From: an uncultured Lachnospiraceae bacterium
Lineage (GTDB): Bacteria; Bacillota; Clostridia; Lachnospirales; Lachnospiraceae
Assembly (NCBI GenBank): GCA_902793995.1
Contig: CADBFP010000005.1
Coordinates: 16,437-80,436, forward strand
DNA length: 64,000 nt
Direction: 5' to 3'
The notes under the pieces are model-generated. The model did not search any database. It was not told the origin of the DNA and saw only the letters and a program-made list of their open reading frames with translations. Below, one piece after another: positions 1-64,000 of this stretch (its first letter is position 1; each line of letters opens with the position of its first letter). Made by a program: the position numbers and the translations under genes.

Positions 1-2
1 TG

Positions 3-884
3 CGGGGCCGATTGCTGGAAAAAAGCGCCTATATCGAAGCGGCCCTGGATGATCCGGAGCATTATTCCCTCCAGGATTACGGCAGGGAAGTGAAACCCGC
101 CCTTATGACCATCCGAGAGGAGATCCGCGAGCTTCTCTTCTCTTCCGAGAATGGCCGCCTGCTGGCGGAGGGCATCGCCGTGGCCATTGTGGGCCGTCCC
201 AATGTGGGAAAATCTTCCCTTTTGAATTATTTATTGGGCTTTGAGCGGGCCATCGTGACCCAGATTCCCGGCACCACCCGGGATACCATAGAGGAAAGCT
301 GCCGGATCGGGGATTTGCTGCTCAGATTGGCGGATACGGCCGGCATCCGGGACAGCGAGGATGCGGTGGAGCGCATCGGGATAGAGCGTTCCCGGGAGGC
401 CATCAAGGAGGCAGATCTGGTGCTGCTTCTGGCGGACGGCTCCCGGCCTTTGGAGGAGGAGGACGAGGCCCTGCGGGAGCTTTGCGTGGGAAAACCCGCT
501 CTTCTGCTTCTCAACAAGGCGGATCTGGGATTGGCGGTATCTCCGGAAACGGAGGAAAAACGCCTGGATATCCCCTGCTTTGCCGTTTCTGCCCGGACCG
601 GGGAAGGCCTGGACCGGGTGACGGAGCATATCCGGCAGATGTTCTGCCTGGAGGAAATCCGCCGGCAGCCGGTATTGGTGACGAATTTGCGGCATAAAGC
701 GCTTCTTCGGGAAGCGGAGCAGGGCCTTGACCTTGTGCTGGATAGCATAGACAAACAAATGCCGGAGGATTTCTGGACCATCGATTTGATGGGGGCTTAC
801 CGGGCCCTGGGCCTGATCATAGGCGAAGAGGCAGGGGAAGACCTGATTAACGAAATCTTCGGCAAATTCTGCATGGGCAAATAA
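3..884 (+). CDS. mnmE: tRNA uridine-5-carboxymethylaminomethyl modification GTPase MnmE (5'-truncated by window edge)
   Basis: With MnmG this GTPase modifies the wobble uridine (U34) of certain tRNAs. The frame is open from the left edge, so the N-terminal folate-binding domain is missing and only about the last 294 residues are present. Counting from the TTG at 12, the G domain shows GRPNVGKSS (G1, residues 61-69), DTAG (G3, 108-111) and NKAD (G4, 168-171). The C-terminus ends FCMGK, the conserved C-x-G-K tail whose cysteine is typical of MnmE. The stop lies one base before the mnmG start, so the two are translationally adjacent. The TTG at 12 is not the real start. Confidence 0.97.
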
Positions 885-885
885 G

Positions 886-2775
886 ATGAGTCTGAATCAA
901 ACAACAAAAACCGATGTGATCGTGGTGGGCGCCGGCCATGCGGGCTGCGAGGCGGCTCTGGCGGCGGCCCGGCTGGGAAAAGAGGTTATCCTGTTTACGG
1001 TAAGCGTGGACAGCATTGCCATGATGCCCTGCAATCCCAATATAGGCGGCAGCTCCAAGGGTCATTTGGTCCGGGAAGTGGACGCTTTGGGGGGCGAAAT
1101 GGGCCGGAACATCGATAAGGCCTTTATTCAAAGCAAAATGCTGAACGAATCCAAGGGGCCGGCGGTGCATTCCCTAAGGGCCCAGGCGGACAAGCGGGCC
1201 TACTCCCAATATATGCGGGAAACCCTTGAAAATACGCCGAATCTGTACATCCGCCAGGCGGAAATTGCCAAAATCCTGGTGGAGGATGGCGCAGTAAAAG
1301 GAGTGGAAAGCGTCAGCGGCTGGCAGTTTCTGGCACCGGCGGTGATTCTGTGTACCGGAACATACCTGAAAGCCCGCTGTCTCCACGGGGAGGTCAGCGA
1401 AGAAACGGGACCTAACGGATTAAAGCGGGCGGAATATCTTTCCGACTCTCTGCGGGAGGCGGGGCTGAGGCTTCTGCGCTTTAAAACCGGCACGCCGGCC
1501 CGCGTGGACGGCCGCACGGTGGATTTCTCAAAAATGGAGGAACAAAAAGGGGATGATCCCATCACGCCCTTTTCCTTCACCAACACGGCGGAATCCCTTA
1601 AACGGCCTCAGATTTCCTGCTGGCTGACCTATACCAATGAGGAAACCCATGCGGTAATCCGGGATAATATAGACCGGAGCCCCCTCTTCTCCGGGGCAAT
1701 CACGGAAAGCGGGCCCCGTTACTGTCCTTCCATAGAGGATAAAGTGGTCAAGTTCCCGGATAAGGACCGGCATCAGCTTTTTTTGGAGCCGGAGGGGCTT
1801 TATACCCATGAAATGTACATTTCAGGCATGTCCTCTTCCTTGCCGGAGGATGTACAGGAGGCTATGATTCATACGGTGCCGGGACTGGAAAAGGCCCGCA
1901 TCGTCCGCAGCGCCTATGCCATCATGTATGATCTGATCGATGCCACTCAGCTGAAACACACCCTGGAATGCAAGAGCATCAGGGGGCTTTTCAGCGCCGG
2001 CCAAAGCAACGGATCCTCCGGATATGAGGAGGCGGCGGCTCAGGGGTTGATAGCCGGCATCAATGCGGCCCGGCTGATTGACGGGGCGGAGCCTTTCGTG
2101 CTCAGCCGCTCCGAGGCCTATATCGGGGTCCTTATTGATGATTTGGTAACCAAAGAGAATCAGGAACCCTACCGGATGATGACATCCCGGGCAGAGTATC
2201 GGCTGCTGCTGCGGCAGGACAATGCGGACTTGCGACTTACCCCCCGGGGGTATTCTGTCGGATTGATCGATGCAGAGAGGTATCAGCGTTTTAGCTTGAA
2301 ACAGCAGCAAATCCGGCAGGAGGTAGAGCGGGTAAAGAAGTTGGTGATCCCTCCTTCTGAAGAGGTCCAGGCCTTGCTGGAGCAATATCATTCCACGCCT
2401 CTGAAAACGGGCTGTCCCTTGTCTGAATTGGTAAAACGCCCGGAGTTGGATTATGAGAGCCTCTCTCCTATCGACCCGGAACGGCCGATGCTGCCTGGGG
2501 ATGTGCAGGAACAGGTGAACATCAGTTTGAAATACGAAGGATATATCGCCAGACAGGAACAGCAGGTGGAGCACTTTGCCAGACTGGAGAAGCGGCGGAT
2601 CCCGGCGAATGTGGATTATGCTGCCGTCAGCAGTCTCCGCCTGGAAGCGCGGCAGAAGCTGGAACGGATCCGTCCGGAAACCTTGGGCCAGGCCTCCCGT
2701 ATCTCCGGGGTGAATCCCGCGGATATAGCCGTCTTGCAGGTCTATTTGGAAAAACATAAACACACTGAACCATAA
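886..2775 (+). CDS. mnmG: tRNA uridine-5-carboxymethylaminomethyl modification enzyme MnmG (GidA)
   Basis: FAD-dependent partner of MnmE in U34 modification; cytosolic. The Rossmann FAD-binding motif GAGHAG lies at residues 15-20. It is followed by the family blocks [23 protein letters not shown]-like (about 45-68), [12 protein letters not shown] and [15 protein letters not shown]. The length of 629 aa is normal for the family. The gene starts one base after the mnmE stop with no clear Shine-Dalgarno sequence, which suggests translational coupling. The C-terminal MnmE/tRNA-interaction domain is complete. Downstream lie parS sites and rsmG, the usual order near the origin in Firmicutes. Confidence 0.98.
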
Positions 2776-2786
2776 AAGGCCTTATA

Positions 2787-2802
2787 TGTTTCACGTGAAA
2801 CA
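2787..2802. promoter_or_regulatory. parS: parS site 1 (ParB/Spo0J-binding centromere)
   Basis: A perfect copy of the 16-bp palindrome TGTTTCACGTGAAACA, known as the binding site of ParB/Spo0J. It lies just after mnmG and about 1.8 kb upstream of parB. It is one of three identical copies within 260 bp. Confidence 0.97.
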
Positions 2803-2821
2803 CCATCATAATACTTCCAAA

Positions 2822-2837
2822 TGTTTCACGTGAAACA
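2822..2837. promoter_or_regulatory. parS: parS site 2
   Basis: Second perfect TGTTTCACGTGAAACA palindrome, 35 bp (start to start) from site 1. Close spacing would favour ParB loading and spreading. Confidence 0.97.
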
Positions 2838-2894
2838 TTCAGCTAGATGGCATCTGACACTTCCTGAGTTTTCACTGAGCGTTTCATGATCGGG

Positions 2895-2935
2895 CCCTGA
2901 GCTTGTCGAAGGGCCTGTCGAAGGTTGTCGAAGGG
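2895..2935. repeat. Dispersed CCCTTCGACA/GCTCAGGG-type intergenic repeat, copy 1
   Basis: Contains CCCTGAGCTTGTCGAAGGG followed by two more partial TGTCGAAGG units. It is the inverse orientation of the copies at 39178, 41585 and 42178. It lies between parS sites 2 and 3 and has no coding content. This motif is a widespread intergenic repeat type; its role is unknown. Confidence 0.8.
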
Positions 2936-2995
2936 CGGCCCGCAGTTCTCCCGTCAAAAACTTTCGTAATTCTCCTCTCCAACCGAATGTTTCTC

Positions 2996-3024
2996 TTTAC
3001 GAATCCACCATATACATGTATAAT
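2996..3024 (+). promoter_or_regulatory. Predicted sigma-A promoter of rsmG-parAB operon
   Basis: TTTACG (2996-3001), a 17-bp spacer, then a consensus TATAAT (3019-3024). The predicted transcription start near 3031 coincides with the first base of parS site 3, so ParB bound there could affect this promoter. Confidence 0.7.
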
Positions 3025-3030
3025 AGACCA

Positions 3031-3046
3031 TGTTTCACGTGAAACA
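3031..3046. promoter_or_regulatory. parS: parS site 3 overlapping the predicted rsmG transcription start
   Basis: Third perfect TGTTTCACGTGAAACA. Its last base is the first base of an upstream ATG (3046). It starts 7 bp after the TATAAT box, so it occupies the +1 to +16 region. Confidence 0.96.
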
Positions 3047-3057
3047 TGAGGAGTAAA

Positions 3058-3777
3058 ATGCAAAACAAACAAGATAATTTGATCAAAACCTTCCAAAATG
3101 CAGGAATTTCCTTATCTTTGGCTCAGGCGGATGCTTTCCTGCAGTATGCTTTGCTATTGGAAGAATGGAATCAGAAAATCAATTTAACCGCTATTACGGA
3201 TTTTCAGGAGGTGGTCCATAAGCATTTTTTGGACAGCGTATATCCCTTCACCTTATTGAAAGCGGATACGGATATTACCTTACTTGATGTGGGTTCCGGA
3301 GCCGGTTTTCCGGGAATTCCGCTGAAAATCCTATTCCCGAAGCTGCAAATATCGCTCTTAGACTCCCTCAATAAGCGTATCCGCTTCTTAAATGAGGTGA
3401 TTGGGCAGCTTCATTTGACCAATATAAGGGCCATACACGGTAGAGCCGAGGATTTTGCCAAACAAATGGATTATCGGGAACAATTTGACATGGTGACCGC
3501 CCGTGCCGTGGCTCCTATGCGGATTTTGGCGGAATATTGCCTCCCCTTTGTGCGGCTTGGCGGCTATTTTTGGGCTTATAAAGCCGAAAATGTAGCTGAA
3601 GAAGTGAAATTGGCCGAAAAGGCCATTTCAATACTAGGCGGTGTAGGGCCGGAGTCCTTGCATTATACCTTACCGGAATCGGAAGCAGGCAGGTCCTTGA
3701 TTCAATACCAAAAAATCGCTCTTTCCCCGGCATCTTACCCCCGTAAGGCCGGAACGATAGCAAAAAAGCCCTTGTGA
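3058..3777 (+). CDS. rsmG: 16S rRNA (guanine527-N7)-methyltransferase RsmG (GidB)
   Basis: SAM-dependent methyltransferase that makes m7G527 in 16S rRNA. The SAM-binding motif is DVGSGAGFPGIPLKILFP, about residues 75-92. I chose the ATG at 3058 because GAGGAG sits at 3048-3053. The ATG at 3046 overlaps parS and has no ribosome binding site. The length of about 239 aa is typical. The gene is followed 18 bp later by parA in the conserved rsmG-parA-parB order. Loss of RsmG is known to give low-level streptomycin resistance in other bacteria. Confidence 0.97.
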   Translation: MQNKQDNLIKTFQNAGISLSLAQADAFLQYALLLEEWNQKINLTAITDFQEVVHKHFLDSVYPFTLLKADTDITLLDVGSGAGFPGIPLKILFPKLQISLLDSLNKRIRFLNEVIGQLHLTNIRAIHGRAEDFAKQMDYREQFDMVTARAVAPMRILAEYCLPFVRLGGYFWAYKAENVAEEVKLAEKAISILGGVGPESLHYTLPESEAGRSLIQYQKIALSPASYPRKAGTIAKKPL

Positions 3778-3795
3778 GGGACAAAAAGGAGTATT

Positions 3796-4572
3796 ATGGG
3801 ACGCATTATAGCAGTTGCCAACCAGAAAGGCGGCGTAGGAAAAACCACCACAGTGATAAATCTGTCCGCTGCCTTGGCAGAAAACGGCAAAAAAGTCCTT
3901 GTGATTGATATGGATCCCCAGGGAAACACTTCCAGCGGACTCGGAATCAACAAGGATAGCCTTGAAAATACCATTTATCAGCTTCTATTGGGAGATTGCG
4001 AAATTCAGGATTGTATATATCCTGTGGGATATAAACACTTAAAAATCCTTCCTTCCCGAGTAGAGCTGGCTGGCGCAGAAGTGGAACTAATTGGAACGCA
4101 AAACAGCCAGTTCATTTTGAAGAACGCGCTGGAAAGCCTGCAATACCAATATGATTTTATCTTAATTGACTGTCCGCCTTCCCTGAATCTGCTTACCATC
4201 AATGCCATGGCGGCGGCCCATACGGTGCTGGTACCGATTCAGTGCGAGTTTTATGCCTTGGAAGGTCTTTCCCAGTTGATGTACACGGTGGGCTTGGTGC
4301 AGAAAAGCCTGAATCCGGCCCTAAAAATTGACGGGGTGGTCTTTACCATGTATGATGTGCGGAATAATTTGTCCGGAGAAGTGGTGGAGAATGTTAAGGA
4401 GAACTTTAAGGAACACATTTACCGCACCCTGATTCCTCGGAATGTGCGCCTGGCCGAGGCGCCCAGTTACGGAAAACCCATTACCGTATATGACAGTAAA
4501 TCCGCCGGCGCAGACAGTTATCGGAAACTGGCCCGGGAAGTGATGAAAAATAAAGTGGAAGGCATAGGTTAA
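3796..4572 (+). CDS. parA: Chromosome partitioning ATPase ParA/Soj
   Basis: MinD/ParA-family ATPase that works with ParB and parS in origin segregation and, in relatives, in controlling DnaA. It has the deviant Walker [10 protein letters not shown] at residues 11-19, a Walker A' block DMDPQGN near 40, and the Walker B-like [10 protein letters not shown] near 120. At 258 aa it is a short Soj-type protein without the N-terminal HTH of plasmid type Ia ParA. An AAAGGAG ribosome binding site precedes the ATG. It is cotranscribed with parB, 15 bp downstream. Confidence 0.97.
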
Positions 4573-4587
4573 AAGAAAGGAGCGCAG

Positions 4588-5529
4588 ATGGCAAGGAAAA
4601 ATGCACTGGGACGAGGCCTGGGAGCCCTGATTCCCGGATTTGAAGAAGAAAAAGTGGATAAACCCCAGGAAAATTTGACGAAGCCTCAAAAGTTATCCAC
4701 AAAAAAGGCGGAACCTGTGGATAACTCCGTGGATAACACGAACAAAGTTTTGCTTTTGCCCCTGTCCAAGGTGGAGCCCCGGGAGGATCAGCCCCGAATG
4801 GTTTTTGATGAGAAAGCCCTGGAGGAGCTGGCAGAATCCATTAAACAACAGGGGGTACTCCAGCCTATCATAGTAGTCCAGCGGGATAAGCATTACGAAA
4901 TCGTAATGGGAGAGAGGCGCTGGCGGGCTGCCAAACTGGCAGGATTGACCAAAATTCCTGCCATCGTGCGGGAGTACCAGGAGCAGGAGCTGCTGGAAGT
5001 TGCCCTGATCGAGAATATTCAACGGGAAAACTTAAATCCCATTGAAGAGGCTCAGGCTTATCAGCATTTAATTGATAATTTGGGCATCCGCCAGGAAGAT
5101 GTAGCCCGGCGGGTGGCCAAGAGCCGGACCGCCGTGACCAACAGCCTGCGGCTTTTGAAGTTGGAGGAGCGGGTGCAGGCCCTGATTATGGAAGGGCGTC
5201 TCAGTGAGGGCCATGGGCGCAGTTTGCTATCGCTAACTGACAGGGCGCAGCAGTTCCCTCTGGCGGAGGAAATCATAAGCCGCCAGCTAAGCGTGCGGGA
5301 AACGGAGCGGCTGGTAAAGAAGATGAATGAAGGCCCGGCGCCGAAACCCCTTAAAAAACCCCTCTTGCGGGACGGCCGGGACATTGCTTATGACGAACTG
5401 GTGCTTTCTTTAAGGAAATCTCTGGGAACCAAGGTGGATATCCGCCGCACCGGCGCCAATAAGGGGCAGATTGTCATAGATTATTATTCTCTGGAAGACT
5501 TGGAACAGCTTCTGGACAGACTGAAATAG
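4588..5529 (+). CDS. parB: Chromosome partitioning protein ParB/Spo0J
   Basis: CTP-dependent DNA clamp that loads at parS. The N-terminal LGRGLGALIPG stimulates ParA ATPase in homologues. The ParB/Srx CTP-binding fold includes GERRWRAAKLAG (residues 108-119) and ENIQRENLNPIEEA (142-155). A helix-turn-helix for parS recognition lies at about 168-190, and the C-terminal dimerisation region ends in an EDLEQLLDRL helix. A charged linker with DNSVDNTNK joins the tail to the core. The three parS sites 1.5-1.8 kb upstream are its obvious targets. Confidence 0.97.
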   Translation: MARKNALGRGLGALIPGFEEEKVDKPQENLTKPQKLSTKKAEPVDNSVDNTNKVLLLPLSKVEPREDQPRMVFDEKALEELAESIKQQGVLQPIIVVQRDKHYEIVMGERRWRAAKLAGLTKIPAIVREYQEQELLEVALIENIQRENLNPIEEAQAYQHLIDNLGIRQEDVARRVAKSRTAVTNSLRLLKLEERVQALIMEGRLSEGHGRSLLSLTDRAQQFPLAEEIISRQLSVRETERLVKKMNEGPAPKPLKKPLLRDGRDIAYDELVLSLRKSLGTKVDIRRTGANKGQIVIDYYSLEDLEQLLDRLK

Positions 5530-5539
5530 GAGAGGGAGC

Positions 5540-6085
5540 ATGGGCAGTAAACTTTTTGAAAAATGGGGCATTGATCCCGGTCTGGTGGTCCTGGTGCTGC
5601 TGGTTCTGGTTTTGGTGCTGGTGGGGCTGGTGATATATTATGCCTTCCGGGCCCAGCGGCTCTCCCGCAGTTATGAACAGTTTATGCGGGGCAAAAGGGG
5701 GGCGGATCTGGAGAGTACGATGCTGGAGCTCTCCGCCAAGCTGGACCGGATGCAGAACCAGGAAATGGCCACCAAGGATATGCTGCGGGTCATTAACCGG
5801 AAGCAGGTAAACTCCTACCAGAAGATCGGCATCAAAAAATACAACGCCTTTGAAGGCATGGGGGGCATGGCCAGCTTTGCTTTGGCCCTTTTGGATTGGG
5901 AAAACAACGGCATTATCCTGAATGTGGTCCACAGCCGCAGCAGCTGCTACAGCTACTTGAAGGAAATCACGGAGGGTGAATGCGAGGTGGCGCTGGGAGC
6001 GGAGGAAAAGGCCGCCCTGATGCAGGCCACCCGGAAAAAGGATCGTTTTTACGATAAGGATGAGGAGATTTTGGAGGAATCATGA
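5540..6085 (+). CDS. DUF4446 family membrane-anchored protein
   Basis: A 181-aa protein with one strongly hydrophobic N-terminal segment (about residues 14-35, rich in VLLVLVLVLVGLV) and a coiled-coil-prone stretch (about 45-90). A soluble domain follows with FEGMGGMASFALALLDWENNGIILNVVHSR-type sequence, which is characteristic of DUF4446. Such genes commonly follow parB in Firmicutes; the function is not established. It starts 10 bp after parB and overlaps the next gene by 4 bp (ATGA), so it belongs to the same operon. Confidence 0.85.
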   Translation: MGSKLFEKWGIDPGLVVLVLLVLVLVLVGLVIYYAFRAQRLSRSYEQFMRGKRGADLESTMLELSAKLDRMQNQEMATKDMLRVINRKQVNSYQKIGIKKYNAFEGMGGMASFALALLDWENNGIILNVVHSRSSCYSYLKEITEGECEVALGAEEKAALMQATRKKDRFYDKDEEILEES

Positions 6086-7335
6086 GCCAAAATAATGAAA
6101 CAGCACAGCACAAAAGGGGCTTTATGCAAACCCCCGCTTTCATGAGAATGAAGAAGATTCTGGCCCTTCTTCTGGCCGCCGCCACCCTGGTTTTAATCGG
6201 CATCACCCTGATTCGCCTGGGTAAGGTGCCCGGGGTAACGGAAAGCATTCCAATGCACTTTGTCCGGGTCACGGAAGCAGGGGAAGAGGAGTACGAGGAC
6301 GAAACCATCTGTCCGGTGGAATATGAATCCGAGGACGGCGAATACACCTGTCTGGTTAATTACTCTTTTGAGGAGTGGGAGGAGCTGCCTTCCGGCCACG
6401 AGATAGAGGGCTGGGTGTATTTGCTGGAAGACGGCCGCTATACGGCCTTTGACCATGAAGCCGCAGAGCCGGAGATTGCCGCAGCGGTGCGGGACTTAAA
6501 TGCGGATGCCAACCGGCGGCAGCTGAGTATCGCCCTGGCTTTGGGCCTCATGGCCATCAGTTTCTTTTTGATGGTGCGCTGGGGCCGTTTCTTCAGTGAT
6601 TACGAGCAGATCTGGTTCCTGTCCATCATGGTTCTGGCGGGCGTTATCTCAATTATAGTGCCGGAAGAGGATATAAACGGTGTCAAAGGCATTTATATAA
6701 TGGCCCTGTATCTGGCGGATACCTTCCTGAATATCCTCTGCGAGCTGCTGATCGCCAAGCAGAGCAAGTGGAACTTCATCGTCTCTGTGTTTGTGGAGAT
6801 CACGGAAATCGTCATCTGCATTGTGCTGGCTTACCGTTTTGCTACTTTGGCCACGACGTTGTTCTTCTGGCTGCCTATTGATATCATCAGTTTTATCAAC
6901 TGGCACAAACATCCGGACCGGCAGGAAGAGGAGCTGACCAAGGTGCGCAAGCTATCCGGTGCCACCCGGGTGCTGATCCTGCTGGCGGTGGCCATCTGGA
7001 CGGTGGTGGTGGGCTATTTCCTCTCCGGACTCAATATCCGGACGGATCTCTTCGGGGGCAATGCCACCCTGGAGACCATCGTCATATACTTCGATGCCTG
7101 CGCCTCGGCCATCGGCATTGTGAACGGGGTGCTGATTTTCCTGCGCTATCAGGAGCAATGGTTTGCCTGGATCGCCTGCTCCCTGCTGGAAGCGGTGATT
7201 AATATCCTCTCCGGCCAGTATGTGTTGCTGGTGTTAAAGGCGGGGTACCTCACCAATTCCACCTATGGCTATATCAAGTGGCACAAATATATTCACAGCC
7301 ACGAGAAGGAAGAGGAAAAACTGCTGTCGCTGTAG
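6082..7335 (+). CDS. PnuC-like nicotinamide riboside/mononucleotide transporter with an N-terminal extension
   Basis: Integral membrane protein of 417 aa. The C-terminal 230 residues resemble PnuC: several membrane helices, a QWFAWIACSLLEAVINI block and a terminal YGYIKWHKYIHS, as PnuC proteins end. PnuC proteins take up nicotinamide riboside for NAD synthesis by facilitated diffusion. Residues 1-150 are unusual: one membrane helix (about 18-40) and then an acidic, probably extracytoplasmic domain (about 45-150). The internal segment SKWNFIVSVFVEITEIVICIV also fits the PnuC pattern. The substrate is inferred; no NAD riboswitch or kinase gene is adjacent. A distant relative of other function is possible. 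Confidence 0.6.
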   Translation: MSQNNETAQHKRGFMQTPAFMRMKKILALLLAAATLVLIGITLIRLGKVPGVTESIPMHFVRVTEAGEEEYEDETICPVEYESEDGEYTCLVNYSFEEWEELPSGHEIEGWVYLLEDGRYTAFDHEAAEPEIAAAVRDLNADANRRQLSIALALGLMAISFFLMVRWGRFFSDYEQIWFLSIMVLAGVISIIVPEEDINGVKGIYIMALYLADTFLNILCELLIAKQSKWNFIVSVFVEITEIVICIVLAYRFATLATTLFFWLPIDIISFINWHKHPDRQEEELTKVRKLSGATRVLILLAVAIWTVVVGYFLSGLNIRTDLFGGNATLETIVIYFDACASAIGIVNGVLIFLRYQEQWFAWIACSLLEAVINILSGQYVLLVLKAGYLTNSTYGYIKWHKYIHSHEKEEEKLLSL

Positions 7336-7336
7336 A

Positions 7337-7372
7337 GGTGCCAGGAGGGGTCCCCTTGGCGCACTTTTACGG
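7337..7372 (+). terminator. Imperfect hairpin followed by short T run after the pnuC-like gene
   Basis: GTGCCAGGAGGGG and CCCCTTGGCGCAC can form an imperfect stem followed by TTTTA. It ends the operon that began at mnmE. The imperfect pairing makes this tentative. Confidence 0.4.
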
Positions 7373-7431
7373 AACAGGGCTCTTGTCTGCGACAAATAAG
7401 GCAGAGAAGACTTTGTAAGAGGGAGGCGCTT

Positions 7432-8283
7432 ATGAAAAAAGTGATATCCTGTATGCCTATGATTCTTTTGGCCGTTTTGCTTTCCGCCTGCGGAGGAGGG
7501 GAAGCATCCCCGGATCTCTTTGGAAGGGTCAGCGAGAGGGCCATGGAGCAAGGCTCCCTGCAATTGACGGTTTTAGAGACTGGAACGGATATGTCCGGAG
7601 CCGGCTGCTCCGGCTGGAGCGGCTGGAAATTCGGGAATTATGCGTCGATTGTGAAAGAGCTGAAAAGGGTAAAGGCCAGACCGGCGGAGGATTTCACCGC
7701 AGAGAAAATGACATTTCCTCTTTATGAGATCAGCTTGCCCCAGGAGGATGGGTTTGACTTGTTTCTTTGCTGGACAAACGGTTATTTAATTGACCAGCAG
7801 GGGAAGGCTTACCGCTTTGATTATGATTTTGCCAAACTGGCCCAGGGGGAGTGGTCCCATAAAAGCGGGAAAGAGGGCCTGAATGTATTTATCGGCCGCT
7901 ATCTGACGGAGCTGGAGGGCCGGTGGATCTTTGACCGCCTGCCGCAGAAGGAGGAGACCTCTGGGCCGGAGGGGATAAAAATGGAGATCCTGTCTGTTGA
8001 GCAGGGAATCGTCAGTGTTGAAATCCGTAATGAGAGCAGCCGGGATTGGATGTATGGGAAGTATTATCATCTGGAAGTGACGGATGGAAAAAACTGGTAT
8101 TATGCCCCTTATTTTCCCCGGCGGCCCCTGGCATTTGAAGACATCGGCCTGATATTGCCGGCCGGGGAAAGTACCCGGAGGAGCTACTCGCTGGAACCTT
8201 GGATGCCGCTGCCCACGGGGCGCTACCGTGTAGTGGCAGGGGGCGGACCCCACGAGCTAAGTGCGGAGTTTGATATGCCCTAA
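7432..8283 (+). CDS. Lipoprotein with C-terminal Ig-like (Big) domain
   Basis: The signal peptide of about 19 residues ends in the lipobox LLSAC, so the mature protein would be anchored by a lipidated cysteine. The C-terminal 110 residues (about 175-283) show a pattern of EIRNESSRDWMYGKYYHLEV, GESTRRSYSLEPW and PTGRYRVVAGG. This resembles bacterial Ig-like domains annotated as Big_14/immunoglobulin-like; the GxYR ending is the hallmark. The central part is unassigned. An AGGGAGG ribosome binding site lies at about 7420. The gene is monocistronic, with a convergent neighbour. No function is known. Confidence 0.7.
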   Translation: MKKVISCMPMILLAVLLSACGGGEASPDLFGRVSERAMEQGSLQLTVLETGTDMSGAGCSGWSGWKFGNYASIVKELKRVKARPAEDFTAEKMTFPLYEISLPQEDGFDLFLCWTNGYLIDQQGKAYRFDYDFAKLAQGEWSHKSGKEGLNVFIGRYLTELEGRWIFDRLPQKEETSGPEGIKMEILSVEQGIVSVEIRNESSRDWMYGKYYHLEVTDGKNWYYAPYFPRRPLAFEDIGLILPAGESTRRSYSLEPWMPLPTGRYRVVAGGGPHELSAEFDMP

Positions 8284-8306
8284 AGGCGCCGGGAGCGTAG
8301 AAAACT

Positions 8307-8328
8307 GCACCGGAAGACCCTCCGGTGC
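8307..8328. terminator. Bidirectional hairpin between lipoprotein gene and tdk
   Basis: Perfect 8-bp arms GCACCGGA and TCCGGTGC around a 6-nt loop, between two convergent genes that end at 8283 and 8330. There is no strong T run. Confidence 0.6.
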
Positions 8329-8329
8329 G

Positions 8330-8902
8330 TTACGGCCGCAGCCGGCCTTCGTAATAATGTTTGCGGCAGAGGGGGGTGTAGGCGTCATTAGCGCCCAGCA
8401 CAATGGTTTCTCCCTCCCGCACCAGGGTATCTCCCACATAGCGGGCGTTGAAGCGGGCTTTTTTGCCGCACCAGCAGATGGTAGGGATTTCTTCGATTTC
8501 ATCCGCCAGCTCCAACAGCCGTTTGGAGCCCTCGAAAAGCAGGCTGCGGAAATCGGACTTTAAGCCGTAGCAGATGACGGGAATCTTGTATTCATCCACC
8601 ACTTTCACAAAGTCCTCCACCTGGGCAGCGGTCAAAAACTGGGCTTCATCCACGATGATGCAGTCCGGTTTTTCTTTTCCGGTGAAGAAGGCTTCCTCCC
8701 GGGCCAGCAGTTCCTCTGCCGTAAGGCAGGGGGCTTCCAGCCCCATGCGGGAATGCACCACCAGATCCCCGTCCCGTTTGTCCAGGGCGGGCTTGCACAG
8801 CAGGGCTTTTTTCCCCCGCTCCAGATAATTATATTGCACCATTAGAGCGTTGGCGCTTTTACTGGCGCCCATGGCGCCGTAGCGGAAATATAATTTGGCC
8901 AT
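8330..8902 (-). CDS. tdk: Thymidine kinase (type II)
   Basis: Salvage enzyme phosphorylating thymidine to dTMP. The start is ATG at 8902 (MAKLYFRYGAMGASKSANAL), giving 190 aa, the usual length. An upstream extension to 8980 is ignored because it crosses the promoter. The P-loop reads GAMGASKS; the usual glycine before the lysine is replaced by serine, a variant I believe occurs in some clostridial TKs. A DEAQFL Walker B, the thymidine lasso region and a CWCG...CRKHY zinc-binding set are present. The gene runs divergently from udk, another pyrimidine salvage gene. Confidence 0.93.
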   Translation of the reverse strand: MAKLYFRYGAMGASKSANALMVQYNYLERGKKALLCKPALDKRDGDLVVHSRMGLEAPCLTAEELLAREEAFFTGKEKPDCIIVDEAQFLTAAQVEDFVKVVDEYKIPVICYGLKSDFRSLLFEGSKRLLELADEIEEIPTICWCGKKARFNARYVGDTLVREGETIVLGANDAYTPLCRKHYYEGRLRP

Positions 8903-8935
8903 AAGGGTCTCCGTTTTGCGTTGAAAGATGGCTAT

Positions 8936-8964
8936 ATTATACAACCGCAGAAGGGAAATGGCAA
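8936..8964 (-). promoter_or_regulatory. Promoter of tdk
   Basis: Read on the minus strand: TTGCCA (8964-8959), a 17-bp spacer, TATAAT (8941-8936). It lies 34 bp upstream of the tdk start and face to face with the udk promoter. Confidence 0.7.
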
Positions 8965-8974
8965 TCGGAGTATC

Positions 8975-9003
8975 TTGCAATCTGCCAGGGCATTTGATAC
9001 AAT
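8975..9003 (+). promoter_or_regulatory. Promoter of udk
   Basis: TTGCAA (8975-8980), a 17-bp spacer, TACAAT (8998-9003), 28 bp upstream of the udk ATG. An AAAGGAGG ribosome binding site follows. Confidence 0.7.
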
Positions 9004-9030
9004 CGGGGCAGCGAAAAAAGGAGGTCGCAT

Positions 9031-9645
9031 ATGGGCGACATTTTGATGATCGGGATTGCCGGGGGATCCGGCAGCGGAAAAACTACCCTGACCAAAAATC
9101 TGGTAAATCATTTCGGCGATCAGATTGCCGTGGTGCATCACGACAATTATTACTATTCCCACCATGATATGACTTATGAAGAGCGCTGCCTGCTGAATTA
9201 TGACTGTCCGGAGGCCTTTGAAAACCGGCTGATGATTGAGCAGCTGGGGCTCTTAAAGCAGGGGCGTAGCGTGGAATGCCCCGTGTATGATTATGCCATC
9301 CATGACCGGGTGGAGGAAACCAAAACGGTGCGGCCCAAGCCCATTATCATTGTGGAAGGTATCCTGATTTTTGCGGAGCAGGAGATTCTGGATCTGCTGG
9401 ATATCAAGATTTTCGTGGATACGGATGCGGACATCCGCCTGGCCAGACGGATCAGACGGGATATCCGGGACCGGGGCCGCACGGTGGAAAGCGTCATCGA
9501 CCAATGGCGGACCACGGTGAAACCCATGTACGAGACTTATGTGGAGCCTACCCGGAAGAAGGCGGATATCATTGTTCCCGAGGGGGGCAAAAATGCGGTG
9601 GCCCTGGAAATGATTCTGGGCCGGATTGAAAAACAGCTGAAATAA
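9031..9645 (+). CDS. udk: Uridine kinase (uridine/cytidine salvage)
   Basis: Phosphorylates uridine and cytidine to UMP and CMP. P-loop GGSGSGKTTLTK at residues 11-22, substrate region NYDCPEAFENRLM, VEGILIFAEQEILDLLDIKIFVD and RLARRIRRDIRDRGR, all typical of Udk. Length 204 aa is normal. A strong AAAAGGAGG ribosome binding site precedes the ATG. It is probably cotranscribed with the cyclophilin 13 bp downstream. The pairing with divergent tdk suggests a pyrimidine-salvage cluster. Confidence 0.93.
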   Translation: MGDILMIGIAGGSGSGKTTLTKNLVNHFGDQIAVVHHDNYYYSHHDMTYEERCLLNYDCPEAFENRLMIEQLGLLKQGRSVECPVYDYAIHDRVEETKTVRPKPIIIVEGILIFAEQEILDLLDIKIFVDTDADIRLARRIRRDIRDRGRTVESVIDQWRTTVKPMYETYVEPTRKKADIIVPEGGKNAVALEMILGRIEKQLK

Positions 9646-9657
9646 GAGGAGAAATAA

Positions 9658-10254
9658 ATGAAGAAAACAGTGCTTATGGTTCTTGCCCTTAGTCTGCTGC
9701 TGGCCCTTTGCGCCTGCGGCGCCAAGGAGGACGGCCCCACTGCCGCCGCCGGCACCTTCGAAAAGGTGCGGCATGCGGAAATCACCATTAAGAGATACGG
9801 CACCATTAAGCTGGAGCTGGATGAGGGCACGGCCCCCATTTCCGTGGCCAATTTCATTAAACTGGCCCAGGCGGGCTTTTACGACGGCCTTAGCTTTCAC
9901 CGGATTATGGACGGCTTTATGATCCAGGGCGGCGCTCCCAATGCCTCCAGCACCATCAAGCCGGAGACGATTAAAGGGGAATTTGAGGCCAACGGCGTGA
10001 AGAATCCCATAAAGCATGTGGCCGGCATTATCTCCATGGCCCGGGCTAACAATCCGGACTCCGGCAGCTCCCAGTTTTTCATTACGGTGGCGGACTCGCC
10101 CCATCTGAACGGCAATTATGCCGCCTTCGGCCGGGTCACTGAAGGGCTGGCCATTGCCCAGAAGATTGCCAAGGATGCTAAGCCCATCGATAATAACGGC
10201 ACCATCCTTCCGGAGCAGCAGCCGGTGATCGAAAAGATCGTCATTACGGATTAA
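9658..10254 (+). CDS. Cyclophilin-type peptidyl-prolyl cis-trans isomerase, lipoprotein
   Basis: Prolyl isomerase predicted to sit on the outer face of the membrane. A signal peptide ends in LALCAC, whose cysteine would be lipidated (about residue 20). The cyclophilin domain spans about 40-195, with FHRIMDGFMIQGG, SMARANNPDSGSSQFFIT and LNGNYAAFGRVTEG, which include the family's active-site Arg/Phe/Gln positions. It is short, as bacterial cyclophilins are. It lies between udk and an antiporter with tight spacing. Confidence 0.93.
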   Translation: MKKTVLMVLALSLLLALCACGAKEDGPTAAAGTFEKVRHAEITIKRYGTIKLELDEGTAPISVANFIKLAQAGFYDGLSFHRIMDGFMIQGGAPNASSTIKPETIKGEFEANGVKNPIKHVAGIISMARANNPDSGSSQFFITVADSPHLNGNYAAFGRVTEGLAIAQKIAKDAKPIDNNGTILPEQQPVIEKIVITD

Positions 10255-10273
10255 GAAGGGGCGGGAAGCGAAG

Positions 10274-11248
10274 ATGTTAGTGCCTATTTTACTTTTCTTG
10301 GCCGGTTTTGTGCTTTTGATCAAAGGCGGCGACTGGTTTGTGGACGGGGCGGTGGGCATTGCCCATCGCTTTAAATTGCCGGAGCTGTTGATCGGCGCCA
10401 CAGTGGTTTCCATTGGTACCACCCTGCCGGAGGTAATGGTGTCCGCCCAGGCGGCTTTTCAGGGCAATGCCGGCATATCCTACGGCAATGCCATCGGCTC
10501 CATTATCTGCAACACGGCCCTGATTGCGGCTTTGACCATAGCCATAAGGCCCGGCCCCGTGAATAAAAAATCTTTAAGGACCCCGGTCATCGCCTTCTTT
10601 TTGGCGGCGGCCATTTATGTGGGCATTGCTTATACCAGCGGCCGCTTTGCTCGCTGGCAGGGGCTCATGTTCCTGGGCATCTTTATCGCCTACATGCTGC
10701 TGACGGTGTGGCAGATGAAGAAAAATCCGGAGGCGGCGGACACGGAAGCGGAAGAGGAAGCGGCGGAAACGCCCCGGCCCCTGTGGCTGGAGCTGGGGAT
10801 GCTGGCGGTGGGGGCGGCAGCCATTGCCTTCGGCGCCAACTTGCTGGTAAATAACGGCACCAAAATTGCCCAGGCCCTGGGGGTGCCGGACAGTGTTATC
10901 GGCCTCACCATGGTGGCTCTGGGGACCAGCCTGCCGGAGCTGGTTACCGCCATTACCAGTCTGGCTAAGGGCCACGGCGCCCTGTCCCTGGGGAATGTAA
11001 TCGGCGCCAATTTGTTTAATATCGTCCTGGTTTCCGGGGCGGCCATCAGCATTTCTCCCTTTGCCATTCCAGCGGAAAAGACCATAGGAGGAGAGAATGC
11101 CTCTCTGCTGGTGGATATTCCGGTGATGCTGGGGGTAATGGCTGTTTTGTGTCTGCCCTCCCTAATCAAGGGGAAACTCTTCCGCTGGCAGGGCATCCTG
11201 CTGCTGGGGGTTTATCTGGGATTTATGATTTTCCAGTTTGTGTTGTAA
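10274..11248 (+). CDS. Calcium/sodium antiporter (CaxA/YrbG family)
   Basis: Integral membrane exchanger of about ten helices, built from two inverted repeats. Each repeat carries an alpha motif: GATVVSIGTTLPEVMVS near residue 40 and GLTMVALGTSLPELVTAI near 215, with the ion-binding acidic residues. An acidic cytoplasmic loop (about 153-170, EAADTEAEEEAAET) joins the halves. At 324 aa the size is standard for the K+-dependent type family. It exchanges Na+ for Ca2+ across the cytoplasmic membrane in characterised members. The following helicase gene starts 4 bp later. Confidence 0.9.
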   Translation: MLVPILLFLAGFVLLIKGGDWFVDGAVGIAHRFKLPELLIGATVVSIGTTLPEVMVSAQAAFQGNAGISYGNAIGSIICNTALIAALTIAIRPGPVNKKSLRTPVIAFFLAAAIYVGIAYTSGRFARWQGLMFLGIFIAYMLLTVWQMKKNPEAADTEAEEEAAETPRPLWLELGMLAVGAAAIAFGANLLVNNGTKIAQALGVPDSVIGLTMVALGTSLPELVTAITSLAKGHGALSLGNVIGANLFNIVLVSGAAISISPFAIPAEKTIGGENASLLVDIPVMLGVMAVLCLPSLIKGKLFRWQGILLLGVYLGFMIFQFVL

Positions 11249-11251
11249 ACC

Positions 11252-13738
11252 ATGAGAGACTATAAAAGCATACGGGGGCTGAACCCCAAAAAGAGCGTGC
11301 CCAGACATATCGGCCAGTACTGTGCGGCTCTGGACACGGCGGAAACGGAACTGAAACGGCAAAAGGAGGCGGTAAGGGACGGTCTGGGGGCCTTCCTTGC
11401 CTCTTTGTTATGGGAAGACAGAATCCCCTTTGAGGCCCGGAATCTGACAGTTTCGGATATGATTTACGGGGGGCTGCCGGCGGGCGGCGGACGGCCGGCC
11501 CGGGAGCCGGTTTTTGAAGAGGCGGAAAAGGTGCTGCGGGACTGCTGGAATGCGGTGCTGGGAGAGATTTGCGGCAAGGCCTTTGCTTACGGATACCGGG
11601 CGGGATTTAACCGGCCGGGAGAGCTGGAGGCCCGGCTGCTGCAGGATATCAAAATGCCCCTGACGGCGCCCCTGGAGGTAATCTTTCCGGCGGATCTGTG
11701 GGAGCTTTCCCTAAAGGATCTGAAGGATCGGTACCAGGAAACGGCGGCTCTGGTGAGGGCGGAGCAGGCACGCTACCGAAAGGATTATGAAGCCGCCCGG
11801 CAGCGGATGGAAGAGGAACTCCGGGAGCGGGCCGCTGCCATCCCCTATGAAGGAGAGCCGGGGCATTACTATACCTCGGATAAAACGGAGGAATTGGCGG
11901 AGCTGAAAAGCCGCTATACCACGGAAGAAATCAAGCTGCTGCGCCATGCGGGTCTCATCCGGTTTTCCGGAGGCTTAAAGAAAAAATACTGGCTGGATAC
12001 CCGGCCGAAGCTGGATAAAAAGGCGTACCGCACCGGCTATATGGCGCCCTACCGCTGCGGGGTAAGCCGGGAGGCGTGGAAGGCTTTGGCGGAATCTTAC
12101 GAGGAGCTGGCCCGGCAGGACAGGGAAGCGGCCCTGCAGGAAGCCCGGGAGCGGAACAAGGAAAAGAATCAGCGGCGCAAGCGCAATGCCGCCATTCGGA
12201 CCGCCATCGTTAACTCCATTCCGGAGAATTATATCGATTTCTTCCCTCTGGCCCGGGCCATGGAGCGGCATTTCGTGCTGCATATCGGGCCCACCAATTC
12301 CGGGAAGACTCATGACGCCATGGAGGCATTAAAGGAGGCGGAAAACGGCATTTATCTGGGGCCTTTGCGGCTTCTGGCATTCGAGCAATACGAGGCCTTA
12401 AACGGGGCCGGCTATCCCTGCTCCCTGGTGACGGGGGAAGAGCGGCTGGAGGAGGAAGGGGCCATGTTCCAGGCCTCCACTATCGAAATGCTGAACACCC
12501 AGCGGGAGTATGAGGTGGCGGTGATTGACGAGGCCCAGATGATTGGTGATCCGGACCGGGGAGGCGCCTGGACCCGGGCGGTTTTGGGGATCTGCGCCAG
12601 GGAAATCCATGTCTGCGCCGCCCCTATCGCCAAAAATCTGCTGATCCGCCTGATCAAGGACTGCGGGGATTCTTATACGGTGGTGCCTCATCACCGGATG
12701 ACTCCCCTGAAGGTAGAACGGGAGGAGTTTTCCCTGGACGAGGATGTGAGCCGGGGGGATGCTCTGATTGTGTTTTCCCGGAAAAGCGTTCACGGGGTGG
12801 CGTCTTATTTGCAGCAAAAGGGCTTGCGCTGCAGTGTGGTTTACGGGGCCCTGCCCTATGATGTGCGGCGGGAGCAGGCCCGGCTCTTTGCGGAGGGAGA
12901 TACGGACACGGTGGTGGCCACGGATGCCATCGGCATGGGGATGAATCTGCCCATCCGCCGGGTGATTTTCCTGGAGCAGGACAAATTTGACGGATACGAG
13001 CGGCGGCCTTTGAAAACCGAGGAAATCAAGCAAATTGCCGGCCGGGCGGGGCGCTACGGCATATACCCCATGGGCCTGGTGAATACGCCGGAGGAAAAGT
13101 ACCGGATCCGAGAGGCCTTGGAAGGCCGCAGCGAAGCGGTGAAAACGGCGGTGATTGCTTTTCCGGAGTCCCTGCTGGGGGTGGATGCCAGCCTGACGGA
13201 GATCATAGAGCGCTGGATTCAGATAGAAATCAAGCCCGGCTACACCCGGGCGGACCCCTACCGGATGCTGAGGCTTTGCCGCATGATCCAGGATCTTTCG
13301 GAGGATAAGCGCTTCCTGTATGATTGTATCAGCATGACCTTTGATGAAGAGGATGAGGAGCTGCTTTCCATTTGGCGGCAGATGTGCGCCCGGGAGGCGG
13401 CCGGCCATAGCTTCCCAGTGGAGGGGGCCCTGCCGGAGGAGCGGATCATCCGCCTTTCCGACAATATGAACGAGCTGGAGGAGAGCTTCAGGCTCTGCGA
13501 TCTTTTGTACGGCTATTGCGAAAAGTTCGGGCACACGGAGTTTCGGGAGGAGATTATGGACCGGAAGAATCTGATTTCCGAACAAATGAGTTCCATTCTG
13601 GCCCGACAGTCTTTAAGCGGGAAGAAGTGCCCGGGCTGCGGCCGGGGCATGCCCTGGAATTATCCTTACCGTTTGTGCGAAAATTGCTTCCGCCGGCAAA
13701 GACAAGGCCGGTGGAGAGGAAAAGGAGGCATCTTATGA
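11252..13738 (+). CDS. Suv3-like DExH/D RNA helicase with C-terminal zinc ribbon
   Basis: An 828-aa superfamily 2 helicase. The core begins near residue 345 with HIGPTNSGKTHDAMEAL (motif I), then VIDEAQMIGDPDRGGAW (motif II, DEAQ) and QIAGRAGRYG (motif VI). These are the signature sequences of mitochondrial SUV3, an RNA-degradation helicase. The SUV3-type C-terminal region (SLLGVDASLTEIIERW) is also present. A long N-terminal region (1-340) rich in charged coiled-coil stretches is unassigned. The last 40 residues contain CPGCG and CENC, a likely zinc ribbon. No clear Shine-Dalgarno precedes the ATG, which suggests coupling to the antiporter gene. The substrate is unknown. Confidence 0.8.
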   Translation: MRDYKSIRGLNPKKSVPRHIGQYCAALDTAETELKRQKEAVRDGLGAFLASLLWEDRIPFEARNLTVSDMIYGGLPAGGGRPAREPVFEEAEKVLRDCWNAVLGEICGKAFAYGYRAGFNRPGELEARLLQDIKMPLTAPLEVIFPADLWELSLKDLKDRYQETAALVRAEQARYRKDYEAARQRMEEELRERAAAIPYEGEPGHYYTSDKTEELAELKSRYTTEEIKLLRHAGLIRFSGGLKKKYWLDTRPKLDKKAYRTGYMAPYRCGVSREAWKALAESYEELARQDREAALQEARERNKEKNQRRKRNAAIRTAIVNSIPENYIDFFPLARAMERHFVLHIGPTNSGKTHDAMEALKEAENGIYLGPLRLLAFEQYEALNGAGYPCSLVTGEERLEEEGAMFQASTIEMLNTQREYEVAVIDEAQMIGDPDRGGAWTRAVLGICAREIHVCAAPIAKNLLIRLIKDCGDSYTVVPHHRMTPLKVEREEFSLDEDVSRGDALIVFSRKSVHGVASYLQQKGLRCSVVYGALPYDVRREQARLFAEGDTDTVVATDAIGMGMNLPIRRVIFLEQDKFDGYERRPLKTEEIKQIAGRAGRYGIYPMGLVNTPEEKYRIREALEGRSEAVKTAVIAFPESLLGVDASLTEIIERWIQIEIKPGYTRADPYRMLRLCRMIQDLSEDKRFLYDCISMTFDEEDEELLSIWRQMCAREAAGHSFPVEGALPEERIIRLSDNMNELEESFRLCDLLYGYCEKFGHTEFREEIMDRKNLISEQMSSILARQSLSGKKCPGCGRGMPWNYPYRLCENCFRRQRQGRWRGKGGIL

Positions 13739-14214
13739 ACAAACTTGCCGCATTTTTGCGGGATTACAGCTTTGCCAGCTTTTTTATTCCTTTTGGCATC
13801 ATTATGGCGGTGTTTGGCATCCTCTCTTTCGGATCCGTCCAGAGAACCAAAAATTTCCCTCAAACGGAGGGCACGGTCTCCCGCATGGAACTGTTTGAGG
13901 AGGGCTACAGCGACCGGAACGGATACCACGAGGCCACCTATATCATTTATGTGAAATATATTTTGGACGGCAAGGAGTATGAAGGAGATTACGGGATTTT
14001 CCCGGAAATGAAAATCGGGGAGACGGTAAAGCTGGCCTATAATCCCGCGGATCCCACGGATATCACCCAACCCCACGGCATCCTGCTGCCTATTGCCTTG
14101 ACGGCCGGCGGCGCGGCAGTTCTGGCAGGGGGCATTGTCAGTATCATCAGGACCAGAAACAAACGGAGGGCTCTGAAAGCTCAGGAGGAGGATTGGATTT
14201 ATGGAGAACAGTAG
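13735..14214 (+). CDS. DUF3592 domain membrane protein
   Basis: The ATG at 13735 overlaps the helicase stop by 4 bp and follows AAAGGAGG. The protein has 159 aa: a membrane helix near 17-38, an extracytoplasmic beta-rich domain with TEGTVSRMELFEEG and YILDGKEYEGDYG, then a second helix near 118-140. The layout and the IGETVKLAYNPADPTD motif fit DUF3592. The function is unknown. It overlaps the next gene by 14 bp, which indicates an operon with it and the helicase. Confidence 0.75.
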   Translation: MNKLAAFLRDYSFASFFIPFGIIMAVFGILSFGSVQRTKNFPQTEGTVSRMELFEEGYSDRNGYHEATYIIYVKYILDGKEYEGDYGIFPEMKIGETVKLAYNPADPTDITQPHGILLPIALTAGGAAVLAGGIVSIIRTRNKRRALKAQEEDWIYGEQ

Positions 14215-14731
14215 CACTTATTTTCTGCATCCCAGCGGAAGCTTTACCAAACCCAGCTTTATGATGGAAGATGAGATGGGGAACCCTGTTTATGAAGGCA
14301 ATATGACCAAGCAGAGTCTGCTGGGGGCCACCACCTTCGAATTCATTAACCACAAGACGGGCCGCAGCCAGGAACATAAGGTAGGGCACACCATCACCCA
14401 GGAAACCCATGGCGGCTTCAGACCCAGCATTTTGGACGTGCTGTCTGTCAAGTCCCATTTTAAGTTTGACGGCGTGAAGATCTGGGATTATCTGCATGAG
14501 CAGGGCATCCGCATTGATTCCCACATCGCCACGGACAAGCTGGGCATGAAGTATGAGGTGAGTCTGAAGGGGCAGCCTATGGCGCTGATTGCCACCGCCC
14601 CGGCCAAGGGGGGCAAGGGGATTTTCACCACCGGCGTCACCTATCATGTGACCACGGAGGACGAAAACCTGGATCTGGCCTTTCTCACCGCCTTCGCCAT
14701 AGCCCGGACGGAGCAGGCGTTTTACAATTAA
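14201..14731 (+). CDS. Tubby/LURP-one-related (LOR)-like beta-barrel protein
   Basis: A 176-aa soluble protein without signal peptide. The pattern of MMEDEMGNPVYEGNM near the N-terminus, a FEFINHKTG turn and a central helix-like DYLHEQGIRI resembles the bacterial members of the Tubby C-terminal/LOR fold. The assignment rests on sequence pattern only. Its start overlaps the DUF3592 gene by 14 bp. Function unknown; some relatives are membrane-associated scramblase-like proteins. Confidence 0.5.
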   Translation: MENSSTYFLHPSGSFTKPSFMMEDEMGNPVYEGNMTKQSLLGATTFEFINHKTGRSQEHKVGHTITQETHGGFRPSILDVLSVKSHFKFDGVKIWDYLHEQGIRIDSHIATDKLGMKYEVSLKGQPMALIATAPAKGGKGIFTTGVTYHVTTEDENLDLAFLTAFAIARTEQAFYN

Positions 14732-14740
14732 TCTGGGCCG

Positions 14741-14798
14741 GGGACGGCTTTGGGACAGGGGGACGGTTCTTTCCGTCCCCCTGTCCCAAAGCCGTCCC
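14741..14798. terminator. Long perfect inverted repeat (26-bp arms), bidirectional terminator-like; GGGACAGGGGGACGG repeat family
   Basis: Left arm 14741-14766, loop TTCTTT (14767-14772), right arm 14773-14798; every base of the 26-bp arms pairs. It lies between two convergent genes (ends at 14731 and 14806). A 30-bp stretch of it recurs exactly at 21172-21201. Confidence 0.85.
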
Positions 14799-14805
14799 CC
14801 TGTCC

Positions 14806-16230
14806 CTATTCCTGTATCAGGCACTCTTCCAGGGCTGCCCAATCCAGGGGGCTTTTCAGCAGGTAGCAATCCACAAAGTATGAGGGCACGGAATAATGGC
14901 TAATCACCAGGGCCTCCTCTGTCAAATCGGCACGGCAGTCGGGGAGAAGAAAAGCAATGGATCTGCCATTTGTCCACGTATCCCGCCTTGCCGATGCCAC
15001 ATGCTCCAATTCCAGATTATTGATAATGGCCTGAAGCGCCGGGATATCCCATTTCTGCCCCAGGCTGTATTTTGAATCGGAAACAAACTGGATATTTCCT
15101 CTCTCTTTCAGCAAAGAGGCGTAGTTTCCCCGGGCATCGTTGATGGAAACAAGGCCTACGCAAAGGGTGCAGCCAAAGACGCAGGCCATTAGAAGCCAGG
15201 TGCCCTTGGCCCGGCGCCGCCGCTCCACCACCCCTTTCAGGCGGTAGCGCAGGGTGCTGGCAGCGGCGGAAAGGCAGGTGGTGCAGCCCTGAGAAGGGGC
15301 GGCATTGTCCAGCAGGAGCGCCGCATAGGCCCGGCAGCTGGGGGCATCCATGTTTTCCGTAACGATTTCGTCGCAGCTAAGCTCCAGATCCTCCGCCGCT
15401 TTTTTCGTGGCAATCCATACCAGAGGATTAAACCAGCCAAAGGCTCTGCATAGGCAAAGGAAGACTTTGGTATCCAGATCACTGCGCTGCAGATGATGCA
15501 GCTCGTGCCGGAAAATCATAGACAGTTCCTCCGGCGTATAGGCGCGGTCCGGCAGCACCAGGCAGCGCCTTTGGGGAATCCATCCCATGGAAAAAGGGGC
15601 CGGCACATCCGCTCGGAGAAGCGGCACCGCATCCTGATATTCCAACTCTGTCCGTTCCTTTTCATAAAGAGCCAAAACATCCTCGTCCGATTCCGGACGA
15701 GCCTTGCGCCGCACCCTTTTGGAAAAAAGAAGGTTGCTCAGCAGGTAGTAGCCGCCCACCAAAACAAAGCCTATGCCCCAAATCATAAAAATGACGGACA
15801 GGGTGCTGCGGGGCACCAAAATGCTCAGGCGGGGGAAAGGAATAGCAGGCAGAAACAGATGCAGCGAAGGCATCAGAAAAGCCGGGACAAGCCACAGCGT
15901 GGCGCAGACTCTGGCGCTGAAGTGCTTTCTGAAAAAGGGCATAGATACCAAAAGGAAGAGGTAGTAAACACTCAAAACCAGCAGGCCCTGGCCCAGCAAG
16001 GAGGCAAAACGAATCAGCCCCTCCGGCAGCCCGAACTGCAGAGCGAAAATGATGAGCCATATCAGCAGAATCCAAATAATGCTGCTGGGAGGCACATAAA
16101 CATGGGTTTCTTTTCCCCCTTCTTCTTCGCCCGGGGGGGTCTTCCTGTGTTCCAAACGCCAGCTGCGGTGAAAACGATAGCCTATGCCGCCGGATAAAAT
16201 AAGCGCTACCAGCGCGATTGGCCAAATCAT
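14806..16230 (-). CDS. BlaR1/MecR1-like M56 sensor metalloprotease
   Basis: Membrane protein of 474 aa. Helices lie at about 1-20, 50-70, 80-105, 118-140 and 165-190, with a further one near 340-358. A cytoplasmic peptidase-M56 domain contains the zinc site HELHH near residue 240, within SMIFRHELHHLQRSDLD, and the ELSCDE metal-ligand block. The C-terminal 120 residues are extracellular but do not resemble a penicillin-binding sensor, so the inducer may not be a beta-lactam. It overlaps the BlaI-like repressor gene by 4 bp. By analogy it would cleave or inactivate that repressor upon sensing a signal. Confidence 0.88.
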   Translation of the reverse strand: MIWPIALVALILSGGIGYRFHRSWRLEHRKTPPGEEEGGKETHVYVPPSSIIWILLIWLIIFALQFGLPEGLIRFASLLGQGLLVLSVYYLFLLVSMPFFRKHFSARVCATLWLVPAFLMPSLHLFLPAIPFPRLSILVPRSTLSVIFMIWGIGFVLVGGYYLLSNLLFSKRVRRKARPESDEDVLALYEKERTELEYQDAVPLLRADVPAPFSMGWIPQRRCLVLPDRAYTPEELSMIFRHELHHLQRSDLDTKVFLCLCRAFGWFNPLVWIATKKAAEDLELSCDEIVTENMDAPSCRAYAALLLDNAAPSQGCTTCLSAAASTLRYRLKGVVERRRRAKGTWLLMACVFGCTLCVGLVSINDARGNYASLLKERGNIQFVSDSKYSLGQKWDIPALQAIINNLELEHVASARRDTWTNGRSIAFLLPDCRADLTEEALVISHYSVPSYFVDCYLLKSPLDWAALEECLIQE

Positions 16231-16601
16231 AATCGTCCCTCCTCCAGCATTTTCCGCAGAATCTCGATCTCCTCCCGGCTGATGCCGCTATCACAGAGAG
16301 AAACGGCCATGGCAGAGAGGGAGCCTCCGTAAAGCCTGTCCAAAAAGCGGCGGCTTTCCGTGGCCAGATAGTCCTTTTGGGAAATCAGCGGGGTATAAAG
16401 GTTCGTGCGGCCCCGGCGCTGAACCTGCAGGAAGCCCCGCTCGCAGAGCCGGGTCAGGAAGGTGAGAATGGTGCTGGGGGCCAGATGCTTCCGCCCCGCC
16501 AGCATTTCTTCTATTTGGCTGCGGGAAACCGGCGGCCGGCACTGCCAGATCTTCTGCATGATTTCCAATTCTCCGTCCGGGAGGGGGGAAGGCTGTTTCA
16601 T
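16227..16601 (-). CDS. BlaI/MecI/CopY family transcriptional repressor
   Basis: A 124-aa winged-helix repressor: LPDGELEIMQKIWQ at the N-terminus and a recognition helix around APSTILTFLTRLCERGFL, followed by GRTNLYTPLIS, as in BlaI. The C-terminal helix for dimerisation ends in LRKMLEEGRL. The stop overlaps the start of the M56 sensor gene. Two operators of the TACAnnTGTA class overlap its promoter, so it very probably represses its own operon. No beta-lactamase gene is in the window. Confidence 0.93.
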   Translation of the reverse strand: MKQPSPLPDGELEIMQKIWQCRPPVSRSQIEEMLAGRKHLAPSTILTFLTRLCERGFLQVQRRGRTNLYTPLISQKDYLATESRRFLDRLYGGSLSAMAVSLCDSGISREEIEILRKMLEEGRL

Positions 16602-16616
16602 AGGAGTTCTCGCTTT

Positions 16617-16628
16617 CTACAATTGTAG
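16617..16628. promoter_or_regulatory. BlaI/CopY-type operator 1
   Basis: Perfect 12-bp palindrome CTACAATTGTAG containing TACAATTGTA, the TACAnnTGTA core recognised by BlaI/MecI/CopY repressors. It lies at about +1 to +13 of the predicted transcript. Confidence 0.85.
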
Positions 16629-16636
16629 TGATTTAT

Positions 16637-16665
16637 ATTCTACAAGCGTAGAAGGATTTTGTCAA
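16637..16665 (-). promoter_or_regulatory. Promoter of the blaI-blaR1-like operon
   Basis: On the minus strand: consensus TTGACA (16665-16660), a 17-bp spacer, TAGAAT (16642-16637). It is overlapped by operator 2 and followed by operator 1, a geometry suited to tight repression. Confidence 0.85.
16638..16653. promoter_or_regulatory. BlaI/CopY-type operator 2 over the -10 box
   Basis: TTCTACAAGCGTAGAA: perfect 6-bp arms with a core one mismatch from TACAnnTGTA. It covers most of the -10 box and part of the spacer, 21 bp (two helical turns) from operator 1. Confidence 0.8.
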
Positions 16666-16679
16666 GGGGTTAAAAGTCA

Positions 16680-16716
16680 ATTATGCACCAAGGGACCTGT
16701 CCCCCTGGTGCATAAT
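16680..16716. terminator. Inverted repeat with ATTATGCACCA arms, GGGGGACAGG repeat family
   Basis: Perfect 11-bp outer arms ATTATGCACCA and TGGTGCATAAT enclose AGGGAC/GTCCC inner pairing. It lies between the BlaI promoter and the small membrane-protein gene on the same strand, and it could end transcription of the latter. Confidence 0.6.
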
Positions 16717-16752
16717 CGGCGGTACTCCTTTGTGGTGGAAATACAGTTCTTT

Positions 16753-16965
16753 TTAGTTTTTGTTTTTCGCTTTGAAGTAGGCCTGCACTCCGGCAAAGAC
16801 GGTAGCAGCCGCATAAATAATCAGTGTAGGCAGTTTAAGCAAGGAGTCCGGGAAAGGTTCTTTGCTAATCAGGCAGTAAATCCACCAGATCAGCACGGCG
16901 GCGATCAGGGTGCCCAGGGCATTGACAATGCCATAGAGAACAGGTTTTTGTTTCAGATTTTTCAT
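16753..16965 (-). CDS. Small two-helix membrane protein
   Basis: 70 aa starting MKNLKQKPVLYG, chosen because GGGAGG stands 9 bp upstream and a longer upstream reading lacks one. Two hydrophobic segments (about 10-31 and 42-60) and a basic tail AYFKAKNKN suggest a small inner-membrane protein. I do not recognise the family. It stands alone between hairpin-flanked units. Confidence 0.65.
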   Translation of the reverse strand: MKNLKQKPVLYGIVNALGTLIAAVLIWWIYCLISKEPFPDSLLKLPTLIIYAAATVFAGVQAYFKAKNKN

Positions 16966-17117
16966 AACATGATACCTCCCAAAAACACATGACAGAGGAC
17001 GGGGTTCTGGCCCCGTCCGTCTGAAAACTTGTGATTTGATTATACTGCTGCCGGGCTTTATTCGCAATAGTTTGTTTGTGAACTATGGATGAAAGAGCGC
17101 CGGCTGGCCGGGAGGCT

Positions 17118-18533
17118 TTAGCTTATGGGATCCAGCAGGACCGCCAGGGCCAGCAAGGCGGCGCCAAGGAGCAGGATGCCGCCCCAAAGCAGGGCGGATT
17201 TTTTCAGCCATTTCCCGTAGCTCATGCCGATCATGGACAAGCTGATCCACAGCACCGGGGAGGTGGGGAAAAACAAATTGGTATAGCCGTCCCCGAAGAG
17301 ATAAATCAACACCAGCAGGGGTTTGGACAGGGGGACCGTCAGACAGGAAAGAATCCCCATCACAAAGATGGCTTTGGCGGTGGAGGAAGAGATAAAAAAC
17401 TCCAGCACCAGGATGATGCCCAGCAGGATATAGGCGATAATCAGGCGGCTGCTGCCGGCCACGGCGCCGTTAATTCCCTGGGCAATGGTAGCCAGCACAT
17501 GCCCTTCCGTCAGGATATATTTGACGGAGGAGGCCAGCAGAATAAAGAGAATAGCGGGCAGGGCAGAAAGAACCCCCTGCCCGAAGCTTTTTAGGGCGGG
17601 GCCCAGGCGGTAGCCGGAAAACAGTCCGAACATCAGGATCCCCAGCAGATATACCCCTGCCACCGCCGGCACCGTATAGTCCCGCAGCGCATCGCTTACG
17701 GAAAAGAGTATGGTGACCGCAAAGGCTGAAAGCAGCAGTCCGAGGGTGCAGGCCGTCAGGCGCCTGCCGCCCGTATCTGGCGGGAGCTCCGTCAGCCCTC
17801 TTCGTCTTTCTTCATCTGCCTCGAAGGTGGGAGAGCGCCGGGGATCTTCCTCGATCCGCTTCAAATGCCGCAGCAGAAAGGCCGCATTCAGACCGAACAT
17901 CAGGACAAAAACCAGGCAGCGGAAGAGAATGCCCCCGGTGACCGGGCTGCCCATGAGCCGGGAGGCCAGCACCACGGTAAAAGGATTGGTGATGCCGGCG
18001 GCAAAGCCCAGGCAGGCGGAGCCAATGCTGACCTGAAATCCGGTAAAGCCGTCGTAGCCCACCCTCAGACAAAGCATCAGCACCAGCGGCACCATGGGCA
18101 GCGTTTCCTCAAAGAGACCGAAAAAGGAGCCGAAAACCATGAAAATCAGGGCCAGGGCCAGCACCAGCAGGCGGCGGTTTTTCCCCAGCCGCACGGCTAA
18201 ACGCTGCACCAGAAGGCTGATGCCCCGGGAGTTTGTAAGTACCTGAAAGCTGCCGGAGACCACCAGCAGAAAGAGGGAAAGCATGATTAAGGGCAGACCG
18301 TCTTCGCTGCCCAGAATTAAAACCGGCGCCAGCAGGCCCTTCCACAGGGGGATACCGGAAAGATCCGGGCGGCTGAGATACGTGCTGTAGTCCGCCGCCC
18401 CGTCCTTTACGGCGAATTCCCCACGGGGAATCAGGTAAGTTAGCAGAACGGACAGGCCGATCAGCGCCAGCAGCACCAGGCACACGCTGATAAAAGTGGC
18501 TTTTGAGATATCAATGACTTTATTATTCTTCAA
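17118..18533 (-). CDS. YfcC/DcuC-like C4-dicarboxylate or amino-acid permease
   Basis: Membrane transporter of about 471 aa with a dozen hydrophobic segments. GSFFGLFEETLPMVPLVLML and the downstream GITNPFTVVLASRLMG match the YfcC family (UPF/DcuC superfamily). The TTG at 18533 is chosen: it follows GAGGCG and lies within the last codons of the acyltransferase gene. Further upstream in-frame starts would lie deep inside that gene. A charged loop near 245-270 splits the protein into two halves. Substrate unknown; relatives are placed among basic-amino-acid or dicarboxylate carriers. Confidence 0.78.
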   Translation of the reverse strand: MKNNKVIDISKATFISVCLVLLALIGLSVLLTYLIPRGEFAVKDGAADYSTYLSRPDLSGIPLWKGLLAPVLILGSEDGLPLIMLSLFLLVVSGSFQVLTNSRGISLLVQRLAVRLGKNRRLLVLALALIFMVFGSFFGLFEETLPMVPLVLMLCLRVGYDGFTGFQVSIGSACLGFAAGITNPFTVVLASRLMGSPVTGGILFRCLVFVLMFGLNAAFLLRHLKRIEEDPRRSPTFEADEERRRGLTELPPDTGGRRLTACTLGLLLSAFAVTILFSVSDALRDYTVPAVAGVYLLGILMFGLFSGYRLGPALKSFGQGVLSALPAILFILLASSVKYILTEGHVLATIAQGINGAVAGSSRLIIAYILLGIILVLEFFISSSTAKAIFVMGILSCLTVPLSKPLLVLIYLFGDGYTNLFFPTSPVLWISLSMIGMSYGKWLKKSALLWGGILLLGAALLALAVLLDPIS

Positions 18534-19734
18534 AATACGCCTCACAGTACAGATCCGCCAGGAGTCCCCAGCGGGCGCACTGCTCCCGCTGGGTATCCGG
18601 GTAGAAATAGTATAAATCCCCTTGATAATAGGTCTCAAATTCCTGGCCGCAGGAGAAGGGCAGGGCCTTTAACTGCTCCGGGGAATACTGAAAGCGGATC
18701 TCCTCGCCCCCTGCGGTACCGGCGAAGGAAAAGCCTTCGGGAGACAGGAAAGCCTCGCCTTCTCCTTTGTCTTCTGTCTCTCCCCGGAAGCGGCGCACCC
18801 GGACCTTAGAGGAAAGGGAGGGGCGTTCCGCTTCTTCAAATTTCCGGACGGCCCGGTAAAGATCCGCCACATCTTCCCAGCCCGCCGGGTTTTCCTCCAG
18901 ACGGTAATGATCGTCAAAGCGAAGGGACAGGGAGCAGCGGCGGCAGGAAAGCGCATTTCCGGCTGTCTCCATGGCGTAAAGCGCGCCGCAGGCGGGACAG
19001 CGGTAAATCAGATTCTGCAGGCCCAGGGCCTTCCCGCCCTTGGGCCAGACCAGGCTCTTCTCGTAAGTCCGGGCGGCCTCGTCCGCCGCAATGCCTGCCC
19101 GGATGCGGGCATTCACCTCCCGGGAGGTCATTTTTTTCAATTCCTCCGGCGGGATGATATCCTTCACTTCAATCCGAACCGTTTGCCGCCTAAAGTCCCG
19201 GCGCCATTTCGGCTTGTTGTAATAGGCGCCGGAAAAATGCAGAATCACCAGGGGAACCTTCAGCAGGCGGGCAAAGCCCCCGGAGGAGGGATGAATCGGG
19301 TAGGGCTCCCCATCTGCGGAGAGACGCCCCTCCGGCGCCAGATACAAAGACCAGCCCCCTTGCACAGTCTGGCGGGCTTTGCGGATCATGCCCACATCGT
19401 TCACAAACATCTTTTTGGGAATGACGCCGGCGGAACTTAAGAGTTTCTTGGAAAGCCCCCGGCGCATATAGTATTCGTTGGCAATGGGAACGATGCGGCG
19501 GGGCCAGAGCAGACAGGCGATCTGCATGTAATCCACCGGCGTGGGATGATTGCTGACAAAAAGAGCCGGGCCCTCCGGCAGGGTAAAGCCGCCCGTTTCA
19601 AAGCGGGTCCGCACCAAAAAGGGCAGGAGCAGCCTGGTGCTGCGCTCCAGCACATCATAATAGGGGCTGTCCGGCGTCCCGGCAAGCTGCTTGTCAAACA
19701 GGCGGATCAGAAAGGGTTTCAGATTATTTTCCAT
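18523..19734 (-). CDS. PlsC-like 1-acylglycerol-3-phosphate acyltransferase family protein with zinc ribbon
   Basis: 403 aa. The acyltransferase domain (about 45-215) has FVSNHPTPVDYM (the H-x4-D catalytic box) and LAPEGRLS (the EGR substrate box). It is followed by a zinc ribbon near 245-275 with CPACGALYAME and CRRCS. The C-terminal 120 residues are unassigned. Zinc ribbons are not part of ordinary PlsC, so it may acylate something other than lysophosphatidate. It overlaps the upstream AGCS symporter gene by 11 bp and the downstream permease by 11 bp, so the three form an operon. Confidence 0.8.
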   Translation of the reverse strand: MENNLKPFLIRLFDKQLAGTPDSPYYDVLERSTRLLLPFLVRTRFETGGFTLPEGPALFVSNHPTPVDYMQIACLLWPRRIVPIANEYYMRRGLSKKLLSSAGVIPKKMFVNDVGMIRKARQTVQGGWSLYLAPEGRLSADGEPYPIHPSSGGFARLLKVPLVILHFSGAYYNKPKWRRDFRRQTVRIEVKDIIPPEELKKMTSREVNARIRAGIAADEAARTYEKSLVWPKGGKALGLQNLIYRCPACGALYAMETAGNALSCRRCSLSLRFDDHYRLEENPAGWEDVADLYRAVRKFEEAERPSLSSKVRVRRFRGETEDKGEGEAFLSPEGFSFAGTAGGEEIRFQYSPEQLKALPFSCGQEFETYYQGDLYYFYPDTQREQCARWGLLADLYCEAYFEE

Positions 19735-21100
19735 AGGTCTTCAGAATCATGCTTACGAATCCCGTTAAGGCAAAGAGGGCCAGCACATTGGGCAGCACGA
19801 TCAGCTGATTGAACAAATCCAGAAGATCCCAGACCAGGCCGCTGCCGCTGATGCTGCCCAGAAAAACAAAGGACAGAGCCAGGATTTGGTAGAGGACAAT
19901 GCTTTTATCTCCAAACAGGTAGCAGCTGTTGATTTTGCCGAAGAGATTCCAGCCCAATATGGTGGAAAAAGCAAAGAAAAACAGGCAAATGGCCACAAAG
20001 ATGGGACCGAAGCTTTCCCCGAAGGCGGTGCTGAAGGCAGTCTGGCAAAGATTGGTGCTGCTGATGCCTTCCGGAATGCGGCCCTCCGCCAGGGGGCCCC
20101 CCGGGGTATACAGGGTGGTGATAATAACAAGAGCATTTAAGGTCAGCACCACAAAGGTGTCGATAAACACGCCGATGATAGCCACCGTTCCCTGCTGGTG
20201 GGGATTATCCACCATGGCCTGGGCGTGGGCGTGGGGGGTTGTGCCCATACCAGCTTCGTTGGAAAAGAGGCCCCGCTTGGCCCCCTGGGACAAAGCGGTT
20301 TTGAGGGCGGCCCCGAAGGACCCGCCGATAATGGCCTGGGGGGAAAAGGCATATTTGAAAATGAGTCCGATGGCCGTGGGCAGTTTGGTAATATTCATCA
20401 GCAATACCGCCAGGGCCCCCAGCAGAAAAATACCGGCCATAACAGGCACGAATGTTTCCATGACTCCGGCCAGGCGCCGGGTGCCGCCCATAACAATCAG
20501 GCCGCAGAGAAGCATCAGCAGGATTCCGACGGCCCAGGGGGGCACACCAAAGGCAGACTGAATGGTTTCCGCGATGGAGTTGGCCTGTACCATGGCGCCG
20601 AGGAAACCCATGGCAATGACGCCGGCAGCGGCAAAAAAACCCGCCAGAAGCTTGCCGGCTTTTCCCTTAAAAGCAGCCATGATGTAATAAACCGGTCCCC
20701 CCAGAATATCACCTTTGGCACTTTTGACCCGGGTTTTCTGCGCCAGAACCGCTTCGGCGTAAATGGTGGCCATGCCGAGGAAAGCGATGATCCACATCCA
20801 GAAAATGGCGCCGGGCCCGCCGGTCAGAATGGCTCCGGAGGCGCCCACAATATTGCCGGTGCCCACCTGGGCCGCTATGGCGGTAGCCAGGGCCTGAAAG
20901 GAGCTCATACCGCCCTCATGTTTCTCCTTCTTTCCGGAGAAACCGCTGAAAAAGCGCTTCATTCCTTCCTTAAAAAAACGGACCTGAACAAACCGGGTTT
21001 TAAAGCTGAACCACAGTCCGGCACCCAAAAGCAGAAACAGCAGAACATAATCAGACAGTTGCTGATTCAAAGTGGTGATGATGCGATGAATAGCTTCCAA
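19724..21100 (-). CDS. Sodium:alanine symporter, AGCS family
   Basis: 458 aa with about 11 membrane helices. The family signature lies in SSFQALATAIAAQVGTGNIVGASGAI near residue 70, plus GPGAIFWMW and the FSNEAGMGTTPHAHA block near 280. AGCS proteins import alanine or glycine with Na+. It starts at a TTG (21100) preceded by GAGAGGA; I see no ATG that would be better. It heads the minus-strand operon with the acyltransferase and YfcC-like permease. Confidence 0.93.
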   Translation of the reverse strand: MEAIHRIITTLNQQLSDYVLLFLLLGAGLWFSFKTRFVQVRFFKEGMKRFFSGFSGKKEKHEGGMSSFQALATAIAAQVGTGNIVGASGAILTGGPGAIFWMWIIAFLGMATIYAEAVLAQKTRVKSAKGDILGGPVYYIMAAFKGKAGKLLAGFFAAAGVIAMGFLGAMVQANSIAETIQSAFGVPPWAVGILLMLLCGLIVMGGTRRLAGVMETFVPVMAGIFLLGALAVLLMNITKLPTAIGLIFKYAFSPQAIIGGSFGAALKTALSQGAKRGLFSNEAGMGTTPHAHAQAMVDNPHQQGTVAIIGVFIDTFVVLTLNALVIITTLYTPGGPLAEGRIPEGISSTNLCQTAFSTAFGESFGPIFVAICLFFFAFSTILGWNLFGKINSCYLFGDKSIVLYQILALSFVFLGSISGSGLVWDLLDLFNQLIVLPNVLALFALTGFVSMILKTYGK

Positions 21101-21171
21101 GGGTAAATCCTCTCAAAGGGTACTTCTTCCCTATCTTTTTACCACATATTCCGCAAAAAGGATAGGGGATA

Positions 21172-21208
21172 TTGGGACAGGGGGACGGTTCTTTCCGTCC
21201 CATTTTTG
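21172..21208. terminator. GGGACAGGGGGACGG-family hairpin repeat, copy 3
   Basis: GGGACGG (21182-21188), loop TTCTTT and CCGTCCC (21195-21201), followed by ATTTTTG on the plus strand. The 30 bases 21172-21201 are identical to part of the long palindrome at 14741-14798. It lies upstream of the AGCS gene. Confidence 0.7.
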
Positions 21209-21240
21209 AATGTGGTGGGGTGCATCGGAAGATTGCAGCG

Positions 21241-21320
21241 ACCCGGCGCTCGGGTTCAAACCCTCCCGCACAAAAATAGGAGCCGAATAGCTCCCTTTTT
21301 GTGCGGAGAAGGAGGGATTT
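21241..21320. repeat. 80-bp module, copy 1: convergent tRNA 3'-end-like sequences around a terminator hairpin
   Basis: 79 of 80 bases match 21454-21533. The left part (GGGTTCAAACCCTCCCGCAC) looks like a T-arm and acceptor 3' strand read on the plus strand. The right part (GCGGAGAAGGAGGGATTT, 21303-21320) is the 3' end of tRNA-Ser read on the minus strand. Between them is a hairpin with GGAGC/GCTCC arms flanked by A and T runs. It is probably a relic att site from an earlier integration. Confidence 0.75.
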
Positions 21321-21453
21321 TCGCGGCTTCGCCGCCCCCTCCATCGTCAGCTGCAAACCTTCCCTCATCGGTCGGTTTGCAGGACGATGTCACCAAAACC
21401 GCCTCGCTTTTTCTGCCGCAGGCAGCGCTTCGGCGGTTTTGCCCCCCACCGGT

Positions 21454-21533
21454 ACCCGGCGCTCGGGTTCAAACCCTCCCGCACAAAAATAGGAGCCGAA
21501 TAGCTCCTTTTTTGTGCGGAGAAGGAGGGATTT
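21454..21533. repeat. 80-bp module, copy 2, containing the left attachment site
   Basis: Second copy of the module at 21241-21320, 213 bp away. Its hairpin (AGGAGC...GCTCC with T-rich flank) would be the original terminator of the tRNA-Ser gene before the element inserted. The right end runs into the att repeat. Confidence 0.8.
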
Positions 21534-21537
21534 GAAC
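21516..21537. other. attL: Left attachment site (attL) of the tRNA-Ser integrative element
   Basis: 22-bp sequence starting GCGGAGAAGG and ending GATTTGAAC, identical to 38966-38987 in the 3' end of tRNA-Ser(GCU). It is the displaced 3' end of the tRNA gene. Together the two copies delimit a 17.4-kb element. Confidence 0.92.
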
Positions 21538-21594
21538 AAGGTCTCCGCGCAAAAACTATTGTGACACAAGGAGGTTTGGCGGTACTCATTCATT

Positions 21595-21615
21595 TGTGCA
21601 CGCTTTGTGCACACC
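21595..21615. repeat. Paired TGTGCAC repeats, likely integrase arm sites (left)
   Basis: TGTGCAC, a short spacer and TGTGCACACC. It is nearly identical to the pair at 38881-38900. The left pair is 57 bp inside attL and the right pair 65 bp inside attR, so in the excised circle they would flank the core, as arm-type integrase sites do. Confidence 0.65.
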
Positions 21616-21688
21616 CCTTTTGAAGAGGATTTTTTTTCATTTTGCACTCCGATTTTGGAGCTTAAATTAGGCCTTGTTGCTTAATAAA

Positions 21689-21861
21689 CGGGCTACCCAT
21701 GAGAGCAGCCCATCAACCTCCACTTTAGGGGGAACGAATCCCCCACGGTAGGACTCACCGCTCTTACAACTGTCACTTCGGCGGCAAACCACCCAGTAGG
21801 CCTCACTGCTTTTACGACTGCCACTTCGATGACGAATCATCCAGTAGGCCTCACTGCTTAT
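21689..21861 (-). repeat. Tandem 48-53-bp repeats with TTCG-loop hairpins (possible structured RNA or relic coding repeat)
   Basis: Units at 21721-21773, 21774-21821 and 21822-21861 (partial). On the minus strand each has a hairpin with TTCG or TTTG loop and different but pairing stems: GATGA-TTCG-TCATC, GGTGG-TTTG-CCGCC and GGGGGA-TTCG-TTCCCCC. Conserved flanks (AGTGAGGCCTACTG and CGAAGTG) surround them. A final stem with GGGCT/AGCCC arms lies at 21690-21711. One minus-strand frame is open through it and encodes a 16-residue repeat containing SSEAYW, ending in TAA at 21667-21669, so a decayed coding origin is also possible. Confidence 0.55.
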
Positions 21862-21904
21862 CTACAATATACACGCAGCGGGGGAATAATCAAGCGGTAT
21901 TATC

Positions 21905-22050
21905 AGTCATCCTTTTGGTCACCCTTTTGGACATCCTTTTGGACATTTTGTCCATTTGGATTGCTTAGCCGTTCTGTTAATAATCCCCGTTCGTTTACAG
22001 TCACCTTTTACAGTCACCCTATCAGTCACCTTTACAGTCACCCTATCGGA
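21905..22050 (-). pseudogene. Relic 3' end(s) of AlbA/HTH-type genes: linker repeats
   Basis: On the minus strand this stretch encodes short repetitive linkers such as DRVTVK and, in another frame, NVQKDVQK, interrupted by stops. It resembles the variable linkers found before the C-terminal winged helix of Schlafen-AlbA/HATPase proteins like the one at 22373-23926. The repeat ACAGTCACCCTATCAGTCACC-like units occur here and again at 22268-22290. Confidence 0.45.
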
Positions 22051-22079
22051 GGAAAAAGGCAGTAGCTTTCAGCATCGTT

Positions 22080-22290
22080 TCAAAGAATCCGCCAATAACC
22101 TTTTCGATCGGAGCCGACCCGTTCAATAATGCGTTTTTCCTTGAAATCACCAAGGATATGGGCTATCAGTCTTTCGACTGACATGCATCTTTTCTGCCAG
22201 CTGAAGCATCGTATAACCGGGATCTTCGGCTAAAAGATCAAGGAGCGCCTGTTTGTTATCAATCACCTTTACAGTCACCCTATCAGTCAC
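22080..22290 (-). pseudogene. Frameshifted C-terminal winged-helix fragment of an AlbA/HTH ATP-binding protein
   Basis: Reading leftward from about 22290: a linker VTDRVTVKVIDNKQ, then ALLDLLAEDPGYTMLQLAEK and MHVSRKT. A frameshift near 22165-22175 leads into a second frame with IAHILGDFKEKRIIE and RVGSDRKGYWRIL, then a stop at 22080. This is the usual winged-helix end of such proteins. It lies just downstream of an intact family member, so it is a decayed extra 3' end. Confidence 0.7.
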
Positions 22291-22309
22291 CCCCTACACC
22301 GGTTTTCCG

Positions 22310-22365
22310 GTTCTTATCTGATAACCTATCTGATAACTTATCTGATAAGCGTTCTGATAACCTGG
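22310..22365 (-). repeat. TTATCTGATAA tandem repeat (LSDK linker relic)
   Basis: Four near-copies of TATCTGATAAC/G at about 10-13-bp spacing. On the minus strand they read LSDKLSDRLSDK, a linker-like repeat. It lies directly after the stop of the AlbA/HATPase gene. It is not a CRISPR: the units are too short and have no spacers. Confidence 0.55.
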
Positions 22366-22372
22366 AACCTCT

Positions 22373-23926
22373 TTATTTGATTGTGATGTATTTCTGCAAC
22401 CTACTATTTGGCTTTTCGGGTATTGTCATAGCAATGCGTCCCTGTTCCAAGAGGGGTTGAAGGTGTTTTCTTACGGATTTCTTTTCTTTATAACCCAGAT
22501 ATGATGCTATGTCCGTGATTCCTCTCGGTTCATTACAATACTCCAAAATACGCATCGCCGTAGAGGTTTTTTCCGCTCCCACAGAGGTTGCGACTGGGGT
22601 ATTTTTCCCCGCGACTGGGGTATTTTTCCCTGCGACTGGGGTATTTTTTCCCGTGACTGGGGTATTTTTTTCCGTAACTGGGGTATTATTTTCCGTAACT
22701 TGTGCAATTTCACCCGCGACTGGTGCATTGACCCCGTCGCTTATCCGTTCAAACGGAATCGTCACCTTAATGTTGTTTTCCGCCAAACGGAAAGCCTCCC
22801 GGCCGTAAACATCCACGATTGCCGGAACGCCCCGCCCGGTTTGTTCACTGATATGCAGCTGAAGGATGATCTTGGCCAGCTTCTCATTCACCGGCACGGA
22901 TTCCCCGGCGAAGAAGCCATCCAGGGTCTGTTTGGGCGGCAGTGTTCCCCTGGAAAGGATCTCGATCCGATCCTGAAAAACCGTAAAGGCCGGTGCCCCT
23001 TCCAGCCAATGATTATGCACAAAGGCATTGAGCACCGCTTCGCGATAGGCATCCTGGTCAAAAAGCATGACTTCCTTCCGCTCCACGACACGGTTCCGCT
23101 CGTCAGCCTGCGGAACATTCAAGACTTCCCCATAGCGCAGAATTCCGTCCAGAGAATAAAGCAGACAATCGTTGCCAAACTCCCTGACCGCGTACATGGG
23201 GGAAGCTTTTGTCTTTCCGGTAAACAAGCCGAAACGGATAGGGATCTGGCTGTTATCCGAAAGCAGCTGCGCCATGACATTATACTTGCCATCTGCTGTC
23301 AGCAGATTCAGATTTTTCTTGAAGGTCCTCTTGTTCAATGTGATTCCCCTGGATCCATAGTAAGCAAAGAGCTTATTGAAGCTCAGGTCCTGATATTCGG
23401 AGGCAGTCTTTTCAAGCGTAGGAATCTCGCCCCGAAGGGCCATAAACAATTGGGCTTCCCGTTCCGGATAATCTGCGAGATTTACTTTGCTGGAGCCGAT
23501 ACGGTAATAGCGGCTTCTATCAAAGGCGGTGGGGACATTTTTAGCCGCCGGGATAATTAGAACCACCACACGCTCGCCCCGAAGCGTAAGATCTCGGAAT
23601 TTGAAATCCAAATCCGGCTTGATTTGTCTGGCCAGGTAATGCTCCAGCGGTTCGTTCTTGACATCCTGATGGTAGTCAAAACTGGTTCCCACAACTTGGT
23701 GCGCATCGTCAGTGATTCCCCAAACAAAGTATGCAAAGGGCTGGCCGACCATGGCAGCCACATTGGACATCCCGGAAATGTATTCCCCGAGTTGATGCGG
23801 AACAAACCAGTTTTCCTTGAACTCAAACCAGTCTTCCTCATAATTGCGGGAAAGTAAATCTTCTAAAACTTCACGCAGAGAATTGTTCGTATTGTCATAG
23901 TTATCAGTTTTTTTCAACCGGCTCAT
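22373..23926 (-). CDS. Schlafen AlbA_2 / HATPase-like ATP-binding transcriptional regulator or defence protein
   Basis: 517 aa. The Schlafen AlbA_2 domain (about 18-150) contains ENWFVPHQLGEYISGMSNVA and WGITDDAHQVVGT. The second part (about 285-395) has AVLNAFVHNHW and SEQTGRGVPAIVDVYG, typical of the HATPase_c_4 domain these proteins carry. A linker of five 7-residue KNTPVxG repeats (about 410-445) leads to a C-terminal winged helix (ITDIASYLGYKEKKSVRKHLQPL). Such proteins are common in mobile elements, sometimes near restriction systems; their biochemical role is unclear. Decayed alternative 3' ends lie immediately downstream. Confidence 0.85.
   Translation of the reverse strand: MSRLKKTDNYDNTNNSLREVLEDLLSRNYEEDWFEFKENWFVPHQLGEYISGMSNVAAMVGQPFAYFVWGITDDAHQVVGTSFDYHQDVKNEPLEHYLARQIKPDLDFKFRDLTLRGERVVVLIIPAAKNVPTAFDRSRYYRIGSSKVNLADYPEREAQLFMALRGEIPTLEKTASEYQDLSFNKLFAYYGSRGITLNKRTFKKNLNLLTADGKYNVMAQLLSDNSQIPIRFGLFTGKTKASPMYAVREFGNDCLLYSLDGILRYGEVLNVPQADERNRVVERKEVMLFDQDAYREAVLNAFVHNHWLEGAPAFTVFQDRIEILSRGTLPPKQTLDGFFAGESVPVNEKLAKIILQLHISEQTGRGVPAIVDVYGREAFRLAENNIKVTIPFERISDGVNAPVAGEIAQVTENNTPVTEKNTPVTGKNTPVAGKNTPVAGKNTPVATSVGAEKTSTAMRILEYCNEPRGITDIASYLGYKEKKSVRKHLQPLLEQGRIAMTIPEKPNSRLQKYITIK
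22591..22695. repeat. Five 21-bp tandem repeats inside the AlbA/HATPase gene
   Basis: Unit CGACTGGGGTATTTTTCCC plus two bases, starting at 22591, 22612, 22633, 22654 and 22675 with few changes. They encode 7-residue KNTPV(T/A)G repeats. 21-bp units keep frame when copies are gained or lost, so the linker length could vary between strains. Confidence 0.9.
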
Positions 23927-23947
23927 ATTTGCCTCCTGAGAATCTGT

Positions 23948-24502
23948 TTACCCCGTAGCTTCTGGATCTGACATAGAGGTCAGAACCAACTGGCTGGTTT
24001 TATATTCTGCTTTATTATATTCCATCGAATAGTAATATGTATTCCCATAGATATCCGAAACAAATAGTTTCATTTCCTGAAGCTTCTCCTTTTTGTCCGC
24101 CATCACGATTTCGATGTTTATAAGAGTATTCTTATCTACCATACTCATCTCCCCGGTAATGGGGAAATAGGTCACTTCACCTGATTGTATTTTTTTGAAT
24201 ATTATTATGCCACAATCTGCGCTTTTGAATACCCCTGTAAGTTTACCATTGCTTCTGGATTCGACCTTTCCCGATTCTGTAAACATAAGCTGTGCAGTTG
24301 GTTCAGTTGCATTTCCGCTGAAAAAGCCTTGATTCATCAACAACGGTTTTGCATTCATTTTGAGGGAACGACGATATTCCTCTTGGTTTAGTTTTTTTTC
24401 GTGGCGAATTGCAATACGGACCCCCCATAATGTTAACAGTCCACCAAGTAAAGCAGACAATAATGGGACAATCACAGATGTTATGATTTCTTTACCGTTC
24501 AC
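23948..24502 (-). CDS. Membrane-anchored protein of the restriction-modification cargo (unknown function)
   Basis: 184 aa with one N-terminal membrane helix (about 7-30, SVIVPLLSALLGGLLTLWGV), a basic juxtamembrane segment and a soluble domain. The domain contains FVSDIYGNTYYYSMEYN near its end. The same SDIxGNxY pattern occurs in the second membrane-anchored gene of this island (27982-28608), so the two are probably related. It lies downstream of the DUF262 gene in the hsd transcription unit. I do not recognise a named family. Confidence 0.6.
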   Translation of the reverse strand: MNGKEIITSVIVPLLSALLGGLLTLWGVRIAIRHEKKLNQEEYRRSLKMNAKPLLMNQGFFSGNATEPTAQLMFTESGKVESRSNGKLTGVFKSADCGIIIFKKIQSGEVTYFPITGEMSMVDKNTLINIEIVMADKKEKLQEMKLFVSDIYGNTYYYSMEYNKAEYKTSQLVLTSMSDPEATG

Positions 24503-24580
24503 AACAATTCCTCAAAAAAGAACTAATAATCGCCATCTCCGTATTTCACTTCCTCAGCTGCACAATGATTATTCACAAAT

Positions 24581-26392
24581 CTATAATGACTTGTAGTACC
24601 TCTCAATCATAGCAGCCATTCGTTTGCGTCTTTCGACAAGGAACCCCTCGTAATCATTAGCATCCATACTAACCACATTTTCCGGGATCGCATTTTCGGC
24701 AAGATTCAGCATCAAATCATTCTCATCGGTAATGTTTCCAATTTGTACTTGCTTAGTCATACATTGATCCAGTATCACTCCGAAGTATTCGCAAGGAGCG
24801 TCGTCACTGATTGCTTTATTCACCTGGGTGTCCAAATAGGTATAATTGGCAACCTGATTATACTTGGATTTATAGTCTATTCCGTTCTTCTTGAGATATG
24901 CTTTCGGGAAAATATGATGGACATCTCCGGATATGGAAATCAGATCCGATATCATAGATCCCTTCATGAGCATAGAACTGCTCTTCAAAAAATCTTGTGC
25001 AGCAAGAAAAGTATTAAATGCGGGACTGTTAACGGAGGTGGTTTCCAAGTTTTGGGGAAGGGTCACACTCCAAAAAGTCTCAGGCAGAACAGAGGCTTCC
25101 GTTTCGGTTGCATATTGAATAAAGCCCTTTTCTTCGATGCTTCGAATATCCCTGCTCATGACAGATTCCGGAGAGCCCACATATCTTCCTGTAAGTGTTG
25201 AAAGCACGAACCATTTTTGAACCAGCCTCTTTATCTGCCCCTGTTGAATACTTGGATCATCATGTAATTTCAAGTATAAGGTGTAAACAAAATCCAATGT
25301 CATTCGAGAATTCAGCAGTTTGCTTGACTTGAAGCCTGCCCCCTTAATAGCTAAAACAAACTGTTCAAAATTGTATTCGTTGATAAAACTCAGGATTCCA
25401 GCCTTCAGTTTCTGATATGAATCCTCAACAATTTCATCTTTGTACTCTCGGGTAAGGAAATCACGGCCTGACAAAAGACTGACTAGATCTGCCAGTCGGC
25501 CTCGGCTAAAGCTGTACATAAAGGCAACACGAAGCATATCCCCGTAGTCCGGATCATAAATATCTTCATAATTCCTGGCTAACCATTTTATCTTTGGTGC
25601 AAACTCTGTTTTCTCAAACTCAGTATCCTTAATCATTTGCGGATAAAAATCCGGTTTTACAGCCAAATGGCAGAAGTAGTCAACAACCTTGCGCAGTGTA
25701 TTGCCTCCATGGACAGTATCGGCAGCCATTTTGGACATAACGAAATCAGACTGGCTCAAGGAGGTTCCCTTTGAATTGATTCGGATAAAAATCTCTGTGA
25801 CTTCGTCGATATCAAGAGAATGATCCAATTCTATGACACCTATTTGTCGATTAGCAATTCCCTTCAGTTTTAGAATAATCTCTGACAATTCATCAATATC
25901 GACCCCTTCGTTTTCCTGAACATAGTTATTTGCAAAAGCAATCTGCTTGAAATCGTTCTTGAAAACATCGGCAATGTCCGGAATCCATTTTTTGTCCTTC
26001 AAGCGAGACGCATCCTGTACCGCAAACCTTTTGGTGGGATCCTCGGCCAGAGGATTAAAGGCAATTTTGATTCTGCCTTTATTGAAGTCCTCATCCAAAA
26101 CCTCTATGCCGGATATGGCCGCCATCAGCGCTGTTATTCTTTGCTGGCCATCAATCAGGACATGCTTCCCGTTTGACATCGTTCCCTCTTTTGTCTGAAC
26201 ATCCGGATTCTTCCATGTGATAATGTATCCGGTGGGATAGCCATTATAGAGAGAATCAATCAAATCTCTCACCTGGCTTCTCTTCCATACAAAGGGGCGC
26301 TGAATTTCCGGGATAACAAACTGTTTTGCCTCAATAAGCCCCAAAACAGCACTGACCGAGTATTGCATTAAAGTGAATTTTTCGCCAATCAT
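24581..26392 (-). CDS. GmrSD-like DUF262/HNH (DUF1524-type) protein, restriction-associated
   Basis: 603 aa. The N-terminal DUF262 (ParB-like nuclease fold) shows VIPEIQRPFVWKRSQVRDLI and the DGQQRITAL motif near residue 77. The C-terminal part has GDVHHIFPKAYLKKNGIDYK, an HNH-like block as in GmrSD and related type IV systems. GmrSD cleaves glucosylated hydroxymethylcytosine DNA; whether this protein does so is unknown. The domain order is that of the fused single-chain form. It is encoded 9 bp downstream of hsdM, inside a type I operon, an arrangement suggesting a combined modification-dependent and -independent defence. Confidence 0.85.
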   Translation of the reverse strand: MIGEKFTLMQYSVSAVLGLIEAKQFVIPEIQRPFVWKRSQVRDLIDSLYNGYPTGYIITWKNPDVQTKEGTMSNGKHVLIDGQQRITALMAAISGIEVLDEDFNKGRIKIAFNPLAEDPTKRFAVQDASRLKDKKWIPDIADVFKNDFKQIAFANNYVQENEGVDIDELSEIILKLKGIANRQIGVIELDHSLDIDEVTEIFIRINSKGTSLSQSDFVMSKMAADTVHGGNTLRKVVDYFCHLAVKPDFYPQMIKDTEFEKTEFAPKIKWLARNYEDIYDPDYGDMLRVAFMYSFSRGRLADLVSLLSGRDFLTREYKDEIVEDSYQKLKAGILSFINEYNFEQFVLAIKGAGFKSSKLLNSRMTLDFVYTLYLKLHDDPSIQQGQIKRLVQKWFVLSTLTGRYVGSPESVMSRDIRSIEEKGFIQYATETEASVLPETFWSVTLPQNLETTSVNSPAFNTFLAAQDFLKSSSMLMKGSMISDLISISGDVHHIFPKAYLKKNGIDYKSKYNQVANYTYLDTQVNKAISDDAPCEYFGVILDQCMTKQVQIGNITDENDLMLNLAENAIPENVVSMDANDYEGFLVERRKRMAAMIERYYKSL

Positions 26393-26401
26393 TGCAAGCC
26401 C

Positions 26402-27982
26402 TTATCCTTCCATATTTCCAAAAGTCATATCTTCTGCCACCATCCTTTGGTCTGGCTGAACCTTAGGATAGAGAGCGGCATCTTCCTTCTGCTTCTGGCC
26501 CAGATGAGCTCTCAGTTCTGCAAAGCTGGCCAGGGCACTCTGCAGATTTTCTATTATATCATCCGCCAGCACATCGGGGGCAGGCAGATTGTCCAAATCG
26601 GCAAGGGACTTGTCTTTGACCCAGAATATATCCAGACTGGTTTTGTCTCTTGCCAGAATCTCTGCCACATCGAACTTGCGCCAGCGGCCGTCGGGATTAT
26701 CCTCGCTCCATGTTTCAGTGCGCTCATGGCGGTTTTCCGGATGGTAGCAGGCAATGAAATCCTCCAAATCGGAATACTGTAAGGGATTCTGTTTTAAGGT
26801 GAAATGGATATTGGTGCGGAAGTCGTAGATCCACACATGTTTCGTTTGTATTTCTGCACTGGCGGGCCGCTTATCAAAGAAAATAACATTTGCCTTAACG
26901 CCCTGTTTATAAAAGATACCGGTTGGCAGGCGGAGGATCGTATGGAGATCACAGGTGGCAAGCAACTTTTTACGGATAACTTCTCCGGCGCCGCCCTCAA
27001 AGAGCACATTGTCCGGCACCACCACCGCTGCCTTGCCGCTGGCTTTCAGGAGGGTGTTGATATGCTGTATAAAATTGAACTGCTTGTTGCTGCTGGTGGT
27101 CCAGAAATCCTGCCGGTTATAAACCAAATCTTCTTCCTCCTGCTCGCCTTCCTCATTGGTGAAGGTAAGGGAAGATTTTTTACCAAAGGGCGGGTTGGTC
27201 AGAACATAATCCACCCGGTAACCCGGATCGGTAAGTAGCGAATCCCCACGGGCAACGGGAACATTGCCGTAAATGTCGCCGATGTTATGCAGATATAGAT
27301 TCATCAGGCAGAGCTTAAAGGTTGAGGGCACCAGCTCGTTGCCAAAAAAGGTCTTGTTTTTCAGAAACTCCTTCTGCTCCCGGTCCAGGGCATAGTTGGC
27401 AGGGTCAGTCAGAAAGGATTGTGCTGCCAGAAAAAAGCCGCCACTGCCACAGCAGGGATCTGCAATGGTTTTCATGGGCTCCGGACGCACGCAAGTCACC
27501 ATGGCCTGAATCAAGGGACGGGGCGTGAAATACTGGCCCGCCCCGGACTTCACATCTTCCGCATTTTTCTGGAGCAAACCCTCGTAAATCTCGCCCTTCA
27601 CATCGGAGGACATGGATACCCACTTTTCCCTATCGATCATTTGGACAATTCGGAACAAAATCGCCGCATTGGAGACCTTATTGATGGCACCCTTGAAAAT
27701 CTGGCCCAAGATGCCTCCCTGCTCGCCCAACTTTTCCAAGGTCTTTTTATATTGTTCTTCCAGATCAGCACCGGTGAGGGTATTCATGTCCGACCAGCCG
27801 TAACCAGCGGGGATACCGGTTTCACGCTTATAGGGCGGCTTGGCATATTCATCAGACATCTTTAGGAAGATGAGATAGGTCAGCTGCTCCAAATAATCGC
27901 CATAGGATACGCCGTCGTCCCGTAAAGGGTCACACATACCCCAGACTTTGGATATAATGGATGAAGCATTGTTTTCTGCCAT
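26402..27982 (-). CDS. hsdM: Type I restriction-modification system methyltransferase subunit HsdM
   Basis: 526 aa N6-adenine DNA methyltransferase subunit. The N-terminal HsdM domain begins with SIISKVWGMCDPLRDDG. The SAM motif is ADPCCGSGGFFLAA near residue 175 and the catalytic motif IV is NPPFGKKSS near 265. With HsdS it methylates the recognition sequence; with HsdR it forms the restriction complex. It sits downstream of a membrane-protein gene inserted between hsdS and hsdM, with abutting stop and start. Confidence 0.95.
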   Translation of the reverse strand: MAENNASSIISKVWGMCDPLRDDGVSYGDYLEQLTYLIFLKMSDEYAKPPYKRETGIPAGYGWSDMNTLTGADLEEQYKKTLEKLGEQGGILGQIFKGAINKVSNAAILFRIVQMIDREKWVSMSSDVKGEIYEGLLQKNAEDVKSGAGQYFTPRPLIQAMVTCVRPEPMKTIADPCCGSGGFFLAAQSFLTDPANYALDREQKEFLKNKTFFGNELVPSTFKLCLMNLYLHNIGDIYGNVPVARGDSLLTDPGYRVDYVLTNPPFGKKSSLTFTNEEGEQEEEDLVYNRQDFWTTSSNKQFNFIQHINTLLKASGKAAVVVPDNVLFEGGAGEVIRKKLLATCDLHTILRLPTGIFYKQGVKANVIFFDKRPASAEIQTKHVWIYDFRTNIHFTLKQNPLQYSDLEDFIACYHPENRHERTETWSEDNPDGRWRKFDVAEILARDKTSLDIFWVKDKSLADLDNLPAPDVLADDIIENLQSALASFAELRAHLGQKQKEDAALYPKVQPDQRMVAEDMTFGNMEG

Positions 27983-28608
27983 TATTTGTTTTCCTCCTCA
28001 TCTATAAGCAATTCCGGTTCCATCACTTGGAAAGTATCTATTGAAATGTTTTGGCTAAATGGATGCACAGAGCAATTAAACTCTAATTTCTGACTATACA
28101 TATTACCAGCGATATCCGAGAATCTCAAAATCAAATCTCCTTTGTGTGAGTATAAAGCTTCTGTTTCTTCTGCCATAATCGTGATATTTAACGGGTGTGA
28201 ATGATTACTACAAAGCACAGTCATCTTAAGTGGTTGATGAATAAGATGACTATCGGTGCACCAATCAGCTTGCATATTACAGGCCATTCCCATGCCTATG
28301 TTTTTCAACGTAAGGCCAAATGACACCCAAGCCAACTTGTCATCTTGGTACCGGTCCTTAACAATTAACCTGACCTGCATGTCGGGAAATGGAAGTTGCG
28401 TTCCTTTAGGATAAACAGTCTCCCCAATTGTAGCTGAAATATAAGGCAGAACGCTTAACCTTTGAGATTCTTTGAATTGCCGTTTTGATTCTTCTAATTG
28501 CTTTTCGGCTGCAATTGCGGATTTTCTATTGGAACGCCAAATATACACAGTGGCAATCACATATACCAGCGTTATAATGACCATCAACCAATCTGTAATC
28601 ATCGGCAT
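27982..28608 (-). CDS. Membrane-anchored protein between hsdS and hsdM (unknown function)
   Basis: About 208 aa starting MPMITDWLMVIITLVYVIATVY. The ATG at 28608 is chosen because GGGAGG precedes it by 7 bp; the TTG at 28626 would lie over the ribosome binding site. It has one membrane helix (about 4-24), a coiled-coil-like AEKQLEESKRQFKESQR segment, then a beta-rich domain ending with LRFSDIAGNMYSQKLEFN. That SDIxGNxY motif is shared with the protein at 23948-24502. Its stop abuts the hsdM start, so it is part of the operon. No named family recognised. Confidence 0.6.
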   Translation of the reverse strand: MPMITDWLMVIITLVYVIATVYIWRSNRKSAIAAEKQLEESKRQFKESQRLSVLPYISATIGETVYPKGTQLPFPDMQVRLIVKDRYQDDKLAWVSFGLTLKNIGMGMACNMQADWCTDSHLIHQPLKMTVLCSNHSHPLNITIMAEETEALYSHKGDLILRFSDIAGNMYSQKLEFNCSVHPFSQNISIDTFQVMEPELLIDEEENK

Positions 28609-28609
28609 A

Positions 28610-29716
28610 TCACAGCCTCCCTTCAAAGGCGTCTTTCAAAATGCTTTGCCGCATGGCTTCCGCCTGTTGCAAGGCGGTATTCACTGTCTGCTCAATGCTG
28701 TCACAGACAGAAAGACGATTATCAATATACGCTATGGCTTGTCGTGCGATTGCGTCCGATACGACAGGGACGGAAGTATCACGTATATCATCCAAACCGA
28801 GCCCAAGTTTTCCTCCGCCGCGTTTGTTCTTTAACAAGTCCTTCTGCCCCCACTCACTACGCAAATACCAGGCCATGAATTCTCCCTGTGACGGATTATT
28901 GAAACGTACCATAGCGATGTGCTGATTAATATATGCCTCTTCTATATCCTCTGGGATAAGTGCAATACTACCAAGATCAGCAGTAATAGAAACAAGCACA
29001 TCACCGTTCAATAAACGACTGCGTTTTCCCTCTGCTTTATCTGGCAATTTGACATATTGAACACTATCGTTTTTTAGTTGAATCCCATCACGAGTCAGGT
29101 CTGTTATTCGAATGAATCGTGCACCATTGTCAGAATAGTACTGCGCCCACCCACGAGACCCACTCGTCACAAGTGAGCTCATTTCACGAATCCGCTTCTT
29201 GATTGTCAAGTTAGAAAACGCCTCTTTAAGCACCGCCTGCCGATATACCGCAAGCTGGGCTTTTGTCTTTTTCAATGTTTCCACCCCGGCGTCAAGCTGG
29301 GAGAACATCTCCTCGATCCGGGCAACAATGCGTTCCTGCTCTGGGAGAGACGGGACAGGCATATAGATTTTGAGCAAATCGCCTTTCGCAAGGCTCGGTC
29401 TTCCGGTAGATTTATCCAAGGGCATGAAATTGAAATGGACGCAAAAATAGTACAAATACCTGGGATTAATGTCCTCACCGGGCACAATACCAAAAGCAGT
29501 ATCTATGTTCCAGAATGGTTCATTTACAAAGATAGGGCGATTGATTGTGCCCTTTCTACCAACAATGGTTGTTCCGGCTTCACACAAATAATCATTTGCA
29601 TAACCCATTAAGCCACCGCTTCCATAAATAGGATACTTCCCATTAGGATCCACAACTGCACTCTGATTCTTACCACTGATAATATGTAATACGTCTTTCC
29701 ATTGTTTTAGTTCCAT
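28610..29716 (-). CDS. hsdS: Type I restriction-modification system specificity subunit HsdS
   Basis: About 368 aa with two target-recognition domains. The first conserved spacer helix lies near 125-170 (LPEQERIVARIEEMFSQLDAG), and the second ends the protein (IDNRLSVCDSIEQTVN...AMRQSILKDAFEGRL). The TRDs differ from each other, implying an asymmetric bipartite target. The ATG at 29716 overlaps the hsdR end; the ATG at 29737 is also possible. The length is close to normal, so both TRDs seem complete. Confidence 0.93.
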   Translation of the reverse strand: MELKQWKDVLHIISGKNQSAVVDPNGKYPIYGSGGLMGYANDYLCEAGTTIVGRKGTINRPIFVNEPFWNIDTAFGIVPGEDINPRYLYYFCVHFNFMPLDKSTGRPSLAKGDLLKIYMPVPSLPEQERIVARIEEMFSQLDAGVETLKKTKAQLAVYRQAVLKEAFSNLTIKKRIREMSSLVTSGSRGWAQYYSDNGARFIRITDLTRDGIQLKNDSVQYVKLPDKAEGKRSRLLNGDVLVSITADLGSIALIPEDIEEAYINQHIAMVRFNNPSQGEFMAWYLRSEWGQKDLLKNKRGGGKLGLGLDDIRDTSVPVVSDAIARQAIAYIDNRLSVCDSIEQTVNTALQQAEAMRQSILKDAFEGRL

Positions 29717-29717
29717 A

Positions 29718-32468
29718 TCACGCCACCAGTTCCACATTCATTTCCTGCAGGATCGCCTCATACTGGCTCCCGAACACATCGTAAAACCGCCCCAGTCCCC
29801 CTTTCCGGTCAAAGGGGCTAAGATCCAGATCATCTGGCTCTATGCTGAGGGAGGTGGCGATATGGTCCTTGATTAAACGCAGCCATTCCATCTGCTCATC
29901 CGTGAAATGCACCGCCCCGGCGTTCCGGCGCAGGGTCCATTGCATGAAGTTATAATTCACCCGGTCCGCAAAGGGGGTGAGATTGTCGGCATATCCCATC
30001 TCGAAACGAATAATGGAAATGAGGTCCGTTAGCTGGGCCACAGTCCCTCGGCGCACCTTTTCCGGCTTTTTGATGGCATAGCATTCCCACAGGCGTTCAA
30101 TGGTGATATTCTGGGCCTTTAGCTTTTCATACAGAGACTTGAGCTGGGAGATGGCCATGGGACGATCCTTATACCGTTGATCGTAGATGATCCGCAAGGC
30201 AAGGATCTCGTCTTTATTCTCCTCAATGAAGGCGTGAAAGCTTTGCAAAACCCTGTCTGCATTGGCCTGCTTATCCGCATCATAGCCGGCAAAAAGGACG
30301 GAATCGATATTCACGGAATCAATGACCTGATCGTGGCTGCGGCGCACACCTTCGATATACTCCCGGATCTGGGGATCAAAGAAGGGCTGTACCGCTTCCT
30401 TGACAAGCTCTTTCCTAACTTCGTCCATCCTACGCTGTTCCTCTTCCGTGGGCTCATGGTCGTCGGACAGATTCACAGCTGCCTTTTCTGATACAATATC
30501 CGGATCAAAGGCATCCAGCAAACGCTGGGCCATATTCCCTGCGCTGCTGCCAACCGTGCTGCTGAACTCGCTGCGTTCCCGCTCCGTCATTTTGCTGTTC
30601 AGGCGAATCACCCGGTTGGCAAGAGATGTAAGGGTATCTTCATCTCTGGCCCCCATGGCAACAGTCAACATCAATTCTTTCATACTGACGGAGGGCTTGC
30701 GCTCCAGCGGCCGGGTATCGGTCTTTTTAGATTTTGTCACCCCCACGGCATCTACGATTACAAAATGGTCTTTATTCTCGCTGGCAGAAGGGGTGACTTT
30801 CTGCAGGTCGTCTTTACCCAGGGTACGGGTGCCCCGCCCCTTCATTTGCTCAAAGTAGTTTTTACTGCGTATATCACGCATGAAAATCAGACATTCAATG
30901 GGCTTCACATCCGTGCCGGTGGCGATCATATCCACTGTGACGGCGATCCGGGGATAATAATCATTACGGAAAGCGCTGAGAATGGTTTCCGGACGGTCCG
31001 CCTGACAGGTGATCTTTTGGCAGAATTCATTTCCTTCTCCAAACTCCTCCCGGACAATTTGAATGATATCATCCGCATGGCTGTCGGTTTTTGCGAAGAT
31101 CAGGGTTTTGGGAACCTCCCGCCGATGGGGAAACAGCTGCGTGGGCAAACTCTCTTTGAAGGTGCGGATAACCGTGCGGATCTGGCTGGGATTCACCACA
31201 TCCCGGTCCATATTGGAGGCGGTATAGTCGAGATCCTCATCCATCTGCTTCCATCGTTTTGCCCTGGTCATGCGGTCACGATACTCTATCTGCTGCTTCA
31301 TAATATGGGCACCGTTTTGGGTCACATCGGTTTCAATCAAAAAGATGTCCTCTCCCACATTGACGCCGTCAATAATGGCCTGCTCCCGGGAGTACTCGCT
31401 GACGATGTTTTGGTCGAAAAAAGCAAAGGTGCGCTTGTCCGGTGTGGCGGTTAGGCCAATGATGAAGGAATCGAAGTATTCCAGCACCTGATTCCACACA
31501 TTATAAATCGACCGATGGCACTCATCAACGATGATGCAATCAAAGAATTCCGGCGGATATTTCCGGTTATATACGACCTCCTTGAATGCCTGATTGTCTG
31601 CTCCGCTTTGTTCAAAAAGAGATTCTTCCTCTGCAGATTCATCCATTTCCTCTCCCTTAAGTATGGAGTACATACGCTGGATGGTGCTGATGCACACTTG
31701 GATATCGTTTGGAATATAAGAACGATTCAAACGACGCACACCATAGAGCTGGGCAAAGGAGCGGTTGTCATCATTGGGCGTATAGGCCAGGAATTCACGT
31801 TCTGCCTGCTCACCCAGTGATTTAGTATCCACAAGAAAGAGGATACGCTGCATTTTAGCATATTTCAAAAGCCGGTAAGCTGCTGTAATGGCGGTGAAAG
31901 TCTTTCCTGCACCGGTGGCCATTTGCACCAGGGCTTTGGGGCGGTTCTCCGCAAAAGAGGCATCCAGATTGTGAATAGCGGTGATCTGGCAGTCACGGAA
32001 TCCCGTGGTGTCCAGTGCCGGAAAATGCTTCATGTTGTTCCGGATCGTATCATCCTTTTGGAGCAAGCCAAGGAGCGTTTCCGGTCTATGGAAGGAATAA
32101 ACCCGGCGGGAGCGATACTTGATATCGTTATAATCTGTAAAGCGTGTAAGCTGCCCGGTAGCCTCGTATGCAAAACGGATTCTATAGTCCGTGCTTATAT
32201 ATCGAAATGTGCTGTTGGCATAGCGCCCGGACTGGCTTTCCACAACGGTAATGTTTTCTCCCAGCTCGTCCTTTTTTGCTTCGATCACGCCGATGGGTTT
32301 TCCGTCAACAAAGAGAGCATAATCAACAGGCCCGGTACTGGTGGGATATTCCCGCACAGCAACGCCCAACCCTGCCATAGGGTTGACTTCTTTTATATCC
32401 TGGAGCAGCCATCCCGCCTTCTCCAAGCGTTCGTCAATCAAAACTCTGGCTTCGTTTTCCGGTGTCAT
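29718..32468 (-). CDS. hsdR: Type I restriction-modification system endonuclease/translocase subunit HsdR
   Basis: 916 aa. The N-terminal nuclease fold has VDYALFVDGKPIGVIEAKKD, the PD-(D/E)xK-type E-x-K motif, near residues 48-68. The DEAD-like motor has QMATGAGKTFTAITAAY (motif I), IIVDECHRSIYNVW (motif II) and FMRDIRSKNYFEQMKGRGTR (motif VI). A C-terminal helical domain (about 790-916) contacts the methylase. It is the first gene of the operon, followed by hsdS with overlap. A GGGAGAG ribosome binding site precedes the ATG. Confidence 0.95.
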   Translation of the reverse strand: MTPENEARVLIDERLEKAGWLLQDIKEVNPMAGLGVAVREYPTSTGPVDYALFVDGKPIGVIEAKKDELGENITVVESQSGRYANSTFRYISTDYRIRFAYEATGQLTRFTDYNDIKYRSRRVYSFHRPETLLGLLQKDDTIRNNMKHFPALDTTGFRDCQITAIHNLDASFAENRPKALVQMATGAGKTFTAITAAYRLLKYAKMQRILFLVDTKSLGEQAEREFLAYTPNDDNRSFAQLYGVRRLNRSYIPNDIQVCISTIQRMYSILKGEEMDESAEEESLFEQSGADNQAFKEVVYNRKYPPEFFDCIIVDECHRSIYNVWNQVLEYFDSFIIGLTATPDKRTFAFFDQNIVSEYSREQAIIDGVNVGEDIFLIETDVTQNGAHIMKQQIEYRDRMTRAKRWKQMDEDLDYTASNMDRDVVNPSQIRTVIRTFKESLPTQLFPHRREVPKTLIFAKTDSHADDIIQIVREEFGEGNEFCQKITCQADRPETILSAFRNDYYPRIAVTVDMIATGTDVKPIECLIFMRDIRSKNYFEQMKGRGTRTLGKDDLQKVTPSASENKDHFVIVDAVGVTKSKKTDTRPLERKPSVSMKELMLTVAMGARDEDTLTSLANRVIRLNSKMTERERSEFSSTVGSSAGNMAQRLLDAFDPDIVSEKAAVNLSDDHEPTEEEQRRMDEVRKELVKEAVQPFFDPQIREYIEGVRRSHDQVIDSVNIDSVLFAGYDADKQANADRVLQSFHAFIEENKDEILALRIIYDQRYKDRPMAISQLKSLYEKLKAQNITIERLWECYAIKKPEKVRRGTVAQLTDLISIIRFEMGYADNLTPFADRVNYNFMQWTLRRNAGAVHFTDEQMEWLRLIKDHIATSLSIEPDDLDLSPFDRKGGLGRFYDVFGSQYEAILQEMNVELVA

Positions 32469-32508
32469 TTTATCAACTCTCCCAACGCAAATCTCACGCC
32501 ATGTTAAT

Positions 32509-32537
32509 ACTATACCATGTTCAGCGCATCAGTTCAA
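32509..32537 (-). promoter_or_regulatory. Promoter of the hsd operon
   Basis: On the minus strand: TTGAAC (32537-32532), a 17-bp spacer, TATAGT (32514-32509), 41 bp upstream of the hsdR ATG. Confidence 0.65.
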
Positions 32538-32740
32538 TTCTGGATTATTCCGATTTTTGAGAGATATAAAGGTGACAAGTTTACGGATTGCATGCCAAAA
32601 TCCCCCCTTGACTTATTCGAACTTATGTTCTATTATTTCCATTGCGAACAAATTTTCGAAATTTTTACAAAAACTTGGAACATTTTGGCCCTGATAATTC
32701 CAGAGGTAAGTGAAGGGGCAAAAGAAAGGAGGAAATAGAA

Positions 32741-33652
32741 TTGGAGGATCAACGCCCCAAATGGTTTGCCGGTGGATTCCCCATCAACATAATGTACTAT
32801 CCGGCTTTTTTGTTTCTCCCAAAAGAGTATCTGGAAAGGACTTCTCCAAGTCTGCTGGAGGTTCCACGGATCCCGGCCAAGGCCGTCTTTGATCCGGCGT
32901 CCTGGGATCTGATCTCTGGAGATCGTTTTTATGCGACGGTGCAGCACGGCATTGCCTGGATGCTTTGGTTTCATCTGATGCCGGATGAGGATCCCACCGT
33001 CTATTCCATACGGGACCCTATCAAGCGGTATGTGTTCGACACGAACTACTGGGTGGAGAAAATGACGGAGAGGCGTATTATCCCTTCCTTGGGAGTTCTT
33101 TTGGCGGATGATGAAAGCAGGGGGAATGTTTTTAATTATATCTCGCTGATGCAGATGGATCTGACATTGGGGCCTTTTGTTGCGGAAGTCGCCTGGCATG
33201 ACAACATAAAGGAAGTCATCTCCGTGGTCGAAGAACACCGTTGCTTCGAAGACTATGGCAAAAGGAACAGTTTTGAGAAGCGGGAGTTTTATCGAAACTG
33301 GTATCATACCCGCACTCGGCATCCTATGGTCTCTCTTGATCAATATCAGGATGAATACAGCGAAGCGAATGGTGGCGCCGACTGGGATCCCCCCGACGAG
33401 TCTCCTTCCTTTGAAAGCCAGGTGAACTGCCAGATCCTGGCGGATCAGTTTATGGACACCCTTTCCGAAAAGGATAAGCAGATCCTGCAGCTTCGGCTGG
33501 AGGGCCGCACCATGGAGGAGGTGGCAAAGCGGCTGGGATATGCCACCCACTCCGCCGTGCTCAAACGGCTACGGAAGATCGGCCTGGCCTTTGAGAAGTT
33601 TGCGGGTGTGGAGTATGGCTTTGACGGACGGCGGATATTGAAGACGGATTGA
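32741..33652 (+). CDS. Mobile-element sigma-70-like protein (region 4 HTH only)
   Basis: 303 aa with a TTG start at 32741 supported by AAAGGAGG 8 bp upstream. The C-terminal region (about 232-290) has ADQFMDTLSEKDKQILQLRL and EGRTMEEVAKRLGYATHSAV, a sigma-70 region-4 type helix-turn-helix. Residues 1-220 contain no region 2 that I can see, so it may be an activator rather than a full sigma factor. Similar proteins head the transfer module of clostridial mobilizable elements. It is divergent from hsdR and upstream of the small zinc-type protein and the VapE-like gene. Confidence 0.65.
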   Translation: MEDQRPKWFAGGFPINIMYYPAFLFLPKEYLERTSPSLLEVPRIPAKAVFDPASWDLISGDRFYATVQHGIAWMLWFHLMPDEDPTVYSIRDPIKRYVFDTNYWVEKMTERRIIPSLGVLLADDESRGNVFNYISLMQMDLTLGPFVAEVAWHDNIKEVISVVEEHRCFEDYGKRNSFEKREFYRNWYHTRTRHPMVSLDQYQDEYSEANGGADWDPPDESPSFESQVNCQILADQFMDTLSEKDKQILQLRLEGRTMEEVAKRLGYATHSAVLKRLRKIGLAFEKFAGVEYGFDGRRILKTD

Positions 33653-33830
33653 CCCTCTGACCGCCGCAAAACACTTTTGGCGGGGAATGACCACCCCTGC
33701 CCCATAGAATGGCTCTACGGCCCGAAAACGGCCTGATTTCGCCCCGAGAACATACAGTTTTCGGAGTGGTCAGGTCTTTTTTATATGCAAAAAACTTCCG
33801 GCATTCGGGAGCCGGAGAAAGGAGGACGGT
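33653..33830. other. Intergenic region with an imperfect hairpin (no gene seen)
   Basis: 178 bp between the sigma-like gene and the next small gene. It contains CCGCC...GGCGG arms at about 33660-33687 and a short GGCCCGAAAACGGCC dyad near 33719-33733, which could end or attenuate transcription. No coding frame is supported except the start of the next gene's ribosome binding site. Confidence 0.5.
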
Positions 33831-34031
33831 ATGCCACGCATGCCAAAGTATCTCAAGGAAGAATGGGCATTCTTCCTTGATGAGCGTGGACGGAAGCAAT
33901 ACTGCGCATTCTGCCAGGGATGTGAGCGGGAATGCAAGCAAAGCTTCCGGGCCACAGTAGTTTACTGCCCAAAATATAGGTCAAAAAGGAGGAAAAACGA
34001 CCATGAACCAAAACGAAATGCCCTGGAATGA
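33831..34031 (+). CDS. Small cysteine-rich element protein (putative zinc-binding)
   Basis: 66 aa with the start preceded by GAAAGGAGG. Five cysteines in CAFCQGCERECKQSFRATVV and YCPKYRS give a likely zinc site, with a basic C-terminus. It overlaps the following VapE-like gene by 29 bp. I do not recognise a named family; its place matches small genes in mobilizable elements of Clostridia. Confidence 0.55.
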   Translation: MPRMPKYLKEEWAFFLDERGRKQYCAFCQGCERECKQSFRATVVYCPKYRSKRRKNDHEPKRNALE

Positions 34032-35469
34032 TCAAGCCCTGATCATTCCGCAGACAGAACCAAAGGGACCACCAGCCCCGCCGGAGCCCGCCCCGTCAGA
34101 GCCCACCCCACCGGAGCCTGATCCGACGGATAGCCCCCTCACCATTCAGGATGTCCGGGACACCCTGACCCTGACCAAGGAAGGCCGGGTGATGCAGACC
34201 ATGTTCAATTGTGAAAAGGCCCTCTTGCTGGATCCGGTGGTGGGAGGAAAGCTGCGCCGGAACATGCTGACCGGCCGGATCGACCTGATTGGAGAAGTGC
34301 CCTGGAATCGTGGCCCGGATGCCGCCTTTACGGATACGGATCTCCACGAGATCGAAAGCCGCTTTGAGCAAAGCTACGGCTTAAGGCCCGGTCCCAAGAT
34401 CCAGAACACCATCGATGTGGTTGCCAACCAGCTGCGCTATCATCCCATCCTGGACAAGCTCCATTCCCTGGTTTGGGACGGCCGGCCCCGTGTCCGAAAC
34501 ATGCTCCACCACTTTCTTGGGGCGGAGAACAGCGAATTCACCCAGGAAGTGACCCTGCTGATGATGCGGGCCGCCATCAAGCGGCTGGAGCATCCCGGCT
34601 GCAAGTACGACCAGATGGTCTGCTTTATTGGGGATCAGGGGGCGGGGAAGTCCACCTTCTTCCGCTTTCTGGCCCTGGAGGACGAATGGTTCTCCGATGA
34701 TCTCAAATGCCTGGACGACAAGAAGATTTACGAAAAGCTCCAGGGACACTGGATCATCGAGATGTCCGAGATGCTGACCCTGGCCAATTCCAAAAGCATT
34801 GAGGAGATCAAATCCTTCCTCAGCCGCCAGAAGGAGACCCACCGGGTGGCCTATGGCCGCTATCCGCAGGACTACCGGCGCACCTGCGTCTTTGTGGGCA
34901 CCACCAACAGCATGGAGTTTCTGCCTGTGGACCGCAGCGGGAACCGCCGCTTCATCCCGGTGCTGATCGACCCGTCCCAGGCGGAGGTCCACATCCTGGA
35001 AGATGAGGAAGCTTCCCGGGCATACATCCGGCAAGCCTGGGCGGAAATGATGCAGATCTACGAACGGGACAAGGGGGCGCCCCTTTGCCTGCCCAAGCAT
35101 CTGGAACGGCAGCTCCCCCAGATCCAGCAGCAATTCATGCCGGAGGACAGCAAGGCGGGGATCATCCGGGACTGGATGGAGAATACGGCGCCGGAGTATA
35201 TCTGCGGCCTTATGGTCTGGCGGGAAGCTCTGGGCGAAGCCAGCCAGCCCCGGAATTATGAGCTCAAGGAGATCGGGGATATCATCCGCCACACCCCCGG
35301 TTGGGAGCCGGTTTCCAGCCACCGCTTCGGAGGGGCGTACGGAACCCAGCGGGCCTATAAACACTCCGGCGATGGCTTCCAGGCTATCACCCCGGAGATG
35401 GAAAAGGACCTTCCCTTCGATTTGGGCAGTTCTGCGTTTACGTTTACACAGGAGAAATTGCAAACGTAA
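34003..35469 (+). CDS. VapE-like (virulence-associated E family) P-loop ATPase
   Basis: 488 aa. A proline- and acid-rich N-terminal stretch (about 18-45) is followed by a helical region, then the P-loop FIGDQGAGKSTFFRF near residues 208-222. Further blocks are EMSEMLTLANSKSIEEIKSFLS and FVGTTNSMEFLPVDRSGNRRF, characteristic of PF05272-type proteins. These are SF3/D5-like helicases thought to help element replication. The start is supported by AAAGGAGG at about 33990. It stands upstream of mobC and relaxase genes. Confidence 0.85.
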   Translation: MNQNEMPWNDQALIIPQTEPKGPPAPPEPAPSEPTPPEPDPTDSPLTIQDVRDTLTLTKEGRVMQTMFNCEKALLLDPVVGGKLRRNMLTGRIDLIGEVPWNRGPDAAFTDTDLHEIESRFEQSYGLRPGPKIQNTIDVVANQLRYHPILDKLHSLVWDGRPRVRNMLHHFLGAENSEFTQEVTLLMMRAAIKRLEHPGCKYDQMVCFIGDQGAGKSTFFRFLALEDEWFSDDLKCLDDKKIYEKLQGHWIIEMSEMLTLANSKSIEEIKSFLSRQKETHRVAYGRYPQDYRRTCVFVGTTNSMEFLPVDRSGNRRFIPVLIDPSQAEVHILEDEEASRAYIRQAWAEMMQIYERDKGAPLCLPKHLERQLPQIQQQFMPEDSKAGIIRDWMENTAPEYICGLMVWREALGEASQPRNYELKEIGDIIRHTPGWEPVSSHRFGGAYGTQRAYKHSGDGFQAITPEMEKDLPFDLGSSAFTFTQEKLQT

Positions 35470-35765
35470 ACGGAGGGCTTCCAAAAGTCTGTCTTTTCGG
35501 TGGTCATAAATGGACCCTTCCTTCCCAGATCTTCCGTCCTCTTTTCCCTGCACCATGGGTAACCTGTCTGTTAAGGCAGCAAGCAGGGAACTTGTGCGGC
35601 AAGTTCCCCGCCGCCCTCCGGGCGGATGCTTTAGGGAGGCCCCTAAGACCCCGAAGAAATCACGAACCCAGCCTATCCGGTGTAAACACACCGGCCTATA
35701 GGAAACAGCTGACCCGGTAAACAAGGAGAACCGGGATTTTTAATTGACGAAAAAGGAGAAGAAAA
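35470..35765. other. oriT: Candidate oriT region (intergenic, 296 bp)
   Basis: Non-coding stretch directly before mobC and the relaxase gene, where oriT normally lies. It holds the perfect inverted repeat CCGCCCTCCGGGCGG (35611-35625) and a second dyad CCGGTGTAAACACACCGG at 35677-35694. No nic site can be named from sequence alone. Confidence 0.4.
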
Positions 35766-36092
35766 ATGAATAACAAAACCACAAGGCTTTACACCCGTAT
35801 CACCCCTTCCGAAAAGAGGAAGGTGGAAGCTCTGGCTCTTAGCTGCGGTCTGTCCGTTTCGGAATATATCCGCCAGCGCTGTCTGGGGTTTGCACCCCGT
35901 CCGCTGCAGCCGGAGCTGTTTTATGAAATGATCCGCCGGATCGAGGGTTTAGGTGAAAAGAATCACGAAAGCAGCCGCGCTGAAATCGACCTGCTGCTTC
36001 ATGACATCCGGCAGGCTCTAATCCTGCCGGAGAAAGAAAAGGAGGTGACTCCATGGCTACCACTGGATTCTGGCCCGTCAAAGGACAGTTAA
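35766..36092 (+). CDS. mobC: MobC-like relaxosome accessory protein (ribbon-helix-helix)
   Basis: 108 aa, with a N-terminal RLYTRITPSEKRKVEALA and LSVSEYIRQRCLG, a typical ribbon-helix-helix/MobC signature. It helps the relaxase bind and nick oriT in related mobilizable elements. Its 3' end overlaps the relaxase start by 40 bp, which is usual for MobC/MobA pairs. An AAAGGAGAAG ribosome binding site precedes the ATG. Confidence 0.8.
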   Translation: MNNKTTRLYTRITPSEKRKVEALALSCGLSVSEYIRQRCLGFAPRPLQPELFYEMIRRIEGLGEKNHESSRAEIDLLLHDIRQALILPEKEKEVTPWLPLDSGPSKDS

Positions 36093-37519
36093 AGCAGGTG
36101 CTGGATTATGCGGACAATCCTCAGAAGACTGCCTCCAAGCCCCCTGTGGATGATCTGCTCAAAACCCTCCGCTACACAGCCAATGATGAAAAAACGGAGC
36201 AGCGTCTTTTCGTTTCGGCTCTGAACACCTCCCCCTCCCAGGCCTATGCGGATATGATGGCTACCAAAAAGCGCTTCGGCAAGACAGGCGGCAACATGGC
36301 CTACCACGGCTACCAAAGCTTTAGAAGCGGCGAGGTCACCCCCGAGGAGGCCCACCAGATCGGCCTGGAAACCGCCCGCCGCATGTGGGGAAGGGACTAC
36401 GAGGTCCTGATCGCCACCCATCTGAACACAGACAATCTTCACAACCACTTCGTAATCAATTCTGTTTCTTTTCGAAATGGCAAAAAGTTCCTGAACAAGA
36501 AAAGCGATCATATCCGGCTGCGGGAGATCTCGGATGAGATCTGCGCCATGAGGGGTAAATCCGTGCTGCGGAATGCATCCTTTTACGGCGGGCAGCGCAA
36601 GGCCTACTGGGCAGGGCAGGCAGGCCGGCTCACCCACCGGGAGATCCTGCGGCGGGACATAGAGGAGGCCCTAAAGACCGCCCGGAACGAGCCCCTGCTG
36701 ATGGCCAAGCTGCGGCAGATGGGCTATGAGGTAGATATAAGCCGGAAACATATAAGCGTGAAGGCTCCTTCCTGGCAACGTCCCGTGCGATTGGATTCGC
36801 TGGGTTTCTCTCAGGACTATATCACAGATAAGCTCTATGACAATCTGTATGATGATAAGGTGTATTGGGATTATCGCCTGGATACGGATCTGGAGAAGAT
36901 GCGGGAGATGCCCCTGCTGATCATGCTACAAAGGAGCGAGCGGCTAAGGCGGGATTTTAGTCCCGTGCTTTCTTCCTACGGAAGCAGCACCCGGATCATC
37001 CTGTCCAGCGCCGCCGTCACCGCCACCTATCTGATCATGATCCTCCTCTTGCTGCTTACCCGCGGGGAGTGTTCCTGGATGGATTCCTTTCTGGGCACGC
37101 CCATCCGCTTCCAGGAAAAAAGGCATACCCCTGTCTCTGCGGAGATGCGGCAGGAAATGGCCCGGCTGGACCGGTATTCAGAGCAGGTGCGCTTGCTTTC
37201 CTCCCAGCAGATCCGGACGGACACAGAACTAAAGCAGTTCATCACCCAAAGAGATGGGGAACTGAAGGAACTGGAGCAGCGCCGGTATCATCTGCGGAAG
37301 AAGGACAGACGGTGCCAGGAGCCGGAAAAGCGGGAGGAGATCCGGGCAGAGATCAAACACATCTCCCGGCAGATGGCCCCTATCCGTAAAAGGAAAAAAC
37401 TGGCAGAGGAGATCCTGAAGCGCTCCGCCGAGCGGATGAAGCTCTTACAGCGGGAGCTGGATGCAGAGTTGGAGCGCCTGCCCAGAGTCCGCCAGCAGGA
37501 AAGGGGGCGAAGCCGATGA
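36053..37519 (+). CDS. MobA/VirD2-type relaxase (mobilization nuclease)
   Basis: 488 aa. Relaxase motif III with three histidines is ATHLNTDNLHNHFVINS near residues 120-136. A tyrosine-bearing N-terminal region DYADNPQKT lies upstream. It nicks oriT and pilots the strand. Residues about 300-330 contain an unusual long hydrophobic stretch (SAAVTATYLIMILLLLLTRG), then a coiled-coil-rich C-terminus. It overlaps mobC at the start and the integrase at the end (ATGA-like). The element has no visible type IV secretion genes, so it would need a helper. Confidence 0.85.
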   Translation: MATTGFWPVKGQLKQVLDYADNPQKTASKPPVDDLLKTLRYTANDEKTEQRLFVSALNTSPSQAYADMMATKKRFGKTGGNMAYHGYQSFRSGEVTPEEAHQIGLETARRMWGRDYEVLIATHLNTDNLHNHFVINSVSFRNGKKFLNKKSDHIRLREISDEICAMRGKSVLRNASFYGGQRKAYWAGQAGRLTHREILRRDIEEALKTARNEPLLMAKLRQMGYEVDISRKHISVKAPSWQRPVRLDSLGFSQDYITDKLYDNLYDDKVYWDYRLDTDLEKMREMPLLIMLQRSERLRRDFSPVLSSYGSSTRIILSSAAVTATYLIMILLLLLTRGECSWMDSFLGTPIRFQEKRHTPVSAEMRQEMARLDRYSEQVRLLSSQQIRTDTELKQFITQRDGELKELEQRRYHLRKKDRRCQEPEKREEIRAEIKHISRQMAPIRKRKKLAEEILKRSAERMKLLQRELDAELERLPRVRQQERGRSR

Positions 37520-38859
37520 AGACCCACCAAACCATTTCTCTTATGGCCCCGCCCTCCAAAACCGATCAGTCCTCTCTCGCCGCTTCTTTCCTCTATTTTC
37601 CCATTCTTTCCGAAGAAACCCTTCACACCCTGGATTCTTATGGTATAATCAGGCCGAATGAGTACCGCCATTACGAAAAAATGGCAATGAAAGAAAGGGT
37701 AAAAAAGGTCCACCCCCACGCCATTTCTCAGGGCAAGGGGAAGGACAAGAGATGGTTCACCCATGTGCGTGACCCAGTCAGCGGCAAGCGGAAGCGCATG
37801 GCCGCCCAAACAGAGGAGGAGCTGTTCCTGAAGCTTTACGATATCTATTTCGTAAGCGAAAGGAAAAAGAAGAAGCTGACCATCCGCAAGGTGTATCCGG
37901 AGTGGCTGCAGTACAAAGTAGCCACCAGCGGGAAGGCCACCACAGCCCACCGGCAGGACACGGACTTCAAGCACTATTACCTGAATGAGCCCCTGTCTCA
38001 GAAACTGATCGATACGCCGGTCATGGATCTGACCCGGGCGGACATCAAAAAGTGGGAGTGCGAGCTGATCCGGAAGTATGAGATGACCTACAAAATGGCC
38101 ACCAATGTCTTCAGTATCCTGCGGCAGCTGATGGATTACCTGGTGGATTGCGAGAAGATTCCCCGAAACACAGCCCGGGAGGTAAGAATCGATAAGGCGC
38201 TGTACCGGAAAGAGGTGAAGCCGCCGGCCCACACCCAGGTCTTCTATCCGGATGAAACAAAGGCTCTGATGGAGCTAAGCCTGAAAAAGGCTGCGGAGAC
38301 CGGAGACGAATCCTTTCTGGTGATCCCCATCTTCCTGAAGCTGGGGATCCGGATCGGAGAGGTCCTGGCCTTAAGCTTCAGCGACTTCGACAGCGCCACC
38401 AACAAGGTCTTCGTTCACCGCCAGCTTTGCGTCAAGGACGAATTGCTGCCGGACGGAAGCTGGAAGAAGCGGACCTTTGAGGTGGAGGATTCCTTAAAGA
38501 AGGGATCGCCGCCCCGGGAGATCCTGACCACGGACGAATGCTTTGACCTGGTAAAACGGGTCAGGGCCATGCTCTTCAAGAAAGGGATCGTCCGGGAGCG
38601 GATCTTTGAGACCGCCACGGAAAGCAGCATCCAGCTGAAGCTCTACCGGATGTGCGATGAATTGGGGATCCCCAGGCGCTCTCCTCACAAGCTGAGAAAG
38701 ACCTATATTTCCACGCTGCTGAACAATCAGGTGGATCCTGATTTCGTGATGCGGCAGGCAGGACACAGGCAGCTGCAGACCACTCTCAACAATTATGCCT
38801 ACAGCACCACCAGGGATGAAGAGATGGTCAAAAAGCTAAATGTTGTTCTGGCACAATGA
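37516..38859 (+). CDS. int: Tyrosine recombinase/integrase of the tRNA-Ser element
   Basis: 447 aa. Core-binding SAM-like domain near 125-225. Catalytic domain: Arg in LGIRIGEVLALSF near residue 278, HKLRKTYIS (H-x-x-R) near 391, GHRQLQTTL near 416 and the nucleophile tyrosine in NNYAYST near 428. The AP2-like arm-binding N-terminus includes RWFTHVRDPVSGKRKRMAA. The start overlaps the relaxase stop by 4 bp; MAMKERVKK is a possible internal start. It sits 107 bp from the intact tRNA-Ser 3' end, as expected for an integrase that uses that tRNA. Confidence 0.93.
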   Translation: MKTHQTISLMAPPSKTDQSSLAASFLYFPILSEETLHTLDSYGIIRPNEYRHYEKMAMKERVKKVHPHAISQGKGKDKRWFTHVRDPVSGKRKRMAAQTEEELFLKLYDIYFVSERKKKKLTIRKVYPEWLQYKVATSGKATTAHRQDTDFKHYYLNEPLSQKLIDTPVMDLTRADIKKWECELIRKYEMTYKMATNVFSILRQLMDYLVDCEKIPRNTAREVRIDKALYRKEVKPPAHTQVFYPDETKALMELSLKKAAETGDESFLVIPIFLKLGIRIGEVLALSFSDFDSATNKVFVHRQLCVKDELLPDGSWKKRTFEVEDSLKKGSPPREILTTDECFDLVKRVRAMLFKKGIVRERIFETATESSIQLKLYRMCDELGIPRRSPHKLRKTYISTLLNNQVDPDFVMRQAGHRQLQTTLNNYAYSTTRDEEMVKKLNVVLAQ

Positions 38860-38880
38860 CATTTGACATGTCGGAAGAGC

Positions 38881-38900
38881 TGTGCACACTTGTGCACACC
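38881..38900. repeat. Paired TGTGCACAC repeats, likely integrase arm sites (right)
   Basis: Two direct 10-bp units TGTGCACACT and TGTGCACACC, matching the pair at 21595-21615 in the same orientation. Confidence 0.65.
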
Positions 38901-38907
38901 TGAGAGC

Positions 38908-38958
38908 AAAAAAAGAGAGAGTTCAAATATGCTGATATATCAACGTATTTGAGCTCTC
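38908..38958 (-). terminator. Rho-independent terminator of tRNA-Ser (supplied by the element)
   Basis: On the minus strand: stem arms 38958-38946 and 38929-38917 (GAGAG/CTCTC and TCAAATA/TATTTGA) around a GATATATC core, then seven T residues (complement of 38908-38914). It lies on the element side of the attachment site, so the element replaces the tRNA's own terminator at 21490-21515. Confidence 0.85.
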
Positions 38959-38965
38959 ACTCCCC

Positions 38966-38987
38966 GCGGAGAAGGAGGGATTTGAAC
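38966..38987. other. attR: Right attachment site (attR), in the 3' end of tRNA-Ser
   Basis: 22 bp identical to 21516-21537. It contains the acceptor 3' strand and part of the T-arm of tRNA-Ser, so integration keeps the tRNA intact. Confidence 0.92.
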
Positions 38988-39054
38988 CCTCGCGCCGGTC
39001 ACCCGACCTACACCCTTAGCAGGGGCGCCTCTTCGGCCTCTTGAGTACTTCTCC
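38967..39054 (-). tRNA. tRNA-Ser (anticodon GCU)
   Basis: 88-nt gene without encoded CCA. On the minus strand it begins GGAGAAGTACTCAAGAGGC, has the anticodon loop CTGCTAA and a long class II variable arm (GGTCGGGTGACC-type), then GGTTCAAATCC and ends CTTCTCC plus discriminator G. The acceptor GGAGAAG pairs with CTTCTCC. It is the integration target of the element. It is transcribed from the promoter at 39101-39130. Confidence 0.95.
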
Positions 39055-39100
39055 GAATTCCATAATAATTATGAAACTTTCGCCTTGCGGCGCATCCCTA

Positions 39101-39130
39101 TTTATACAATACAGCTACATAGTTTGTCAA
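39101..39130 (-). promoter_or_regulatory. Promoter of tRNA-Ser
   Basis: On the minus strand: consensus TTGACA (39130-39125), an 18-bp spacer, TATAAA (39106-39101), 47 bp upstream of the tRNA 5' end. Confidence 0.75.
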
Positions 39131-39177
39131 TCTTTTTTTGCGCAGGAAGGATGGTAGGAAAAGAATGCGGGGGAGCA

Positions 39178-39234
39178 CCCTTCGACAGGCCCTTCGGCGG
39201 ACCCTTCGACAGGCTCAGGGACCGCTCAGGGACC
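39178..39234. repeat. CCCTTCGACA/GCTCAGGGACC repeat, copy 2
   Basis: Two CCCTTCGACAGG units and GCTCAGGGACC twice, lying between the tRNA and the DUF362 gene. Same family as 2895, 41585 and 42178. Confidence 0.8.
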
Positions 39235-39293
39235 GGCCCCTGCGGGATGGATTGCAAGAGCAAGCCGTAGAAGCGATTATCAAGCGCTCCCGC

Positions 39294-39322
39294 TTGCATT
39301 GAGAAACAAATCAAGCTACAAT
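39294..39322 (+). promoter_or_regulatory. Promoter of the DUF362 gene
   Basis: TTGCAT (39294-39299), a 17-bp spacer, TACAAT (39317-39322), 28 bp before the ATG at 39351. Confidence 0.65.
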
Positions 39323-39350
39323 GTTTACATATAAAAACAGGAGGTGTTTT

Positions 39351-40343
39351 ATGAAACGGATTATGCCCGGCACGGGCGGCAACGTGTATACGCCTTATGA
39401 AGAACGAACAGGAAATGAATCCATCGTTTATTTCACCCGGGATTTATCCCCGGAGGGATTACAGAAGGTTTATGAAAAGATTAACGGGAGTATCGGCGGA
39501 AAGGTGGCGGTGAAGCTTCATACCGGGGAGAAGAACGGCCCCAATATCATCCCCCGAGACTGGGTGAAGGTCCTTCTGGAAAAGGATATCCCCGGAGCCG
39601 CCATCGTGGAGACCAATACCTATTATGTGGGAGACCGCTATACCACGGAGCAGCACCGGGAGACCCTGAAGATAAACGGTTGGGATTTCGCTCCCGTGGA
39701 TATTATGGACGAGACAGGGGTTACCACCCTGCCGGTCAAAGGGGGGAAATGGTTTAAGGAAATGACCGTGGGAGCAACCCTGCCCCAGTATGATTCCTTC
39801 GTAGCTCTGACCCATTTTAAGGGCCATATGATGGGAGGATTCGGGGGATCCAACAAGAATATCGGCATCGGCTGCGCCGACGGACGAATCGGCAAGGCGG
39901 CCATCCATGCGCATCCGGGCCAGGGACAGTGGTCCATAGCGGAAGAGGAGCTGATGGAGCGGATTGCAGAATCCACCAAGGCCACTGTGGACTATTTCGG
40001 GCGAAACATCTGCTATGTGAATGTAATGCGGAATATGTCTGTGTCCTGTGATTGCGAGGGGGTGGCGGCGGCGCCGGTGGTGACCCCCAATGTGGGGATT
40101 TTGGGTTCCCTGGATATTCTGGCCATCGATCAGGCCAGCGTGGATCTGATTTATGCCATGACGGAGGAGCAGCATCATGACCTGTGGGAGCGGATGGAAA
40201 CCCGTCATGGATTCCGCCAGCTCAGTTATATGAAAGAACTGGGTATGGGGAATGATAAGTATGTGCTGATCGACTTGGATCATGACGAAGTGCGGATCTG
40301 CCCCAAGGAGGCGGTAAAGGATGTGAAGCCTTTTGAGGGGTAG
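39351..40343 (+). CDS. DUF362 domain-containing protein
   Basis: 330 aa. The ATG at 39351 follows ACAGGAGGTG; an upstream ATG at 39321 overlaps the -10 box and is rejected. KVAVKLHTGEKNGPN, ALTHFKGHMMGGFGGSNKNIGIGC and HPGQGQWSIAEEELMER are characteristic of DUF362. Many relatives carry 4Fe-4S motifs; here I see only single cysteines (GIGCADGR, CDCEG), so an iron-sulfur cluster is unlikely. Function unknown. Confidence 0.85.
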   Translation: MKRIMPGTGGNVYTPYEERTGNESIVYFTRDLSPEGLQKVYEKINGSIGGKVAVKLHTGEKNGPNIIPRDWVKVLLEKDIPGAAIVETNTYYVGDRYTTEQHRETLKINGWDFAPVDIMDETGVTTLPVKGGKWFKEMTVGATLPQYDSFVALTHFKGHMMGGFGGSNKNIGIGCADGRIGKAAIHAHPGQGQWSIAEEELMERIAESTKATVDYFGRNICYVNVMRNMSVSCDCEGVAAAPVVTPNVGILGSLDILAIDQASVDLIYAMTEEQHHDLWERMETRHGFRQLSYMKELGMGNDKYVLIDLDHDEVRICPKEAVKDVKPFEG

Positions 40344-40377
40344 GATGTAAGTCGCTCCCCTCCGGCCCTGTGGGCCA

Positions 40378-40401
40378 CCTCCCCCCTCGTCAGGGGGGAG
40401 G
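40378..40401. terminator. Bidirectional terminator hairpin (CCTCCCCCCT arms)
   Basis: Perfect 10-bp arms CCTCCCCCCT/AGGGGGGAGG around CGTC, between two convergent genes. Such G/C-rich hairpins with GGCCC...GGGCC neighbours are common intergenic elements in gut Clostridia. Confidence 0.7.
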
Positions 40402-40408
40402 CTGGGGG

Positions 40409-41533
40409 TTAGCCAAAATGCCCCAGCACCAGGCCCATGCCCAGGGCCAAACCGGGCTTTAAGGAGTTTATCTCCAGCCATTCCTCCCGGGTGTGTTCTC
40501 CGTCCCCGTTATATAAACCGAAGGTGACGGCGGGAATGCCCAGGGAGAGAGGGATATTGGCATCCGTGGAGCTGGAACGGTGGGGAGCCGGATGTCCCAG
40601 GGTGGCAGACAATGCCTCGCCGCAGCGGTCCCAAAGGGCCTGCCGGGCCTCCGGATTCACAGCGCCGCCGCAGGGCCGCTGGCCGATGAGTTCGGTTTCG
40701 AATTGCGCATCGGCGCCGGCTTGCTCCGCCAGGATCTGTTGGAACTGCTCCCGCATCATGGCCAGGGCCTTTTCATCATCCGAGCGGTATTCGTAAAGCA
40801 TTTCCGCATGCTGGGCAATGGAATTGACGGTGGTGCCTCCGGAAATGGTGCCCACATTGTAAGTGGTTTTCTGATCTGCCCAGTCCGGCAGATTCTGGCG
40901 GTAGAGCCGCTCGATCAAAAGAGCCAGATGATGGATGGCATTGGGATTGCCGAAGGCACTGTAGGAATGGCCGCCTATGGTAGAGACCTTCACCCGCCAG
41001 CGCTCGGAACCTACTGCCCGGGTCACCAGGCCTCCGGCCATGGTGCCGTCGAAGGAAATCACTTCCTTGATGCGGCCAGCGTAGTCCTTCATCAGCTGGC
41101 GGACGCCTTTCAGGTTTCCCAAGCCTTCCTCGCAGCTGTTGAGAACGAAGAGAACCGGCTCCCGGGGGACAAGACTCTGCTCCAAAACATAGCGGATGAT
41201 GCTCATAATGGCCACCACATTGGCGGTATCGTCTCCCACGCCGGGGGCGTAAAGTTTGCCTTCCGCCTCCGCGACAGGCAGAGGTGTCAAATCCGGAAAA
41301 ACCACATCCGTGTGAGCCATATAGACGGTAATATCGTCCCGGCCTTCACAGCCCAGGGGCAGGAGCACATTTTTGGCCTCGTCCACCATGACGCCTGAGG
41401 CGCCGGCCGTTTCCAGGTAGTCTTTAATGAATGCCACCCGCTGATCCTCCTGGTGGGAGGGGGCGGGAATGGCGGCCAGGGTTTTGAGGAGCTTAAGATG
41501 TTCTTCAAAATGAGCGTCGATCCAGGTTTTCAT
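40409..41533 (-). CDS. M20 family metallopeptidase
   Basis: 374 aa. Metal-ligand blocks in order: TVYMAHTDVVFPD, PGVGDDTANVVAIMS, NSCEEGLGNLKG and a C-terminal SSTDANIPLSLGIPAVTFG. The lid domain lies at about 180-290 with GGHSYSAFGNPNAIHHLALL. M20 enzymes cleave peptides or N-acyl bonds with a two-zinc site; it most resembles the PepT/PepV-like exopeptidase side. The exact substrate is not readable. The 3' end is separated from DUF362 by a terminator hairpin. Confidence 0.85.
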   Translation of the reverse strand: MKTWIDAHFEEHLKLLKTLAAIPAPSHQEDQRVAFIKDYLETAGASGVMVDEAKNVLLPLGCEGRDDITVYMAHTDVVFPDLTPLPVAEAEGKLYAPGVGDDTANVVAIMSIIRYVLEQSLVPREPVLFVLNSCEEGLGNLKGVRQLMKDYAGRIKEVISFDGTMAGGLVTRAVGSERWRVKVSTIGGHSYSAFGNPNAIHHLALLIERLYRQNLPDWADQKTTYNVGTISGGTTVNSIAQHAEMLYEYRSDDEKALAMMREQFQQILAEQAGADAQFETELIGQRPCGGAVNPEARQALWDRCGEALSATLGHPAPHRSSSTDANIPLSLGIPAVTFGLYNGDGEHTREEWLEINSLKPGLALGMGLVLGHFG

Positions 41534-41584
41534 GATGAGGTCCTTTCTTTTTTGGTGGGGGTGAGTCGCCCTCGCACGTCACGG

Positions 41585-41662
41585 CCCTTCGACAAGCCCT
41601 TCGACAAGCCCTTCGACACCCTTCGACAAGCTCAGGGACCGCTCAGGGACCGCTCAGGGACC
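41585..41662. repeat. CCCTTCGACA/GCTCAGGGACC repeat, copy 3
   Basis: Four CCCTTCGACA units followed by AAGCTCAGGGACC and two GCTCAGGGACC repeats. It sits between the divergent M20 peptidase and fRMsr genes. Confidence 0.85.
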
Positions 41663-41707
41663 ATGCCACCCTCTCCTGCGTCCGGGAGAGGGCAAGGGGG
41701 TAGTTTT

Positions 41708-42169
41708 ATGAATTATAATTTGTTAACAAAATCTTTACAGGCGCTGCTGGAGGGAGTACCCTATCCCGTGGCAAATTTAGCCAATGCGGCAGCCTTTATC
41801 TGGGAGTCGGCGGACCGTCTCAACTGGGCCGGCTTCTACTTGACTGAGCAAAATGCCGCCGGGGAAAAAGTGCTGGCTCTGGGCCCTTTCCAGGGACGGC
41901 CGGCTTGTATTGAAATTCCCTGGGGCAAGGGGGTCTGCGGCACGGCCGCAGCTCTGGACGAGCCTCAGCGGGTGGAGGATGTGCATCAATTTCCCGGCCA
42001 TATTGCCTGCGATGCCGCCTCGGCCTCGGAACTGGTCATCCCCTTGCATAATCAGGCGGGGGAGGTCATCGGAGTGCTGGATCTGGACAGCCCGGAAAAG
42101 GGACGCTTTACCCCGGAAGATCTGGAAGGGTTTCAGGCGCTGGCCAGGGTGATCGAGGGCTGCCTTTAG
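41708..42169 (+). CDS. Free methionine-(R)-sulfoxide reductase (GAF domain)
   Basis: 153 aa GAF-fold enzyme. Conserved Cys67 (GRPACIEIPWGKGVCG, also Cys77) and Cys101 (GHIACDAASASELVIP) are the catalytic and resolving positions of fRMsr/MsrC. It reduces free Met-R-sulfoxide with thioredoxin. The ATG at 41708 lies just after a G-rich sequence with a GGGGG run that may serve as ribosome binding site. A CCCTTCGACA repeat lies on each side of the gene. Confidence 0.88.
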   Translation: MNYNLLTKSLQALLEGVPYPVANLANAAAFIWESADRLNWAGFYLTEQNAAGEKVLALGPFQGRPACIEIPWGKGVCGTAAALDEPQRVEDVHQFPGHIACDAASASELVIPLHNQAGEVIGVLDLDSPEKGRFTPEDLEGFQALARVIEGCL

Positions 42170-42177
42170 GCAGCAGG

Positions 42178-42233
42178 CCCTTCGACAGCCCTTCGACAGG
42201 CTCAGGGACCGCTCAGGGACCACTCAGGGACCA
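42178..42233. repeat. CCCTTCGACA/GCTCAGGGACC repeat, copy 4
   Basis: Two CCCTTCGACA units and three CTCAGGGACC units. The stop codon and last codons of the minus-strand rhomboid gene (42224) are made by this repeat. Confidence 0.85.
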
Positions 42234-42847
42234 CCCAAGGAGCGTTTGCGGCGCAGCAGCAGGAGGGCCAGCAGAAAGCCTATGGCCAGGCCGCTTAAGT
42301 GGGCGGCATCGTCCACGGCTTCGTTTACCCCGTGATACAGGGACAAAATCAGCATCAGCGCAACCTGAGGGAGGGACAAAGAGCCCACCCATTCTTTGGC
42401 AAAAAGGCCCGCAAAAACCACGGCGCCCATGAGACCGAAGACGGCGCCGGAGGCTCCGGCGGAAACCACCTCCTGGCCTGTTTTTACATGCCATAACTGG
42501 GAGACCAGGTTGGCCCCCAGGCCGGAAAGAAGATAAATCAATAGGACGCGCCAGTGGCCAAGGCCCTTTTCCAAAAGCGTCCCCAGGGCAAAGAGCACCA
42601 GCATGTTGCTCCCCAGATGGGCTATGCCGAAATGCAGGAACAGACTGGTAAACAGCCGCCAATATTCCCCTTTATCACGGACGGCGGAGGTGAGCATGGC
42701 TCCCCAGCGGTATAAGTGGCGGGCATTTTCCGAAGGTCCCCCTATTTCCACCAAAAGGAAAAGGAGGCAGTTGACAGCCATCAGCCCGATAACCACAAAG
42801 GGAGCGTTTTTGATTTTGTTTAATCGATATTGATCCATATTACTCAT
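42224..42847 (-). CDS. Rhomboid family intramembrane serine protease
   Basis: 207 aa, six membrane helices. The catalytic serine is in GASGAVFGLMG near residues 132-142 and the catalytic histidine is in AAHLSGLAIGFLLALL near 187. The HFGIAHLGSNMLVL motif (helix 2) is also present. Rhomboids cleave transmembrane substrates in the membrane. The C-terminal GGP comes from the adjacent dispersed repeat. Substrate unknown. Confidence 0.93.
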   Translation of the reverse strand: MSNMDQYRLNKIKNAPFVVIGLMAVNCLLFLLVEIGGPSENARHLYRWGAMLTSAVRDKGEYWRLFTSLFLHFGIAHLGSNMLVLFALGTLLEKGLGHWRVLLIYLLSGLGANLVSQLWHVKTGQEVVSAGASGAVFGLMGAVVFAGLFAKEWVGSLSLPQVALMLILSLYHGVNEAVDDAAHLSGLAIGFLLALLLLRRKRSLGGP

Positions 42848-42850
42848 CCG

Positions 42851-43894
42851 TTAAGGGCGATTGAAGTTCTGATCGTAAATCTTCGCCGCCAAAGGCGCTG
42901 TGCCGAAATCCATAATGACCCAGCCGCATTGATCCGGCAGGCCTTCATACATGGATAGCCGCTTGTTCAAATCCTTGGCAAAACCATAGGGCCGGCCCAG
43001 GGCGGCGCTGCCCCGGGTGCTCAGAAAATGCAGGGCCAGGGTATCGGCGCCGTAGGAGGCATTGTGCAGGCCCGCCGTAAATGCCTTCCATTTCTCCTCG
43101 GCCGGATATTTATAGCGATCCTGTACCCAAAGGGTGTAAAGAATATGAGAGCTTAAGGCCTGCCCCGGCTGCGCCTGGGCGGCGGTGTTCGATTCCATCT
43201 CCTCCGTATTCCCCTGGTCCGTCCAGATTAAAGGAATGCCGGCCTCTTCTTCCCACTGCCCTTCGTCCTGATAACGCCGCAGCAGCACGATTTTTCCCCG
43301 GGCTTCCTCCAAAGGCGGGAAGTGATCCGTCAGCAGCCACACGGAAGGGGCGGTATTGATATAACGGTGCAGAATCTTCTGGAAATCCGCTATGCTTTCT
43401 TCTCCATCCTCCTGCTTCACCGCAAAGAGAATGGTTTCCGTGGGATGCTCCCGCAGGAAGGTCCGGCATTCCTCCAGCACATCCTCTAAATACAGATTGG
43501 CGCTGAAGAGCTGGGAACCCCGCTTGCAGCGCATGGAGCCGTGGGTCAGCACCAGCTTGTCCTTTTCCACGGCCAGGCGGATATCCAGATAGCGGAAACC
43601 CGCCTGCAGCTGGGCGGAGATGCTCTTGGTCTGGCACTTGGCAAAGAAAGCCATCTGCACATAAGTGGCGGCGGAGTCGTGGGTGCCGGGCAGAGAGATT
43701 TCGTTAAGGCGCAGATCATCCGGCAGCTTTGCCATCCAGTCTGCGGAGCCGGGCACCACTTCTCCCTTATCCCGCTGCAGCATGGGAGAAAAGAAAATAT
43801 AGCCGCCCCCCAAAAGCAGGAGGATGAGGAGCGTAAGCCCAAAAATCATCAAAACCCTGCGGGGACCGGAAACCGTGGAAACGCGGCCTTTCAT
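42851..43894 (-). CDS. Phosphatidylinositol-specific phospholipase C (X domain)-like protein, membrane-anchored
   Basis: 347 aa. An N-terminal signal anchor (about 14-37), then a PI-PLC X-type TIM barrel. It has the catalytic His in ISLPGTHDSAAT (residue 72), RYLDIRLAVEKD and the second His in LVLTHGS (118). Bacterial PI-PLCs cleave phosphatidylinositol or glycosylphosphatidylinositol; the substrate here is unknown. It overlaps murG by 4 bp (ATGA), so it is read as murG-PI-PLC, unusual neighbours. Confidence 0.85.
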   Translation of the reverse strand: MKGRVSTVSGPRRVLMIFGLTLLILLLLGGGYIFFSPMLQRDKGEVVPGSADWMAKLPDDLRLNEISLPGTHDSAATYVQMAFFAKCQTKSISAQLQAGFRYLDIRLAVEKDKLVLTHGSMRCKRGSQLFSANLYLEDVLEECRTFLREHPTETILFAVKQEDGEESIADFQKILHRYINTAPSVWLLTDHFPPLEEARGKIVLLRRYQDEGQWEEEAGIPLIWTDQGNTEEMESNTAAQAQPGQALSSHILYTLWVQDRYKYPAEEKWKAFTAGLHNASYGADTLALHFLSTRGSAALGRPYGFAKDLNKRLSMYEGLPDQCGWVIMDFGTAPLAAKIYDQNFNRP

Positions 43895-44973
43895 AGCATG
43901 GTTCCTCCGGAGCCGCCGGTGACATGGTCGATGCGGTCGCAGATAAAGCCGGCGGCATTGCTGGCGCTGCTTTGGGCCATGGCCTCCTGATAACGGGCCC
44001 GGTTTCCGTACAAATCCAGCAGCTCCTGCACCAGACGGGCCGGTGTCAGATCCTCCTGCTCCACCATTTTGGCAAAGCCCTGGGCAGCGAAAGACTCCGC
44101 ATTTAAAATCTGATCCCCCCGGGAGGCACTGCGGGGGAAGGGCACCAAAAGAGCCGGAATTTTCAGGAATAAGAGTTCGCAGATGGCATTGGCACCGGCC
44201 CGGGAGAAGGCGATGTCCGTCAGGGCGAAGACATCTTTCATTTCCCCGGAGAGAAACTCAAATTGCACATAGCCCGGCCGGGCGGCGCTTTTCTCCAGCT
44301 TGCCCTTGCCGCACAGATGGACAATATTAAAATGGGGCAGCAGCTCCGGCAAAGCCTCCCGCAGCATTTCGTTTAGGGCCTGAGCCCCCAGACTGCCGCC
44401 TATCTGCAGCAGCACCGGTTTTTCCCCGGAAAAGCCGGTAAGCTTCAGGGCTGCTTCCCGGCTGCCCTGCTTTAGCTCCTCCCGGATGGGACAGCCGCTT
44501 ACAAAGGAACGCCCCTCCGGCAGATCTTTTAAGGTTTCCGGGAAGTTGCAGAATATCTGGTCCGCATCCTTAAAGCAAAGTTTATTGGCCAGGCCGGGGC
44601 TCATATCGGATTCGTGGAGAAACACAGGAATTCCCAGCTTTTTGGCTGCCTTTACCACCGGCAGGGAAACAAAGCCTCCTTTGGCAAAAACCAGAGCAGG
44701 CTTTTCTTCCTGAAGGATCTTTTTGGCCTCGCCGATGCCTTTGATGACCCGGAAGGGATCCGTCAGATTTTTCAGGCTGAAATAGCGGCGCAGCTTGCCG
44801 GTGGAGACGCTGCGGTAGGGGATGTGCTCCCCCTCCACCATGTCTTTTTCCAGGCCGTCGTGGGAACCGATATAGGAGATTTCGTAGCCCCGCCGCTCCA
44901 GTTCCGCCGCCAGGGCGAAGTTGGGGGTTACATGGCCGGCGGAGCCACCGCCGGTAAGGATTATTTTTTTCAT
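43891..44973 (-). CDS. murG: UDP-N-acetylglucosamine--N-acetylmuramyl-(pentapeptide) pyrophosphoryl-undecaprenol GlcNAc transferase MurG
   Basis: Adds GlcNAc to lipid I to make lipid II on the cytoplasmic face. The start is ATG at 44973 (MKKIILTGGGSAGHVTPN); GAGGAG is about 10 bp upstream. An upstream extension to 45138 would cross the divergent promoter. GGGSAGHVTPN (residues 8-18), FAKGGFVSLPVV and HESDMSPGLANKL are MurG hallmarks; GGSLGAQALNE and FSRAGANAICELL mark the C-terminal UDP-GlcNAc site. 360 aa, normal. It lies outside a dcw cluster. Confidence 0.96.
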   Translation of the reverse strand: MKKIILTGGGSAGHVTPNFALAAELERRGYEISYIGSHDGLEKDMVEGEHIPYRSVSTGKLRRYFSLKNLTDPFRVIKGIGEAKKILQEEKPALVFAKGGFVSLPVVKAAKKLGIPVFLHESDMSPGLANKLCFKDADQIFCNFPETLKDLPEGRSFVSGCPIREELKQGSREAALKLTGFSGEKPVLLQIGGSLGAQALNEMLREALPELLPHFNIVHLCGKGKLEKSAARPGYVQFEFLSGEMKDVFALTDIAFSRAGANAICELLFLKIPALLVPFPRSASRGDQILNAESFAAQGFAKMVEQEDLTPARLVQELLDLYGNRARYQEAMAQSSASNAAGFICDRIDHVTGGSGGTML

Positions 44974-45077
44974 ACAAACGATGCTCCTCGCAGGTATTGT
45001 ACAGGCATCATAGCATAGTCCGCTTTTTATTTCCAGTAGGGGGATGGGGATAGGGGGGGAGAATAAGAATTTCCCGG

Positions 45078-45106
45078 TTGGCAGGGAAGCAAATAAATAG
45101 TATAAT
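45078..45106 (+). promoter_or_regulatory. Promoter of the ComEC-like gene
   Basis: TTGGCA (45078-45083), a 17-bp spacer, consensus TATAAT (45101-45106), 25 bp upstream of the ATG. Confidence 0.75.
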
Positions 45107-45130
45107 AAAATAAAGGAAGAAAACATTACG

Positions 45131-46108
45131 ATGGACATAGAAAGATTGGAGGCCCAGCTGCGCCGGGAGAAAAGGCGTCAGGAAAGGCAAAGGAAACGAA
45201 AGCGGCGCCTGCTTTGGCTGCCCGGTGCGCTTCTGCTGCTGGTCCTGGGACTGGGCTGGGCACTTCTCTGGGGGCCCCTGAAGCCCCGGCAAAAAACACA
45301 GCTTTGGGACAAAGCCGCTTCCCCCGAGGCGCCGCTTCCCGGGGAACGGGCCCGGATCCGCCTGCTGGATGTGGGCCAGGGCCTGGGCATCCTCATTGAA
45401 TCCCGGGGGGAAGCCATGCTGATAGACGGGGGCGGCGGCAAAGCCTCCGCCAAAACCGTGGCTACGCTGATGGCCCTGGGGATTTCCCGGCTGAAATACA
45501 TCCTGCTGACTCATTATGACACGGATCATATAGGCGGAGCCATCGGCGCCCTGGAAGCGGTAGGGGCGGAAATGGTGCTGGGGCCGGATTATGCGGCGGA
45601 TACCCGCTCCTATCGATCCTTAAAGAGCCGACTGGAGGCGGCGGGACAAGCTCTGGTTCATCCGGTGCCGGGCACGGTTTATCCCCTGGGAAGCTGCGAA
45701 TGCCTGGTGCTGGGGCCTTTAAAGATTCATGATAACGAAAACGACAATTCCCTCGTGCTGCGGATCACGGACGGCGCCCATTCCCTGCTGGTGACCGGGG
45801 ATGCGGAGGCGGCCGGGGAGGCGGAGCTGGTAAAAGAATGGGGCCGGCAGTTAAAAAGCGACATTTATGTGGCAGGGCATCACGGCAGTTATACCTCCAG
45901 CACGGAGGCCTTCCTGGCCCGGGTAAAACCCGCCTTTCTGCTTCTTGGCTGCGGGGCGGGCAATGAATACGGCCACCCCCATGAACAGGCCCTGCAGCGG
46001 CTGAAAAAAACGGGGGCCTCCCTCTGGCGGACGGACAGTCAGGGCGATATCCTGCTGTTCTGGACGGAAGAGGGCATTATCTGGGAAAAAGAAGCGGCAG
46101 CTTGGTAG
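45131..46108 (+). CDS. ComEC/Rec2-like metallo-beta-lactamase-fold protein, membrane-anchored
   Basis: 325 aa. A basic N-terminus and membrane helix (about 28-50), then an MBL-fold domain. The zinc motif [12 protein letters not shown] (about 125-136) replaces HxHxDH with H-Y-D-T-D-H as in ComEC-C domains. [25 protein letters not shown] and [12 protein letters not shown] complete the domain. ComEC proteins degrade the incoming DNA strand or form the pore; here only the MBL part exists, as in stand-alone late-competence-like proteins. It may be a nuclease or phosphodiesterase. Confidence 0.85.
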
Positions 46109-46133
46109 AATCATACTAATAAGGAGACGAAAT

Positions 46134-47456
46134 ATGCTGACATTGGACACAAGCAAGGCAAAGCCTTTTCTGCAGGCGGGTTGGAAAGAACTCCTGGCGG
46201 AGGCCTCCGTGGCGGAAACGCTGCTGAAGGACAAAACCGGTCCGGGCCATGATTTTGTGGGCTGGCTGGATCTGCCGGAGGGTTATGATAAGGAAGAATA
46301 TGCCCGTATCAAAGCGGCAGCGGAGCGGATCCGGGAGGATTCGGAAGTGCTGGTGGTGATTGGGATAGGCGGATCTTATCTAGGGGCCCGGGCGGTGATG
46401 GAGGCCCTAAGGCCGGTGATCGGGGTGCCCCTGGACGGCTATCCGGAGGTCTATTTTGCCGGCCATCAGATCAGCGCCACCTATATGCGGGCCCTGCAGA
46501 AAGCCATCCGGGGGCGGAAGTTCTCCATCAATGTGATTTCCAAGTCCGGCACCACCACGGAGCCGGCCATTGCCTTCCGCCTGCTGAAGCGCCAGCTGGA
46601 GGAGCAGCTGGGGAAGGAGGAGGCGGCCAGGCGGATTTATGCCACCACGGACAAGGCCCGGGGGGCTTTGAAAAAGCTGGCGGAGCAGGAGGGCTACGAA
46701 TGCTTTGTGGTGCCGGATGATGTGGGCGGGCGCTACAGCGTGCTGACGGCCGTAGGGCTTTTGCCTCTGGCGGCAGGCGGCATTGACACGGATGCCCTCC
46801 TTAAAGGGGCGGCGGATATGCGGCGGCGGATTCAGAATGCCCCCGGGGAGAATCCCGCCGTGGAATATGCGGCCCTGCGGAACGGACTGCTGCGCCAGGG
46901 GAAACTGGTGGAAATCCTGGCCAATTACGAGCCGGGCCTGCATTATGTAGGCGAATGGTGGAAGCAGCTGTACGGCGAAAGCGAAGGCAAGGACGGGAAG
47001 GGCATCTTCCCTGCAGCCGTGGATCTGACCACGGATTTGCACTCCATGGGTCAGTATATCCAGGACGGCAACCGCATTTTGATGGAAACGGTAATCTGTG
47101 CGGAAAAATCCGCCCTGCCGGTGCTGCTGGAGGAAGAAGCGGAGGATCTGGACGGCCTGAATTATCTGGCAGGAAAGACCATGGATTTCGTGAATGAAAG
47201 CGCCATGAAGGGCACCATGCTGGCTCACCTGGACGGAGGCGTGCCCGTGACCCGGATCTGTCTGGACGAAATAGACGCCTACAGCCTGGGAGAATTGATT
47301 TATTTCTTTGAATATGCCTGTGGGGTGAGCGGCTATATTCTGGGGGTGAATCCCTTTGACCAGCCCGGGGTGGAAAGCTATAAGAAAAATATGTTTGCCC
47401 TTTTAGGCAAGCCGGGCTACGAGGCCGCCGGCGAGGAATTGCGCAAGAGGTTATAA
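46134..47456 (+). CDS. pgi: Glucose-6-phosphate isomerase
   Basis: 440 aa, the shorter Firmicutes type. [16 protein letters not shown] (about 80-95), [17 protein letters not shown] and [14 protein letters not shown] are conserved, with the C-terminal [20 protein letters not shown] that carries catalytic residues. It interconverts glucose-6-P and fructose-6-P. AAGGAG precedes the ATG. A transporter follows 5 bp later, probably in one operon. Confidence 0.97.
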
Positions 47457-47461
47457 GGCGT

Positions 47462-48892
47462 ATGCAGATGACTCCTCTGAAACTCAATTATAAACGCACC
47501 GCCCAGATCGGTTTTGCCTTTTTCGGCATTTTGCTGCTCTGGCAAGTGTATGATTCCTGGTGTCCCACCTTTTTGACGGATATTTTCGCCCGGCAGATGT
47601 ACGGTCTTTCTTCCGCCCAGCTGAAAGCCGGCGATCCGGACAAGGTTCTGAATGTGCAATGGCTGGTGGGCATCATTATGGCCTGCGACAACCTGGCAGC
47701 CCTGCTTTTATTGCCCTTTTTCGGGCATCTTTCCGATAAAACCAAAACCCCCATCGGCAAGCGGATGCCCTTTATTTTGATAGGGACTCTGGTCTCTGCC
47801 CTTGCCTTCCCCTTTATTCCTTTGTTTTTCCACAGGAATCAGGTGACGGGCATGGTGATTATGATGGCGGTGGTGCTTCTCTTTATGATGATGTACCGCA
47901 ACCCGGCGGTGGCCCTCATGCCGGATATTACCCCCAAACCCTTAAGAGCCAAGGCCAATGGGGTCATCAATATTATGGGCTATTTCGGCGGAGCCTTTGC
48001 CACCGTGCTGGGCATTTTCCTGAAATTGTCGGATTATATCAATGCGGAGGATGCGGCCCGGAAAATCTGGATCATAGAAATTCCCTTTATTGTGGCCTCG
48101 GTACTGATGGTGATCAGCGCCCTGGTGCTCTTTGCCACCGTCAAGGAAAACCAGGTGGCGGAGGAGATGAAGGAGCAGATGGCGGAAGGAGAGCGGCAGG
48201 CGGCCATTATCTCGCCGGTGCGGGACGACGGCCCCATGCCCCGGGAAAACAAACAGATGCTGCTGGCCATTTTAGGGGCGGAGTTCCTCTGGTTCATGGC
48301 GGACAATGCCCTGGGAACATATATCGGCAACTATGTGATTTATTATCTGAACGCCGCTTCCAGCGCCACCATGATTTTTACGATTATCGGCGGGCTGGCT
48401 TCCGTGATCGGCTTCGCCATAGCCGGCTTGATTGCAGATAAAATCGGCCGGAAATGGACGGTGGCCAGCGGCCTGGGCCTGAGTTTTCTGGGCCTTTTGG
48501 TGATGTGCCTGGTGCGCCCCACGGGACAGGTGACGGGCCTGCAGGGGGAGTTTTCCTTCCCGGCTCTGCTGTATCTGGTGGGGGTGGTCCGGGGCTTCGG
48601 TATGGCGCTGGTGCATAACTGCTCCTTCCCCATGGTGGTGGAACTTTGCTCCTCCAAGCAGATCGGGAAATTTACGGGCTATTATTATACCGCCAGCATG
48701 TCCGCCCAGACCGTGACGCCGGTGCTCCTGGGCCTGGTGCTGAATATGACCCTGGCCTGGAATGCCCTGCCGGTTTATGCAGCCGTGATGCTTTGTCTGA
48801 GCTTCCTGGTTTTCACCTGGCGGGTGAAGAATATCAAAGCCGTCAAAGTGGCCAACGCCCACGGCCTGGAGGCCATAGGAGAAGAGGAGTAG
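47462..48892 (+). CDS. MFS transporter (SLC45/sugar-cation symporter-like)
   Basis: 476 aa with twelve membrane helices. The loop motif FGHLSDKTKTPIGKRMPFI between helices 2 and 3 and MYRNPAVALMPDITPKPLRAKANG resemble the sucrose/SLC45 branch. A hydrophilic central loop (about 225-255) separates two halves. Cotranscription with pgi suggests sugar uptake; the substrate is not readable. The gene ends close to the transposase graveyard. Confidence 0.75.
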   Translation: MQMTPLKLNYKRTAQIGFAFFGILLLWQVYDSWCPTFLTDIFARQMYGLSSAQLKAGDPDKVLNVQWLVGIIMACDNLAALLLLPFFGHLSDKTKTPIGKRMPFILIGTLVSALAFPFIPLFFHRNQVTGMVIMMAVVLLFMMMYRNPAVALMPDITPKPLRAKANGVINIMGYFGGAFATVLGIFLKLSDYINAEDAARKIWIIEIPFIVASVLMVISALVLFATVKENQVAEEMKEQMAEGERQAAIISPVRDDGPMPRENKQMLLAILGAEFLWFMADNALGTYIGNYVIYYLNAASSATMIFTIIGGLASVIGFAIAGLIADKIGRKWTVASGLGLSFLGLLVMCLVRPTGQVTGLQGEFSFPALLYLVGVVRGFGMALVHNCSFPMVVELCSSKQIGKFTGYYYTASMSAQTVTPVLLGLVLNMTLAWNALPVYAAVMLCLSFLVFTWRVKNIKAVKVANAHGLEAIGEEE

Positions 48893-49015
48893 GGGGAGGG
48901 GAATTGCCCGAGAGTTGCTTTTTTGGCGCTCCTTTGGTTTACTCCCGTCTTTAGCACCCATATCAACTAAAGACAGCTGAAAAATCTGTCATCACAACGG
49001 TTTCCAGCTGCTTCT

Positions 49016-49258
49016 CTATTTTCGTGAAATTCGTATATGTTTTATAACCCCTTGGATCTCCGAATAATACCTGTCATTCCGCTGCAGATAGACGGATCTG
49101 GCTTCAAACTCAGAATTCATGATACGGAAGGACGCCTCTATCTCCCAACGGTCATGGTTGATCTTCACGATATCTGCCGGATCATCATCAAGATTGGTGC
49201 AAACGGCATAGAAAGGAGCATTTGATGATTTCCTCAAATAGAATGTTATGTTTTTCAA
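49016..49258 (-). pseudogene. C-terminal fragment of an IS4/IS1634-type transposase
   Basis: 80 aa encoding SSNAPFYAVCTNLDDDPADI and INHDRWEIEASFRIMNSEFE, the conserved E-containing C-terminal block of DDE transposases. No start region exists; the rest is missing. It corresponds to the part downstream of the fragment at 50686-50910. Confidence 0.75.
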
Positions 49259-49280
49259 AAGCAGACGTAAATTCCCAAAG

Positions 49281-49313
49281 TAACTCCCACAGTGGAGACA
49301 TTGATGGGAGTTA
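49281..49313. repeat. Short inverted repeat TAACTCCCA...TGGGAGTTA in IS debris
   Basis: Perfect 9-bp arms at 49281-49289 and 49305-49313. Related GGAGTTAGTnnAAGAC direct copies lie at about 49308 and 49331. It may be part of a terminal inverted repeat of the IS30 element next to it. The remaining 180 bp before the IS30 transposase hold no gene that I can see. Confidence 0.4.
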
Positions 49314-49499
49314 GTATAAGACAGAGGGTTGGAGTTAGTGAAAGACGATAAAAACCCATGGGATTAAGTTTCGGAAATGAGAAAGACGGAGAACATGTTA
49401 TACCACAAAAGGTAGAATCAAGGCACACCAAGAGCTCTGATACAGGATATGTCTCAGAGTAAATTCAGGTATGGATGGATTTAGTATGGGAAGGAAGTC

Positions 49500-50672
49500 T
49501 TACAAGTTGAGAGTAAGATCAGCCTTCCCTTTTAAGAGGGCCGGAGATTGAATAACCTCAGCAGCAGGGATAGGACGGATGCCCAAACAGGCTGGCAAAG
49601 CCGGAGGATATAGGAAGGTCATCATATCAAAAGCGGACTTTCCGCGGTAAAGGGGACGGCCCACGGAATTGATATGAGAGAATATCAAATCCACGGTTTC
49701 CTGGGTAAAGTCATCAAAGGAAGATCCTTTGGGAACAATATCGCGAAACAGGGTGTGGTTCTTCTCAATCCTCGGTTTCTGCGATGGCGTCATGGGATTA
49801 CAAAAAAACATGGGAATCTCCTTTTTTCCGTCCGGTTTATTTTCAAAAGAGAAAACATCTGAGAACTCCCCCCCCCCGTTATCGGCCAGCAGAGCGTCAA
49901 AGGTTTCCTGAATGGAAAAGCCGTTGGAACGCAGCCTGTTCTTGAGCTTGCAGAAGGCATTGGCGGCAGAAAAGGCAGTTTTGTCATTCAGCAGGAGCCC
50001 AATCATAAAGTTGCAGGTAGTAAAGTGAATGGTCAGAATAACTTTTCCGCCAATCCTGCCGATGACCGTATCCAGTTCCACATATTTTTCGATGTGATTA
50101 TCGTTAAGGTATGCGATAAAATCATCGTAGGTTCGTCCAACTTTAAGGCCGGCGGGAACATACTCGCCTTTGTGCTGCTTTCGGGGCTTAAACTTGACAG
50201 CTCTGGGGAGAGCTATGCGGGAAGCCGAAAGATACCCTTTCTGAAAATGACGGTAGATGGTGCTCCTGGAGCAGGAAAGGTCAGGAGAAGATATGATGAT
50301 CTGATTGATATGCTGCCCCTTTTTGAGTCCATCCGTGATGATCCTGTCATTGTCATAGAATTCCTGCTTATTAAGGGGGATGCCTTCTCTCGCTTCGGAA
50401 AGAAGCTGTTTGTAATAGCCGTGCGCAGCAGATGCCCGATAGTTGTAGTGGACAAAATGACAGGAAGAGGAGTGCTTTTTAGGGCAGCCATTACAAACAA
50501 AGGGAGCCTTTAGAAGGTTGGGGCATACATCATCGGTGTTTGTGTAGCTGTTACGAAACTCCATACGATGATGCTTTACTTCGTAGGTAATGGTTGTTGG
50601 ATCTTTGGAGATAAGTTTCGCAATTGCTTTGAAAGACATGCGTTTGCACAGGCAGTCTTCAATAGGCATCAT
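49500..50672 (-). pseudogene. IS30-family transposase, N-terminus truncated and probably inactive
   Basis: About 390 aa in one frame. Helix-turn-helix block MSFKAIAKLISKDPTTITYE near residue 12. DDE catalytic block: D in YVELDTVIGRIGG, D in DALLADNGGGEFSD and E in RIEKNHTLFRDIV. The first DDTDR-like N-terminal residues of IS30 transposases are missing, since the frame fuses into the upstream IS debris. A 10-G run (49868-49877) codes for the catalytic DNGGGEF, one glycine more than usual DN-G-x-EF. Called pseudogene because of the truncation; a functional protein is not ruled out. Confidence 0.55.
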
Positions 50673-50685
50673 GGTTTTCTCACCT

Positions 50686-50910
50686 ATAAAAGAGGGACAG
50701 CTTCATTTTCCCTTTCCGTCTTTTGCACAGTTCAGTCACAGGAATCCATTTGTTGTGGTAGAACACTTTCCGCTTGGCCGTAAGTCGGATTACGAAATCC
50801 TGGCCACAGTCAAACAATCTGTTGAAAATCTTGTTATCATCGTATCCCCTATCCATAACAAAGGTAGCCTTGCCCAATATGATTCGGATGGAGTCCGATC
50901 CAAAAAATAT
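50686..50910 (-). pseudogene. Middle fragment of an IS4/IS1634-type transposase
   Basis: Open on the minus strand with ILGKATFVMDRGYDDNKIFN (DRGYD is the second catalytic Asp region), FVIRLTAKRKVFYHNKWIPV and KRRKGKMKLSLFYR. The sequence then continues into the IS30 transposase N-terminus. The remaining C-terminal part appears at 49016-49258, so an IS30-like insertion may have split one transposase gene. Confidence 0.7.
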
Positions 50911-51166
50911 GACAGTCCCCGCAGCACTCCGCGAGCTTGAGAAGATCGAGATGATCAGGCGCAACAATGGGCGATACCGTCTTGACTACGCAGTTACAAG
51001 GAAACAGAAAACGATCCTCAGCTCATTTGGCCTCGACGAGAATGACATCCACAGCAACGCTGAAGAGATCGGAAATCTTCTTGCAAACAATAAGTCACTA
51101 ATGGACAGCGAAAGCCAGCAGATGGAGGAGGAAGATGGCGAGGAAGAAATCTATTTCTACGATTGA
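50909..51166 (+). pseudogene. Unassigned gene remnant in mobile-element debris
   Basis: 85 codons from the ATG at 50909: TVPAALRELEKIEMIRRNN, GRYRLDYAVTRKQKTILSSF and an acidic tail EEEDGEEEIYFYD. The frame continues upstream but merges with IS debris. It lies directly before a DUF4315-like remnant, which suggests a degraded conjugative element. Family not recognised. Confidence 0.45.
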
Positions 51167-51347
51167 AGCTGAGATCTTGAAGGTAAAAGAGGATCTCTCA
51201 AAGCTTCAGGAAAAACAGGATAAACTTACTACCGAACTCCTTGATCTGCAGAAGTAGAAACGCGACTATGAGGCAAATATGATCATGGATGCTTATCTCA
51301 AAAGTGGTAAAAGCTACAAGGAGCTGATGACCTTTCTGAATGGTTAA
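51135..51347 (+). pseudogene. DUF4315-like conjugative-element protein with in-frame stop
   Basis: Reads MARKKSISTIEAEILKVKED and SKLQEKQDKLTTELLDLQK, then a TAG at 51255-51257, and then KRDYEANMIMDAYLKSGKSY and KELMTFLNG. The coiled-coil start and the final motif are like small DUF4315 proteins of Tn916/CTn-type elements. The in-frame stop makes it a pseudogene. Confidence 0.55.
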
Positions 51348-51439
51348 CCGGAGTTTTCAGAGGCTATTTTAAGTTTTAGTGTAACTTTTTTGAAAATTGT
51401 TCACATACATGGCCGGGAATTATATCTTTACTGGCCTGT

Positions 51440-51560
51440 TCAAACTGCTGTCTGCAGCTTGACCGAATCGCCTGAGTTGCCCTCTACAGTGTAGATGATG
51501 CCATCCACCACCGTCTCAACTATCCCCACATGGTCGGGCTTCCTCACCCACTTCCTCCCT
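51440..51560 (-). pseudogene. CHAP/NlpC-like cell-wall hydrolase fragment
   Basis: Minus-strand frame RKWVRKPDHVGIVETVVDGI followed by IYTVEGNSGDSVKLQTAV and a stop at 51440. DHVGIVE and the YTVEGN turn are characteristic of the end of a CHAP domain as found in ICE-encoded hydrolases. The N-terminal part is missing. Confidence 0.6.
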
Positions 51561-51804
51561 ATAATGTCAAGTGTTTTTCCTTGAAAATCAAGGGTTTTTA
51601 GGTGTTATACCTCTTCTGAATGAGCCGAAGGGATGGGCTTCTCTTTTTGCGGTAATTTGTAATGACATCCTCTGAAATGCGATCGCGTCGAGCTATAATG
51701 CGGAATTACTCGTGGAAAACACTTTTCTTTTTCACGCATCTTTGGTATACTATAAACCAACTGACGAAGGTCAAACTAAAGCGAATTCGCAGGAGTAATC
51801 TGTT
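51560..51804 (+). other. Intergenic region before the surface-polymer locus
   Basis: No gene seen. A short direct motif (AAGTGTTTTTCCTTG, AAATCAAGGGTTTTT) stands at about 51569-51600 and might be a hairpin. A possible promoter, TTTTCT (51723-51728) and TATACT (51746-51751) with a 17-bp spacer, would start transcription of the Wzz-like gene 54 bp before its ATG. Confidence 0.45.
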
Positions 51805-53211
51805 ATGCAGGAAAATGGAAACCTTTGGAATGCCCCCGAACGCAGTTTGTCGGATATTTATTGGTCCCTCCTGGGGCGATGGAGGTTTTTTTTGTTGGTG
51901 GCATTGGTGGCGGCACTGGCTTTAGGAAGTCTTACCTTTTACACGGAGTATAAAGCATTAAGGGATCCTGAAATGATAGAGAAACAGGAATCGGACTACC
52001 GGACCGCCTTGGAAGACTATGAAAAACAGAAAACAAATATAGAAAAAAGGCTGAAGAATTTGGAGGATGAGCGGGCCCGGTTGGAGGAGTATTCCGAGAC
52101 GGCGATTATGCTTTTTGCGGATCAATATAATATCCATGAGCATATGGCATCCTATTATGTCAACACCAATTACGAGATAGCGCCGGAGCTTTTCTTCCAG
52201 AATCCCAATTATACCTCAGTAATTACCAACAGTTACCGGGCGGCTGTCAACAGGCTTGACTTGGACAGAGCGATTTCAGGGGGGGGTGATACAAAGCTTA
52301 CTTGTCAAAACCCTGTTACGGATGATTCGCTTCGGATAGTGACCACCTCGGTGGACGCCTCCAATGGCATTTTGAACTTCACTGTATACGCCGACACGGA
52401 AGAACGGATGAACCAGATTGTTAGTGCTATTCAGCAAGTGTTGAATAATCAGGAGACGCTGTTAAATCAGGTGATTGGCGACCATACTTTGGAGGTGCTT
52501 TCCCAAGAGGACAGAATCACTATTAACACAGCTTTTGGCCGGGTGCAGACTGCATTTGCCAAAAAATCGGAGTCTGTGGACAGCGGTATCAAAAGCAATA
52601 AAAAAGAACTCAAGGCCTTGGAGGCCCCGACCAATGAGACTCCCTCCTTTAAGAAACTGATTATCAATGTCCTGAAGTGGGTGGCGTTGGGGGGGGTGGG
52701 TGGTCTGATGGCAGTGGCTTTGTTTCTCGTTTTCCAGATTATTATCCAGGACAAGGTTCTTTCTGCGGGAGAACTGCGGATTCGCTATCATTGCCCTGTC
52801 TTGGGGGGCTTCTGTTTCCAGGACGGTGAGATGAAGCTAGACTGTCGTATTTTGAATAAATTGGGGATGCCCCATATGGATGCCGGGGATGAAGCACTGG
52901 AATTGATTGCAGCCAATGTGCGCTACTATATGAAAGATGCGGAGAAAGTGCTGCTGATTGGTACGGATCAGGAGGAAAGGTTAGCTGAGCTGAAGAAGGT
53001 GTTGGAACCTCGCCTAAAAGGAGTAGAGCTACAGATGGGAGGCAATATAAATCTAAATCCTGCTGCGGTGGCGGCTCTGCAAGGGGTGACTGCAATCATT
53101 TGTGTAGAGCGGTATAACAAGTCTGCGCATAAGGCTATTCGACAGGAGATGCAGCTACTGCGGGCCTTTGGTGATCGGAATATAGGCTTTATTTTAACAA
53201 ATGGAAAATGA
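51805..53211 (+). CDS. Wzz-type chain-length/BY-kinase modulator-like protein
   Basis: 468 aa. Two membrane helices: about 31-51 (LVALVAALALGSLTFYT) and 288-312 (WVALGGVGGLMAVALFLVFQIII), with an extracytoplasmic coiled-coil-rich region between them (KRLKNLEDERARLEEYSET). This is the polysaccharide co-polymerase architecture. The C-terminal cytoplasmic region (about 315-468) has LLIGTDQEERLAELKKVLEP and ends FGDRNIGFILTNGK, like the P-loop-lacking domain of a BY-kinase-type protein. It begins the polymer locus, after a GCAGGAG ribosome binding site. Confidence 0.75.
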   Translation: MQENGNLWNAPERSLSDIYWSLLGRWRFFLLVALVAALALGSLTFYTEYKALRDPEMIEKQESDYRTALEDYEKQKTNIEKRLKNLEDERARLEEYSETAIMLFADQYNIHEHMASYYVNTNYEIAPELFFQNPNYTSVITNSYRAAVNRLDLDRAISGGGDTKLTCQNPVTDDSLRIVTTSVDASNGILNFTVYADTEERMNQIVSAIQQVLNNQETLLNQVIGDHTLEVLSQEDRITINTAFGRVQTAFAKKSESVDSGIKSNKKELKALEAPTNETPSFKKLIINVLKWVALGGVGGLMAVALFLVFQIIIQDKVLSAGELRIRYHCPVLGGFCFQDGEMKLDCRILNKLGMPHMDAGDEALELIAANVRYYMKDAEKVLLIGTDQEERLAELKKVLEPRLKGVELQMGGNINLNPAAVAALQGVTAIICVERYNKSAHKAIRQEMQLLRAFGDRNIGFILTNGK

Positions 53212-53399
53212 AGTTGCTCTGGGACATCTAATTAAGAAAAGTACTGTGAAGCTGTCTGGCTTTGACTTTTCTTTGAATCTTGTTTTCCCTTCATATTGGG
53301 CGGTTTCCTAGGTAAACAGTGGTCTCCGGGGTATACTGGTTAAGATTCTTCTTGTTTATGGTCCGGGGCGGAAAATAGGATATTGAGCAAGGTAAAAAT
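53212..53399 (+). other. Degraded sequence after the Wzz-like gene (no gene seen)
   Basis: About 190 bp with stops in all forward frames. It may hold the missing N-terminal part of the aminotransferase remnant that follows, but I cannot recognise a match. Confidence 0.4.
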
Positions 53400-54160
53400 G
53401 ACCAATAATGCAAGAAATGGTCCATCCAAAGCCGGAAAAAAGTCTCCTGGAACCAGCATGTGATATTGGGTTTAACTGTTGCATGAGCAATATTGTTGCG
53501 GGCATCATCTGGGGGCAGTTACCTTATTTGGAGGAGCATATTGTTAAGGAAATTCCATTCGGAAGCTTTGCCAGGAGAAGCCTGAAGACCTTCTAATTCA
53601 GTTGGATTTGGTGGTTTTTCCGGCTCAGAGCCCAATTACTGGTTAAGCAGCTTGATTCTAGATGAAGAGGCCATGTGCCCTACCGTTCGGGGAGAGAAGG
53701 AAGCGCTTTATAAAAGGATGCAGGAAAAAGCTGCCAGATAGAGATTCTGGAGTCGATAGCAGTTTTAATGTAGAAGGACGGCCTATCTGGAAGCCTATTC
53801 ATGAAAAGCATATTATTTGTACACATGGTTTTGTGATTTCCTGCGGGAACGGACGGGGCTGGAGTAATGCCTACATCCGGGAGGAAGATTCTAAGTATGT
53901 GGGCATGTATTTTTTCCGCCGGGGGTTTGGCTTCCTAGTACAGCGGATAAATAATAACTAGCCCAATCCGCAGGATTTTCATTTGCTAGCAAGGAGAAGG
54001 AAAGAGCCGCAGTGGGCTGCGGTGATTGACGACGACACCGCTGGCAGACGAAAAGACAAGAAGTGGACAGTAATTTTTTGAACGTTGTACTAGTGACAAT
54101 AAGATGACAGCGGAAGAGCAGGACAGGGTAATCGAGATTATTCATAACTGTTTTCGGTGA
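53400..54160 (+). pseudogene. Degraded DegT/DnrJ/EryC1 (PglE-like) sugar aminotransferase
   Basis: Several frame fragments match this PLP-dependent aminotransferase in order: DIGFNCCMSNIVAGI with WGQLPYLEEHI (about 53460-53545), DEEAMCPTVRGEKEALY (about 53659-53710), NVEGRPIWKPIH and CGNGRGWSNAYI (about 53770-53880), and KMTAEEQDRVIEIIHNCFR (54103-54160). In full enzymes these are the YNYRMSN, RPIWKPMH and KMTxEQQDRVIE blocks. Stops and frame changes break it. PglE-type enzymes make UDP-4-amino sugars, the substrate of the adjacent PglC-like gene. Confidence 0.75.
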
Positions 54161-54188
54161 GAAATTAGGGGATAAGGAAGGATTCAGC

Positions 54189-54896
54189 ATGACACACAAA
54201 GCGTACGGACCCTATGAGCGATTTGTCAAACGGCCTCTGGATTTCTTTTTGGCTCTTTTAGTACTGCTGATTCTTTCACCCATCTGGATGGTTACGGCAA
54301 TTCTGGTTCGTATAAAACTGGGGTCCCCAGTTCTTTTCAAGCAGGAGCGGCCGGGCAAAGACGAAAAACTCTTTTGTTTGAGGAAGTTTCGCACTATGAC
54401 CGATGCAAGGAATGAAAAAGGGCAGCTCCTGCCGGATGATGTGCGATTAACAGGGTTTGGAAGAGGACTGAGATCTACATCCCTGGACGAACTTCCGGAA
54501 TTGCTCAACATTGTCCGGGGAGAGATGGCCATTGTTGGCCCCCGTCCCCTGCTGAAGGAATATCTGCCTTATTACACGGAGGAAGAACGTAGGCGGCATG
54601 AGGTACGTCCTGGCCTGACAGGCTATGCGCAGGTTCATGGCAGAAATACGGGGAGCTGGGAGGAAAAGTTCCAAAAAGATCTCCAGTATGTGGACAAAAT
54701 CAGTTTTTGGGGCGACACCAAGATTATTCTTGAAACCCTTGTCAAAGTTATTAAACGTTCTGACATTCAAGTGGGCAGCGAAATCGCGGCCGGAAGGTTA
54801 GATCAGGCGAGGAGTAAGACAGCTTCCGGAGGAGAAAAATGTTTCGGTATAAGGATGTTACCATCAGAGAATTCAGACGGGAAGATATTCCATTAA
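54189..54896 (+). CDS. Membrane phosphoglycosyl transferase, PglC-like (bacterial sugar transferase)
   Basis: 235 aa. One re-entrant membrane segment (about 18-41), then KQERPGKDEKLFCLRKFRTM and LRSTSLDELPELLNIVRGEM, with the catalytic Asp-Glu dyad of monotopic PGTs. GPRPLLKEYLPYYTEEERRR and RPGLTGYAQVHGRN complete the family. It transfers a sugar phosphate (often a di-N-acetylbacillosamine-type sugar) to undecaprenyl phosphate, the first step of glycan assembly. The C-terminus extends 58 bp into the next gene. An AGGAAGG ribosome binding site is upstream. Confidence 0.9.
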   Translation: MTHKAYGPYERFVKRPLDFFLALLVLLILSPIWMVTAILVRIKLGSPVLFKQERPGKDEKLFCLRKFRTMTDARNEKGQLLPDDVRLTGFGRGLRSTSLDELPELLNIVRGEMAIVGPRPLLKEYLPYYTEEERRRHEVRPGLTGYAQVHGRNTGSWEEKFQKDLQYVDKISFWGDTKIILETLVKVIKRSDIQVGSEIAAGRLDQARSKTASGGEKCFGIRMLPSENSDGKIFH

Positions 54897-55381
54897 AGAT
54901 TGAGTGGGTTAATAATCCGGAAAACAACCGCTTTCTACATTACGATTTGCCTCTGGAATACGAGAAAACGCTGGCTTGGTTTGAGCGCAATCGGGGCAGA
55001 AGGAATCGTTTTGATGCAACCATTGAATTCGAGGGAGAAGCGGTTGGTCTTTGCGGTCTTTTGCATATAGACTATCAAAATCTGAAGGCCGAAGACTATA
55101 TGTTGGTGGGAGATTCTCGTTTTAAGAGAAAGGGCATTGCGACAAAAGCAGGGACATTAAATGCTTTGTACTGTTTTGAGATACTGAAGCTGCACAAGAT
55201 GTACGCCTTTGTTGAGGCAGGAAACCCATCCCTAGATCTGGATTTAAAGAGAGGCTTTCGTGTGGAAGGATATTTGCATCAGTCTTTAAGAAGGGGAGAC
55301 AGATTTGTGGACTGCTATATTTTGGGAATGACAAGGCAGAGTTTGATTATCCCCGGGGAAGTATATTGGGAGGAGGATTGA
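54839..55381 (+). CDS. GNAT-family N-acetyltransferase
   Basis: 180 aa, MFRYKDVTIREFRREDIPLK, LVGDSRFKRKGIATKAGTLN (acetyl-CoA pyrophosphate loop, R-x-x-G-x-A) and KMYAFVEAGNPSLDLDLKRG. It resembles acetyltransferases that modify nucleotide-activated amino sugars (PseH-like) or amino acids. A GAGGAGA ribosome binding site precedes the ATG. Next to a PglC-like transferase and a decayed aminotransferase, a sugar N-acetyltransferase role is likely. The following gene starts on its last stop base. Confidence 0.75.
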   Translation: MFRYKDVTIREFRREDIPLKIEWVNNPENNRFLHYDLPLEYEKTLAWFERNRGRRNRFDATIEFEGEAVGLCGLLHIDYQNLKAEDYMLVGDSRFKRKGIATKAGTLNALYCFEILKLHKMYAFVEAGNPSLDLDLKRGFRVEGYLHQSLRRGDRFVDCYILGMTRQSLIIPGEVYWEED

Positions 55382-56301
55382 TGGAACCATCATTCATTTT
55401 CCCGCTGGGCACCTTTCAGGGGAACAGTCTTTTTATAAAGCGGGAGGATTTGCTACCCTTTTCTTTTGGAGGGAATAAAGCCCGAAAGGCGGAATTGTAT
55501 TTCAGGGTCATAGAACAGGGCGGGTTTGACTTTGTCGTGACTTATGGAAGTGGCAGTTCCAATCACTGCCGGGTAATAGCTAATGAATGCGCCAGACGGC
55601 GGCTGCCCTGTCTGATAATATCTCCCCTGGAAAGTGAAGACGGAAGTTATAATCAGCAGATGGTGCAGCTGCTGGGGGCTGATGTACGGAAAGTGCCTCT
55701 TAATAAAGTTAGTGAAGAAATAGACAGAATACTGGAAGAACTGAAGAAAGTTGGAAAAAACCCCTACTTTATTAAAGGTGGCGGACATGGTAATATAGGG
55801 ACAGAAGCATACTTGCAATGCTACAAGGAAATCCAAACTTATGAGGAAGAAAATGAGATATACTTTGATTTTATCTTTTTAGCATCTGGTACAGGCACAA
55901 CACAGGCGGGATTAATTTGTGGACAGCTGCAGGCAGGACATGAAAGAGGCATCATCGGGATTAGCGTTGCCCGGAAGAATCCCCGGGGGAGAGACATCGT
56001 TCTGGAATCTATCCGTTCCTACATGGGACGCGGGGTTGCGGAGGAACAAATACAGAAAGCGACTGTTTTTGAAGATGAGTATACCGAAGGATATGGAAAG
56101 AAGGATGCCCGGGTGAGCGCGCTTATCCCGGAGGTTTTGAGGCGGTATGGGATTCCTCTGGATGCCACCTATACAGGCAAGGCATTCTGGGGAATGCAGC
56201 AGTATCTAGAAAAAGAAAACATAAAAGGGAAGAATCTCTTGTTCCTTCACACGGGCGGCACACCGCTGTTCTTTGACGGATTAAGAGGGCGGGAAGAATG
56301 A
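55381..56301 (+). CDS. PLP-dependent enzyme, D-cysteine desulfhydrase/ACC deaminase-like (fold type II)
   Basis: 306 aa. The PLP lysine is in FSFGGNKARKAE near residue 36, followed by VTYGSGSSNHCRVIANECAR, YFIKGGGHGNIGT and LASGTGTTQAGLICGQLQAG (phosphate-binding glycine loop). The family includes ACC deaminase, D-cysteine desulfhydrase and enzymes acting on D-amino acids. The ATG at 55381 overlaps the GNAT stop by one base and follows GGAGGA. In this locus it may supply or break down a D- or unusual amino acid that is attached to the glycan. Confidence 0.75.
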   Translation: MEPSFIFPLGTFQGNSLFIKREDLLPFSFGGNKARKAELYFRVIEQGGFDFVVTYGSGSSNHCRVIANECARRRLPCLIISPLESEDGSYNQQMVQLLGADVRKVPLNKVSEEIDRILEELKKVGKNPYFIKGGGHGNIGTEAYLQCYKEIQTYEEENEIYFDFIFLASGTGTTQAGLICGQLQAGHERGIIGISVARKNPRGRDIVLESIRSYMGRGVAEEQIQKATVFEDEYTEGYGKKDARVSALIPEVLRRYGIPLDATYTGKAFWGMQQYLEKENIKGKNLLFLHTGGTPLFFDGLRGREE

Positions 56302-56302
56302 A

Positions 56303-57271
56303 ATGAATCTTTTGATTTTGTCGGTTGGAACCCGTAACAAACTGGTCAGATATTTCCGAAAGACTTTTGAAGGGACGGGCAGAATTGTTGCAACGGATGC
56401 CAGTCCTTTGGCACCGGCGTTATACGAGGCGGATCAGCATTACATCGTTCCCTCTATTTTGGATACGGGCTATCTGGAGTATATTTTTCAAATCTGCAGA
56501 AAAGAGCATATTGACGGTGTTTTGAGCCTCATCGATCCGGAGCTTAGTCTTTTGGCAGAAAATGCGGAAGCATTCAGGGCGGTGGGTATTATGACCCTGT
56601 GCAGTTCTTCTCAGCTTTGTGAATTGTCTTTGGATAAGATGGAAATGTTTCGGTGGCTGACAGATCATAGGTATCTATGCGCCAAATCCTGGAATGAGCC
56701 GGAGGGCTTTTATAAGTCGCTGGATGAGGGAGAGGTTTTCTGGCCGGTTTTTGTAAAGCCGGTGCGAGGATCTGCCAGTTTAAGGATTTCCAAAGCGGTG
56801 GACAGAGATATGCTGGATATGCTTTTTTCCGGGGAAGAAAACCTTATGATTCAGGAATATATGGACGGCGCAGAAATCGGCGTGGACGCCTATGTAGATA
56901 TGATTTCCGGTGAAACGGTATCGGTTTTTACCAAGAAGAAATTAAAAATGCGGGCGGGAGAAACTGACAAGTCGGTGAGTTTTAAGGATCCGCTCTTGTT
57001 TACCCTTATAGAATGTTTCCTGAAGGAGACTGGTTTTCGGGGGCCGGTGGACATAGATATTTTTGATATCAACGGCAGGTATTATATTTCTGAAGTGAAT
57101 CCCCGCTTCGGCGGCGGCTATCCTCATGCCCATGAGGCAGGTTGTGACCATACAAAGCTGATTCTAAACAATCTCCTGGGCCTGGCAAACCCGCCCCGCA
57201 TCGGAGAATACGAAGAAAATATCTATATGATGAAGTACAACGAGGTTTTGATTAAGAGGGGGCTGGACTAG
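56303..57271 (+). CDS. ATP-grasp carboxylate-amine ligase (PylC/CPS-like)
   Basis: 322 aa. An N-terminal preATP-grasp domain, then PVFVKPVRGSASLRISKAVD and NLMIQEYMDGAEIGVDAYVD (the ATP-grasp core). FRGPVDIDIFDINGRYYISE, VNPRFGGGYPHAHEAG carries the metal-binding Glu/Asn. The fold joins a carboxylate to an amine with ATP; substrates unknown. It starts just after the PLP enzyme with short spacing. It differs from the three sugar-transfer-associated ATP-grasp proteins downstream in being closer to PylC/CPS. Confidence 0.8.
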   Translation: MNLLILSVGTRNKLVRYFRKTFEGTGRIVATDASPLAPALYEADQHYIVPSILDTGYLEYIFQICRKEHIDGVLSLIDPELSLLAENAEAFRAVGIMTLCSSSQLCELSLDKMEMFRWLTDHRYLCAKSWNEPEGFYKSLDEGEVFWPVFVKPVRGSASLRISKAVDRDMLDMLFSGEENLMIQEYMDGAEIGVDAYVDMISGETVSVFTKKKLKMRAGETDKSVSFKDPLLFTLIECFLKETGFRGPVDIDIFDINGRYYISEVNPRFGGGYPHAHEAGCDHTKLILNNLLGLANPPRIGEYEENIYMMKYNEVLIKRGLD

Positions 57272-57326
57272 CGGGGATAGGGAAAAGCCGCTTTTTCAGG
57301 GGATGTACAGCAAGAAAGGAGATAGT

Positions 57327-58418
57327 ATGCGAAGCGGTATTCGGAAAAGATTAGACAATATATATGAAAAAGCGGAGGCGTCCTATCGCTCTATGCAGAC
57401 AAAAAGGGATGCGAAGCATTATCTGAAGATGATGGGAAGTGTTTCTGCAGAATTAAAAGAAAGCTATGAGACCCAGGTGCTTCCATACTGGAAAAAATAC
57501 CGGATGAAGCCTCCTCTTTATTGGTTCCAGCTTTTTTCTCAGGATGGCAGACACACGGATGCACGCTATATTCCGGAGGATTTGTGGTTTGGAAAAATCC
57601 TTCCGTATTACAGCAATATGTCCTTCCGCCGTTCCTATGAAGACAAGTGTATGCATCATATTTTGTTTCCGGAATTGAAACGGCCTAGGACCATTGTCAA
57701 AAATATGGCAGGACAATATTACACGGATGATTTAGAGCCTCTGACGGAGCAGGAGGCCTTGGGTTTATGTATGGCAGAGGAACGCTTTATTATTAAACCT
57801 TCCATCGACAGTGGCGCCGGGACGGGTATCCGGTTCTACGAAAGGGGAGCGGATCCCGGGACAGAAATCCGCCGCATGATTGACAGCCTTAAGAACAATT
57901 TCATCATACAGGAAATCGTGGAGCAGCATGAAATACTTGCCTCTTTTCATAAGAACTCTCTGAATACCATCCGGATTCTTTCCTTTTTCTTTGAAGGGGA
58001 GGTTCATGTTCTTTCCGCCATTGTCCGTATGGGTGGGGGAGAAGCCCGGGTGGACAATGTTACCTCTGGCGGCATGCAGTGCGGCCTGCAAATGGATGGG
58101 CAGTGTCATTCGCTGGCCTGTACGAAAAAGAGAAACTGGGTAGACAGATCGCCTGATGGAACTGTTTTTGCGGGTACAAAGATTCCTGCGTTTGATAAAA
58201 TCCTTCAAATTGTGATAAAAGAGCATATTCGTTTTCCCCACTTCCGCCTGATTGGCTGGGACTTCAGCGTAGATAGGGAAGGGGAGCCGGTTTTTATTGA
58301 ATATAATGTCTGTCCCGGCGCCAATCAAATGACCTGCGGTCCAACCTTCGGGGATTTGACGGATCGTGTACTGGAGGATGTGCTGGTTAAAAAGACTATG
58401 GCACATGCGCATAATTAA
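57327..58418 (+). CDS. Sugar-transfer-associated ATP-grasp protein, copy A
   Basis: 363 aa. The start at 57327 is preceded by GAAAGGAG; an upstream start at 57303 has none. MCMAEERFIIKPSIDSGAG-like (FIIKP lysine), QEIVEQHEILASFHKNSLNT, VDNVTSGGMQCGLQMDGQC and LIGWDFSVDREGEPVFIEYN correspond to ATPgrasp_ST. Cytosolic enzymes of this family are encoded in polysaccharide clusters and probably attach amino acids or other acids to sugars. The first of three paralogues in this locus. Confidence 0.75.
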   Translation: MRSGIRKRLDNIYEKAEASYRSMQTKRDAKHYLKMMGSVSAELKESYETQVLPYWKKYRMKPPLYWFQLFSQDGRHTDARYIPEDLWFGKILPYYSNMSFRRSYEDKCMHHILFPELKRPRTIVKNMAGQYYTDDLEPLTEQEALGLCMAEERFIIKPSIDSGAGTGIRFYERGADPGTEIRRMIDSLKNNFIIQEIVEQHEILASFHKNSLNTIRILSFFFEGEVHVLSAIVRMGGGEARVDNVTSGGMQCGLQMDGQCHSLACTKKRNWVDRSPDGTVFAGTKIPAFDKILQIVIKEHIRFPHFRLIGWDFSVDREGEPVFIEYNVCPGANQMTCGPTFGDLTDRVLEDVLVKKTMAHAHN

Positions 58419-58432
58419 GGAGAAGCGGAGAC

Positions 58433-59416
58433 ATGGCAGAGAAACTGGATGTTTTTTTCAAGCGGGCAGAGGGCAAGCTGGGCCCCCTGAGCGCTTTCAA
58501 AAAAGCCTGGTTATTAACGGACTGGGCCAAGGAACGGTATCTGTATCGCGTGCCTGTGGATGAATATTTCAAATATGAGTTTTATAACAAAAACCGCAAG
58601 GGAAGAAACAGTTTTGTGGCGGGAAAAAGATCCAGCGTTTTTTTCAATACATGCAATGACAAAGAGGAACGCCGCTTCCTGGACGACAAATCTCTGTTTG
58701 TGCAGAAGTATAAAGAATATACAGGCCGGGAAACACTGGACATGACTGATGCATCCTTTGAGGAATTTGCACAGTTTGTACAGGAGAAAAAGGATATTTT
58801 TGTAAAACCGAAAGACGGTCATTTCGGGTTGGGGGTCTATGTGCAGGATTGTGGAGAAGGAGTAGATATCAAGGCCCTTTATGAATCCCTGGTAACCAGT
58901 CCTTATATGGTGGAGGAACGCATTATTCAGCATCCGGATATGGCGGCATTTAATGATACGTCCGTCAATACGCTCCGCATTATTACCTTTGTTCACCCGG
59001 ACGGTACAGCTTCTGTTATGCCCGGTGCTCTGATTCGCATAGGGAGAAAAGGCGGCATTGCAGACAATTTTCATCATGGCGGTATAGGCGCGCAGATAGA
59101 TGAAAAGACAGGAATTGTTGTCACCTGTGGTCTGGATCAATCCGGGACACGCTGGGTTACCCATCCGGATTCCGGCAAGCGGATCGTTGGTTTTCAGGTG
59201 CCTCAGTGGGAAAAGCTTTGTAATTGCGTTAAAAAGGCAGCGCTGGTTTGTCCCAAAGTGCGCTGTGTGGGATGGGATGTTGTGCTGACGGCGGATGAAA
59301 AGGTAGTCTTGATAGAAGGAAACGGCTGGCCGGATCCGGATCTTTATCAAATGAGCGACGGTATCGGCCGCTGGTCTTTGTTCCGGGAATACCTTCGGGA
59401 AGTACAGGCACAGTAA
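58433..59416 (+). CDS. Sugar-transfer-associated ATP-grasp protein, copy B
   Basis: 327 aa. KKDIFVKPKDGHFGLGVYVQ, VEERIIQHPDMAAFNDTSVN, ADNFHHGGIGAQIDEKTG and VRCVGWDVVLTADEKVVLIEGN with the metal-ligand E-x-N. It differs strongly from copies A and C, so the three are old paralogues. GAGAAGCGGAG precedes the ATG. It is followed 2 bp later by a CapA-like gene, the first of two ATP-grasp/CapA pairs. Confidence 0.75.
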   Translation: MAEKLDVFFKRAEGKLGPLSAFKKAWLLTDWAKERYLYRVPVDEYFKYEFYNKNRKGRNSFVAGKRSSVFFNTCNDKEERRFLDDKSLFVQKYKEYTGRETLDMTDASFEEFAQFVQEKKDIFVKPKDGHFGLGVYVQDCGEGVDIKALYESLVTSPYMVEERIIQHPDMAAFNDTSVNTLRIITFVHPDGTASVMPGALIRIGRKGGIADNFHHGGIGAQIDEKTGIVVTCGLDQSGTRWVTHPDSGKRIVGFQVPQWEKLCNCVKKAALVCPKVRCVGWDVVLTADEKVVLIEGNGWPDPDLYQMSDGIGRWSLFREYLREVQAQ

Positions 59417-59417
59417 G

Positions 59418-60563
59418 ATGACAGGGTTCAGCATTGCATTTACGGGAGATATTGCTTTTTCCAGATATTTCCGGCAAGTCGGCTCCATAACGAGGCTGGT
59501 GGATGAGCCGATACGGCGCTTTCTTTCGGAGGCCCATCATGCGGTGGGCAATATAGAAGGGCCTGTAGACAGCGGGCAGGAACCTTCCGGAGGGGAGTTT
59601 GTGCACAGCACAGACATCCGCTATGCCGGGGAACTTAAGGCGCTGGGGATTGATATTTGGAATCTGGCCAATAATCATGCTCTGGATAGAGGCAGAAATG
59701 GACTGGAAGAGACGCTGAAAGCCGCGGAACAGCTGCAATGTATGACTATGGGAGCCGGCAGTAGCAAAGAAGAAGCTGAAAAATATCTTTCCTTTCCTCA
59801 GGCGGGCGGCATAGGGCTTTTTTCTCTGGGCTACGGGGAAATGCCCATGAAGCAAAAGAAAGATTGTTTTTATGCCGACTGGGATCAAAGGGAACAGATT
59901 CAAAAAACTATTCAGACCATTAAGGAAAACCACCGGTGGTGTGTGGCGGTGGTGCATGGGGGGGACGAGTTTTCGGATTTGCCCATGCCCTATACTCGAC
60001 GGCGTTATATGGAGTATCTTCAATGGGGGGTGGATATAGTGGTAGGCCATCATCCCCATGTGGTTCAGCATTATGAACAGCTCGGGGACAAGATGATCTT
60101 TTATTCTCTGGGCAATTTTGTCTTTGACACGGATTATCAGCGGGTGCAGCCTCATACAGAAATCGGAGAACTGCTTAAAATCAGCTTCCGGGAAGAAGGA
60201 TTTGACTGGACGCATCAGCCGATTTGGATCGACAGGGAAAAGCATTGTGTTGTCAGCGGAGAGACACCTCCTGTCTTCCAAAATATCACAGCGATATCCT
60301 ATGCCCGCCTTTGGCCCATGGCTGCCCGGGAAACGATTCTCAGGCATCGTCGGCGGGATTTGTATCTGCATCGGGAGAAATACGGAAAATATAGCACGCT
60401 GCTTTGGCAATTAAGGGAATTGTACGGCTGCCGGAAGAAGGAAATCCGCTGCCGGGTAAGCGGAAAGATTAAAGCGGCTTTAGTAAGGAATCATACAGAG
60501 GATCCAGGCCTGACACAGTATCTCAGCGCCAAGACAGGGTTCTCGGTCAGCAGAAAGGAGTAA
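59418..60563 (+). CDS. CapA-like metallophosphatase family protein, copy 1
   Basis: 381 aa. Metallophosphatase blocks: FTGDIAFSRYF near residue 8, VGNIEGPVDSG, NLANNHALDRGRNGL, VAVVHGGDEFSDLP, VVGHHPHVVQHY and YSLGNFVFDTDYQ. These define the CapA/PgsA family of poly-gamma-glutamate loci. The protein has no obvious signal peptide or membrane helix, unlike PgsA, so a cytosolic role seems likely. It could release a phosphate or act on a carboxyl-phosphate intermediate. It sits between ATP-grasp B and the opine dehydrogenase-like gene. Confidence 0.8.
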   Translation: MTGFSIAFTGDIAFSRYFRQVGSITRLVDEPIRRFLSEAHHAVGNIEGPVDSGQEPSGGEFVHSTDIRYAGELKALGIDIWNLANNHALDRGRNGLEETLKAAEQLQCMTMGAGSSKEEAEKYLSFPQAGGIGLFSLGYGEMPMKQKKDCFYADWDQREQIQKTIQTIKENHRWCVAVVHGGDEFSDLPMPYTRRRYMEYLQWGVDIVVGHHPHVVQHYEQLGDKMIFYSLGNFVFDTDYQRVQPHTEIGELLKISFREEGFDWTHQPIWIDREKHCVVSGETPPVFQNITAISYARLWPMAARETILRHRRRDLYLHREKYGKYSTLLWQLRELYGCRKKEIRCRVSGKIKAALVRNHTEDPGLTQYLSAKTGFSVSRKE

Positions 60564-60566
60564 GGC

Positions 60567-61520
60567 ATGAAAACAGTTGGCTTTCCTATCAGCAAAAAAG
60601 AGAATGAGTGGCGGCGGGCTCTGATTCCGGAGCATCTGGAGCGCATTAGCAACAGAAACAAGCTGTACTTTGAAAAAGACTACGGTCAGGTTCTGGGATA
60701 TGAAGACGATGCCTACGAGCATTACGGGGCTCATATGGTCACCAGGGACGAGGTATTGGCCAAAGAAATCATCTGCGATGCCAAAATCGGGGATGCGGAA
60801 TACCTGAACCGACTGCAGGATCAGACGATTTTCGGCTGGGGCCATCTGGTGCAGAACCGGGATATCACGGACAAAGTGTTGGGAGGAAGACTCACCGCTT
60901 ATGTCTGGGAGGACATGTTTGATGGAGGGCGCCACAGTTTTTGGCGCAATAACGAAATGGCCGGGGAGGCCGCCATTATGCATGCTTTCCAATGCTATGG
61001 GGAAATGCCTTACAATACCAGGGTAGCACTTATTGGCAGGGGAAATGTGGCTATGGGGGCCCTAAAGATCCTCACTTGTCTGGGAGCGGATGTGACCATC
61101 TATTCCCGCCAGACGGAGGGACTGCTTCAGCGGGAGCTGGAACGGTATAATGTGATTGTCAATGCCCTCTTATGGGATACTACCCGACAGGATCATGTTG
61201 TCTACCGGAAGGACTTGAGTCGCCTGCAGCCGGGGGCTCTGATTATTGATATCAGCTGTGACAGATGCGGAGCCATTGAAAGCAGTATTCCCACTACTAT
61301 TGAAGATCCCACCTATATGGTAGATGGTGTAATGCATTATGTGGTGGATCATACCCCTTCCCTTTTCTACAAGACAGCCAGCAAAGGCATTTCGGAAGAA
61401 GTGAGCAAATACTTAGATCAGCTGATAGAGGATAAACCCGGGGAGGTGCTGCAAAATGCCCTGGCGGTCCGGAAGGGGGAGATCCTGGACCAGCGGATCA
61501 TCGCCTTCCAGAAGAGGTAG
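60567..61520 (+). CDS. N5-(carboxyethyl)ornithine synthase-like dehydrogenase (alanine dehydrogenase/PNT superfamily)
   Basis: 317 aa. MKTVGFPISKKENEWRRALI is the AlaDH/PNT-N start. VALIGRGNVAMGALKILTCL is a Rossmann NAD(P) loop, and VTIYSRQTEG its second strand. IIDISCDRCGAIESSIPTTI is the family's DISCD block. CEOS of Lactococcus condenses pyruvate with ornithine (or lysine) and reduces it to an N-carboxyethyl amino acid. Substrate here is inferred. In this cluster its product could be a donor for an ATP-grasp ligase. It starts 4 bp after the CapA-like gene. Confidence 0.7.
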   Translation: MKTVGFPISKKENEWRRALIPEHLERISNRNKLYFEKDYGQVLGYEDDAYEHYGAHMVTRDEVLAKEIICDAKIGDAEYLNRLQDQTIFGWGHLVQNRDITDKVLGGRLTAYVWEDMFDGGRHSFWRNNEMAGEAAIMHAFQCYGEMPYNTRVALIGRGNVAMGALKILTCLGADVTIYSRQTEGLLQRELERYNVIVNALLWDTTRQDHVVYRKDLSRLQPGALIIDISCDRCGAIESSIPTTIEDPTYMVDGVMHYVVDHTPSLFYKTASKGISEEVSKYLDQLIEDKPGEVLQNALAVRKGEILDQRIIAFQKR

Positions 61521-61526
61521 GCGTCT

Positions 61527-62663
61527 ATGGATCTGGAAGATAAGATTATCGGCGGACTGAAAAGCATTTACGGTTTTTTCCGTTTTGCTGTCAACTTACC
61601 CCGGAATCTGAAAACCATCCGAAGCATTCCTGCGCGGAAGAGCTTCTATCCGGAGTATACCCGGAAAAGCGACAGGCAGATCAGAAGGGAAAACTGCCGA
61701 TACCTGTTTAAGAATAGGGAAGTGAATCCTTATTACATCAGTTACGGTTTTGATGCGCAATGCTTTCGCCGGCAGGAGGAATTCCTGACTCACAGGGATT
61801 TCTTTTTGTCCCGGGACAGGGGCAATCAGGCTATGAAGCGGACGTCTACCGGCGATTACAATTATTTAGCCCTGCTACGGGATAAATATGTTTTCTATCA
61901 TTATCTGGCCTCTGCTCTGGGAAGGGATGCGGTGGTGCCGGTGTACGCTCTGATATCCCAAAACAGGGCTTATTTCGTAGAAAAATCCATCTGGATGCCC
62001 CTGGCGGCGATTCTTTCGGAAGAAGGCGAAAAGGTGTATAAGGTTTTGGACGGGGAATGTGCCGATGGTGTTATGCTGGTGGAATGCCGGGCAGGGACAC
62101 TTCGGGTGGACGGAGAAGAAAGAAGCCGGGAGGCCTTTCTATCCACTTTCCGGGGAAGCCGTTTAATCGTGCAGCATGTGGTGCGGCAGCATGAGGTGTT
62201 AAGGCGTTTTCAGACCAAAAGCATCAGCACCATCCGGGTCATTACGGTGCGAGGAAAAAGCGGAGCCATTAATCTCTTTGCCGCTTTCCTGCGCCTGAGT
62301 GCAGATGGGGACAGTTTTGTAGACAACCGGGCCAGGGGGGGGCTGGGGATCGGGGTGGATCTGGAAACAGGCAAGCTGATGAAATATGGATTCCCCCATG
62401 ACAGTTTCGGCCAAAAACTGGAAAAGCATCCTTTAAGCGGTATTGTCTTTGATGGTTTCCAACTGCCGGATTGGGAGAAGGTAAAGAGCCTGGTGACCCG
62501 GGCCCATGAACAGTTTTATGAATTGCAGTCCATAGGATGGGATGTGGTGCTGTGCCCGGAGGGCCCCCGGTTGCTGGAAGGAAATGACGATTGGGAAATC
62601 TGTGGCCCTCAGGACACAAACGGCGGCCTGAAAGCCCGCTGGAAAGATTTAACAAATGGATAA
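61527..62663 (+). CDS. Sugar-transfer-associated ATP-grasp protein, copy C
   Basis: 378 aa. The conserved blocks are VYALISQNRAYFVEKSIW, RLIVQHVVRQHEVLRRFQTK, SISTIRVITVRGKSGAINLF, FVDNRARGGLGIGVDLETG and LQSIGWDVVLCPEGPRLLEGN, where EGN carries the metal-ligand residues. The N-terminal 100 residues are basic and may bind membranes or an acidic partner. It is followed by the second CapA-like gene, overlapping by 8 bp, the same pairing as copy B. Confidence 0.75.
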   Translation: MDLEDKIIGGLKSIYGFFRFAVNLPRNLKTIRSIPARKSFYPEYTRKSDRQIRRENCRYLFKNREVNPYYISYGFDAQCFRRQEEFLTHRDFFLSRDRGNQAMKRTSTGDYNYLALLRDKYVFYHYLASALGRDAVVPVYALISQNRAYFVEKSIWMPLAAILSEEGEKVYKVLDGECADGVMLVECRAGTLRVDGEERSREAFLSTFRGSRLIVQHVVRQHEVLRRFQTKSISTIRVITVRGKSGAINLFAAFLRLSADGDSFVDNRARGGLGIGVDLETGKLMKYGFPHDSFGQKLEKHPLSGIVFDGFQLPDWEKVKSLVTRAHEQFYELQSIGWDVVLCPEGPRLLEGNDDWEICGPQDTNGGLKARWKDLTNG

Positions 62664-63897
62664 TCAAAGGGATTATACGCATAAAATCAGTTTTTTGGGG
62701 GATATTACGCTGGACAGGCCAATGCTGAAGGCTTCCCTTCAAAAAGGGGGAGGCTATGTTTTTTCCGGAATGCTGGAGGGACTTGGCGCCCTGCTTTCGG
62801 AATCGGACTGTGTAATCGGGAATCTGGAGACGGTTTTCGCAGGGGAGGAGAAAGGCTATAATCCGGGAATACTCAGTTATAACAGCCCGGACTCCTTATT
62901 AAGGGAAATCAAAAAGCTGGGAGACCCCCTGGTGCTGGGCCTGGCCAATAATCATTGTCTGGATATGGGGATTCCGGGCTTAAAAAGAACTATGTCACTG
63001 CTGGATCAGCATCATATTCTGTATACCGGTGCCGGGGAAGCTATGGGGGAGCGTTTTCTTACGTTATGTCTTAAAGGGCTTCGGCTGGCGGTTTTCTCCT
63101 GTGCATCTATGATGAATACAAAGGAAAACGGATTTCCTCACAGCATAGAGGAATTGCAGTTTGTCAATTCCTTCTTTTCTCCGCGGGAGGCCGGGATTGT
63201 GACATGGAAGCGAAGGCTTCTTTGTTCCCAGCCTGGTAGGTGGGCAAGACAGAAGGTTTTGGACCGGAGACAAGGCAGGGGGCAGGGAATTATAAAGCCA
63301 TATTCCGACAATCAACCCATCTCTCCAGCGGCACAGGAGCAAATATCCGGTATACTGACAGAACTGAACCAGGCAAAGAAAAACCATGACCTGGTAATGA
63401 TTTGTTTGCACAGCGGCGGTCAATTCAATGAGGAGCCAGGTAGCTATACGGAAGCATTAATGGAGCAGCTGGCCGGACATGCGGATATAGTGGCCGGGCA
63501 TCATCCCCATGTGGTGCAGCGGGCGGTCTGGGAAGGGGAAACTTTCTGTGCTTATTCTATGGGTTCTTTGAATATGTCCCCCAGCGCGGATTATGTTGCT
63601 CCGGGCAGTTTGTCCGCCTATTCCATGGCGCTTCATGTTTATATCAGCCAAAAGGAAGAGAGGACTTATATCAAAAAAATCAGCTGTTCCTTCCTGAAAG
63701 CGGTGGAAGACGAATCGGCCTTTGTCCGGGTGGTTCCGGTGGCGGATTTGCATCAGGCGTCGTCTCTTTCCCGGCGGGCGGAGCTGGAAAATGATATGGA
63801 ACAGATTCTGACACGCTGCGGGATCGAAAGGAGAGAGGGAGAGCTTATTCAAAAGGAGTATGAGATTTCGTCCAAGGGGCAGCCCCCGGTTTTATGA
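62656..63897 (+). CDS. CapA-like metallophosphatase family protein, copy 2
   Basis: 413 aa. FLGDITLDRPMLKAS, IGNLETVFAGEE, GLANNHCLDMGIPGL, MICLHSGGQFNEEPGS, VAGHHPHVVQRAV and YSMGSLNMSPSADY. The last motif is S-M-G-S instead of the usual S-L-G-N. It is longer than copy 1 and has an insertion around 170-220. It overlaps ATP-grasp C by 8 bp (its ATG lies inside). No signal peptide is seen. Confidence 0.8.
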   Translation: MDNQRDYTHKISFLGDITLDRPMLKASLQKGGGYVFSGMLEGLGALLSESDCVIGNLETVFAGEEKGYNPGILSYNSPDSLLREIKKLGDPLVLGLANNHCLDMGIPGLKRTMSLLDQHHILYTGAGEAMGERFLTLCLKGLRLAVFSCASMMNTKENGFPHSIEELQFVNSFFSPREAGIVTWKRRLLCSQPGRWARQKVLDRRQGRGQGIIKPYSDNQPISPAAQEQISGILTELNQAKKNHDLVMICLHSGGQFNEEPGSYTEALMEQLAGHADIVAGHHPHVVQRAVWEGETFCAYSMGSLNMSPSADYVAPGSLSAYSMALHVYISQKEERTYIKKISCSFLKAVEDESAFVRVVPVADLHQASSLSRRAELENDMEQILTRCGIERREGELIQKEYEISSKGQPPVL

Positions 63898-64000
63898 TGG
63901 ATCTTGAGTTTCCGTATAGTGCAATAAACTGAGCTTCCGCAAGGCACCCTATTGATGATTTTGGGGCACCATGGCAGAATACGCTTAAAAAAGCAGGAAA
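63898..64000. other. Window end: no gene seen
   Basis: About 100 bp after the last CapA-like gene with no recognisable coding frame. The polymer locus may continue beyond the window. Confidence 0.4.

Follow-up and report, generated by a model that had tools for sequence, protein, structure and literature searches.

Pairing of CEOS-type dehydrogenase and ATP-grasp ligase genes as a possible, testable genetic basis of a rare sugar modification

Chemical work has established that bacterial glycans can carry amino acid and opine amides. From pyruvate, N5-(carboxyethyl)ornithine synthase (CEOS) forms N-(1-carboxyethyl) ornithine or lysine, and RimK and ArgX/LysX add amino acids to a carboxylate. 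According to the accessible text of two reports, the O-antigen of Providencia rustigianii O14 contains N-epsilon-(1-carboxyethyl)-N-alpha-(galacturonoyl)-lysine (PMC10609480), and the TupA-like ATP-grasp enzyme Cj1438C of Campylobacter jejuni amidates the C6 carboxylate of GlcA with serinol or ethanolamine phosphate as substrates (PMC11800379). In the literature searched, including the accessible parts of PMC10609480 and PMC6801904, no genes were found to be linked to N-carboxyethyl amino acid amides; such a link may have been published elsewhere.

The window analysed here is a stretch of 64,000 nucleotides from an uncultured Lachnospiraceae bacterium. From pglC to cap2 the genes of the locus form a run on one strand (Table 1), with gaps between -58 and +31 bp (in order -58, -16, 1, 31, 14, 1, 3, 6 and -8 bp). 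The first-pass annotation had read PglC, GNAT, PLP, four ATP-grasp, two CapA and CEOS-type genes in this run, which is borne out by Pfam and NCBIfam matches and by the coordinates. The priming phosphoglycosyl transferase of a Wzx/Wzy-dependent type locus is present. The predicted chemistry resembles that of P. rustigianii O14 in that a CEOS-type product would be amide-linked to a uronic acid, with the difference that the O14 structure is known from chemistry (PMC10609480, accessible part). With Cj1438 the locus shares an ATP-grasp enzyme in a glycan context, and a TupA-type gene adjoins ceo in four relatives, but the window itself encodes ATPgrasp_ST and PylC-like enzymes and not a TupA-type enzyme, for which the chemistry has been demonstrated (PMC11800379, accessible part).

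Table 1. Genes of the locus, with positions in the window and the basis of each assignment.
Feature	Position	Strand	Basis and remarks
Two-TM coiled-coil protein, Wzz/polysaccharide co-polymerase-like	51805..53211	+	architecture only; operon membership uncertain
pglC, PglC-type phosphoglycosyl transferase	54189..54896	+	Bac_transf PF02397 1e-58; one N-terminal hydrophobic region
GNAT acetyltransferase	54839..55381	+	Acetyltransf_3 PF13302 1.2e-12
Fold-type II PLP enzyme, D-cysteine desulfhydrase/ACC deaminase relative	55381..56301	+	PALP PF00291 2.1e-29
agA, ATP-grasp ligase, PylC-like/PRK12767 type	56303..57271	+	PylC-like_N/ATP-grasp; NF009406; PDB 2pn1
agB, ATPgrasp_ST ligase	57303..58418	+	PF14397 2e-34
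agC, ATPgrasp_ST ligase	58433..59416	+	Pfam ATPgrasp_ST; fold modelled
cap1, CapA/PGA_cap metallophosphatase-fold protein	59418..60563	+	Pfam PGA_cap; no membrane segment; starts 1 bp past agC
ceo, N5-(carboxyethyl)ornithine synthase-type (opine-type) dehydrogenase	60567..61520	+	AlaDh_PNT N+C PF01262/PF05222; tree and alignment
agD, ATPgrasp_ST ligase	61527..62663	+	PF14397 2.4e-41
cap2, second CapA/PGA_cap protein	62656..63897	+	PF09587 3e-46; no membrane segment; 8-bp overlap with agD

This gene set is best read as specifying a glycan that carries an opine-type amino acid in amide linkage, a reading we favour with modest confidence: the window would hold the 5' part of a lipid-linked surface glycan locus that is truncated by the assembly and was probably acquired. 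The PglC-type enzyme would prime undecaprenyl phosphate with a sugar, and ceo would reductively couple a 2-oxo acid, probably pyruvate, to an amino group of an amino acid, the reaction that CEOS carries out on ornithine or lysine. Ligation by the ATP-grasp enzymes would then place the opine and further amino acids on the carboxylate of a sugar, or join them successively into a short peptide. Supply or modification of the amino component may fall to the GNAT and PLP enzymes, and cap1 and cap2, each coupled to an ATP-grasp gene, may epimerise or hydrolyse the aminoacylated product. The genes for glycosyltransferases and for export would be located past the contig end.

The sequence evidence supports the assignment of the dehydrogenase as CEOS-type rather than as alanine dehydrogenase, in agreement with the first reading of the gene. 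The tree places ceo apart from the alanine dehydrogenases, with seven rows on their side separating at 100/100, in a topology that the tool flagged as joining two long-branched groups. The glycine-rich insert of alanine dehydrogenases is missing from ceo in the alignment, and the tree split and the absent insert together disfavour a plain alanine dehydrogenase. Conserved in ceo are the Arg, Lys, His and Asp motif columns, which are catalytic in the alanine dehydrogenase/CEOS fold. Its best named NCBIfam and PDB matches are alanine dehydrogenases, the NCBIfam equivalog scoring 99.1 bits and missing its cut-off of 391.85. The Lactococcus CEOS proteins fall on the same side of the AlaDH/PNT tree, share the missing insert and the catalytic columns, and belong to the same length class (310, 313 and 317 aa). 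In contrast, identity between them and ceo is only 27-29%, ceo forms its own clade, and the two Lactococcus CEOS genes have no glycan genes among their annotated neighbours, for which the tables are incomplete. The viral contigs gave no matches for ceo or cap1.

The first-pass annotation had proposed comparing ceo neighbourhoods, and relatives of ceo do co-occur with ATP-grasp genes. An ATP-grasp gene directly adjoins ceo on the same strand in 6 of the 13 relatives with both neighbours visible, at gaps of -61 to 129 bp; the partner is TupA-type in four and RimK-type in two. ATP-grasp genes fill 6 of 26 ceo-flanking slots, compared with 1 of 288 other genes of the same stretches, an enrichment (p = 1.2e-6) that is flattering because the ATP-grasp profiles were partly built from the same neighbours. 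The other seven CEOS-type relatives have no adjacent ATP-grasp gene, and two of these unpaired relatives, G928 and G271, share their clades in the tree with paired relatives. Kept apart from the 13 loci were G853, which is cut by a contig end, G1013 in the Lactococcus CEOS clade, three sequences that group with the alanine dehydrogenases (G051, L004 and a second copy in G889), and the plasmid matches (130 records, with the surroundings of six inspected).

Part of this recurrent pairing lies in glycan loci. Three TupA-type pairs (G437, G558 and G183) share their loci with a UDP-sugar dehydrogenase gene and one or more glycosyltransferase genes, and in G437, which encodes a 64% relative of the window's ceo, a CapA gene stands on the other side of ceo, followed by a Wzx-type flippase gene. 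Among the six plasmid matches inspected, only that from E. coli has an ATP-grasp-type neighbour; two E. coli plasmid records carry annotated ATP-grasp, CEOS, flippase, glycosyltransferase, epimerase and nucleotide-sugar dehydrogenase genes. This ATP-grasp neighbour is assigned from its RefSeq name and from 68-79 bits to two RimK-type proteins, and it matches no Pfam family. The lipid-linked glycan or peptide, perhaps with opine-type amino acids, that had been anticipated from the sequence gains from the CEOS-type identity and from the co-occurrence with ATP-grasp genes, in the best-resolved cases within polysaccharide loci, but not from recurrence of the exact gene set. The expected conserved set of ATPgrasp_ST, CapA and CEOS did not recur in the genomes searched, nor did the full set of three ATPgrasp_ST, two cytosolic CapA and ceo. 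None of the 16 ATPgrasp_ST-bearing relatives of the family has a PGA_cap gene within 20 kb on the same contig, and three of them have no PGA_cap match anywhere. In the source genome, rated 93% complete, no matches to ATPgrasp_ST, PGA_cap or the dehydrogenase were found beyond the three, two and one, respectively, of the locus.

Among the ligases, agA scores above the cut-offs of NCBIfam PRK12767.1-5, with NF009406 at 479.7 bits (cut-off 271), and matches PDB 2pn1 at 3.7e-89, and agB, agC and agD all exceed the curated cut-off of PF14397 (31.4 bits). The modelled structure of agC, the one of these three for which the fold was modelled, is an ATP-grasp ligase fold with RimK and ArgX/LysX nearest; by sequence, agC matches no solved structure at E <= 0.01. 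No Cj1438-type amidoligase is among the 50 fold matches listed for agC, which excludes nothing. One ATPgrasp_ST relative, G375, was not recovered by the gene-calling script. For the PLP enzyme, the eight NCBIfam relatives are all below cut-off, the PDB matches are 1j0a and 7ysk, and an alternative upstream TTG start at 55366 is possible.

cap1 and cap2 share the PGA_cap domain with CapA/PgsA of poly-gamma-glutamate synthesis. Unlike CapA/PgsA, they have no hydrophobic segment and hence no sign of anchoring outside the membrane, and no CapB or CapC is in view. A membrane segment in the first 90 residues is present in 12 of 15 PGA_cap proteins from other places in genomes of the same class, and absent from all four CapA proteins whose genes adjoin or lie close to an ATP-grasp or ceo gene (cap1, cap2 and those of G437 and G491). 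Relatives of cap1 at E <= 1e-30 occur in 2 of 380 other genomes of the class. The one in G491 has an ATPgrasp_ST gene two genes away, in a teichoic-acid-type locus with an Asp/Glu racemase, a Mur ligase and a Ddl-type ligase; the one in G418 has a hydrophobic segment and adjoins DUF3160. The surroundings of a 40% cap1 relative in G357 gave no match to ATP-grasp or glycan reference proteins. The overall fold matches that of the lasso peptide epimerase MslH (PMC10406935), which may hold for any CapA, since no other CapA-family entry is among the matches listed. With His259 and His261 of MslH mapped via cap2, seven of eight site residues (Glu44, Asn87, His259, His261 and the dyads Asp11/His295 and His88/Asp91) are conserved in cap1 and cap2; His261 is replaced by Gly in both, as in all 14 CapA rows aligned. 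The four anchorless proteins raise the question of whether some members of the CapA family modify amino acids and do not export capsule. In an elaboration that we consider improbable, the three ATPgrasp_ST and the PylC-like ligase would build a short N-(1-carboxyethyl)-containing peptide on the lipid-linked sugar, with the ATP-grasp/CapA pairs as ligate-then-epimerise units in which cytosolic CapA-fold, metal-dependent epimerases set D residues.

The Wzz-like protein, first placed within the tight gene run, retains its two hydrophobic regions (residues 21-48 and 285-322) but neither a family match nor the close spacing: it has no Pfam or NCBIfam match at E <= 0.001, its best Pfam match up to E 10 is at E 0.028, with all below cut-off, and 977 bp with no identified gene separate it from pglC. 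At the other end, contig C5 stops with the window, 103 bp past cap2, and no flippase, polymerase, glycosyltransferase or UDP-sugar dehydrogenase is in view before it. Because of this cut the missing Wzx, Wzy and glycosyltransferase genes are uninformative, and the earlier idea of a compact or incomplete system is unneeded. Wzx-type genes are present on contigs C13, C7 and C3 of the genome, with below-cut-off matches on C25 and C10; no link from these contigs to the end of C5 was found.

Against a glycan product, the genes downstream of pglC could just as well produce a free peptide. This would be a non-ribosomal small peptide, metallophore- or dipeptide-like, with an opine amino acid introduced by successive ATP-grasp ligations and pglC as a mere neighbour. 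Four ATP-grasp, GNAT, PLP and CEOS-type enzymes could suffice for it, and the RimK-type pairs of G889 and G821 have no nearby match to the small glycan reference protein set. We give this explanation a minor though appreciable chance, since the 58-bp overlap of the pglC and GNAT genes argues for one transcript and the best-annotated paired relatives are polysaccharide loci. ATPgrasp_ST genes elsewhere also have PglC-type, glycosyltransferase, pyruvyl transferase or flippase genes in their vicinity, and a Lactococcus garvieae plasmid carries an agC-like gene, annotated as hypothetical, between glycosyltransferases.

The glycan might instead be decorated with ordinary amino acids, ceo acting like an alanine dehydrogenase or on another 2-oxo acid/amine pair and forming no opine. 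The catalytic columns common to both enzymes and the alanine dehydrogenases as best named NCBIfam and PDB matches would fit, but the 100/100 split, the absent insert and the missed equivalog cut-off (99 of 392 bits) make this doubtful. Two PGA_cap proteins, and the Mur ligase accompanying the cap1 relative in G491, would also agree with an acidic peptide polymer, poly-gamma-glutamate-like (CapBCA/PgsBCA) or of teichuronopeptide type, with CapA as the usual export or synthase part. The lack of membrane segments in cap1 and cap2 against 12 of 15 elsewhere, and of a CapB Mur ligase or CapC among the genes of the locus, cut as it is, render such a polymer very improbable.

For an opine amide on a glycan, a simple, assayable two-gene prediction follows from the repeated pairing of CEOS-type and ATP-grasp genes, which is accompanied in three loci by a UDP-sugar dehydrogenase gene. 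The pair could also serve as a marker for finding opine amide glycans.

Rfam gave no match in 48000-64000. Promoter-like sites are as frequent as expected (16 observed, 16.4 expected), and 25 terminator-like sites, on both strands and mostly within genes, were observed against 13.4 (sd 3.4) expected.

The ten genes of the locus lie on one strand with intergenic gaps of -58 to +31 bp (see table). The run from PglC through cap2 is as the first-pass annotation had described it, but the "Wzz-like" protein that it placed at the head is an uncertain member: the gene lies 977 bp upstream of pglC, and its protein contains two hydrophobic regions and matched no family in family searches. Beyond the three ATPgrasp_ST genes, two PGA_cap genes and one ceo-type gene of the locus, no further match was found in its genome, which is rated 93% complete. 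The contig is 80436 bases long and the window covers 16437-80436 of it, so the right end of the window is the contig end.

Features of the window, in window positions
Feature	Position	Strand	Assignment
5' gene group	1-5529		mnmE-gidA-gidB-parA-parB-like order (presumed, by eye)
Low-GC stretch	22373-32468	-	restriction and candidate defence genes
Transposase-like gene and flanking frames	49016-50967		HTH_38
"Wzz-like" gene	51805-53211	+	
Ten-gene run	54189-63897	+	
pglC (1st)	54189-54896	+	Bac_transf/PglC
2nd		+	GNAT
3rd		+	fold-II PLP enzyme
agA (4th)		+	PylC-like ATP-grasp
agB (5th)		+	ATPgrasp_ST
agC (6th)		+	ATPgrasp_ST
cap1 (7th)		+	CapA
ceo (8th)	60567-61520	+	CEOS-type dehydrogenase
agD (9th)		+	ATPgrasp_ST
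cap2 (10th)		+	CapA

The named profile matches of ceo are to alanine dehydrogenase/PNT, at 99 bits against an alanine dehydrogenase cut-off of 392. A 27-protein tree sets apart seven rows of the alanine dehydrogenase side at 100/100. The ceo protein clusters with those of genomes G437 and G928 (100/97), and this group shares its side of the tree with two annotated Lactococcus CEOS proteins, to which ceo is 27-29% identical; the branching order within this side is insecure, since the tool flagged a meeting of two long-branched groups. The glycine-rich insert of alanine dehydrogenases is absent from ceo, and the columns that we take to be catalytic in the AlaDH/CEOS fold are retained. Genomes with a relative number 4 among 397 in the family sample (E <= 1e-20) and, at E <= 1e-30, 7 among 391 in the class sample and 7 among 398 in the phylum sample, the own genome counted each time and the samples overlapping. 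A scan of genome contigs confirmed two loci.

Among the 13 relatives with both neighbours visible, six have an ATP-grasp gene that immediately adjoins ceo in the same orientation. It is of the TupA type (PF14305) in G437, G558, G183 and G747 and of the RimK type (PF08443) in G889 and G821; no ATP-grasp gene adjoins ceo in G740, G672, G539, G271, G928, G845 and L003. ATP-grasp genes occupy 6 of the 26 slots flanking ceo and account for 1 of the 288 remaining genes in these stretches (Fisher p 1.2e-6, optimistic because the ATP-grasp profiles were partly built from those same neighbours). G437, G558 and G183 are polysaccharide loci, all three with UDP-glucose/GDP-mannose dehydrogenase and at least one glycosyltransferase. 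In G437, ceo is adjoined by CapA and then a Wzx-type protein; G558 has a below-cut-off O-antigen ligase match, and G183 contains Wzz and a pyruvyl transferase.

PMC11800379 describes amide formation on the glucuronic acid C6 carboxylate by the TupA-like ATP-grasp domain of Cj1438, and PMC10609480 an amide-linked N-epsilon-[(S)-1-carboxyethyl]-L-lysine in the Providencia rustigianii O14 O-antigen. Linked peptide ligases often ligate successively, with products including teichuronopeptides and O-antigen (PMC4431377). Literature listings, and parts of PMC10609480 and PMC6801904, showed no publication on the genetic basis of carboxyethyl amino acid amides in glycans. The recurrent CEOS-type/ATP-grasp pairing lends independent support to the amino acid or opine chemistry guessed in the first-pass annotation. 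The genomes searched gave no second instance of this particular gene combination. We file the locus, which is cut by the contig end, as a putative variant among amino acid-decorated surface glycan loci.

Two E. coli plasmid records, from 2 of 5426 E. coli genomes, combine ATP-grasp and CEOS with a flippase, glycosyltransferases, an epimerase and a nucleotide-sugar dehydrogenase. The ATP-grasp label is the RefSeq annotation (strain ES7); Pfam scans of this protein gave no family, and its scores against the two RimK-type neighbours are 79 and 68 bits. The plasmids (L076:13134-22588, NZ_JCAPTY010000003.1; L008, NZ_AP027746.1) come from different sources, and this capsule-type locus is flanked by insertion sequences. 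In five other plasmid hits viewed (Streptomyces, Enterococcus gilvus, two Lactococcus, Vescimonas), ATP-grasp was not seen among the annotated neighbours, the annotation tables being incomplete.

G491 (L129:567-11062) has a locus resembling one for a peptide-decorated teichoic acid; it encodes an Asp/Glu racemase, a leucine-rich-repeat Mur ligase, a Ddl-type ligase, an ABC transporter, a CDP-glycerol transferase, ATPgrasp_ST and CapA. A single run in G081 (L047:1506-10322) with PglC-type, 2-hydroxyacid dehydrogenase, MmgE/PrpD, ATP-grasp_4 and two agC-like genes is a further predicted multi-ligase glycan-type locus. CapA immediately adjoins a DUF3160 gene in the same-class genome G418 (L130:9734-13126) and on a Bacteroides finegoldii plasmid (L131:5464-8837), possibly a second CapA context.

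The GC content of the locus is 48.1% compared to 53.4% for bases 1-48000, and a transposase gene with pieces lies directly upstream; together these suggest, short of proof, that the locus was acquired. The HTH_38 gene, which we take to be IS30-type, is flanked by two short frames resembling DDE transposase, one above and one below the Pfam cut-off. Judging from the gene order at its 5' end, the window is possibly close to the replication origin. The low-GC stretch encodes type I restriction, specificity and methyltransferase subunits and proteins matching the candidate defence models HEC-05/Orf5 and PDC-S50.
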